From an uncultured SAR116 cluster alpha proteobacterium (GTDB taxonomy: Bacteria; Pseudomonadota; Alphaproteobacteria; Puniceispirillales; Marisalimonadaceae), in the NCBI GenBank assembly GCA_902583415.1, contig CACHVW010000011.1, positions 1 through 32,842 on the forward strand: a DNA stretch of 32,842 nucleotides. Direction: 5' to 3'. Each line of letters starts with the position of its first letter. Positions within the stretch are counted from its first letter, which is position 1. The notes beneath the pieces were generated by a model. It was not told the origin of the DNA. It saw only the letters and a list, made by a program, of their open reading frames with translations, and did not search any database. Below are positions 1 to 32,842 of this stretch, piece after piece. Position numbers and translations under genes: made by a program.

Positions 1-1721
1 ATATACTTAGAGGTAAACAAACACTTGCAATTATGCCTACAGGAGCTGGTAAATCTCTTTGTTATCAAATACCAGCAATTGCATCAGAACAAAAAACAGT
101 AGTAATTTCACCTCTCATCTCTCTTATTGAAAATCAAGTTGCTGATTTAAGAGAAAACGGTGTTAAAGTTGAAAAACTTCATTCTAATCAATCAAGTCTA
201 AACCGTGCAAATTCGTGGAATAATTTCAAAAATGGAGAGTGTAAGATATTATATATTTCTCCAGAAAGACTGATGACAGAGACAATGATAAATGACTTAA
301 AGCATTTAGAAATAGGTTTGTTTGTTGTTGATGAAATCCATTGTGTATCAAAATGGGGACAAAGTTTTAGACCGGATTACGAAGCATTATCAAAACTCAA
401 AACAATTTTTAAAAATAGCAATATTGCTGGTTTTACTGCTACTGCTGATAAAACAACTAGATTAGATATTTTAGAAAAAATTTTTAATCAAGAGGTTAAA
501 ACATTTGTTAAAGGTTTTGATAGGCCAAACCTGAGCCTTTCTATTGTTCAGAAGATCAACTGGAAATCTCAAATTATTGAATTCATAGGTGATAGAAAGT
601 TTCAACCTGGCATTATATATTGCATCTCAAGAAATAAAACAGAAGAAGTAGCGACGTATTTAAATCAAAACGGATATAAAGCATCCGCTTATCATGCAGG
701 ATTAGATGGCGCAACAAGAGATAAAATTCAAAATATATTTATGACAGAACCTTACCATATCATCGTGGCAACAATTGCGTTTGGAATGGGTATAGACAAG
801 CCTGATATAAGATTTGTAATTAACTTAGGAATTCCAGACAGTATAGAGTCCTATTATCAACAAATTGGTAGAGCAGGAAGAGATAACAAACCATCAGACA
901 CACTTGTTATATATGGTTTAGACGACCTAGTAACTAGACGAAGGATGATAGAACAAAATGACAATAATAGTGATTATAAATTACTTGAAAATAAAAGATT
1001 AGATTATCTTCTTTCCTTATGTGAAACGCCTGAATGTAGAAGAAAAGTTTTATTGGCTTATTTTGATGAGACTTTAGAAAAATGTGATAACTGCGATAAT
1101 TGTCATAACCCACCTTTATTAATTGATGGAACTATTCTAGCACAGAAACTAATGTCAACAGTTTATAGAACAGGACAGTATTTTGGGCAAGCACATATCA
1201 TAAGTGTCATAAGAGGCTCTGAAGACAAAAAAATTATTGAAAGAAGACATAATATTTTATCGGTTTATGGAATTGGAAAAGACCAGTCTAAAGAATTTTG
1301 GCAATCATTTTTACGACAATTACTCGCATCAGGTCACCTTAGAATAAACTTTCAAAAATTTAGTGCAATAGAACTCACAAGTTCAGGTGTAGAAGTATTA
1401 AAAAATAAACAAAAGTTTATGTTTAAAGAGATTATATTAAAAGGTGAAAAGAAATTAATAAGACGAGAAAACAAACAATTTGACGAATTAACTGAAAATG
1501 AGACATCTTTATTAAACGAATTAAAATCTCTAAGACTTAAGATTGCTAAAACTCAAAATCTACCAGCCTTCACTGTTTTTCATGATAGTACATTAAAACA
1601 GATGTCACATTTAAAACCAAAAAATGAAATTGAAATGTTGAAAGTTGATGGAGTAGGTGAAACAAAATTAAGAAAATATGGTAAAGTCTTTTTAGAGGCA
1701 ATAAATATACATACTGAATAA
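1..1721 (+). CDS. recQ: RecQ-family ATP-dependent DNA helicase, 5' end cut by window edge
   Basis: A superfamily 2 3'-5' DNA helicase of the RecQ family, acting in recombination and replication-fork repair in the cytoplasm. The frame is open from base 3, so about 40 N-terminal residues lie outside the window. Counting from the Met at base 33, the Walker A motif PTGAGKS is at residues 2-8, motif II DEIH at 100-103, motif III GFTATA at 133-138, and the motif VI region QQIGRAGRD at 276-284. A zinc-binding set (Cys335, 351, 354, 357) follows, then a winged-helix region, and an HRDC-like domain at about 490-560. Motif II is DEIH and the aromatic loop reads KWGQSFRP, against the usual DEAH and QWGHDFRP, so this is a somewhat divergent member. 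Family is seen clearly; the exact paralog (RecQ versus a second RecQ-like protein) cannot be fixed. Confidence 0.9.
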   Translation, partial: ILRGKQTLAIMPTGAGKSLCYQIPAIASEQKTVVISPLISLIENQVADLRENGVKVEKLHSNQSSLNRANSWNNFKNGECKILYISPERLMTETMINDLKHLEIGLFVVDEIHCVSKWGQSFRPDYEALSKLKTIFKNSNIAGFTATADKTTRLDILEKIFNQEVKTFVKGFDRPNLSLSIVQKINWKSQIIEFIGDRKFQPGIIYCISRNKTEEVATYLNQNGYKASAYHAGLDGATRDKIQNIFMTEPYHIIVATIAFGMGIDKPDIRFVINLGIPDSIESYYQQIGRAGRDNKPSDTLVIYGLDDLVTRRRMIEQNDNNSDYKLLENKRLDYLLSLCETPECRRKVLLAYFDETLEKCDNCDNCHNPPLLIDGTILAQKLMSTVYRTGQYFGQAHIISVIRGSEDKKIIERRHNILSVYGIGKDQSKEFWQSFLRQLLASGHLRINFQKFSAIELTSSGVEVLKNKQKFMFKEIILKGEKKLIRRENKQFDELTENETSLLNELKSLRLKIAKTQNLPAFTVFHDSTLKQMSHLKPKNEIEMLKVDGVGETKLRKYGKVFLEAINIHTE

Positions 1722-1800
1722 GTGGAATTTAGCACATAGAAATTACAAATCAATAAAACAACTTATTAAAAAATCATAAATTAAATTGTTGATTATAGTG

Positions 1801-1856
1801 AGATAATCATAAGGTTATCTTATTAAATATGAGATAATTTTATGAAATTATTTCAT
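1801..1856. terminator. AT-rich hairpins at the convergent recQ / ydhR junction
   Basis: Two inverted repeats sit between two converging genes. AGATAA at 1801-1806 pairs with TTATCT at 1815-1820. ATGAGATAATTT at 1829-1840 pairs with AAATTATTTCAT at 1845-1856, a 12-bp stem with one G-U type mismatch and a four-base loop. The longer stem covers the stop codon and last codons of the minus-strand gene. The word TGAGATAAT occurs in both (1799 and 1830). With almost no GC in the stem it is not a textbook intrinsic terminator, but its placement fits a bidirectional one. Confidence 0.45.
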
Positions 1857-2145
1857 CAGTATTATTGTCAACTATAACTGGATTATCATAAAATTTGATA
1901 TCTGGTGCTGAGTATCTTTCCGTTATCCATTTAACTCTATCCTCATCGAACCAACTCTTTGCATTTTCTATGTTATCAAAACAATAAACGCCACCTGCTA
2001 AATTCTTTGAAGTATCACAGATATAGTTTTTTCTAATTAAACCTGGGGTATCTTTATATATAGGAGATGTTTCTAAAAATTTTTCTTTCAAAACAGTATC
2101 GTTTAATTTTTTATCTATTTCAAAGGTAACAATTGCAATTATCAT
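1840..2145 (-). CDS. YdhR-family putative monooxygenase
   Basis: A 101-residue protein of the YdhR type: a dimeric alpha/beta-barrel (ferredoxin-like) fold related to antibiotic-biosynthesis monooxygenases. The stretch TPGLIRKNYICDTS followed by AGGVYCFDNIENAKSWF (residues about 33-66) is the family's signature layout of strand, glycine turn and helix. The family usually lacks a bound cofactor and its substrates are mostly unknown. The ATG at 2145 has an AGGG a few bases upstream. It is the last gene of a minus-strand run of small proteins, 26 bases after the preceding one. Function beyond fold is inference. Confidence 0.75.
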   Translation of the reverse strand: MIIAIVTFEIDKKLNDTVLKEKFLETSPIYKDTPGLIRKNYICDTSKNLAGGVYCFDNIENAKSWFDEDRVKWITERYSAPDIKFYDNPVIVDNNTDEIIS

Positions 2146-2171
2146 TATTAATATCCCTAACTATAAATTTA

Positions 2172-2510
2172 TTATTTAAATTCTTCAGAACTAAATTCGT
2201 GTACCACAATACCACGACTGCCTACTACTTTAGTTATAAATGTTTTAACCATTGGAATATAATGCTTTTCTAATAAACTTTGACATGCAGCAAATGCTTT
2301 TTCATCTCTATACTCAAATAAAATTCCTACTCTGTGAACACCTTCTTTGTTCCACAGTTTTGTTAAAACTCTTCTTAACATTCCTGCCTTAGTAAATTCT
2401 TCTACAACTTTAGTTGTAAAAATTTCATTTTGCCTAGCAATATATTGTTCAAGTTCATGGTCTGACATAAACTCTCTTGTAGTATAATTAATTAATTTTG
2501 AAGACGTCAT
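2172..2510 (-). CDS. Small hypothetical protein, probable dimeric alpha/beta-barrel fold
   Basis: A 112-residue cytoplasmic protein with no signal peptide or membrane segment. I do not recognise a named family. The order of an N-terminal strand, a helix (about 19-45), a strand with HRVGILFEYRDEKAFAAC (about 59-76) and a helix resembles the ferredoxin-like halves of the neighbouring monooxygenase-type proteins, so a related fold is likely but not shown. The ATG is preceded by AGGAAA. It lies between the YdhR-like gene and the SnoaL-like gene, all on the minus strand, with 117 bases upstream that hold a direct repeat. Confidence 0.65.
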   Translation of the reverse strand: MTSSKLINYTTREFMSDHELEQYIARQNEIFTTKVVEEFTKAGMLRRVLTKLWNKEGVHRVGILFEYRDEKAFAACQSLLEKHYIPMVKTFITKVVGSRGIVVHEFSSEEFK

Positions 2511-2529
2511 AAAATTTCCTGTTTAAAAA

Positions 2530-2553
2530 TTTAGAGTAATTAATTTTAGAGTA
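2530..2553. repeat. Direct repeat TTTAGAGTA x2, 15-base period
   Basis: TTTAGAGTA occurs at 2530-2538 and again at 2545-2553, about 20-40 bases upstream of the minus-strand start at 2510. Two identical 9-mers in direct orientation just before a start could be a regulator site. In AT-rich DNA this could also be chance; only the placement argues for function. Confidence 0.35.
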
Positions 2554-2627
2554 TTTTAGCGTCTAATAATTGTAAACACTCCATGTAAATGAATGGTTAA
2601 TTTGTGCAGTTGAAGTGGTATTACAAA

Positions 2628-3002
2628 TTAGTCTAAAATAACATCTGAAATAGCATACATTTTCCATCCATCATCTGTTTTAGTAAAAGCGTAAAATACA
2701 GTATATTTTTCTATTATAGTTTTATCTTTTCTTATCCTTGTACCACTGCTAATAACATGCCCTTTCGAAGAATTTGTACCATGTACATATGTTTCAGTAT
2801 CAACTGTAGTATCCCACTGTTTATTTTCCATCATTTCTTTTGGCGTAACTGGGAAAGTATCTAATAATTTGCATTCTCCATCTGCTATGTATGTAATTGG
2901 AAATTTTACTAAAGAATTAATACCATTCATATCACTATCTAAAAAATATGCTAAATATTGTTCATATGTTTTAAGTAATTCTTTTTCATTACTCCCACTC
3001 AT
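2628..3002 (-). CDS. SnoaL/NTF2-like small protein
   Basis: A 124-residue protein starting at ATG 3002 (MSGSNEKELLK). The layout is an N-terminal helix pair containing YEQYLAYFLDSDMNGINSLV, then FPITYI, and a C-terminal strand pair ending YAFTKTDDGWKMYAISDVIL, where a conserved DGWK turn is typical of the SnoaL/DUF4440 branch of the NTF2-like fold. Members are ketosteroid-isomerase-like enzymes, hydroxylases or ligand-binding proteins. Its start overlaps the end of the tautomerase gene by 14 bases, so the two are translationally coupled. The frame stays open upstream of 3002, but that part lies inside the tautomerase gene and is unlikely to be translated. Confidence 0.6.
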   Translation of the reverse strand: MSGSNEKELLKTYEQYLAYFLDSDMNGINSLVKFPITYIADGECKLLDTFPVTPKEMMENKQWDTTVDTETYVHGTNSSKGHVISSGTRIRKDKTIIEKYTVFYAFTKTDDGWKMYAISDVILD

Positions 3003-3357
3003 CAGATGGCACCCATTCTGGCAATGGTTTTCCACTAGTATAATGATTATGTGCTGGTGTCTCTCTAAACAAACAATACACATCTTCCTTAGAAACATTT
3101 AGCGTTTCTTTAAGAACTTCAGAAATACCATCAACAAGTGCTTTTTTTCTTCTCGAATCTCGCCCTGGTCTTAAATCAACATCTATAACTGGAAGGCCAT
3201 CACCTATAAAACCAAATGCTTCTCTAATTGAAACATAGTCATACTTAACTTCTTTAGGCGCTAATGTTTTTAAAACAACTTCTCTTACTCTAGTATGTAT
3301 TTTCTTTTTAATATTTGAGGAAATTCCCTCAGGAACATCTATTCTGATTAATGGCAT
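2989..3357 (-). CDS. Tautomerase-family protein (4-oxalocrotonate tautomerase-like)
   Basis: A 122-residue protein whose mature N terminus would be the catalytic Pro of MPLIRIDVPEG, the hallmark of the tautomerase superfamily, where Pro1 acts as general base. Charged residues follow at KYDYVSIREAFG (about 38-49) and DLRPGRDSRRKKALVDGI (about 61-78). The length is about twice that of 4-OT monomers and suits the fused two-unit subfamilies (cis-CaaD, MSAD or uncharacterised ones). A clear AGGAG lies before the ATG. A perfect TATAAT on the minus strand (3432-3427), about 70 bases upstream, is a candidate -10 box without a convincing -35. It is coupled to the SnoaL-like gene, suggesting an isomerisation step in a catabolic route. 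Substrate unknown. Confidence 0.8.
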   Translation of the reverse strand: MPLIRIDVPEGISSNIKKKIHTRVREVVLKTLAPKEVKYDYVSIREAFGFIGDGLPVIDVDLRPGRDSRRKKALVDGISEVLKETLNVSKEDVYCLFRETPAHNHYTSGKPLPEWVPSDEWE

Positions 3358-3480
3358 TTTAACTCCTCTAATACATTTTTATTGATTATCATGTCTATTA
3401 GATTAAACCTAGAAAACTCAAATTCTATTATAAAATAATCATTTATATTAAGTATTATTAAGTTAGAAGCTTATCTAAAG

Positions 3481-3510
3481 CCTCTAACTTGTTTAAAGTG
3501 TATTTAGAGG
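3481..3510 (-). terminator. Possible terminator hairpin at the end of the tandem-domain gene
   Basis: CCTCTAA at 3481-3487 is the perfect inverted complement of TTAGAGG at 3504-3510, with a 16-base loop. The distal arm includes the stop codon of the minus-strand gene ending at 3504. There is no strong T-tract, so this is only a candidate. Confidence 0.3.
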
Positions 3511-4124
3511 ATTTTAATAATGTTCCTCATATTAACTTTTGCAAAGGTCATGAGTTCTTTGTATGAACTGTGAGCTAATAACTCATCATATGTTTTTTCT
3601 ATTGCTTCCATGGATGGATATCCTACCCCAAGCAAGTAATTACCAACATTAGAACCAGTAAGTAGATTACCAAATCTTAATGTTAATGCGCCGTTATCTT
3701 TAAAACAAGAAGCAGTATCGTTTATACAATTTAGAAATTTATCTTTGTCTGACATCGCGGCCTCTGCTCTAGTAATAACAATATACTTTGGATGTTCTGA
3801 GCTTTGTTCAAATTTTGTTGGTAAAGAGGTTGCAATATTTCTTAAATAGATATTTGCCTTTCCACTATCCATAATTTCTTTAAAAACAGATGACTTTGAT
3901 TGAATTTCCAGTGCCTTTTGATAGCCAATCAAGTCGTCATAGAATTGAATAAAAATCAGACTTCCAGCATGGTCTCCTGTACCAATTGAACCAAAACGTG
4001 TTCCTTTAGCACCAGCGTTGTCAATTAAGTCTTTTGAATAAGAAGACATTAATTTAGCCATAGTTTCTCTGTAACTAAAATCCACTGAAGCAACTGTTAA
4101 TATAACGTAATTTGTATTACTCAT
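3504..4124 (-). CDS. Internally duplicated alpha/beta-barrel protein (monooxygenase-like fold)
   Basis: A 206-residue protein made of two related halves, residues about 5-97 and 112-206. The halves align visibly: [20 protein letters not shown] against [20 protein letters not shown], and [20 protein letters not shown] against [17 protein letters not shown]. Such a tandem of ferredoxin-like domains would fold as an intramolecular version of the dimeric alpha/beta barrel seen in antibiotic-biosynthesis monooxygenase-like proteins. I do not recognise a characterised member. There is no signal peptide. AAGGGGA precedes the ATG at 4124. It is the first gene of the minus-strand series of small enzymes. 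Confidence 0.65.
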
Positions 4125-4451
4125 TTTATTTCCCCTTTTTATCTAACTCATGTAAATAATATTCTTTAATTATTTCGTTTTTCTTACAAATTAAATTTTG
4201 GATTAATTAGTTTTTTGAATAAATAATAAGAATATATTATTTTAAATTTTACATAGATGCTTAACTACCAAAATTAAAAACACAAAAATCGAGACGCAGC
4301 CACATAAGGTTATTCTTTGTGAATTAGATTTCAGTTTACATCTAGATATGATTACTCATAATGAAAAGTTAATGGGGTGATTATCAAAATTTTAAATATT
4401 CTAATATAAACTTTAATAGACTTTGAAGAAAACTTTGAGTTACATTAAATT
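4125..4451. other. 327-base intergenic gap between divergent genes
   Basis: This gap separates the minus-strand duplicated-domain gene from the plus-strand gene at 4452, so it should carry promoters for both. It has no open frame of useful length. It holds one perfect AT-rich inverted repeat, AAATAATA at 4221-4228 with TATTATTT at 4235-4242 (six-base spacer), and a less AT-rich stretch at about 4285-4325. I cannot identify an RNA gene or a convincing promoter pair. Confidence 0.5.
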
Positions 4452-4772
4452 ATGTATGTAAGAATTGTAAAATTAACATTTATGAACGATTTTTCAAAAG
4501 AAGCCGCATCAAGTCTTTTGGTTGAATTAGGTAAAACAAAAGGATTTGCTGCTGGTATGCTTTTTAGGTTGTCTGCAGATATATCAGATACCCAAAGGTA
4601 TTCAATGACAATTTGGCCAGATAAAACTTCCGAAGAAAAATCATGGAAATTGTTTGGCGAAGGAGTTTTAAAGAAATTAAGAGAAACTGGAGCAAGAGTA
4701 GAAATTTCTAGAGGTCCAATAAATGAAATGCATTTTTCTAAAGATTTAGATTTAAATAATTTTTTATATTAA
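4452..4772 (+). CDS. Small probable dimeric alpha/beta-barrel protein
   Basis: A 106-residue cytoplasmic protein. The pattern fits the ABM-like ferredoxin fold: strand MYVRIVKLTF, helix KEAASSLLVELGKTKG, strand MLFRLSADISDTQRYSMTIWPDKTS, then a helix. I do not recognise a named family and assign no substrate. It reads away from the other small proteins of this region, and its stop at 4770-4772 directly abuts the stop of the convergent permease gene. The start has no strong ribosome binding site, only GAG about 15 bases upstream. Confidence 0.6.
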   Translation: MYVRIVKLTFMNDFSKEAASSLLVELGKTKGFAAGMLFRLSADISDTQRYSMTIWPDKTSEEKSWKLFGEGVLKKLRETGARVEISRGPINEMHFSKDLDLNNFLY

Positions 4773-5666
4773 TTAAGTCCCCCTTTTATTAAATGGTTTT
4801 GTAGCAACTATATAAATACCAGACACAATAAATATTAGAGCTAAAAGATCATAACCAGAAAATTTAACATCTACTAAAATATAATCGACTAAGATTGCTA
4901 AAATTGGAACTGCCATTACAGATATAGAAGTAACATTTACTGAAAATTTTTGTAAAATAGTAAAGTAAGCCCAATATGTGTACGCGCTAGATAAAAATAT
5001 ACCATATATAATTATCAGAATATGCCTGTAATCTATCAATCCAAAATTATCTAAATCAAAGTATAATGCAAAAGGCACAATAGGAACTATACCTATTATT
5101 TGTTGCCATCCTGCTACTATTAATCCATCTGATCTAATTCCACCATATTTTACAATCATAGTCCCTATTGCCCAACTTAAACCTGCAGACAAGGTAATTA
5201 GAAAACCAAACATATTTTCAAAAACATTAATTTCTAAAGACAGAAAAATAATGCCAGTCATTCCAAAAATTAACGAAATTATTATTGATATATTAATTTT
5301 TTCATAACCAAAAATAGAAGCAAAAATAGTTGCCCACACTGGCATTGTGTACGTTAAAATTGCCGCTCTTCCTCCGCCAAGCATGTTTATTCCGTAGAGC
5401 ATTAAAACCTGCCATAATGTAACATTAAAAAAACTAATTAAAAGAAGAGGTTTAAAGTCACTTCTTGGAATGTAAACTGTTTTAACTTTTTTAAATCCAA
5501 GGAATAGCAATAAAGCAAATGCTGGTATGCCAATTATAACTCTAAAACTTAATGGAGGAATTGCTTCAATAGCAATCTTAAATAAAGACCATACTGATGT
5601 CCAAACTAAGATTAGAAGAATTAATAAGATAATTGGTAAAAATTGTTTTGAAAAATTTAATCCCAT
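4773..5666 (-). CDS. EamA-type (DMT superfamily) permease
   Basis: A 297-residue inner-membrane protein with about ten hydrophobic segments arranged as two EamA repeats, the standard size and layout for drug/metabolite transporter family exporters. Typical pieces include RVIIGIPAFALLLFLG near residue 45, TYTMPVWATIFASIFG near 105-120, and the second-repeat equivalent AVPILAILVDYILV near 252-265. Members export amino acids, nucleosides or other metabolites; substrate cannot be told. ATG 5666 is chosen over the adjacent TTG because GAG lies at suitable spacing. It is divergent from yaaA. Confidence 0.85.
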   Translation of the reverse strand: MGLNFSKQFLPIILLILLILVWTSVWSLFKIAIEAIPPLSFRVIIGIPAFALLLFLGFKKVKTVYIPRSDFKPLLLISFFNVTLWQVLMLYGINMLGGGRAAILTYTMPVWATIFASIFGYEKINISIIISLIFGMTGIIFLSLEINVFENMFGFLITLSAGLSWAIGTMIVKYGGIRSDGLIVAGWQQIIGIVPIVPFALYFDLDNFGLIDYRHILIIIYGIFLSSAYTYWAYFTILQKFSVNVTSISVMAVPILAILVDYILVDVKFSGYDLLALIFIVSGIYIVATKPFNKRGT

Positions 5667-5798
5667 CAAAATCTCAATCTTTTTTTAATTAACTTATTTA
5701 TTAATTATCCAAAATAGAATTTACAATTAAGTATCTTTGGCTCAGCTAGACATTTTAATAGATATGCATTATTTTTGAAAAATATAAAGGAGATATTT

Positions 5799-6548
5799 AT
5801 GCTTGTAGTCGTTTCACCCGCAAAAAAACTTAACATGAGTTTAGTTCAAGGTCTTAAAGTATCAGAGCCATACTTTAAAAAAAATGTGGATGAGCTGGTA
5901 AATGTTGTTCGAGATTTAAGCGCGAAAGATTTAGTAAACCTGATGGATATTAGTCCAAAATTAGCAGAATTAAATAGAGATAGGTTCAAGGAATTTGGTA
6001 ACCAACAAAAAAAAGCTGCTGCTTTTGCATTTGCTGGTGACACTTATAAAGGTTTAAGCATAGAAAATTTAGAGAAGGAAGATTTAGATTTTGCCCAAAA
6101 ACATTTGAGAATTTTATCAGGTTTATATGGGTTGTTGAGACCTCTAGACGAGATTGAGCCTTATCGATTAGAAATGGGGAGCAAACTTAAAGGAGCTCAT
6201 GGTTCATCTTTATATGATTATTGGGGCGATAAAATTTCTGAAAATTTAAATCAATATGCAAAAACAATAGGAAGTCAAATTTTAGTAAATTGTGCTTCTA
6301 ATGAATATTTTAGTGTCATAAATCTCAAAAATTTATTATTAAAAGTGATTACACCCATTTTTATGGAACGTAAAAATGGTAAAGAAAAAATAATAAGTTT
6401 TTATGCTAAAAATGCTCGAGGAGCTATGGCTCGTTTCATTATCCAAAATCGTTTGCAAAGTGAAGAAGATCTGAAGACATTTAATTTAGACGGTTATAAT
6501 TTTAGTTCTGAGAGATCCACTGAAGGTAAACTTGTCTTTATTAGGTAA
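5799..6548 (+). CDS. yaaA: Peroxide stress protein YaaA (UPF0246)
   Basis: A 249-residue cytoplasmic protein. The start MLVVVSPAKKL and the internal AFAGDTYKGL (about 76-85), followed by LRILSGLYGLLRPLDEIEPYRLEMG (in part, about 103-127), are unmistakable for this family. In E. coli YaaA limits intracellular free iron during peroxide stress and binds DNA; the role here follows from homology. An AAAGGAG six bases before ATG 5799 fixes the start, so a possible upstream TTG is discarded. Confidence 0.9.
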   Translation: MLVVVSPAKKLNMSLVQGLKVSEPYFKKNVDELVNVVRDLSAKDLVNLMDISPKLAELNRDRFKEFGNQQKKAAAFAFAGDTYKGLSIENLEKEDLDFAQKHLRILSGLYGLLRPLDEIEPYRLEMGSKLKGAHGSSLYDYWGDKISENLNQYAKTIGSQILVNCASNEYFSVINLKNLLLKVITPIFMERKNGKEKIISFYAKNARGAMARFIIQNRLQSEEDLKTFNLDGYNFSSERSTEGKLVFIR

Positions 6549-6640
6549 TAATTATATTATTTCATGTCTTAGCAAAACTTTTTAATTTTTTTATATTAAA
6601 CTCATTTTACTTTTTTCAAAAAGATTGAGGTTTGTTCTTA

Positions 6641-7915
6641 ATGTTTAATGATAAAATTCCTTTACATGAAGAAGAATGGTTTGAAAAATTAGCTATAAAA
6701 ATTTTTTCAGATATTGGAAATTTGACTAAAGATAAGATTGGAATTTCAAGAGAATCCTATGGTAGAGGGGAAACTCTAGGTATAAAGTATATAGTAGATT
6801 TAGCAGAAGAATTTGGTTTTTATGTTGAAAAAGATGATGCTGCAAATATAGTTCTTTCTTTGGATAAATCTATTCAAACTAATTTCATTCTAGTTGGATC
6901 ACATATGGACTCAGTTCCTCAAGGCGGGAACTTTGATGGTCTTGCTGGAGTGGTTGCAGGTTTTTTACTTTTAGCAAATTTAAAAGAAAAAAAAATCAGA
7001 ACATCTTTACCTGTAAAGGTGTTAATATTAAGAGGTGAAGAAAGTGCTTGGTATGGTAAAAATTGTATCGGATCGAAGGCTTTATTTGGTTTGTTATCTT
7101 CAGAAGATTTAAACTCTACCCATAGAACTACAGGTAAAAAGTTGTCTGAAGCTATGGATGCCTCGGGAGCAAAACTAGATCTCATAAAAAGATCCAAGTC
7201 TCTAATCAACAGTAAAAAGATAGAAGTATTTATAGAAATACATATTGAACAAGGTCCTGTGCTTGTTGATAAAGATTGGCCAATTGCAATAGTTACTGGG
7301 ATAAGAGGCAATTATAGACATCACAAAATACGATGTAAAGGTGATGCAGGTCACTCGGGTACTATCCCAAGATATCTAAGAAAAGACGCTGTTTTTGCAG
7401 GAGCTGATTTGATAACTCGTATGGATGATCATTGGAATACCATAGAACAACATGGTGGAGATCTTGTCCTAACTTCAGGTATCTTTCACACAGATATTGA
7501 TAATCAAGCGATGTCTAGAATTCCTGGAGAAATTTTATTTAGTTTTGAATCAAGAAGCCAAGATATTTCAACTCTTGATGCATTGGAGGGTCTTTTAAGG
7601 TCTGAATGTAAAACTATAGAAAGAGAAAGGGGAGTTCATTTTGAATTTGACAATGTAATCAAATCAGACCCTGCTGAGTGTAATCAAGAAGTTGTAGAAA
7701 AACTATTAGACGCAAGCGAATCACTCGGTTTTTCAAGGGTATCTGTAGCAAGTGGTGCCACACATGATGCAGCAATATTTTCTAATCAAGGTATTAAAAC
7801 AGGTATGATTTTTATTAGAAATGATAAAGGTTCCCATAATCCGGATGAGAAAATGGAGATCAAAGATTTTATGAAAAGTGTTTCAACTTTAAATAAATTT
7901 ATAAATGATTATTAA
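6641..7915 (+). CDS. M20-family Zn-dependent amidohydrolase (N-carbamoyl-L-amino-acid hydrolase / allantoate amidohydrolase type)
   Basis: A 424-residue cytoplasmic metallohydrolase. Metal ligands expected from the family are visible: GSHMDSVPQGG (His88, then Asp99 of NFDG), RGEESAWYG (Glu133, Glu134) and EIHIEQGP (His201). The dimerisation/substrate region shows AGHSGTIPRYLRKDA (about 236-250), and the C-terminal metal motif reads SGATHDA. Known members cleave N-carbamoyl amino acids, allantoate, ureidoglycolate or beta-ureidopropionate; I cannot choose among them. GAGG lies ten bases before ATG 6641. No pathway partners (hydantoinase, allantoinase) flank it. Confidence 0.85.
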   Translation: MFNDKIPLHEEEWFEKLAIKIFSDIGNLTKDKIGISRESYGRGETLGIKYIVDLAEEFGFYVEKDDAANIVLSLDKSIQTNFILVGSHMDSVPQGGNFDGLAGVVAGFLLLANLKEKKIRTSLPVKVLILRGEESAWYGKNCIGSKALFGLLSSEDLNSTHRTTGKKLSEAMDASGAKLDLIKRSKSLINSKKIEVFIEIHIEQGPVLVDKDWPIAIVTGIRGNYRHHKIRCKGDAGHSGTIPRYLRKDAVFAGADLITRMDDHWNTIEQHGGDLVLTSGIFHTDIDNQAMSRIPGEILFSFESRSQDISTLDALEGLLRSECKTIERERGVHFEFDNVIKSDPAECNQEVVEKLLDASESLGFSRVSVASGATHDAAIFSNQGIKTGMIFIRNDKGSHNPDEKMEIKDFMKSVSTLNKFINDY

Positions 7916-8064
7916 TAATGTACCTTAAATATGTTTAACTCTTTTTCTATATTTTAATTAATCTCTCATTAGAATACTTGATATTGAGTTATTGTTAAGC
8001 GAGAGTGCATATAAAAGTGAGTTAAAAATTTTGATCCAAATATGAAGATAAGGAATAATACAAA

Positions 8065-8760
8065 ATGTTTTCAACTAGTTTTCCCGAAAAAAGTGTTATA
8101 TCAAGAATAACAGCTAAAATGTTAATTGAAGTTGAGGCTGTAAGGTTTAGTGCAAAAGAGCCATTTAAATTCACTTCTGGTTGGGCAAGCCCTGTTTATA
8201 TTGATTGTAGAAAATTAATTTCCTACCCAAGAGTTAGACACACATTAATGGATTTTGCAGCTTCTGAGATTACTAGAAATATTGGTTTTGAAAGCATTGA
8301 CTCCATTGCAGGTGGAGAAACAGCTGGTATTCCTTTTGCTGCTTGGATAGCTGATAGAATGATGCTGCCTATGCAGTATGTTCGAAAAAAAGCAAAAGGT
8401 TTTGGAAGAAATGCACAAATTGAGGGTGATTTTGAAAATAATTCTCACATATTACTAGTTGAAGATTTAACAACAGATGGGAATAGTAAAATAAAATTTT
8501 GTGAAGCACTTCGTGAAGCAGGAGCAAAAGTTGATCATACTTTTGTGGTATTTTATTATGATATTTTTCCACAAACGAGAAAGACTTTAGATAATATTGG
8601 GCTTCAAATGCATTCTCTAGCAACTTGGTGGGATGTATTAAAAGTAGCAAAAGAATTTAACTATTTTGAAAATGACGAAATTGGAGAAGTCGAGAGTTTC
8701 CTGAATGATCCAATGACTTGGTCTGCAGATCATGGTGGGGCCTCATCTTTATCTGGGTAA
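8065..8760 (+). CDS. pyrE: Orotate phosphoribosyltransferase
   Basis: Converts orotate and PRPP to orotidine 5'-monophosphate in pyrimidine synthesis. The 231-residue protein has [16 protein letters not shown] (about 37-52), the flexible loop region [17 protein letters not shown] (about 108-124) and the PRPP-binding motif [14 protein letters not shown] (about 133-146). Length and motifs are those of the alphaproteobacterial PyrE branch. AAGGAA precedes ATG 8065. A Sel1-repeat gene begins six bases after its stop. Confidence 0.93.
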
Positions 8761-8766
8761 ACTATA

Positions 8767-9369
8767 ATGATTAAAATAACCTTTCTAATTTTAATACTCA
8801 CATGTTCTGTAACATTTGCAAACGAAAGACTTAGAGGATACCAAGCATTAGAACAAAAAGATTATAAAACGGCTCTTTATTATTTAAGTTATGACGCAAA
8901 TTTAGGTGACGACAGAGCTCAGTACAATTTAGGAATTATGTATAATAAAGGTTTGGGAGTTCCTGTAGATAAAAATGAAGCTTTTAGCTGGTTTTTTCTT
9001 TCTGCAAATCAAGGAAATATTTTAGCGAATTATGCACTAGGTCACGCTTATTTAAAAGGTTCAGGAATAAATAAAAATTATAAGCTAGCTTTAAAATCTT
9101 TTAAATTTTCTGCATTGAGAGATCATCCTACATCAAGACTAATTTTGGGGAATATGTATTTTAAAGGACAAGGTGTCAAAGTAAGTTATCCTAAAGCCTA
9201 CTTATGGTGGCGCTTAGCAGAAGATTTGAATATAGAAGGTGCACGTCAAAATATTAATATGATAAAAGAAAAAATGAGTAAAGATGAGTATGATGAAGGT
9301 TACGTATTATATTCAAATTGTATGAAAAATACTTTGTATAATTGTACCAAAAAAATAGACGATTTTTGA
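8767..9369 (+). CDS. Secreted Sel1-repeat (TPR-like) protein
   Basis: A 200-residue protein with an N-terminal signal peptide (MIKITFLILILTCSVTFA, probable cleavage before NE). About four Sel1 repeats follow from residue 30 to 165, seen as AQYNLGIMYNKGLGV, ANYALGHAYLKGSGI and SRLILGNMYFKGQGV with helix partners between. Sel1 proteins are periplasmic scaffolds for protein-protein contacts. It lies between pyrE and an unknown gene and is probably cotranscribed with both. Confidence 0.8.
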   Translation: MIKITFLILILTCSVTFANERLRGYQALEQKDYKTALYYLSYDANLGDDRAQYNLGIMYNKGLGVPVDKNEAFSWFFLSANQGNILANYALGHAYLKGSGINKNYKLALKSFKFSALRDHPTSRLILGNMYFKGQGVKVSYPKAYLWWRLAEDLNIEGARQNINMIKEKMSKDEYDEGYVLYSNCMKNTLYNCTKKIDDF

Positions 9370-9380
9370 TAAGGAAAATC

Positions 9381-9998
9381 TTGAAAAAAAAAGAACAAAT
9401 TGAGTCAGAATTACGAAAAATAATCAAAAATTCAAAAAAAGGAATTTTTGTCAAGTTGACCTTAACTAATTTGATTGAAATTTCACGAAGAATGTATGTG
9501 ATTTATGATAATTTTAAATCAGGTGAAAAATTTGAAATTAATAATAATGACGAAAATATAACAATTTTAAATAATGTTTTAAATGACTTCAAAAAATTGA
9601 ATAAAAATATTGATAATATCCCAAATTATTTAAGGGAGTTAATTGATAGAAAATGGGAGCAAATACCAAATACGAAAGAAAGCTTGGATGGTTCAACAAC
9701 TTTATTGCAAACAAAGCTTCAAGAGTTAGAAGAAGAATTTAAAAATTTAATTAGTATTTTTTCTAAAGAATTAAAAGATGGAACCATAAGAAATATTGAT
9801 CCTGCTCCAATAGCAATTATACATAGCGCAATGATAATTTGGGAAGAAGAATTAAAAAATAAATACAATAAAAAAAATAAAAAAATTATAAATAAAAACT
9901 TGTTGAATTATCTAGAGCAAGTTTTTGATGCGTTTTCATGTGATGCTGATATCAAATCTAATTATTATAATTGGCATAATTTTAAAAAAATGACCTAA
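9381..9998 (+). CDS. Hypothetical helical protein
   Basis: A 205-residue lysine- and asparagine-rich protein, almost certainly mostly alpha-helical, with no signal peptide or membrane segment. I recognise no family. The TTG at 9381 is chosen as start because AAGGAAAA lies at 9371-9378, just after the stop of the Sel1 gene; frames opening at earlier TTGs would begin inside that gene. Helices rich in Glu and Lys at about 100-135 (LQTKLQELEEEFKNLISIFS) could form a coiled coil. Base use matches the neighbours apart from more AAA and AAT codons. Confidence 0.6.
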   Translation: MKKKEQIESELRKIIKNSKKGIFVKLTLTNLIEISRRMYVIYDNFKSGEKFEINNNDENITILNNVLNDFKKLNKNIDNIPNYLRELIDRKWEQIPNTKESLDGSTTLLQTKLQELEEEFKNLISIFSKELKDGTIRNIDPAPIAIIHSAMIIWEEELKNKYNKKNKKIINKNLLNYLEQVFDAFSCDADIKSNYYNWHNFKKMT

Positions 9999-10023
9999 TA
10001 TTCATTATTTTGGAGTATAACTA

Positions 10024-10878
10024 ATGGCGACATTTCTAAATAATAATCAAACAAAAGATTTTCATGAAAATGGATATGTGATCGTAAAAAATTTTTTTAA
10101 TAAAGATGAGACATATCTTTTACAAAATGCTTCAAAACAAGACCCAGCTATAAGAGACCATTTGTATGAAAGAAAAGATTCTGAAGGATTAATAACCAAA
10201 ATGATGGCATGGAACCATCCAGATGATAGTATTTATGGCGTTACCGCTAGATCAGAAAAAATTGTTGATACAATGGAAGACCTCCTTGGTGGAGAAGTTT
10301 ATCATTATCATTCTAAAATTACAGCTAAAGAACCATATGAGGGAGGAGCTTGGGAATGGCATCAAGATTATGGATATTGGTATAACAATGGTTGTTTGTT
10401 CCCATTTATGGCTACCGTAATGATAGCTTTGGATAAATGCACGAAGGAAAATGGATGTTTGCAAGTACTATCCGGTTCGAATAAATTAGGAAGAGTAGAT
10501 CATGCATTATTAGAAAGTGGTCAAGTAGGGGTTGATTTAAAGAGAGTTGAAGAGGCAAAAAAACATCTAAAACTAGTTTATTGTGAAATGGATCCTGGAG
10601 ATGTGCTTTTTTTCCACTGTAATACTCTCCACAGGTCTGATAAAAACAATTCTCCTAACAGACGATGGACACTTTTATGTTGTTATAACGCTGCAAGAAA
10701 TAATCCTTTTATAGATCACCATCATCCAAAATATACGCCATTGAAAAAATTACCAAATAACCAAATAATTAAGGCTGGTAATAAATTTTTAGATGTTAAA
10801 GATGTAGATACCTTCCTTAAAAGGCCAACCGCTCCTCCAGAACTCTCTAAAAAGAGTGGTAAACTCTATAATGCTTAA
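10024..10878 (+). CDS. Phytanoyl-CoA dioxygenase (PhyH) family protein
   Basis: A 284-residue Fe(II)/2-oxoglutarate-dependent oxygenase. The metal-binding HxD is EWHQDYGYWY (His113, Asp115), the distal His lies in VLFFHCNTLHRSDK (His203), and the 2-oxoglutarate-binding Arg is in PNRRWTLLC (about 213-214). Family members hydroxylate small molecules such as phytanoyl-CoA, ectoine or secondary metabolites; the substrate is not evident. TGGAG precedes ATG 10024. Its stop shares the bases TTAA (10875-10878) with the stop of the converging acyltransferase gene. Confidence 0.85.
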   Translation: MATFLNNNQTKDFHENGYVIVKNFFNKDETYLLQNASKQDPAIRDHLYERKDSEGLITKMMAWNHPDDSIYGVTARSEKIVDTMEDLLGGEVYHYHSKITAKEPYEGGAWEWHQDYGYWYNNGCLFPFMATVMIALDKCTKENGCLQVLSGSNKLGRVDHALLESGQVGVDLKRVEEAKKHLKLVYCEMDPGDVLFFHCNTLHRSDKNNSPNRRWTLLCCYNAARNNPFIDHHHPKYTPLKKLPNNQIIKAGNKFLDVKDVDTFLKRPTAPPELSKKSGKLYNA

Positions 10879-11684
10879 TGTGAAGCTTTAACTTTGCTTT
10901 GAAGAAAAAGTGACAGACTTTTATCATCAAGTTTTGGTAAGGCTTCATTTTTTAGATATTTTAATATTTTAAATTCTATTGGTTTGTCTAAACTTTTTCT
11001 AATTTCATACAAATATAGACTTTGTTTGAAAGTTTGATGTATGCGAGAAGCAAACTGAAAAGCTCTAGAATTTTGGCCACCAAATTTGGTAATAAGAACA
11101 TCACATTTAGAGTCATTAATTAATCTGCCTAACATTGGTTTCCAGTCATCTTCTTCAACAGGCAATCCTTTTTTTCTTGCCCACGCAACACCACCCGCTG
11201 GGAAAATTGCAATTACGCCCCCATTTTTCAAAATTTGAATAGCTGTTTGTCTAGTAATTACGTTATCTCTCATAGCATTTTTTTTATTACTAAAATCAAT
11301 AGGAAGTATATTGTCTGCTAGGGTTGGTTCTTTTTGAAGAACGCCATGAGCAATCACTCTAAAATTATCATCAAATGTTGAAGCAAACCATGATAAAAAC
11401 ACTCCATCAGTAACACCAAATGGATGGTTTGCTGCAATAATTAATCCTTTGCCTTTTTCTCTCTTTGGGACTGGAGCCAAATCAGGTGTCTTTATACCCA
11501 TAGAGGTTAATGCATGTTTCCATAACTCGGTACCAGTTTTATTTTTAGAATTAGAAATAAAGTTTTTGTAACGTTTTTCTAAAGCAATTCTTGCTGATAA
11601 CAATTCGACAGTATGAATAAAAAATTTATGATGAATAGGTAACCATGATTCAGCATATGTTATTTTTACATTTGTTTTGAACAT
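10875..11684 (-). CDS. Lysophospholipid acyltransferase (PlsC-like) family protein
   Basis: A 269-residue glycerolipid-type acyltransferase. ANHPFGVTDG (about 85-94) provides the catalytic His87-Asp93 pair with one residue more than the standard HX4D, a spacing I know from a bacterial subfamily. FPAGGVAWARK (about 161-171) stands at the acceptor-binding FPEG motif. Likely substrates are lysophospholipid, lyso-ornithine lipid or a similar acceptor, acting at the inner face of the membrane; no clear membrane helix is visible. ATG 11684 is preferred over an upstream TTG three codons earlier. Confidence 0.8.
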   Translation of the reverse strand: MFKTNVKITYAESWLPIHHKFFIHTVELLSARIALEKRYKNFISNSKNKTGTELWKHALTSMGIKTPDLAPVPKREKGKGLIIAANHPFGVTDGVFLSWFASTFDDNFRVIAHGVLQKEPTLADNILPIDFSNKKNAMRDNVITRQTAIQILKNGGVIAIFPAGGVAWARKKGLPVEEDDWKPMLGRLINDSKCDVLITKFGGQNSRAFQFASRIHQTFKQSLYLYEIRKSLDKPIEFKILKYLKNEALPKLDDKSLSLFLQSKVKASH

Positions 11685-11769
11685 TTTAATCAATCAAGTA
11701 ATTTTGTTTTGATATTAATATACAAATTTTAATATTTTCAACCGTTTTTTATTTGGTTTTGAGATAGTT

Positions 11770-13170
11770 CTAGAAGTTTGGTAATACTGGTTCAATTTTG
11801 GGGTAATAATTCTCTAAATCATATCCAACATTTAATAATAAATCTTCGCGAAACTTTCTGGAAATAAATTGAACTCCTAGTGGGATTTTTTGTTTTGTTT
11901 GGCTAGTTGCAAAAGATAGTCCAGGAAGTCCCATATATGGAGGTGCTATTTGAGGTAGCATAGAATCAAAAACTAAATCAAAGGATTCTTCTGATTCTAA
12001 ATCCTTTAAATCTGGAAATGGAACGTCTCCTGTAATTGGACATAATATTATAGGGTATTGATCAAAAAATTTGTTCCATTCTCTGCTTATTCTTGCCCTT
12101 TTTTGCAATGAATCCATAAATTTTTCTAAACTAGTATCAGGGCATCTTCTAGACATTTGGCTATAAATAAAATTTGAATCAGGGTCATTCTCTTTTGTAA
12201 TAGCTTCCCCGCCAGTTCTTCTAAATTCACCTAGCCATAAGGTTGCTTGGAATTTTGCTGCTTCTAGGAAGTTTGGCGCTTTAGGTTCTTCTATAACCCA
12301 TCCTGAATCCTCAAGTCTTTTAGCAACAAGGTCTAATTCTGCTGATATTATAGGATCAATTTTAAGGCCTTCAATTTTTTTTAATAACGCTATTTTTTTT
12401 TCGGGCATAGGTAAAGAAAATGGCAATGGTGTCCACCAAGGATCATCATAATTTTCCCTGCTCATTACTTTTAGGGCTAATTCTAGATCTTTTATGGAAC
12501 GTGCTAATGGCCCAGACACTGCCATTATTTGCCCCCCAATATGTCTGTCTGGGGAAGTATAATTTATCATTGGAACTCGGCCAATACTTGGTCTTAATCC
12601 GTGAATTCCACAGGCATATGCAGGGTAACGAATTGATCCAGCTATATCAGTGCCGTGACCAATTGCCCCCATACCTGCTGCAGTTGCAGCAGCGGCACCG
12701 CCAGATGATCCGCCGGGTGTAATATTTTTATTATGAGGATTCAAAGTATGGCCGTGCAAACTGTTTCTGGTAAACCAGTGAATACTAAAAGCTGGTGTAT
12801 TAGTTTTCCCTAACATTAAAGCATCAGAATTTCGAAGATTTTTTACTACAGGACTATCTTTTTTTGCAATTAGATCTTTTTGTATTCGTAGACCATTGGT
12901 ACTAGGATAGCCAATTTGATCAGTATTAACTTTTATTGTAGTAGGAACTCCAGCAAGTGTCCCAATATTTTCACCTTCCTTAATTTTTTTATCTATAATT
13001 TTTGCCTGTTTTTTTGCGTCTTCGAAGGTTTCAACTACTATTGCGTTTATTTTAGGATTTATTTTTTCTATATGCTCAATAAGGTTGTTGCATATTTCAG
13101 TAGCTGATACTTCTTTTTTATTTAATAAAGCAGAAATTTCATAACCATTAATTTTCCAGAAATCTTTCAA
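11770..13170 (-). CDS. Amidase-signature family hydrolase
   Basis: A 466-residue Ser-cisSer-Lys amidase. The catalytic Lys is in GVPTTIKVN (about residue 80), the GGSSGG loop carries the cis-Ser (about 155-156), and the nucleophile is in GTDIAGSIRYPA (about 179). Size and layout are those of GatA-like and general amidases. It is not next to gatB or gatC, so a free-standing amidase is more likely than the tRNA amidotransferase subunit. No ATG fits: GGGAG (13183-13179) is well spaced for the TTG at 13170, which I take as start. Divergent from the operon starting at 13308. Confidence 0.85.
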   Translation of the reverse strand: MKDFWKINGYEISALLNKKEVSATEICNNLIEHIEKINPKINAIVVETFEDAKKQAKIIDKKIKEGENIGTLAGVPTTIKVNTDQIGYPSTNGLRIQKDLIAKKDSPVVKNLRNSDALMLGKTNTPAFSIHWFTRNSLHGHTLNPHNKNITPGGSSGGAAAATAAGMGAIGHGTDIAGSIRYPAYACGIHGLRPSIGRVPMINYTSPDRHIGGQIMAVSGPLARSIKDLELALKVMSRENYDDPWWTPLPFSLPMPEKKIALLKKIEGLKIDPIISAELDLVAKRLEDSGWVIEEPKAPNFLEAAKFQATLWLGEFRRTGGEAITKENDPDSNFIYSQMSRRCPDTSLEKFMDSLQKRARISREWNKFFDQYPIILCPITGDVPFPDLKDLESEESFDLVFDSMLPQIAPPYMGLPGLSFATSQTKQKIPLGVQFISRKFREDLLLNVGYDLENYYPKIEPVLPNF

Positions 13171-13307
13171 CTTACAATCTCCCAAATAATTAAAACTTTA
13201 TTTCATTATAAAAAAATAAGAAACAGTTTTTAAAAAAAGAAAAAAATTGTGTAGGCTAATTAAAATATTAATGTATTTTGTTCCTTATTAGGGAGATAAA
13301 GTTTAAA

Positions 13308-13610
13308 ATGGAATTACGAAAATGGCATGAGAGACCTGAGAGCTCCACAGAAAAGATTAAGGATCAAAAAGTACTTGATGGAAAAAATTTTTTAAAATTA
13401 GCAGATCATTTTATTTCTTTTGCAAACACCAAAAATAAAACTATAAAATCAACTGATCTTAACTACATAATGCTTTATGCTGCTGCTCGATATTCTGCTC
13501 ATGTTGGGAAGAACGTTTTAGAAACAGATAATCATGAAGATTATGTAAAGCACATGTCAGAACAATTTATAGATATGATACGCGAGCATTTAGCTGATCC
13601 AAACTTATAG
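13308..13610 (+). CDS. DUF5076-like small protein
   Basis: A 100-residue cytoplasmic protein, first gene of the plus-strand operon that runs to 17210. The C-terminal half, with LNYIMLYAAARYSAHVG and a closing MSEQFIDMIREHL helix, resembles DUF5076, a family I associate with alphaproteobacterial FDH loci; the match is by memory and moderate. GGGAG lies 12 bases before ATG 13308. Function unknown. Confidence 0.6.
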   Translation: MELRKWHERPESSTEKIKDQKVLDGKNFLKLADHFISFANTKNKTIKSTDLNYIMLYAAARYSAHVGKNVLETDNHEDYVKHMSEQFIDMIREHLADPNL

Positions 13611-13649
13611 GATAGTTTTGCTTTAACAAAATTTTTAAGGAGAAAGTTC

Positions 13650-13889
13650 ATGAGAGATAAAAAAGATATGTCAGATATGACTGCTTCAGAAATTAGTTAC
13701 AGGAAATTTTTAAAAAATCTAGGTGTTACAACACATAAAGAAATCGAAAAATTGATTAACAAAAAAATAGCTGATGGTGAATTGAGTCCTAACGCTAATC
13801 TTGATATTACAGCTAACATCACAATTGATGAGTTAGGTCTTAATCATTCAGTTTCTTCAACATTATCATTACCAGGAAAAAATGACTGA
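13650..13889 (+). CDS. DUF6494-family small protein
   Basis: A 79-residue protein with the family pattern of a short helix (SYRKFLKNLGVTTHKEIEKLI), a linker rich in small residues, and a closing strand pair (ITANITIDELGLNHSVSSTLSL). AAGGAG precedes ATG 13650. Its stop overlaps the start of mrp by eight bases, so it is translationally coupled to an iron-sulfur carrier. Function unknown; context suggests help in metallocluster delivery. Confidence 0.7.
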   Translation: MRDKKDMSDMTASEISYRKFLKNLGVTTHKEIEKLINKKIADGELSPNANLDITANITIDELGLNHSVSSTLSLPGKND

Positions 13890-14967
13890 ATTAAATAAAG
13901 ATTTAATATTAGATACATTAAAAAAGGTTCAAGATCCCTCACAGTCAAAGGATATTGTTACTTTAGGTTTAGTAGGTAATATTACCATTAAGGATTGTAA
14001 CGTAGCAGTTACCTTAGAGGTTCCGGTTCATAGAGGAGCGTCAATGGAACCTATCAGAAAATTAGCACAACAAAATATTTTAAAAATTGATGGTGTTACC
14101 AGTGCTACAGTTGTAGTTACTGCGCATGATAATAAACACAACAAAACCACAGATAATGTAAAAACTGATAAAACTGTTGAAAAAGTAATAGAATCGAAAG
14201 TAAGGCGATTTATCGCAGTTGGATCTGGCAAAGGCGGTGTAGGAAAATCAACTACTTCAGTAAATTTAGCTATTGCTCTAAAGCTTGAAGGATATAAGGT
14301 AGGTCTTCTAGATGCTGATGTTTACGGTCCCTCTCAGCCCAGGATGTTAGGAGTAAGTGGAAGACCTGCATCAGTTGGAGGAGATATGGTTGCCCCTCTT
14401 CAAAATTATGGAATAAGTCTAATGTCTATGGGGCTTTTAGTGCCTGATGATACTGCAATGATTTGGCGTGGTCCTATGGTACAGTCAGCATTAACGCAGA
14501 TGTTAAATTCAGTTGCGTGGGGAAATCTTGATATAATTGTAATTGATTTACCACCCGGAACAGGAGATATTCAAATTTCTCTTGCTCAGCAAGTAAATTT
14601 AGCAGGCGCTGTCATAGTATCCACTCCTCAAGATATAGCATTGCTAGATGTTGTTAAAGCTTTAACAATGTTTCAAAAAGCGAATGTTCCAGTATTAGGA
14701 ATGATTGAAAATATGTCATATTGGTCTTGTCCAGATTGTGGTAGAATAGATCATATTTTTGGTGAAGGTGGCGTAAAAGCTGAGGCAAAAAAAAGAGGGA
14801 TTGAAATGTTAGGTGAAATACCAATAAGTTCTCAGGTAAGAAAGAGTTCCGATTCAGGTATTCCTATAATAATTTCTGAGCCAAAATCAGTTCAATCTAA
14901 AAATTATAGAAATATTGCAAAGGCTATTATCAAGTCTGTTAAAATAGATGAAGAGGAGTTAGTATGA
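13882..14967 (+). CDS. mrp: Mrp/ApbC-type Fe-S cluster carrier ATPase
   Basis: A 361-residue P-loop NTPase of the Mrp/NBP35 family. Residues 1-82 form the MIP18/DUF59 domain. The deviant Walker A GSGKGGVGKSTTS is at 115-126, the DADVYGPSQP motif at 144-153, and IDLPPGTGD at 221-229. The cluster-binding CxxC is SCPDCG (Cys283, Cys286). Such proteins form dimers that bridge a [4Fe-4S] cluster and hand it to apo-enzymes. Tight coupling on both sides (8-base overlap before, ATGA overlap after) within the FDH cluster suggests it serves FdhA/FdhB or the ferredoxin-like protein, but it may also be the cell's general carrier. Confidence 0.92.
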   Translation: MTELNKDLILDTLKKVQDPSQSKDIVTLGLVGNITIKDCNVAVTLEVPVHRGASMEPIRKLAQQNILKIDGVTSATVVVTAHDNKHNKTTDNVKTDKTVEKVIESKVRRFIAVGSGKGGVGKSTTSVNLAIALKLEGYKVGLLDADVYGPSQPRMLGVSGRPASVGGDMVAPLQNYGISLMSMGLLVPDDTAMIWRGPMVQSALTQMLNSVAWGNLDIIVIDLPPGTGDIQISLAQQVNLAGAVIVSTPQDIALLDVVKALTMFQKANVPVLGMIENMSYWSCPDCGRIDHIFGEGGVKAEAKKRGIEMLGEIPISSQVRKSSDSGIPIIISEPKSVQSKNYRNIAKAIIKSVKIDEEELV

Positions 14968-15725
14968 GTTTATATTATGAACTTGATCCAGCAAACGATA
15001 ATGACCCACCGCTTTTACCACCAATTTTAACTCCGGTTGCGGTGCCAGACAAAATCGAAGTTTTTAACAAGGCTATTTCTGCAGCTGCAAATAGTGAAGC
15101 AGGAACAGTATTTTATTCTGAGAGCACAGAATTTGTAGAAATAGCTGTAGTTTTAAATCCTGAAGTGAAAAAAATTAAATGTAATCAAATGTTGTATGTA
15201 ATGATGGTTGCAGCTGGAGACTCAATTGGAGCACTTGCACCGCCTGAAGTAGTGGTTACATATTCTTATCCAGGATTAATTTACTTAAATCAAGGTGAAG
15301 CGGGTATGGTAAAAATAGAGGTTTCTTCAACTAATGAGGATACTATTCCAGATTGGATTGTAGTTGGATTAAAATTGAGGTTAAATAATCAGCTTCAAAT
15401 GGATGAAAATAATATTCAGCCAGATATAACATCTCTTGCGGATGAAGGCGCAGGTTTTGTCTCAAGAACAAGAGCTGTTGAATCTTTGTCTAGGCATTTT
15501 TTAGCTTGGATTAGTCAATGGGAAGACGAGGGCTTTAAACCTGTCGTAGATATGTGGAATTCTAGAAGAGAAAAAAATAAAGAGCTTATTTTGAAAAATC
15601 AAGAAAATGTCACGTGGGTTGGATTAGACGAAAATGGATTGGCAATTGTCAAATCTAAAAATAAAGAAATATTCTTATCGCCAATTGAAATTACAAAAGA
15701 AATTGGAGACATTAATTTAAGATGA
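14964..15725 (+). CDS. Biotin/lipoate protein ligase-like protein with DUF4444-type C terminus, catalytic motifs degenerate
   Basis: A 253-residue protein of the biotin/lipoate A/B ligase-like fold. The region EFVEIAVVLNPE corresponds to the central strand of the BPL domain. The C-terminal part with FVSRTRAVESLSRHFLAWISQW and an effector-like segment (about 215-245) matches the DUF4444-bearing branch. The ATP-binding GRGRxGR loop is absent, and where BirA has the KWPND motif this protein reads SYPGLIYLNQG, without the catalytic Lys. It is therefore probably not an active biotin ligase. Four-base overlaps with mrp and the DUF6505 gene show tight coupling. I infer a binding or chaperone role in FDH maturation. 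Confidence 0.75.
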   Translation: MSLYYELDPANDNDPPLLPPILTPVAVPDKIEVFNKAISAAANSEAGTVFYSESTEFVEIAVVLNPEVKKIKCNQMLYVMMVAAGDSIGALAPPEVVVTYSYPGLIYLNQGEAGMVKIEVSSTNEDTIPDWIVVGLKLRLNNQLQMDENNIQPDITSLADEGAGFVSRTRAVESLSRHFLAWISQWEDEGFKPVVDMWNSRREKNKELILKNQENVTWVGLDENGLAIVKSKNKEIFLSPIEITKEIGDINLR

Positions 15726-16201
15726 AGTTTGCAAAAACAATTCGTTTCGACAAATCGGATTTAAATATTTTCCCATTGGCTTCAGAAGAAGGTGAGTTAG
15801 CTGTGGTTGGCACTTTTAACTTTTATAATTTAAAGCAGCAAGATTTAAATGGTAAAATAAAGCAGGCATTCTCTAATGGTTTCATGGGCTGTAATACATT
15901 TGGTTATAGTACGTTTGTTAGTTTAGTGAATATTAGTAAAAAAGAATTACAACAACTAAAAATAGACTTAGGAAAGTATTTGGTTGATAATTTTGGTGCT
16001 CCAACAAAAGAGATGGCTGAAAAGGCGGCAACAGAAGAAATAAATTTTATGCTTGATTTGTGCAAAAATCATGAAATTGGAAGTCTTTTAAGTTTGACAA
16101 GAACTTGGGAAGATGAAGGAATTAAGGAAAAATTTAGAAATCTCCCTAAAGCTGACTCATGTGCAGAACAAAAAATATGGACTTTTGTTGATGAGAGTTA
16201 A
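15722..16201 (+). CDS. DUF6505-family protein
   Basis: A 159-residue cytoplasmic protein. MKFAKTIRFDKSD near the start, GFMGCNTFGYSTFV (about 52-65) and LTRTWEDEGI near residue 137 match my memory of DUF6505, a family of unknown function seen beside DUF6352 in alphaproteobacterial FDH gene clusters. The start codon overlaps the stop of the ligase-like gene (ATGA). It contains three Cys (about 56, 115 and 149) but no clear metal motif. Function unknown. Confidence 0.75.
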   Translation: MKFAKTIRFDKSDLNIFPLASEEGELAVVGTFNFYNLKQQDLNGKIKQAFSNGFMGCNTFGYSTFVSLVNISKKELQQLKIDLGKYLVDNFGAPTKEMAEKAATEEINFMLDLCKNHEIGSLLSLTRTWEDEGIKEKFRNLPKADSCAEQKIWTFVDES

Positions 16202-16217
16202 TTCGGGGAATTAATTA

Positions 16218-17210
16218 ATGGTTAAAAACGATTTTTGGTTAACTTCTGGCTGGCATTTGTTAGATCAAAATGATGAGGGTCATTTAGTTCCTACTGAAGA
16301 CTTTATGCGAGCATATTTCTATAGACCTGAGGTTGTACCAATTGAAGAATCATGTGAAGCTGAAACTAAGCTGCATAAAAAATTGGTTGATAAACCTTTT
16401 GCTCTAGTTGAAAAAAAAGAACTTAACTCAATTAGAGATAAAGACGTAATTTTCAACTATGAAGTTATATTAAAGTTTAGAGATTTTTTATCAAAGTATC
16501 CAACATTAGATAGTGCTTATCTTTCAATAGCAAGAGGACAAGCTATAGACTTTCCTCCTCTTTTTGTAGATCAAATGGTTCAAATTATTTTAAGGAACAT
16601 TCTCAATCAATCACCCTATGCTCTTCAAGTGAGGGCGTCAGAAATATTCTTTAGGACACAGGTTGTTACTATAGCAGAAGATGAAATAATGGTCGCAGAT
16701 GAAGCTACAGTTCAACTTCAAGCTGAGAAAAAAATCACTAAAGCAAATGATCCAAAACAATTTGAGGTTGACATAGATATTTTAAGAGAAAGCTCTGCTG
16801 ACAATTATTGGAGTAGATCAGATAAATTCGACACCTCCATTGATCTTGCTTACACTAAACCAGGCTTAGATGCACTGGCACGAGTGATTGAAAAATGGGT
16901 TTATCATTTTCTTTCTATAGAAGTTTCAATAAAACCCATGCAAAAAATTGAGGATGCAAAATGGTCATGGCACTTTGGTTTAGACAGTGATTCTAACAAT
17001 ATTTTAAACGATCTTTATAATGGAATTGACGTTGCTGACGAAAGACTTAAACAGATACTATGTTTATTTCAACTTGATGCTGAAGACGGATTTGTTCAAG
17101 AAATGAATGGTAAGCCAGTATATGTTGGATTAGCAATGAATGATAGTTCTAAGATAAAATTTAAACCTCAAAATATATTAACTAATTTACCTTTATTAAA
17201 TACTTCTTAA
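16218..17210 (+). CDS. DUF6352-family protein
   Basis: A 330-residue cytoplasmic protein beginning FWLTSGWHLLDQNDEGHL, continuing FMRAYFYRPEVVPIEESCEAE and FPPLFVDQMVQIILRNIL, all characteristic of DUF6352. The family is of unknown function and travels with FDH genes. No catalytic motif is apparent; the many helices suggest a binding or scaffold protein. It is the last gene of the operon, 16 bases after DUF6505, and its stop overlaps that of the convergent ferredoxin-like gene by the four bases TTAA. Confidence 0.8.
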   Translation: MVKNDFWLTSGWHLLDQNDEGHLVPTEDFMRAYFYRPEVVPIEESCEAETKLHKKLVDKPFALVEKKELNSIRDKDVIFNYEVILKFRDFLSKYPTLDSAYLSIARGQAIDFPPLFVDQMVQIILRNILNQSPYALQVRASEIFFRTQVVTIAEDEIMVADEATVQLQAEKKITKANDPKQFEVDIDILRESSADNYWSRSDKFDTSIDLAYTKPGLDALARVIEKWVYHFLSIEVSIKPMQKIEDAKWSWHFGLDSDSNNILNDLYNGIDVADERLKQILCLFQLDAEDGFVQEMNGKPVYVGLAMNDSSKIKFKPQNILTNLPLLNTS

Positions 17211-19237
17211 TTCAAGTAATCATCAGTTGTTCTTGGTTTAGGTCGGTCTTGAGCATCAAGCATTTTATCATTTTCCTTAAACATTTCTCCAACACGGCAG
17301 TCTTCACACATTTTAAGCATTTCAGTCCTACCATCTTTTTCAAACATCGTATGAGTAGAGAGTTTTTCAATTATTCTTTCTATAGATTTAGTAGATCCAA
17401 AAGTTTTACCACAAACAATACAATCAAAAGGTTGATCCTCAATAATAACTTTTGCTGACATTGCGTTATCGTTTAAGTTGAATTGAGAGTTAAGAGATAT
17501 TGCTTTTTCGGGACATGTTGCTACACATATACCACATTGTAAGCAAGCATCTTCTCTGAATAAAAGTTGAGGAGAGTCTGGATTGTCCTGCAATGCGCCA
17601 GCAGGGCACGCACTTACGCATGATAAACAAATAGTACAACTATCAATATTAACATCAACTGTCCCATAAGGTGAATTATTAGGTAATGGTATAATGTCTT
17701 TTTTATTGTTATTACTTTTTGATAAACCTTGTATTCCGGCTCTCAATATTCCTCTAGGTGCTCCAACTGCAACAAAAGAAGATGGTTTGATTTTGGTGTA
17801 ACCATCTTTTTCATAAAATTTATCCCCAATTTTTTCAGGATCACTCTCTTCAATAAATGTAATTGATTTATTATCATTTTTTGCAACGCCAGAAAGTAAG
17901 GCATTGGCCAATTCAATTTCTTTTGGTAAGAAATCAAATTCTTCAATTTTTTTTGGGTTTAGGAGTATAAAAATTTTTTTATATCCAATAGCTATCGAAG
18001 ACACTAGAATATCATGACCAACTCTACCAACAGAATGCATTGAATAGGGTATCAAGTTAGCCGGCAAACCACTGCCATGTCTTGAAAGAATATTTATAAC
18101 TTCATTTCCATAATCATTATCAAACAAAACTAAAGCAGGGTTTTTACCACCAGCTTTGATATAATTATCATGCAGGGTTGATAAATCACCTAATATAACT
18201 TCAAGGCTTGGATAATCAGTTTGAATAGCGCCAGATGGACAGACGGATCCGCAAAAACTACAACCACCGCATATACCTGGATCTACAGAAATAACGTCAC
18301 CAGATGTTTGAATAGCACCTGCAGGGCAAACATCCAGACATTTTGAACATCCAGTTTTTTCATTACGTGAATGTGCGCATAAACTCTCATTATAGTTTAC
18401 ATAAATTGGTTTTTCAAACTCCCCAATCATATCAATTGCTTTTGAAAAAATCTCTAGTAAGTCATTTGGACTATTTGTGCTTGCTCTAAAATAACCATCA
18501 CGTTTGTGATCACCTGTAAACATAGGTGTGTTTTCACTTAGATCTATTATTATGTCGCATTCACTATCTACTGATTCAAAAAAATCTCCAAACATCATAT
18601 TTGATTTACTACTTGGAAGTGCTTCGGAAAAATTATTTATCTCAAGTTGGAATTGAGAAAAGTAACCTTGAGCTCTGTTTATATTTCCTTTTGTTATTTT
18701 GAAATTTTGAGGCTCTAAAACTATTTCGTCCTCACAATTAGAAATCATTAGTGTTACACCAAGGTGTTTATTTAATTTTTTACAGAAATCAAAAGCAATA
18801 CCAAGGGAGTCGTCACCATTTTTATAATTAGTGTAAACAAAGCATCTTCCTAAAGAATTTAAAGTTAAACTTGGTGTTTTTTTTGTTTCATTGACAGATG
18901 AATTTATCAAAGCGCTTATTTTAGGAACGGATTTTTTACCCTCTTTAGACCATCCTGCATATTCTCTTATATTAAAAGTTCCAGGTGGCTGAAAATTATT
19001 TTCTTCAGCTAAATTTTCAAAAATATCTTCTTGCTGAGTGCACGCAATTAGCAATTTTTTATTTTCTTTATTTCCTACTTTTAGTTCATCCAAAACAACA
19101 TCTAATTCTGAACCGCATAAGTTGTTATGTATTTTACATTTACTATCTAATTGGCAAGCTTTTGATAATGCTTCATCATCAATATCCATTGTTGCTTCGC
19201 AATTGCAAATAAGTATTTTTTTATTATCAATTTCCAA
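17207..19237 (-). CDS. Multi-cluster ferredoxin-like 4Fe-4S protein of FDH loci
   Basis: A 676-residue soluble iron-sulfur protein. An N-terminal region opens with ICNCEATM (Cys11, Cys13). A first dicluster ferredoxin module has Cys287, 297, 300, 304 and Cys323, 326, 329, 333. A middle domain (about 365-430), with GLPANLIPYSMHSVGRVGHD in it, resembles the MvhD/FlpD hydrogenase-delta fold but lacks its cysteines. A second dicluster module has Cys534, 537, 540, 544 and Cys565, 568, 571, 575. A C-terminal zinc-ribbon-like pair of CxxC motifs (606/609 and 644/647) closes the protein. The TTG at 19237 is chosen because GGGAG lies seven bases upstream; another TTG two codons earlier is too close. 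Similar long proteins recur beside DUF3305/DUF3306 in alphaproteobacterial FDH clusters. Role (electron transfer or cluster assembly) is inferred. Confidence 0.8.
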   Translation of the reverse strand: MEIDNKKILICNCEATMDIDDEALSKACQLDSKCKIHNNLCGSELDVVLDELKVGNKENKKLLIACTQQEDIFENLAEENNFQPPGTFNIREYAGWSKEGKKSVPKISALINSSVNETKKTPSLTLNSLGRCFVYTNYKNGDDSLGIAFDFCKKLNKHLGVTLMISNCEDEIVLEPQNFKITKGNINRAQGYFSQFQLEINNFSEALPSSKSNMMFGDFFESVDSECDIIIDLSENTPMFTGDHKRDGYFRASTNSPNDLLEIFSKAIDMIGEFEKPIYVNYNESLCAHSRNEKTGCSKCLDVCPAGAIQTSGDVISVDPGICGGCSFCGSVCPSGAIQTDYPSLEVILGDLSTLHDNYIKAGGKNPALVLFDNDYGNEVINILSRHGSGLPANLIPYSMHSVGRVGHDILVSSIAIGYKKIFILLNPKKIEEFDFLPKEIELANALLSGVAKNDNKSITFIEESDPEKIGDKFYEKDGYTKIKPSSFVAVGAPRGILRAGIQGLSKSNNNKKDIIPLPNNSPYGTVDVNIDSCTICLSCVSACPAGALQDNPDSPQLLFREDACLQCGICVATCPEKAISLNSQFNLNDNAMSAKVIIEDQPFDCIVCGKTFGSTKSIERIIEKLSTHTMFEKDGRTEMLKMCEDCRVGEMFKENDKMLDAQDRPKPRTTDDYLN

Positions 19238-19240
19238 AAA

Positions 19241-19256
19241 CAATCTCCCAAGATTG
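19241..19256 (-). promoter_or_regulatory. Small hairpin holding the ribosome binding site of the ferredoxin-like gene
   Basis: CAATCT at 19241-19246 and AGATTG at 19251-19256 are perfect inverted complements with a four-base loop. On the minus strand the GGGAG ribosome binding site is split between loop and stem, four bases before the TTG start, so the structure could lower translation. Only six base pairs, so modest. Confidence 0.3.
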
Positions 19257-19263
19257 AGACAAG

Positions 19264-19291
19264 AACTTATTTAATTGTGGTATAATGTCAA
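19264..19291 (-). promoter_or_regulatory. Candidate promoter for the ferredoxin-like gene
   Basis: On the minus strand a perfect TTGACA (19291-19286) is followed after 16 bases by TAAGTT (19269-19264), which keeps the key first, second and last bases of a -10 box. It lies about 30 bases before the TTG start. It overlaps a plus-strand candidate promoter. Confidence 0.4.
19278..19286 (+). promoter_or_regulatory. Candidate extended -10 promoter for the DUF3305 operon
   Basis: TGGTATAAT, a perfect TATAAT preceded by the extended TGn element, lies about 97 bases before the DUF3305 start. No good -35 is present at standard spacing (TTGAGA at 19254 is 21 bases away). It overlaps the minus-strand candidate, so the two directions may compete for polymerase. 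Confidence 0.4.
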
Positions 19292-19382
19292 TTAATTTCT
19301 CATTACAAAAAAAATTTAGTTTGTTTTTTATTCTTAATGTTGTTATTTAGCTCTCCTATCTAAGGTTAATAAATGAGGCATT

Positions 19383-19994
19383 ATGATAAGCTTAGAAAAT
19401 AATAAGCATCTTTTATATGGTGTAAGAATCATTTTTGAAAAAAAAGAAATTGATAATCAATGGGAAAGTCATAAATGGATAGTTAATGATTTGATACCTC
19501 TTGATGTGACAAGTGGAGGAGGATATCCTCCAATTAATGACGTTAAAATTCGTCCACTTTTAAATGATGTTTCTCCACAAAATAGTGATAATAAAAATTT
19601 ATTTGTTGCAGATGCCTCAATTGACTTGCATCGCGCAGAGGCTGAAGGTTATGCTGAAAATCTTCAATCTTCAGACCCTTCAATATATATAGTTCTGAGA
19701 GATGGAGATTTAATTGAAGAAAATGAAAAAAAAAGTGATGAGAAAAGAAATATTGACGTTCATTTAGCAGAAGTCTCACTATCTCCCTATCATATTCAAG
19801 ATTATGAAGATTGTGGAGAAGATAAGGTTGAAAAAGTTCCATTATATGGTCCCATTTTAGAGCTCTTAAATAAGTTTGTTAGTATTCACTTTCATCCTGA
19901 GGAGTTTAAAAAAAGAAAAAGAGATAAAAAAAATATTGATGAAAATATTCATCGAGGTGGGGATCAAAGACTAAAGAAAAATTATTATAACTAA
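19383..19994 (+). CDS. DUF3305-family protein
   Basis: A 203-residue cytoplasmic protein. The N-terminal GVRIIFEKKEIDNQWESHKW (in part), the middle DLHRAEAEGYAENLQ and DPSIYIVLRDGD match DUF3305, found almost only next to DUF3306 and FDH genes. The C-terminal 40 residues are rich in Lys/Arg/Glu and probably disordered. It is followed 26 bases later by DUF3306. Function unknown; a maturation or assembly role for FDH is inferred from linkage. Confidence 0.8.
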   Translation: MISLENNKHLLYGVRIIFEKKEIDNQWESHKWIVNDLIPLDVTSGGGYPPINDVKIRPLLNDVSPQNSDNKNLFVADASIDLHRAEAEGYAENLQSSDPSIYIVLRDGDLIEENEKKSDEKRNIDVHLAEVSLSPYHIQDYEDCGEDKVEKVPLYGPILELLNKFVSIHFHPEEFKKRKRDKKNIDENIHRGGDQRLKKNYYN

Positions 19995-20020
19995 TAATAG
20001 ATTTTAAAGGTTAATTTATA

Positions 20021-20785
20021 ATGGAAGAAGATAAAAAAGATTTAAATGAGAACTTTCTTTCTAGATGGTCTAAAAAAAAATCTAAACAAAAGTCTGAACA
20101 AGAAATTTCTAAAATAGAATCGCCTGATTTTAATAGTTCCCAAGGTGATGAAGTTTCAAAATCTTCAACATCAGAAGCGAGTGAAAACGATAAACTTAAT
20201 GATGATGAATTGTTAAAGAAATATAATTTACCAAATCCTGAGAAAATTAAAAAAGAAAAATCTTTAGATGTGTTTTTTAGAGATGGAGTTCCTGACAGAT
20301 TGCGTCAAATAGCATTGCGAAGAGTATGGAGATTAAATCCAATAATAAGATTCGCTGATGCAGAAATTAACGATTATCATGAAGATTTTACTGATGCTGC
20401 AACAGTTATTGAAGGGATGGAAACAGCTTATAAAGTTGGAAAAGGTTATCTGTCAGATTTAATTGATGATAAAGATGAAAATAATGACGTCGAATCGATA
20501 ACTCCTATTCAACTATCAACAGATAAAAGTAATAAAAAGAAAATTAAAAAAATTTCTAAAGGAAAAAATCAAGATAAAATAAAAAATAAGAAACAAAATT
20601 ATGAAACGAAACTTATTTCTGAAAAAGACAATAAGAAAAATATCAGTAAGATTGGCGAAATAAAAAAAGATAAGACTACAATAGAACAAACATCAACAAA
20701 CACAGATGAAATTCAAATTTCCTTGCAAGATATTAATCATAAAATAAAGCCAGAAACAATGGTTTTTAAACCAAAAAATCAGTGA
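20021..20785 (+). CDS. DUF3306-family protein with long basic tail
   Basis: A 254-residue cytoplasmic protein. It has the family start NFLSRWSKKK (about 9-18), a Ser/Glu-rich linker, and a conserved core RDGVPDRLRQIALRRVWRLNP with NDYHEDF (about 87-126). The last 90 or so residues are Lys-rich low-complexity sequence and likely disordered. DUF3306 accompanies DUF3305 in FDH loci; function unknown. AAAGG lies upstream of the ATG. Confidence 0.8.
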   Translation: MEEDKKDLNENFLSRWSKKKSKQKSEQEISKIESPDFNSSQGDEVSKSSTSEASENDKLNDDELLKKYNLPNPEKIKKEKSLDVFFRDGVPDRLRQIALRRVWRLNPIIRFADAEINDYHEDFTDAATVIEGMETAYKVGKGYLSDLIDDKDENNDVESITPIQLSTDKSNKKKIKKISKGKNQDKIKNKKQNYETKLISEKDNKKNISKIGEIKKDKTTIEQTSTNTDEIQISLQDINHKIKPETMVFKPKNQ

Positions 20786-20863
20786 TAATAATTTTTAACT
20801 AACAGATCTAAATTTTATTTTGATTTTTTACTTAACACATTAATAAAAAAAAGCTTTTCTTTT

Positions 20864-20891
20864 CCAAAATAATAGTAAATAGTTATTTTGG
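20864..20891 (+). promoter_or_regulatory. Perfect 9-bp inverted repeat over the torD ribosome binding site
   Basis: CCAAAATAA at 20864-20872 and TTATTTTGG at 20883-20891 are exact inverted complements around a 10-base spacer, extendable by two G-U pairs. The distal arm runs into the GGGGG ribosome binding site (20890-20894) of the TTG start at 20902. As RNA it could hide that site; as DNA it could be an operator. A weak promoter candidate (TTGATT at 20820, TAAAAA at 20844, 18-base spacing) lies just upstream, which would put the hairpin at the 5' end of an fdh transcript. Confidence 0.5.
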
Positions 20892-20901
20892 GGGATATAA
20901 C

Positions 20902-21519
20902 TTGAGTTCTAATAACGCCAAAATTCTAGATAATGTAAATGAAGAAGATCAGTTGCGTGCTGATATGTATTCATTTTTAGCCAATCTTCTAAGATCAGAG
21001 CCTGACGAAAAATTAGTAAAACAATTAACAACGCTTGAATCTGATGATTCTCCCATTGGAAAATCAATTAAGACACTCTCAAAATTAGCTACTTCTCTTG
21101 ATCTCCCAACTATTAGAGATGAGTATGTAAGAATATTTGTAGGGGTCGGTAGAGGTGAAATACTCCCCTTTGCTTCTTATTATTTGACTGGATTTTTAAA
21201 AGACAAGCCTTTAGCCAAGTTAAGACAGGATATGCAAAAAATTGGCATCAAGCTAGAGGAAAATGTAAAAGAGCCAGAGGATCACATCGCAAGCATATTT
21301 GATATGATGTCTGGCTTGATACTTGGAAAGTTTGAAAAAAAATATTCTATTACAGAGCAAAAAGATTTCTTTAATAAGCATTTAGCTCCATGGGTTGACT
21401 TGCTTATGAGAGATATTGAAAGTTCCAAAATTGCAGTGTTTTATTCGCCAATTGGAACTATTGGAAAAGAATTTATGGAAATTGAACGTGCGTCGTTCTC
21501 AATGAATGTCTCGGGGTAG
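20902..21519 (+). CDS. TorD/DmsD-family molybdoenzyme chaperone
   Basis: A 205-residue helical cytoplasmic chaperone. DMYSFLANLLRSEPDEKLV near the N terminus, then RDEYVRIFVGVGRGEILPFASYYLTG (in part, about 72-98), then EPEDHIASIFDMMSGLI with the PxDH-type motif (about 134-150), are the TorD family layout. Such proteins bind the Tat signal of a molybdoenzyme precursor until cofactor is inserted. It lies directly upstream of the Tat-signal genes, so FdhA is the expected client. Start is TTG 20902, set by GGGGG seven bases upstream. Its stop codon lies inside the first copy of an 18-base GC-rich motif. Confidence 0.85.
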   Translation: MSSNNAKILDNVNEEDQLRADMYSFLANLLRSEPDEKLVKQLTTLESDDSPIGKSIKTLSKLATSLDLPTIRDEYVRIFVGVGRGEILPFASYYLTGFLKDKPLAKLRQDMQKIGIKLEENVKEPEDHIASIFDMMSGLILGKFEKKYSITEQKDFFNKHLAPWVDLLMRDIESSKIAVFYSPIGTIGKEFMEIERASFSMNVSG

Positions 21520-21530
21520 CGATAGGCCCC
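21513..21530 (+). repeat. GC-rich hairpin motif, copy 1
   Basis: GGGGTAGCGATAGGCCCC: a GGGG/CCCC stem with a ten-base loop. It matches copy 2 at 21818-21835 in 16 of 18 positions. It overlaps the torD stop codon. In a genome this AT-rich the motif stands out by composition alone. Confidence 0.5.
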
Positions 21531-21540
21531 TGTTTCATAG

Positions 21541-21557
21541 GCTCATATTTAATGAGC
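21541..21557 (+). terminator. Weak hairpin between torD and the Tat-protein gene
   Basis: GCTCAT at 21541-21546 pairs with ATGAGC at 21552-21557 over a five-base loop, followed by TTTT. It resembles a weak intrinsic terminator or a processing/attenuation hairpin, 11 bases after motif copy 1 and just before the AAGGAG of the next gene. Confidence 0.35.
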
Positions 21558-21577
21558 TTTTAATTAAGGAGTGTAAA

Positions 21578-21766
21578 ATGAAGATTGATAAATCTAAGAA
21601 TGGTAGGAGAGACTTTTTAAAAGGTGCCGCTGTAACAGCCGCCGCCGCTACAGTGGCTGCAACTGTTACCAAAACAGCATCTGCTAACGAGACTATGAAT
21701 ACTACTGGTTCAGGCTACCAGAAAACAAAGCATGTAAAAACTTATTATGAAACCGCTAGGTTCTAA
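21578..21766 (+). CDS. Small formate dehydrogenase region Tat-target protein
   Basis: A 62-residue protein made mostly of a twin-arginine signal: GRRDFLKGAA with Arg10-Arg11, an Ala-rich hydrophobic stretch, and a probable cleavage after ASA at about residue 36. The mature part is only some 26 residues and ends in YYETARF. It fits the 'formate dehydrogenase region TAT target' family that sits between TorD and FdhA. AAGGAG before ATG 21578 sets the start. Role unknown; it may be a small subunit or export escort of FDH. Confidence 0.85.
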   Translation: MKIDKSKNGRRDFLKGAAVTAAAATVAATVTKTASANETMNTTGSGYQKTKHVKTYYETARF

Positions 21767-21796
21767 TATTAATTAATCAATTTAAGGAGGAAAAAT

Positions 21797-24688
21797 ATGC
21801 TTAGAAAGAAGACGAAAGGGGTGGCGATAGGCTCCCAAACTTCATCTTTCAATGGTAAAACCTCAGAAAAAGTCGTTGATAGGCGTACTTTTTTGAAAGG
21901 TTCAGGGTTAGCTGTAGGGGGATTAGCTACAGCTGCAGCACTCGCAGGTTCAAATGTTAAGCCAGCACAGGCTTCATTTTCAACCTCTGCAGTATCCATG
22001 AAGAAAACAGTTTGTACGCACTGTTCAGTTGGTTGTACGATTATGGCTGAAGTTCAAAATGGTGTATGGACAGGCCAAGAGCCAGGTTGGGATAGCCCAA
22101 TTAATTTAGGTGCTCATTGTTCTAAAGGTGCATCCGTAAGAGAAACTGCAAGTGGAGAAAGAAGATTAAAATATCCTATGAAGCTTGTTAGTGGCAAATG
22201 GACAAGAATGTCATGGGATGATGCCATAAATGAAATTGGCGACAAGATGGAAGCCATCAGAACTTCATCAGGTCCTGATTCTGTTTATTGGTTAGGTTCT
22301 GCTAAATTTAATAATGAGCAGTCATATTTATTTAGAAAATTTTATGCATATTGGGGATCTAATAATGGTGACCACCAAGCAAGAATATGTCATTCAACTA
22401 CAGTTGCAGGTGTTGCTAACACCTGGGGTTACGGCGCAATGACAAATTCTTACAATGACATTCACAATTCTAAGGCAATGTTTGTCATTGGTGGAAATCC
22501 AGCAGAAGCTCACCCAGTGTCATTAATGCACTTAATGAAAGCAAAAGAGCAAAATAATGCTCCATTAATTGTGTGTGACCCACGTTTTACTAGAACAGCA
22601 GCACATGCTGACGAATATGTAAGATTTCGTCCAGGTTCAGATGTGGCCTTAATCTGGGGTATTATGTGGCATATCTTCGAAAATAAATGGGAAGATAAAC
22701 AATTTATTAGGCAACGTGTCTATGGTATGGATGATGTTAGAGCTGAAGTAAAAAAGTGGAATCCTGAGGAAACAGAAAGAGTTACTGGAGTTCCTGGATC
22801 TCAGTTAAAAAGAGTAGCTAAAATAATGGCTAATAACAGACCTGGTACATTTATCTGGTGTATGGGTGGAACTCAGCATACTAACGGAAACAATAACACA
22901 AGAGCATATTGTGCATTTCAATTAGCCCTAGGAAACATGGGAACCGCAGGTGGTGGTGCTAACATATTCCGAGGCCACGATAATGTTCAGGGTGCTACCG
23001 ACTTTTGTATTTTATCCCATTCTTTACCAGGTTATTACGGTTTATCCGCTGGTGCTTGGAAGCATTGGTCAAGAGTATGGGGAGAAGATTACAATTGGAT
23101 TAAAGCAAGATTTTCTTCAATGAAAGGAAAAGACGGTAAAACCAAGAGTATGATGAACCAGAAGGGTATACCTGTATCAAGATGGATTGATGGTGTTCTT
23201 GAAAAGAGAGAAAATATAGAACAGCCAGATAATTTAAAAGCAATGGTATTCTGGGGACATGCTCCTAACTCTCAAACTAGAATGAAGGAAATGAAAGTAG
23301 CAATGGAGAAGTTAGACCTTATGGTTGTGATTGATCCTTACCCAACAGTTTCTGCAGTTTTATCTGATAGAACAGATGGCGTTTACCTACTTCCATCTAC
23401 TACTCAGTTTGAGACATATGGATCACTTACTTCATCCAATAGATCACTTCAATGGAGAGAGAAGGTAATCGAGCCATCTTTTGACTCACTTCCTGATCAT
23501 ACTATTATATATAAGTTTGCAAAAAAGTTTGGGTTTGCAGACCGTATGTTCAGAAATATTAAAGTAACTAATGATGAGCCTTACATTGAAGACGTAACTA
23601 AAGAGTTCAATAGTGGTATGTGGACAATAGGTTATACTGGTCAGTCACCAGAGAGACTTAAAGCTCACATGAAGAATCAACACGTTTTTGATAAAACAAC
23701 TTTAAGAGCTGTTGGTGGAGAACTTGATGGTGATTATTATGGTTTACCTTGGCCTTGTTGGGGTAACCCAGAAATGAAACACCCTGGTACACCATTGTTA
23801 TATGACACATCAAAGCCAGTGGCAGAAGGTGGATTATGTTTTAGAGCAAGATTTGGTGTTGAGCACGAAGGTAATAACCTATTAGCTGAAGGTTCATATC
23901 CGGTTGGTTCTGAGATTAAAGACGGTTATCCACAATTTACAATGGCAATGCTGAAAAAACTTGGCTGGGATAAAGATTTAACAGCTGAGGAAAAAGCTGC
24001 AATTGATAAAGTTGCGGGTGATAAAACTAACTGGAAAGTTGACTTATCTGGTGGTATCCAAAGAGTTGCTATCAAGCATGGTTGTGCTCCTTTTGGAAAC
24101 GCTAAGGCAAGAGTTAAAGTTTGGACATTTCCAGATCCAATTCCATTACACAGAGAACCACTATACACTTCTAGAAGAGACCTTGTAGCTGATTATCCTA
24201 CATACTCTGATAGAATGGCATATAGACTTCCAACATTGTATAAGTCTATTCAGGATGTGGATCACTCTGTTAAATATCCGATCATTCTAACTTCAGGAAG
24301 ACTGGTTGAATATGAAGGTGGTGGAGATGAGACAAGATCAAATCCATGGCTAGCTGAATTGCAACAAGACATGTTTGTTGAAATCAATCCATTTGACGCC
24401 AACTCTAAAGGAATTAGAAATGGTGCAATGGTTTGGGTTGCAACCCCAGAAGGAGCTAGGATTAAAGTTATGGCAATGGTAACGGAGCGTGTTGCCAAAG
24501 GTGTAGCTTTCTTACCATTCCACTTCGGTGGTCATATGGAAGGTGAAGATCTTAGATCTAAGTACCCAGAAGGTTCAGATCCGTATGTACTAGGTGAAGC
24601 AGCAAACACTGCATTTACTTATGGATATGACTCAGTAACACAGATGCAAGAGACTAAGTGCTCATTGTGTCAAATTGAACTAGCTTAA
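21797..24688 (+). CDS. fdhA: Formate dehydrogenase alpha subunit (Mo/W-bis-MGD, Cys type), Tat-exported
   Basis: The 963-residue catalytic subunit oxidising formate to CO2. A Tat signal is present with DRRTFLKGSG (Arg29-Arg30) and likely cleavage after AQA at residue 59. The [4Fe-4S] cluster ligands are Cys73, Cys76, Cys80 and Cys108. The active-site pair is ARICHSTTVAG, with Cys198 in the place of selenocysteine and His199 next to it; no in-frame TGA is needed. The rest is a full-length molybdopterin oxidoreductase with the C-terminal MGD-binding domain (FLPFHFGGHMEGED and following). AAGGAGG precedes ATG 21797. The signal-coding region contains copy 2 of the GC-rich hairpin motif. It is a periplasm-facing respiratory FDH, related to FdnG/FdoG. 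Mo versus W cannot be read from sequence. Confidence 0.96.
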   Translation: MLRKKTKGVAIGSQTSSFNGKTSEKVVDRRTFLKGSGLAVGGLATAAALAGSNVKPAQASFSTSAVSMKKTVCTHCSVGCTIMAEVQNGVWTGQEPGWDSPINLGAHCSKGASVRETASGERRLKYPMKLVSGKWTRMSWDDAINEIGDKMEAIRTSSGPDSVYWLGSAKFNNEQSYLFRKFYAYWGSNNGDHQARICHSTTVAGVANTWGYGAMTNSYNDIHNSKAMFVIGGNPAEAHPVSLMHLMKAKEQNNAPLIVCDPRFTRTAAHADEYVRFRPGSDVALIWGIMWHIFENKWEDKQFIRQRVYGMDDVRAEVKKWNPEETERVTGVPGSQLKRVAKIMANNRPGTFIWCMGGTQHTNGNNNTRAYCAFQLALGNMGTAGGGANIFRGHDNVQGATDFCILSHSLPGYYGLSAGAWKHWSRVWGEDYNWIKARFSSMKGKDGKTKSMMNQKGIPVSRWIDGVLEKRENIEQPDNLKAMVFWGHAPNSQTRMKEMKVAMEKLDLMVVIDPYPTVSAVLSDRTDGVYLLPSTTQFETYGSLTSSNRSLQWREKVIEPSFDSLPDHTIIYKFAKKFGFADRMFRNIKVTNDEPYIEDVTKEFNSGMWTIGYTGQSPERLKAHMKNQHVFDKTTLRAVGGELDGDYYGLPWPCWGNPEMKHPGTPLLYDTSKPVAEGGLCFRARFGVEHEGNNLLAEGSYPVGSEIKDGYPQFTMAMLKKLGWDKDLTAEEKAAIDKVAGDKTNWKVDLSGGIQRVAIKHGCAPFGNAKARVKVWTFPDPIPLHREPLYTSRRDLVADYPTYSDRMAYRLPTLYKSIQDVDHSVKYPIILTSGRLVEYEGGGDETRSNPWLAELQQDMFVEINPFDANSKGIRNGAMVWVATPEGARIKVMAMVTERVAKGVAFLPFHFGGHMEGEDLRSKYPEGSDPYVLGEAANTAFTYGYDSVTQMQETKCSLCQIELA
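21818..21835 (+). repeat. GC-rich hairpin motif, copy 2
   Basis: GGGGTGGCGATAGGCTCC, differing from copy 1 (21513-21530) at two positions. It can fold as GGG pairing with CCC at 21834-21836 around the same TRGCGATAGG core. It lies 21 bases inside fdhA, in the codons before the twin-arginine motif. Confidence 0.5.
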
Positions 24689-24703
24689 AGGAGGGCTTAA
24701 AAA

Positions 24704-25294
24704 ATGGCACGAATGAAATTCTTATGCGATGCAGAAAGATGTATTGAGTGTAACGCCTGTGTGACAGCATGTAAGAATGAGCATGAGGTACCATGGGGAA
24801 TTAACAGAAGAAGAGTTGTAACAATACAAGATGGAAAGCCAGGAGAAAGATCAATATCTGTAGCCTGTATGCACTGTTCTGATGCTCCTTGCATGGCGGT
24901 GTGCCCAGTTGACTGTTTTTATCAAACAGATCAGGGTGTAGTGTTACATTCTAAAGATCTATGTATCGGCTGTGGTTACTGTTTCTATGCTTGTCCTTTT
25001 GGAGCTCCTCAATTTCCACAAGCTGGGAATTATGGATCAAGAGGAAAAATGGATAAATGTACTTTTTGTGCAGGTGGGCCTGAAGCGGATATGGGTGAGT
25101 TAGAGTTCCAAAAGTATGGACGTAATAGACTTGCTGAAGGTAAACTACCATCATGTGCAGAAATGTGTGCAACAAAAGCATTGCTTGCTGGTGATGGAGA
25201 CGAAGTAGCTGATATCTTTAGAGAAAGAGTGGTTGCTCGTGGTTTCGGATCCGGTGCTTGGGGATGGGGAACTGCATACCAATTAAAAGGTTAA
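24704..25294 (+). CDS. fdhB: Formate dehydrogenase beta (iron-sulfur) subunit
   Basis: A 196-residue electron-transfer subunit with sixteen ligand cysteines for four [4Fe-4S] clusters: Cys13/16/19/23, Cys55/58/63/67, Cys87/90/93/97 and Cys119/122/151/155. It passes electrons from FdhA to the membrane cytochrome b. It is about 100 residues shorter than E. coli FdnH and has no C-terminal membrane anchor, as is common in alphaproteobacteria. It has no signal and should be exported with FdhA by piggy-back. AAGGAGG precedes the ATG, 15 bases after the fdhA stop. Confidence 0.95.
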   Translation: MARMKFLCDAERCIECNACVTACKNEHEVPWGINRRRVVTIQDGKPGERSISVACMHCSDAPCMAVCPVDCFYQTDQGVVLHSKDLCIGCGYCFYACPFGAPQFPQAGNYGSRGKMDKCTFCAGGPEADMGELEFQKYGRNRLAEGKLPSCAEMCATKALLAGDGDEVADIFRERVVARGFGSGAWGWGTAYQLKG

Positions 25295-25304
25295 AAAAAT
25301 AAAA

Positions 25305-25332
25305 AAAAAAGGCGGTTTTAGCCGCCTTTTTT
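25305..25332 (+). terminator. Strong intrinsic terminator between fdhB and the lipoprotein gene
   Basis: AAAAAAGGCGG pairs with CCGCCTTTTTT around the loop TTTTAG: an 11-bp perfect stem with GC core and T-tract, ten bases after the fdhB stop. It is the clearest terminator in the window and lies inside the FDH gene run, so fdhC and later genes depend on read-through or a new promoter. It is symmetrical enough to work in both directions. Confidence 0.85.
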
Positions 25333-25365
25333 GATTCTAAATATCTTACAATTTTGGGGTATATA

Positions 25366-25560
25366 ATGATAAAAATTAATAAAGTAATTATAATTATCTC
25401 AATCTTTCTTACATCTTTGGTATTAAGTTCATGCCAAGAAGAACAAGGAAGAATATTAAATTATAAAAAAGGTGTGTATTTAGGTAAAAAAGACGATAAT
25501 CTAACTAAAGAACAAGTAAATAAACTCAAGTTGCATACTTCAAGACAAAGAAGTAATTAA
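25366..25560 (+). CDS. Small lipoprotein of the FDH cluster
   Basis: A 64-residue precursor with a hydrophobic signal and lipobox LSSC (Cys23), followed by QEEQGRILNYKKGVYLGK. The mature lipoprotein is about 42 residues and would be tethered to a membrane on the periplasmic side. Similar short lipoproteins with a GVYLGK segment occur beside fdhC in other alphaproteobacteria, from memory. ATG 25366 is preferred to an upstream TTG. It lies between the terminator and fdhC, 13 bases before fdhC. Function unknown; it could help FDH assembly. Confidence 0.75.
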   Translation: MIKINKVIIIISIFLTSLVLSSCQEEQGRILNYKKGVYLGKKDDNLTKEQVNKLKLHTSRQRSN

Positions 25561-25573
25561 GAGGAGAAAATTA

Positions 25574-26635
25574 ATGGTTAGGAAACTGGTTATTGCATTT
25601 ACTATGGTATTTGTCATTAGTCTTACATTTGTAACAAATCCAAACTCATCAATAGCTCAAGTTAAGGGCGAGGTTCCAGGCAACACATTAGGATTAAAAT
25701 CTGATGCTGATTTGTGGCGCTATATAAGAACTGGTAATGCTGGATCAACTCAAATGAAAGATCAATTATCAGCTGTGATGATCCAATCAGAAGGTGATAA
25801 TTGGAGAGCAATAAGAAATGGTCCGGTTACGTTGTATGGTGGATTAGGCTTGCTAGCAATTATAGGTGTTCTTTTTGCTTTTTATATGTATAGAGGTAAA
25901 ATAAAAGTGGATGCAGGTCTCTCTGGAGATACAATTTTAAGATTTGCTGCAATCGACAGATTTGCCCATTGGCTGATGGCTGGTTCATTTGTTTTGTTGG
26001 CATTAACGGGCTTAAATTTGCTTTACGGAAAATATGTATTATTACCTATTTTTGGGCCTGAAATTTTTACTGCTATTACTATTGGTGGCAAATATATTCA
26101 TAATTACCTAGCCTTTGCTTTCATGTTAGGTCTAGTACTAGCATTTGTATTGTGGGTAAGACATAATATACCAAATAAAGTTGATTGGGAATGGTTGAAG
26201 ATGGGTGGCGGCATATTTAAAGCAGGTGTGCATCCACCAGCAAAAAAATTTAATGCAGGGCAAAAAATGATTTTTTGGATAACCATGATTGGTGGACTTT
26301 CTGTAAGTATGTCAGGAATTGCATTGATGTTCCCATTTCAAACTACAATGTTTGCTGACACATTTGCCATACTTAATGTTCTTGGATTAGGTTTACCAAC
26401 TGATTTAACGCTGTTACAAGAACAGCAATATAATCAGGTTTGGCATGGAATTGTATCCTTGGGTCTAATGATTATGATTATTGCACATATATACATAGGT
26501 TCAGTAGGAATGGAAGGCGCACTTGACGCCATGAACAGCGGTGAAGTTGACAAAAATTGGGCAAAAGAACACCATGGTTTATGGGCTAAGGAAGTGGAAG
26601 AAGAATCAAAATCAAAGCCTGAACCCGCAGAGTAA
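25574..26635 (+). CDS. fdhC: Formate dehydrogenase gamma subunit, cytochrome b556
   Basis: A 353-residue membrane subunit that takes electrons from FdhB and reduces quinone. It has a cleavable signal (to about residue 28, SSIA), a periplasmic N-terminal extension of about 60 residues containing QSEGDNWRAIRNGP, then about five hydrophobic segments (87-106, 132-151, 174-195, 232-253, 290-308). Heme-ligand candidates are His132, His176, His291 and His305. The N-terminal extension is typical of alphaproteobacterial FdhC and absent from E. coli FdnI. GAGGAG precedes ATG 25574. Confidence 0.93.
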   Translation: MVRKLVIAFTMVFVISLTFVTNPNSSIAQVKGEVPGNTLGLKSDADLWRYIRTGNAGSTQMKDQLSAVMIQSEGDNWRAIRNGPVTLYGGLGLLAIIGVLFAFYMYRGKIKVDAGLSGDTILRFAAIDRFAHWLMAGSFVLLALTGLNLLYGKYVLLPIFGPEIFTAITIGGKYIHNYLAFAFMLGLVLAFVLWVRHNIPNKVDWEWLKMGGGIFKAGVHPPAKKFNAGQKMIFWITMIGGLSVSMSGIALMFPFQTTMFADTFAILNVLGLGLPTDLTLLQEQQYNQVWHGIVSLGLMIMIIAHIYIGSVGMEGALDAMNSGEVDKNWAKEHHGLWAKEVEEESKSKPEPAE

Positions 26636-26650
26636 ATATTATTAGAATAA

Positions 26651-28000
26651 ATGCTTTTTAAGACAATCTTAATTAAAGATATCATAGTTTATAAATTAAT
26701 TATGATATCTTTTTTATTCATAGTTAAAAGTTCATTTGGAATTGAACAATATACTGCCCATGGGGGTCCAGTTAAAGGTTTAGCTGTATCAACAAATAAT
26801 CAACTCATGGCAAGTGCCAGTTTTGATTATTCTGTTGTTGTTTGGGATTTAAATCCAATTAAGGAGAAAATTACTTTGATTGGTCACGATGCTGCAGTAA
26901 ATGCAGTTGAATTCTCACCAAGAAATGATTTTTTAGTATCAGGGGGGGATGACAACAATATTTTACTATGGATGCTAAATGACATATATACCATAAATGA
27001 GGAAATAGAGCCAATTAGACTTGGAAATCATAGGGGTAAAATAGCTGATTTGGAGTTTTCAAGTGACGGTAAATTTTTATTATCAGCTAGTTGGGATGGT
27101 ACAGTAGGAGTATGGAATTTAAAAAAAAGACAAAAAATACACTCACTTGTTGGACACAAAGGCCCAGTTTACTCAGTTAAATACTCAAAAGATAATAAGT
27201 ATATATATAGTTCAGGGTCTGATGGCGAAATTAAACTTTGGAAAGCAAATAATGGAGAATATGTAAGGCCATTAATTAGAAATGGATGGGGAATCTCAAA
27301 ATTTGAAGTGGATGAAAAACAAAATTTTATTGCTTTTGGTTCAACAGACGGACAAATAAAAATAAATAAGTTTGATCAAGATGAAACTATTTTAACTATA
27401 AAAGAAGATAGAGTGCCAATTTTATCAATGTATTATTTAGAAAAAGAAAATATGATAAGTTTTGGCAATGCAAAAGGAAGAATGATTATATTAGATACTA
27501 GAAATTGGTCATTAGTCAGAGACTTCAACGCTGTTAATGGACCAATATGGGATAATATTCTTTTTCCTAATGATTCTTCATTAATTGTTGCTGGTCTTGA
27601 CGATTTTTTAACGAGGTGGCAGATATTTGACTTTCCTCCAAAGTTTCTAGAAAGACCTGGGCCAGCTAGAAGATTTAACCCTGTAAAAGAGGTTAGTAAT
27701 GGTGAAAAACAATTTGCCAGGAAATGTAGTGTTTGTCATACTCTTGTAGAAAATGGGAAAAAAAGAGCAGGCCCAACACTTTATAAAATTTTTGGACGCA
27801 AAGCTGGAACATTAGAAGGATATAAATACTCAAAAGCTCTAATTGAATCTGAGATAATATGGAATGAAGAAAGTATTAATAGACTATTTGATGAGGGGCC
27901 TGATAAAGTGACGCCAGGTACCAAAATGCCTATACAAAGAATGAAAAAAATACAAGACAGACAAGATCTTGTAATGTTTTTAAAAAAAGCTACTAACTAA
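26651..28000 (+). CDS. Periplasmic WD40 beta-propeller fused to class I cytochrome c
   Basis: A 449-residue exported protein with an N-terminal hydrophobic segment (about 12-30). WD40 repeats fill residues about 36-325, for example GHDAAVNAVEFSPRNDFLVSGGDD, in part, and GHKGPVYSVKYSK with SSGSDGEIKLW. The C-terminal domain is a monoheme cytochrome c with CSVCH (Cys359, Cys362, His363) and a likely distal Met426 in GTKMP. The start is uncertain: ATG 26651 or ATG 26702, neither with a strong ribosome binding site. Being 15 bases after fdhC it is most likely an electron acceptor or adaptor for FDH, an inference from context. Confidence 0.85.
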   Translation: MLFKTILIKDIIVYKLIMISFLFIVKSSFGIEQYTAHGGPVKGLAVSTNNQLMASASFDYSVVVWDLNPIKEKITLIGHDAAVNAVEFSPRNDFLVSGGDDNNILLWMLNDIYTINEEIEPIRLGNHRGKIADLEFSSDGKFLLSASWDGTVGVWNLKKRQKIHSLVGHKGPVYSVKYSKDNKYIYSSGSDGEIKLWKANNGEYVRPLIRNGWGISKFEVDEKQNFIAFGSTDGQIKINKFDQDETILTIKEDRVPILSMYYLEKENMISFGNAKGRMIILDTRNWSLVRDFNAVNGPIWDNILFPNDSSLIVAGLDDFLTRWQIFDFPPKFLERPGPARRFNPVKEVSNGEKQFARKCSVCHTLVENGKKRAGPTLYKIFGRKAGTLEGYKYSKALIESEIIWNEESINRLFDEGPDKVTPGTKMPIQRMKKIQDRQDLVMFLKKATN

Positions 28001-28014
28001 CAAAGGAGTTTAAA

Positions 28015-28137
28015 ATGAAAATGTTTTTTACAAGTAGTGTTTTTGCGATAATAGTTGGAGTAGGTGTATACGTGATTTTAACAAGTACGGGTATGGATAC
28101 TGCAAGTGTTATGTCAAGTTCAAATGTAAGATTATAG
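28015..28137 (+). CDS. 40-residue single-span membrane protein
   Basis: A short gene with a strong AAAGGAG before ATG 28015 and a stop at 28135-28137. The protein begins MKMFFTSSVF, has one hydrophobic segment (about residues 4-23), and a short hydrophilic tail ending SSSNVRL. It fits neatly in the gap between the WD40-cytochrome c gene (14 bases) and the protease gene (16 bases). I recall similar tiny proteins ending in NVRL near alphaproteobacterial FDH genes, but that needs a search. It could be a small FDH subunit or assembly factor. Confidence 0.7.
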   Translation: MKMFFTSSVFAIIVGVGVYVILTSTGMDTASVMSSSNVRL

Positions 28138-28153
28138 ACTTATAAGTCTTTAG

Positions 28154-28864
28154 ATGGTTAATAAAACTATTAAATCAGTTTTATATTTAACTATATTCTT
28201 ATTAAATTTTAGTACCCTTGCTCATGATTATTCTGAAGTATGGGAAAAAGCTCACAAATCAACTGTAGTTGTTTTGCCAACTTGGCCAGGATACAATAAA
28301 CCCGGTTTTGGAGCCCCAGCTGGTACTGCACCAGCTGGTACAGGTTTTTACTTGTCATTGAACAAAAAAGAAAAAATGACAAACTATATACTTACAGCTG
28401 CGCATGTAATTAAAAATGCAAAGATAGTAGAAATTAAAAATTATAATAATAAATCAGAGAAAGTTGATGTAATTTTGACTGACTTTAAAACTGATATAGC
28501 TATTTTAAAATCAACAAAAAAAGGCCAAAGTGTCCTAGTTACAAATAAAAAAATAAAATATGGTAATGAAGTTTGTCTAATAGGTAATAGTTTTGGATTA
28601 GGTCAAAGCTTATCATGTGGAATAGTATCTGGACTTAATAGAACAAGATTGGGGTTCAACCCAATTGAGGATTTTATTCAAACAGATGCAGCTGTAAATC
28701 CTGGTGCTTCAGGGGCACCTTTATTAAATAAAGAGGGTCAACTGATAGGTATGGTAGATGCAATATACACCAAGGAAGCAGACATTGATGCTGGAGTTAA
28801 TTTTGCAATTGACATTAAATTAATAGAAAAGTTTTTGAATAAATATGCCAGTCAGATAAAATAG
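28154..28864 (+). CDS. Periplasmic trypsin-like serine protease (S1C/HtrA-like, no PDZ)
   Basis: A 236-residue exported protease with signal peptide (cleavage after TLA, residue 23). The catalytic triad is visible: His84 in LTAAHVI, Asp114 in KTDIAIL, Ser186 in NPGASGAPLLN. The active-site motif is GASGAPL rather than the usual GNSGGPL. There is no PDZ domain, unlike DegP/DegS, so it is a stand-alone protease domain. It lies between the small membrane protein and moeA in the FDH gene run, which suggests a quality-control or processing role for exported FDH parts; this is inference. Confidence 0.85.
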   Translation: MVNKTIKSVLYLTIFLLNFSTLAHDYSEVWEKAHKSTVVVLPTWPGYNKPGFGAPAGTAPAGTGFYLSLNKKEKMTNYILTAAHVIKNAKIVEIKNYNNKSEKVDVILTDFKTDIAILKSTKKGQSVLVTNKKIKYGNEVCLIGNSFGLGQSLSCGIVSGLNRTRLGFNPIEDFIQTDAAVNPGASGAPLLNKEGQLIGMVDAIYTKEADIDAGVNFAIDIKLIEKFLNKYASQIK

Positions 28865-28870
28865 AATTCT

Positions 28871-30100
28871 ATGTCAATAACACCTACCAAATTAGAAATT
28901 GCAAGAGATCTTTTAAAAGAATCAATTGTTGAAAAAGATAAAAAGACACAATCGTTTATCCATAAAGCTCAAGAACGTATAAATTATAGAACAATTAAAA
29001 GCACGTTAAACTTACCTACAACTGCAAATTCAGCAGTTGATGGTTATGGAATTTTATATCAAACATTTTTAAATAATCCAGAAACAGAATTTGAAATTGC
29101 TGGTATTGCGAAAGCAGGACACCCTTATAAAAAGAAAATTTTACCCCATCAAGCTATAGAAATTTATACAGGTGCTATAATGCCTGAGGGTGTAGATACA
29201 ATCGTAATGCATGAAAAATGTAAAAGATCAAATAATAGAGTAATTATTAACGAAAAAGTAAAACAAAATCAAAATATGAGACCAATTGGCGAAAATTTAA
29301 AAAGGGGTGAGGTAGTTGTTAAAAAAGGAAAATTACTTAATGCAGCTGATATTGGGCAACTTGCTGCATCTGGAAATAATGAAATTGATATATATGCAAA
29401 ATTAAACGTCTCAGTTATTTCAACAGGAGATGAATTAATTTCAAGTAGTGTTAACAAAAGATTAAGGGGCCAAATATATGATTCTAATAAACCAATGTTA
29501 CTATCTTTATTAGATCATAATTTTTTAAATATACATGATTTTGGAATAGTAAAAGATAATAGAAATGAGTTAGCAATAAAATTTGCTGATGCCTTATCAA
29601 AGAATGACGTAGTAATTTCATCTGGGGGAGCGTCAGATGGAATAGAAGATCATACGCAAAATGCTATTAGAGATGTTGGTGCAGAATGTTTGGTTTGGCA
29701 ATTAGCTATGAAGCCTGGAAAACCAATGGCAATTGGACGAAAGAAAAACAAATTTATTTTTTGTCTGCCAGGAAATCCCGTAGCTGCATTTGTTTGTTCA
29801 AAGTTGTTAATAAAACCACTCTTAATTAAACTAGCTGGTGGTGTTGATTTAGAACCATTAGTTGTAAAAATTCCCTCAGGTTTTGAGCATAAGAAAAGAA
29901 AAGGTAGAGCAGAGTATTTGAGAGCCAAAATAATTAGTAAAAAGAATGGAGATTATTTGGCAATCCATGGAAGGAAAGGAGCAGGTGTAATTTCTTCACT
30001 AACTGGTGCAGACGGAATTGTAGAAATACCAATGGATTATGAAACAGTTAACGTAGGACAGCTTCTTAAATTTTATCCTTTTGAACATAGATGCTTATAA
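28871..30100 (+). CDS. moeA: Molybdopterin molybdenumtransferase MoeA
   Basis: A 409-residue enzyme that inserts molybdate into adenylylated molybdopterin to form molybdenum cofactor. Family markers are NSAVDGYG (53-60), YTGAIMPEGVDTIV (99-112), RPIGENLKRGE (137-147), SVISTGDEL (181-189), SSGGASDGIEDH (250-261), KPGKP (281-285) and LPGNPVAA (299-306). Full length. It starts six bases after the protease stop and is the last plus-strand gene of the run; the convergent oxygenase gene ends seven bases away. It supplies cofactor for FdhA. Confidence 0.94.
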   Translation: MSITPTKLEIARDLLKESIVEKDKKTQSFIHKAQERINYRTIKSTLNLPTTANSAVDGYGILYQTFLNNPETEFEIAGIAKAGHPYKKKILPHQAIEIYTGAIMPEGVDTIVMHEKCKRSNNRVIINEKVKQNQNMRPIGENLKRGEVVVKKGKLLNAADIGQLAASGNNEIDIYAKLNVSVISTGDELISSSVNKRLRGQIYDSNKPMLLSLLDHNFLNIHDFGIVKDNRNELAIKFADALSKNDVVISSGGASDGIEDHTQNAIRDVGAECLVWQLAMKPGKPMAIGRKKNKFIFCLPGNPVAAFVCSKLLIKPLLIKLAGGVDLEPLVVKIPSGFEHKKRKGRAEYLRAKIISKKNGDYLAIHGRKGAGVISSLTGADGIVEIPMDYETVNVGQLLKFYPFEHRCL

Positions 30101-30106
30101 TTTATA

Positions 30107-30760
30107 TCAGTTAGGTATAAGGTTTTTATCCCATTTAACAATGACATTAAAAGAAATTGATATCCTTGGAAAGTCAGACATATTAGGATGTACAAGGTGA
30201 TGTAGAAATGCTGGCCACAAAAGTAAATCTCCTGACTTAGGTAAAACTCTATGTTCAGGATCAACTTGGTTATCACCTCTGATTGAATTCATATTTGCTT
30301 GAGGTCGTGGATCAAAAAAACTAATTGAGGCTGGGTTTAGGTCAGATCTATATATTTCAGCATCTGATTGATCAGGAACATTTATGTAATAGGTTCCTGA
30401 TAACCAAGAATGGGGATGGTTATGAAGATTATGATAATCTCCTTTCATGTTAACATTCCCCCAGCCTTGGATTGACCAGTTTAGTTCATAATTTACCCCT
30501 GACTGTTGTGCATAATCATATACAGCTCTATCAATACATTGTTTTAGCCAAAACATAGCAGGATGATCCATTTCCAAAATATTTTGAGATATATAATTTT
30601 CTGTCATATTATCTTGAGATGCGTTGTTTGATAATACTATATCTGCGATCACAGAATTTGCATTTTCATGTCCAGGTAATGACATTTCCATAAACTGAGT
30701 TGACCAAAGGTTTAAAAATTTTGGCTTTGCAGTATTATTATTATTTTGGGTTTTAGGCAT
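30107..30760 (-). CDS. Putative 2OG-Fe(II) oxygenase (TIGR02466-like)
   Basis: A 217-residue protein with a prolyl-hydroxylase-like double-stranded beta-helix. The metal site candidates are in HNLHNHPHSWLSGTYYINVP (His113 or 115 region) and GDLLLWPAFLHHLVHPN (about 177-193), and the 2-oxoglutarate-binding Arg is in PRISISFN (Arg199). The layout matches the TIGR02466 group of uncharacterised oxygenases. GGAG six bases before ATG 30760 sets the start. It is the last gene of the fdhD-mobAB operon, 18 bases after mobAB. Substrate unknown, and nothing shows that it serves FDH. Confidence 0.8.
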   Translation of the reverse strand: MPKTQNNNNTAKPKFLNLWSTQFMEMSLPGHENANSVIADIVLSNNASQDNMTENYISQNILEMDHPAMFWLKQCIDRAVYDYAQQSGVNYELNWSIQGWGNVNMKGDYHNLHNHPHSWLSGTYYINVPDQSDAEIYRSDLNPASISFFDPRPQANMNSIRGDNQVDPEHRVLPKSGDLLLWPAFLHHLVHPNMSDFPRISISFNVIVKWDKNLIPN

Positions 30761-30778
30761 GTTATGCTCCACTTATAT

Positions 30779-31912
30779 TTAAGCAATCTCAAATTTTTTA
30801 ATTAATAAGTCAGTTATAGCACTTATGTTGTTTAAATCTAATGAGGGAATATCTGTATTTAACTTCTCATCTGAAGCTATTGCAAAAATATTACTATCGT
30901 CCTCATGTAAAAATGTTTTACCAATTTCACGTCTAAACACTTCAAGTTTTGGAATGTTTTCGTTTTTATAACCTTCGACTATTATTATATCACACTTATT
31001 TAATGGACTTTTGGCAAAAATTTCCAACATTTCAAACAAACTTTTTTCTTCTTCATTGTCATTTTCTTGAATAAGAGCAAATCTCTCTTTTGATGAAATT
31101 ACCATTGGTCGAGCTCCAGCTTTTCTAAGGTTATATGAATCTTTACCTGGTTTATCTATATCAAATTTATGATGTGCGTGTTTAAGAGTTCCAACGTTAA
31201 TTCCAATTTTTGTAAAATTTTCTATTAATTTAGTACATAATGTTGTTTTCCCAGAGCCAGACCAACCAGCAAGACCAAATATGGGTGGAAGTTTTCCAAG
31301 TATTTGCTTTGCAGTAATTAAATCCTTAGGTGAGTTTAGGTTTGTGAAAGGATCAAATTTTGATGTGTCAATGTTATCAAAATTTACATAAGCAGTCTTA
31401 AGTTGAGATGTGAAAATATCAATTTTTCTTATACCTTCTTCAATTGCTTTTTTTAATATTAAATTATTGTCAGTTTTCCATAATGCTATTACAGGATGGT
31501 TAAAGCCTCTTGATTTTGCGACAACTAAATCAACATTTGGGTTTTCATTTTTAGCTTGAACTAAAGATTCAATTAAATTTTTGGGGAGAAAAGGTGTGTC
31601 ACAAGGTAAAGTTAGAACCCAATTTTGCTTTATATTTTTTGCCCAATTTAGGGAAGCTAAGATGCCAACTAATGGTCCTAAGTGTCCTTTTAGTGGATCT
31701 TCAAGAATTTCGTAACCAAAGTTTTGAAATTTTTCATAATTGGTATTTATATTTAATGCAATAGGTGCAGCTTTTCCTGAAACTTTTTCTAAGACATAAG
31801 AGATAAGTGGTCTATCCAGCAGGTTGATAAGGGCTTTTTCTTTTCCACCCATTCTTCTTCCTTTTCCTCCTGCTAGGATAACACACGGAATAATTTCATT
31901 TTTTTTTTTCAA
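30779..31912 (-). CDS. mobA: MobA-MobB fusion: molybdenum cofactor guanylyltransferase and its GTP-binding partner
   Basis: A 377-residue fusion. Residues 1-205 are MobA, a nucleotidyltransferase with LAGGKGRRMGGKEKAL (13-28) and the metal-binding LPCDTPFLP (102-110); it joins GMP to Mo-molybdopterin to make MGD. Residues about 208-377 are MobB, a P-loop protein with GWSGSGKTT (216-224), the KHAHHKFDID segment and IIIVEGYKN. Fused forms exist in some alphaproteobacteria. The start is TTG 31912 with GAGG ten bases upstream; that site overlaps the fdhD stop, so the two are translationally coupled. It makes the cofactor form needed by FdhA. Confidence 0.92.
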   Translation of the reverse strand: MKKKNEIIPCVILAGGKGRRMGGKEKALINLLDRPLISYVLEKVSGKAAPIALNINTNYEKFQNFGYEILEDPLKGHLGPLVGILASLNWAKNIKQNWVLTLPCDTPFLPKNLIESLVQAKNENPNVDLVVAKSRGFNHPVIALWKTDNNLILKKAIEEGIRKIDIFTSQLKTAYVNFDNIDTSKFDPFTNLNSPKDLITAKQILGKLPPIFGLAGWSGSGKTTLCTKLIENFTKIGINVGTLKHAHHKFDIDKPGKDSYNLRKAGARPMVISSKERFALIQENDNEEEKSLFEMLEIFAKSPLNKCDIIIVEGYKNENIPKLEVFRREIGKTFLHEDDSNIFAIASDEKLNTDIPSLDLNNISAITDLLIKKFEIA

Positions 31913-31924
31913 ATTTAAATTGCC

Positions 31925-32803
31925 TCAACTAATTATAGATCTTTGTGCTGATATTACGTCTTCATTCTTAACTGATGTAATGTCACTATCGAAAACAACT
32001 CTTTCAATGCCGTTAGCAATTATCATTCTTTTTCCTTTTGCCCTTCCTATTAATGTAAGGCCAGCCTGTTTTGCAAGTGTTACACCTGATTCTGTGAAAC
32101 CTGATCTTGAAATCAAAATAGGAATACCCATTTGGACAGTCTTAATTACCATTTCTGAGGTGAGTCTTCCAGTGGTATAAAAAATTTTATCACTAGTATT
32201 CTCATTATTTAAAAAAATCCAACCTGCAATTTTATCAACAGCATTATGCCTTCCTACATCTTCAACATAAACAAGAGGTTTATCATTTTTACATAAAACA
32301 CACCCATGTAATGCGCCAGCTTTAAGATAGAGACTTGGTTTAGTATTAACTTTTTTTGAAATTGTATAAATCCACGAAGTTTTTATTTTGGTAGTTTTGT
32401 CAAGATTTATTGATGAGAAATCATCCATTATATCGCCATAAACAGTTCCAACAGCACAACCGCTTGTCCTTATTTTCTTTTCCATTTTTTCTTCGTAGTT
32501 TGTTTTTCTTTTTGTTCTTACTATTACAACTTGTAAGTCTTCATCATAAGTAACTTCAGAAATCACATCATTTTTTTTGAGCATGTTTTGGTTTAATAAA
32601 TATCCAACTGCAAGAAGATCAGGCATATCACCAAGTGTCATAGCAGTTACAATTTCTTGTTTATTAAGATAAATCGTTAAAGGTATTTCTTTAACTACAG
32701 GAAGTTTTACGCAGTCACCTGCTTCGTTAACTCCTTCAATCTCTTTTGTTAAATTATCATTTTCCAAATCCGGTGATATTAGAAATTCTTCATCATTTTT
32801 CAT
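31925..32803 (-). CDS. fdhD: Formate dehydrogenase accessory sulfurtransferase FdhD
   Basis: A 292-residue cytoplasmic protein that passes sulfur to the bis-MGD metal before insertion in FdhA. Family motifs are EDVGRHNAVDKI (181-192), TTGRLTSEMV (210-219) and ILISRSGFT (229-237). In the loop that carries CxxC in E. coli FdhD this protein reads TSGCAVGTVYGD: Cys116 is kept but the second Cys is Gly119. A different CxxC, HGCVLC (Cys168, Cys171), occurs further on. ATG 32803 is preferred over an upstream TTG. It is the first gene of the minus-strand operon; only 39 bases remain upstream to the window edge, too few to judge what precedes it. Confidence 0.93.
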   Translation of the reverse strand: MKNDEEFLISPDLENDNLTKEIEGVNEAGDCVKLPVVKEIPLTIYLNKQEIVTAMTLGDMPDLLAVGYLLNQNMLKKNDVISEVTYDEDLQVVIVRTKRKTNYEEKMEKKIRTSGCAVGTVYGDIMDDFSSINLDKTTKIKTSWIYTISKKVNTKPSLYLKAGALHGCVLCKNDKPLVYVEDVGRHNAVDKIAGWIFLNNENTSDKIFYTTGRLTSEMVIKTVQMGIPILISRSGFTESGVTLAKQAGLTLIGRAKGKRMIIANGIERVVFDSDITSVKNEDVISAQRSIIS

Positions 32804-32842
32804 CTTCAAACCTAATTTTTAACGTTGTTTAGAAGCTGCCCA

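Follow-up and report, generated by a model that had tools for sequence, protein, structure and literature searches.

A putative pre-export maturation module accompanying an FDH3-class formate dehydrogenase in a SAR116 bacterium

The gene island next to a formate dehydrogenase (FDH) of an uncultured SAR116 bacterium probably encodes a dedicated maturation module, which would act on this FDH3-class enzyme before export and without FdhE, in the manner of NapF together with a TorD-like chaperone. Judged by sequence and distribution, the set splits in two. The core, consisting of a TorD-family chaperone, DUF3305, DUF3306 and a polyferredoxin, extends beyond the class; an add-on of a PF16917 pseudo-ligase, DUF6505 and DUF6352, often with DUF6494 and Mrp, is optional. 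The linkage of DUF3305 and DUF3306 to fdh is itself already known, having been published in 2015.

Results

The window, i.e. the whole stretch of DNA analysed, comprises 32,842 nt of SAR116 contig CACHVW010000011.1. An earlier note had described ten proteins at 13308–21519 as one tightly coupled set replacing FdhE-type maturation. Pfam and profile scans of the window's open reading frames confirmed nine of the ten, and the gene island is real. The exception is the gene at 13308..13610 (+), for which the proposed DUF5076 gave no match and DUF3144 (PF11342, 42.8 bits) was the sole Pfam match at E ≤ 0.01. On the same strand follow the small protein DUF6494 (13650..13889; 9.4e-18), an Mrp/ApbC iron–sulfur carrier NTPase (13882..14967; PF10609, 5.2e-99), a biotin/lipoate-ligase-like protein of family PF16917 (14964..15725; 4.9e-59), DUF6505 (15722..16201; 5.6e-50) and DUF6352 (16218..17210; 1.4e-107). 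An HdrA/NapF-like, multi-4Fe-4S polyferredoxin of 678 aa with 30 Cys (17207..19243) is encoded on the minus strand, tail to tail with DUF6352 and with its start 139 bases from DUF3305. DUF3305 (19383..19994; 5.1e-24), the charged protein DUF3306 (20021..20785; 3.4e-16) and a TorD/NarJ-family chaperone (20902..21519; PF02613, 4.5e-31) are again on the plus strand. The overlaps from which tight coupling had been read (13882/13889, 14964/14967 and 15722/15725) are exact; however, because the polyferredoxin gene lies on the minus strand, overlapping genes are limited to DUF6494–Mrp–ligase–DUF6505. The same gene blocks were found again both across numerous families and beyond the class, which places the island beyond chance.

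The FDH genes (21578–26635) and those for MoeA, MobA–MobB and FdhD lie outside 13308–21519. They encode a small Tat-signal protein, 'formate dehydrogenase region TAT target' (21578..21766 (+); TIGR02811, 57.6 bits, cut-off 48.45), the catalytic subunit FdhA (21797..24688 (+)), the beta subunit FdhB (24704..25294 (+)) and the cytochrome b561 gamma subunit FdhC (25574..26635 (+); TIGR01583, 142 bits, cut-off 115.85), followed, for the molybdenum cofactor, by MoeA (28871..30100 (+)) and a MobA–MobB fusion (30779..31912 (−)), and by the sulfurtransferase FdhD (31925..32809 (−)). FdhB passes the FDH3 beta model (NF038355, 338 bits against a cut-off of 240), and FdhA carries the Tat motif RRTFLKG at its N-terminus and an active-site Cys198 in RICHST, specified by a Cys codon within an unbroken 963-aa frame free of TGA. 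By these sequence traits, the enzyme belongs to the FDH3 class of molybdenum FDHs, which are of the Cys type and carry a Tat signal, and it is predicted to oxidize formate. Cys occupied the active-site position in 95 of 96 aligned FDH3 FdhA sequences (one gap) and the twin-arginine motif was present in 89 of the 96, both being traits of the aligned set and not of a curated model.

For the neighbourhood survey that the earlier note had proposed, 194 genomes of the phylum (28 FDH3-positive, 166 FDH3-negative) and 172 of the class (28 and 144) were sampled, all at least 90% complete except the window's own (68%). FDH3 was scored as a beta subunit above the NF038355 cut-off (240 bits), giving 51 distinct FDH3-positive genomes over both samples, the window's own included. 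In the phylum sample, the 28 genomes (of 194) with DUF3305 were exactly those with FDH3 beta; in the class sample, the two were found together in 28 of 172 genomes, and one more genome carried DUF3305 (Fisher p = 2e-34 and 2e-31, respectively, uncorrected for phylogeny). Seven families of the class had an FDH3-positive and an FDH3-negative genome each, and here DUF3305 tracked FDH3 in 14 of 14 genomes. DUF6352 was present in 23 of 28 FDH3-positive genomes of the class and in 12 of 28 of the phylum, so that 23 of 24 and 12 of 12 genomes with DUF6352 carried FDH3. Both families thus follow FDH3 closely in both samples, and the outcome named in the note as contrary to its claim, DUF genes frequent without FDH, was not observed (1 of 144 and 0 of 166 FDH3-negative genomes, for DUF3305 and DUF6352 alike). 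Within the FDH3 loci, polyferredoxin was found in 42 of 51 and TorD in 49 of 51.

The C-terminal half of the polyferredoxin matches the NapF model TIGR00402 (residues 497–616; 2e-13, 50.5 bits) below its cut-off of 102.2, and the N-terminal half resembles HdrA in a weak profile match (3e-4); both likenesses could partly stem from generic ferredoxin patterns. The protein would thus work like NapF without being a member of the NapF family. In HdrA, an FAD-binding Rossmann motif lies between the N-terminal and ferredoxin domains; the flavin-type GxGxx[G/A] is missing in 19 of 23 aligned polyferredoxins, the window's among them. The chaperone clears the PF02613 cut-off (108 bits, cut-off 22.2) and stays under that of the TorD equivalog (69 against 132). 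No membrane segment was found in the window's helper proteins, DUF3305 and DUF3306 included. The predicted model of DUF3305 (pLDDT 82.3) had no PDB match at E ≤ 0.001 with Foldseek, and its top VIA row, 3on5 (title: xanthine dehydrogenase), was insignificant (Z 2.3, rmsd 5.8 over 119).

These core proteins also bear on a competing explanation, in which TorD alone takes over the role of FdhE through Tat proofreading, while DUF3305, DUF3306 and the polyferredoxin serve otherwise, e.g. as alternative redox partners of FdhA, much as HydN and YsaA are for FDH-H, or in regulation. A TorD-type chaperone serving an FDH has a precedent in FdhM of Campylobacter jejuni (PMC10609526), the N-terminal half of the polyferredoxin resembles an electron-transfer protein, and Escherichia coli HydN/YsaA are described in the available text of PMC6004506 as binding FDH-H and raising its dye-linked activity while being dispensable for H2 production. 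We nevertheless consider this unlikely: since 89 of 96 FDH3 FdhA sequences bear a Tat motif, the mature enzyme should be beyond the reach of cytoplasmic partners, the flavin-type motif is mostly absent from the polyferredoxins, and the strict co-occurrence of DUF3305 with FDH3 suggests an obligatory role.

The add-on genes did not behave as parts of one unit with the core, as the earlier note had assumed. In the class sample, DUF6505 was over cut-off in 17 of 28 FDH3-positive against 1 of 144 FDH3-negative genomes and DUF6494 in 19 of 28 against 9 of 144, whereas the PF16917 family occurred in 120 of all 172 genomes and thus also outside FDH3; DUF6352 and DUF6505 were not found in 5 and 11, respectively, of the 28 FDH3 genomes. 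Of the FDH3 loci, 11 of the 47 named ones and 2 of the 51 others, the window included, had a homologue of the loosely associated DUF3144. Mrp, to which the handling of clusters had been ascribed, was linked in just 11 of 51 and 15 of 47 FDH3 loci, so it does not appear to be the key cluster factor. The PF16917 protein has a solved relative over its whole length (3bfm, E 1e-72). Biotin and lipoate ligases carry their catalytic lysine in a KWPND motif; when aligned to solved BirA, none of 27 PF16917 sequences had Lys at this position (5 had Arg), and by this alignment the protein is a pseudo-ligase without the ligase lysine. A relationship of DUF6505 to it, as a stretch shared in the window (WEDEG) might imply, was rejected (hhalign probability 0.5%), and profile comparison of DUF6352 with DUF6505 gave nothing. 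The predicted DUF6352 model (pLDDT 93.0, pTM 0.91) had no PDB match at E ≤ 0.001 with Foldseek (best VIA Z 3.1), nor did the sequence profiles of DUF6352, DUF3305 and DUF6505 give anything significant against the PDB; for the DUF6352 and DUF3305 models, missing matches would be no proof of a new fold.

The patchiness of the add-on genes, along with FDH3 clusters on plasmids of several rhizobia (Sinorhizobium, Bradyrhizobium and Microvirga), would suit operon hitch-hiking, in which a mobile FDH3 cluster would carry along DUF genes that have no needed function. This is very improbable, since the core genes stay together within and beyond the class though order, strand and linkage vary, as where the core block stands apart from FDH3 (L148 in G060); and DUF6352, which in several genomes lies far from FDH3 or on a separate contig, nonetheless occurs in FDH3-positive genomes with one exception over the two samples. 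That exception (G006) is an assembly of 810 contigs with 7% contamination. Several observations speak against the dedicated module itself. A second FDH3 copy was found without adjoining helpers (L146, G133) and another with the Tat peptide, MobA and FdhD only, in which the active-site motif was not found (L147, G053); FDH3 beta and DUF3305 copy numbers are therefore unequal in G053 and G133. In one genome (G107), polyferredoxin, FdhD, MobA, DUF3305 and DUF3306 were present and FDH3 beta was not above cut-off. Among 80 named polyferredoxin loci, many of them short or cut, 26 showed no FDH subunit in the DNA fetched (9 of these at least 20 kb); 14 of the 26 also showed no DUF3305, DUF3306, TorD, Tat peptide or add-on gene, and 5 of the 14 have FdhD and MobA.

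For FdhE, only the FdhE_N Pfam model was used, which recovered the E. coli control and gave matches down to 69 bits. In agreement with the earlier note, no match was found among the scanned window proteins, nor was there one in the window's genome, at its 68% completeness, or in any of the 51 distinct FDH3 genomes. FdhE was over cut-off in 0 of 28 FDH3-positive against 6 of 144 other genomes of the class and in 0 of 28 against 25 of 166 of the phylum, an exclusion that alone is statistically weak (p = 0.59 and 0.029, respectively). That a divergent or assembly-lost FdhE was missed, as a single search model and a window genome 68% complete might suggest, is scarcely credible given the sensitivity of the search and the completeness of at least 90% of the other genomes.

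Seventeen FdhE loci, from 17 of 31 FdhE genomes, were inspected. Alpha, beta and gamma subunits were encoded in 12, at least a beta or gamma subunit of another FDH type in 15, and a selenocysteine FdhA, with TGA in an R[VI]-U-HGP context and absent from the window, in 11; polyferredoxin, TorD, DUF3305 and DUF3306 were found in none of the 17 stretches fetched. As the inspected FdhE stand mostly in FDH-N-type operons, the two helper sets appear as parallel companions of two enzyme classes. Both may coexist in one genome, since Shewanella oneidensis is annotated with an fdn locus containing fdhE and a second FDH locus (PMC2535785, text available in part). Of the earlier proposal, the tracking of FDH3 by DUF3305 and DUF6352 held, as did the finding of no FdhE in any of the 51 FDH3 genomes, while functional replacement is what we infer from them.

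Discussion

In the module that we favour, the TorD-like chaperone would hold FdhA via its Tat signal and core before export, and the polyferredoxin would help to build the [4Fe-4S] clusters of FdhA and FdhB or keep them reduced. DUF3305 and DUF3306, as soluble assembly factors, may bring FdhA together with the polyferredoxin and with the enzymes of the Mo cofactor; FdhD would sulfurate this cofactor, and FdhA–FdhB would then be exported through Tat. The add-on proteins may assist the same pre-export step, where the ligase fold would serve in binding and not in ligation. DUF3305, DUF3306, DUF6352 and DUF6505 are accordingly put forward as putative redox enzyme maturation proteins. More tentatively, and with the odds somewhat against it, Cys-type exported FDHs might possess a separate maturation machine with a novel centre, made of a DUF3305–DUF3306 assembly platform and an HdrA-derived polyferredoxin turned, with its flavin motif mostly lost, from electron-transfer protein into iron–sulfur maturase, and extensible by a dead biotin-ligase fold and DUF6352; Sec with FdhE would then stand against Cys with TorD, DUF3305, DUF3306 and polyferredoxin.

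Periplasmic nitrate reductase offers a similar arrangement in NapF and NapD, i.e. a Tat-exported Mo enzyme, a cytoplasmic multi-[4Fe-4S] ferredoxin-type protein, which for NapF takes part in NapA cluster assembly (PMC10609526), and a separate signal-peptide chaperone. Unlike NapF, the polyferredoxins (ORFs of 553–835 aa) begin with an HdrA-like portion and carry a four-Cys site at the C-terminus, and the island differs further in its TorD-type chaperone, in DUF3305/DUF3306 and in having an FDH as target. E. coli FDH-N and FDH-O, matured with FdhD and FdhE, are likewise exported Mo-FDHs served by the FdhD sulfurtransferase, and Mo-cofactor genes lie in the window; here, in contrast, FdhE was not found, the active site has Cys for Sec, and TorD and the DUF set are present. 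C. jejuni FdhM, a TorD homologue, is encoded with the periplasmic FdhABC, and the portion of PMC10609526 available makes no mention of DUF3305, DUF3306 or polyferredoxin partners. The torD/dmsD–fdhGHI operons described in the accessible part of PMC4464133 have a matching gene neighbourhood, with genes for the chaperone, the fdh TAT peptide, DUF3305, DUF3306 and ferredoxins. There, DUF3305/3306 are described as putative membrane proteins found in 60% of dmsD–fdhGHI operons, and every species with TorDfdh is stated to have fdhD/fdhE in trans; here, by contrast, no membrane segment was found in the window's DUF3305 and DUF3306, and no FdhE in the 51 FDH3 genomes. The helper set as an FdhE substitute was not found in titles and abstract openings of mainly open-access literature. 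In Cupriavidus necator, no effect of the membrane FDHs, which may or may not be of the FDH3 class, is seen in fitness data (PMC11540253, as far as its text is available).

FDHs are wanted for CO2 reduction, and how well an enzyme can be made in a foreign host is limited by its helper proteins; should FDH3 depend on this set and not on FdhE, attempts at expression that lack the set would be expected to fail. The module, if correct, would give a function to at least four families (DUF3305, DUF3306, DUF6352 and DUF6505) and to the unexplained solved structure 3bfm, a close relative whose entry title ('biotin protein ligase-like protein of unknown function') assigns none, and would qualify what has been published on periplasmic FDHs being accompanied by fdhE. 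Fused proteins, including MobA–DUF3305, were not found with the models used among 145 loci and the window, this fusion being known from the title of an NCBIfam model alone; the window's DUF3305 and MobA match two parts of that model, each far under the cut-off.

Gene content of the FDH3 locus

The window (32.1% G+C) is part of contig C11 in a genome of 1.50 Mb and 117 contigs, at 68% completeness. From 13308, plus-strand genes encode DUF3144, DUF6494, Mrp, a ligase-like protein (PF16917), DUF6505, and DUF6352 proteins; a polyferredoxin is encoded on the opposite strand, followed by DUF3305, DUF3306, TorD, a Tat peptide, FdhA, FdhB, and FdhC. Past FdhC come a WD40–cytochrome c protein, a trypsin-like protease, and MoeA, with a 2OG-oxygenase-like gene, MobA–MobB, and FdhD on the minus strand past MoeA. 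FdhB matched the FDH3 beta equivalog with a score of 338 bits (cut-off 240), which marks the Cys-type, Tat-signal formate dehydrogenase class. A SAR116-cluster MAG encodes a polyferredoxin with 96% identity to the one in the window, and two more have versions with 81–82% identity; gene order is the same in these three relatives as far as their contigs extend. The window thus most likely stems from a SAR116-like marine alphaproteobacterium, and on this basis the class and phylum surveyed below are taken to be Alphaproteobacteria and Pseudomonadota.

Co-occurrence of helper families with FDH3

A fixed sample of 172 genomes of Alphaproteobacteria ("class," window's genome included) was searched for seven families, as was a sample of 194 genomes of Pseudomonadota ("phylum") for FDH3 beta, DUF3305, DUF6352, and FdhE. 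FDH3 beta was found over cut-off in 28 class genomes (one split across two contigs) from 25 families. DUF3305 was present in 29 class genomes, namely all 28 with FDH3 plus G107, and it tracked FDH3 in 14 of 14 genomes of the seven families in which genomes with and without FDH3 stand side by side (f15, f30, f43, f58, f60, f62, and f80). DUF6352 was found in 24 (23 of the 28 plus G006) and DUF6505, over cut-off, in 18 (17 of the 28 plus G101, where it has an internal stop). Among the 28, both occurred in 14, DUF6352 alone in 9, DUF6505 alone in 3, and neither in 2.

At the phylum level, FDH3 beta and DUF3305 were found in an identical set of 28 genomes, one of which (G329) has two of each. All 12 genomes with DUF6352 fell inside this set, including 2 of its 13 members from outside the class. 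Using Fisher tests, which take no account of shared ancestry, association with FDH3 gave p = 2e-31 (class) and 2e-34 (phylum) for DUF3305 and 1e-22 and 7e-12, respectively, for DUF6352. The positive association of both families with FDH3 is therefore strong, as the earlier note had anticipated; DUF6505 follows the same trend but less closely.

Two other proposed members of the island, DUF6494 and the PF16917 family, were not specific to FDH. DUF6494 occurred in 28 class genomes, of which 19 carry FDH3 and 9 do not, and PF16917 in 120 of the 172, although its 19 top matches (>120 bits) all came from FDH3 genomes. Mrp and DUF3144 were only occasionally linked to FDH3.

Core and add-on genes at FDH3 loci

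Across 51 FDH3 loci (plasmids, sample genomes, and the window), the fetched stretches contained DUF3305 in 48, DUF3306 in 48, TorD in 49, and the polyferredoxin in 42. A further 47 named loci were found via the polyferredoxin, whose count there is by construction; DUF3305 and DUF3306 were present in all 47 and TorD in 42. The core of the set thus includes the polyferredoxin and TorD; DUF3306 was assessed by gene neighborhood. The three DUF3305 misses were accounted for by a contig end (L034, with the gene in the other half, L033), by location on another contig (G020, L031), and by a polyferredoxin–DUF3305–DUF3306–TorD group ∼40 kb from FDH3 (G060, L148).

Outside the class (e.g. G245, G213, G338, and G256), the order is DUF3305–DUF3306–polyferredoxin–TorD–Tat–FdhABC. 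The window's DUF6494–Mrp–ligase–DUF6505 block is also present, in divergent orientation, in members of families f20 and f83 (DUF6494 was not detected in the G273 version) and in four named loci (L105, L114, L132, and L137).

Several loci depart from this arrangement. Second FDH3 copies at L146 (G133:C27) and L147 (G053:C2) have no adjacent DUF set and may rely on the helpers that serve the main copy. At L044 (G107:C3:99500–119400), the polyferredoxin, FdhD, MobA, DUF3305, and DUF3306 are grouped beside ImuA-like and error-prone polymerase genes with no FDH3 genes, beta included; this may be a remnant, or the FDH of G107 may lie on an unassembled piece. Of 80 named polyferredoxin loci, 26 had no FDH subunit in the fetched DNA, 14 of them also having no other core or add-on gene. 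Many of the 26 are short or cut, but 9 span at least 20 kb, so linkage of the polyferredoxin to FDH3 is not universal. In five loci (L080, L081, L083, L089, and L101), its neighbors are FdhD and MobA, and the fetched DNA shows neither an FDH subunit nor DUF3305.

Comparison with FdhE loci

FdhE was found over cut-off in 6 class and 25 phylum genomes, none of which carry FDH3. Because five FDH3 genomes are common to both samples, this corresponds to 0 of 51 distinct FDH3 genomes. The exclusion is consistent but weak (Fisher p = 0.59 for class and 0.029 for phylum, uncorrected for shared ancestry), and five families of the phylum sample (f20, f60, f131, f144, and f152) contain FdhE genomes as well as FDH3 genomes. 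The annotation of Shewanella oneidensis MR-1 lists two FDH loci.

One locus was compared from each of 17 of the 31 FdhE genomes, some stretches stopping at contig ends. All three FDH subunits were recognizable in 12 and at least beta or gamma in 15; a TGA codon in an R[VI]-U-HGP context was seen in 11. The polyferredoxin, TorD, DUF3305, and DUF3306 were found in 0 of these 17 fetched, in part truncated, stretches. Of 96 FDH3 FdhA sequences, in contrast, 95 have Cys at the Sec-equivalent site (one gap) and 89 carry a twin-arginine motif. Taken together, these counts associate the DUF set with Cys-type FDH3, whereas FdhE for the most part accompanies FDH-N operons of the Sec type. The earlier suggestion that the set replaces FdhE is better put as each enzyme having its own helpers: the DUF set for FDH3 and FdhE for FDH-N.

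A review ties fdhE to periplasmic FDHs (PMC10609526), which fits only partly, since FDH3 too looks exported. A 2015 survey linked DUF3305/DUF3306 to dmsD–fdh operons and stated that all TorDfdh species carry fdhD/fdhE in trans (PMC4464133); the FdhE part of that statement was not borne out among the 51 FDH3 genomes.

Protein features and a proposed maturation complex

In 23 aligned polyferredoxins, invariant Cys sets lie in two ferredoxin-type stretches (residues ∼289–335 and 536–577), and a C-terminal C608/C611–C646/C649 site is kept in all 23. The C-terminal half resembles NapF but scores under the cut-off of that family; the N-terminal half weakly matches HdrA, NIRE..W stretch included, and a flavin-type GxGxx[G/A] motif is absent from 19 of the 23. 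Outside the class, the first ∼110 residues are missing in L051, L056, and L058 and kept in L046, L048, and L061. The ligase-like protein is a close relative of the solved structure 3bfm, of unknown function; lysine at the KWPND position was found in 0 of 27 sequences, and arginine in 5. Models of DUF6352 (pLDDT 93, confident) and DUF3305 (pLDDT 82) gave no PDB match in structure searches. A simple hydropathy scan detected no membrane segments in the window helpers from DUF3144 to TorD, which were for this reason taken as cytoplasmic.

The observed gene content, co-occurrence, residues, and lack of membrane segments make it fairly likely that the helpers form a dedicated FDH3 maturation set, with lower confidence for each single step; the idea of an FDH helper island was a good one. 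By analogy with the systems cited below, we propose a cytoplasmic, pre-export maturation complex and infer the role of each part: TorD would bind the signal and core, the polyferredoxin would provide for clusters, DUF3305/DUF3306 may be soluble assembly factors, possibly contacting MobA, and FdhD would carry out sulfuration. For Rhodobacter sphaeroides, NapF, which is cytosolic and has four clusters, is reported to be required for in vitro FeS reconstitution of NapA ahead of Tat export, and Campylobacter jejuni FDH relies on FdhM, a TorD homologue (PMC10609526). Another study describes binding of Escherichia coli FDH-H by HydN and YsaA, with a rise in dye-linked activity (PMC6004506).

Genes adjoining the FDH3 operon

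The tiny Tat-signal protein (TIGR02811; 21578–21766, plus strand) precedes FdhA, was present in the fetched stretch of 50 of the 51 FDH3 loci, and is possibly an extra subunit. The gene directly after FdhC encodes a WD40 beta-propeller protein that ends in a cytochrome c domain (26651–28000, plus strand; CxxCH at residue 359) and has a hydrophobic segment at its N-terminus. Similar proteins lie beside 32 of the 51 and 36 of the 47 loci, and it may serve FDH3 in the periplasm as a redox or assembly partner. The adjoining trypsin/DegP-like protease (28154–28864, plus strand) has homologues in 8 of the 47 named loci. Elsewhere in the window, the minus strand carries a small-protein cluster (1840–4124) encoding ydhR-like, DUF6974, NTF2-like (below cut-off), tautomerase, and DUF6854 proteins.
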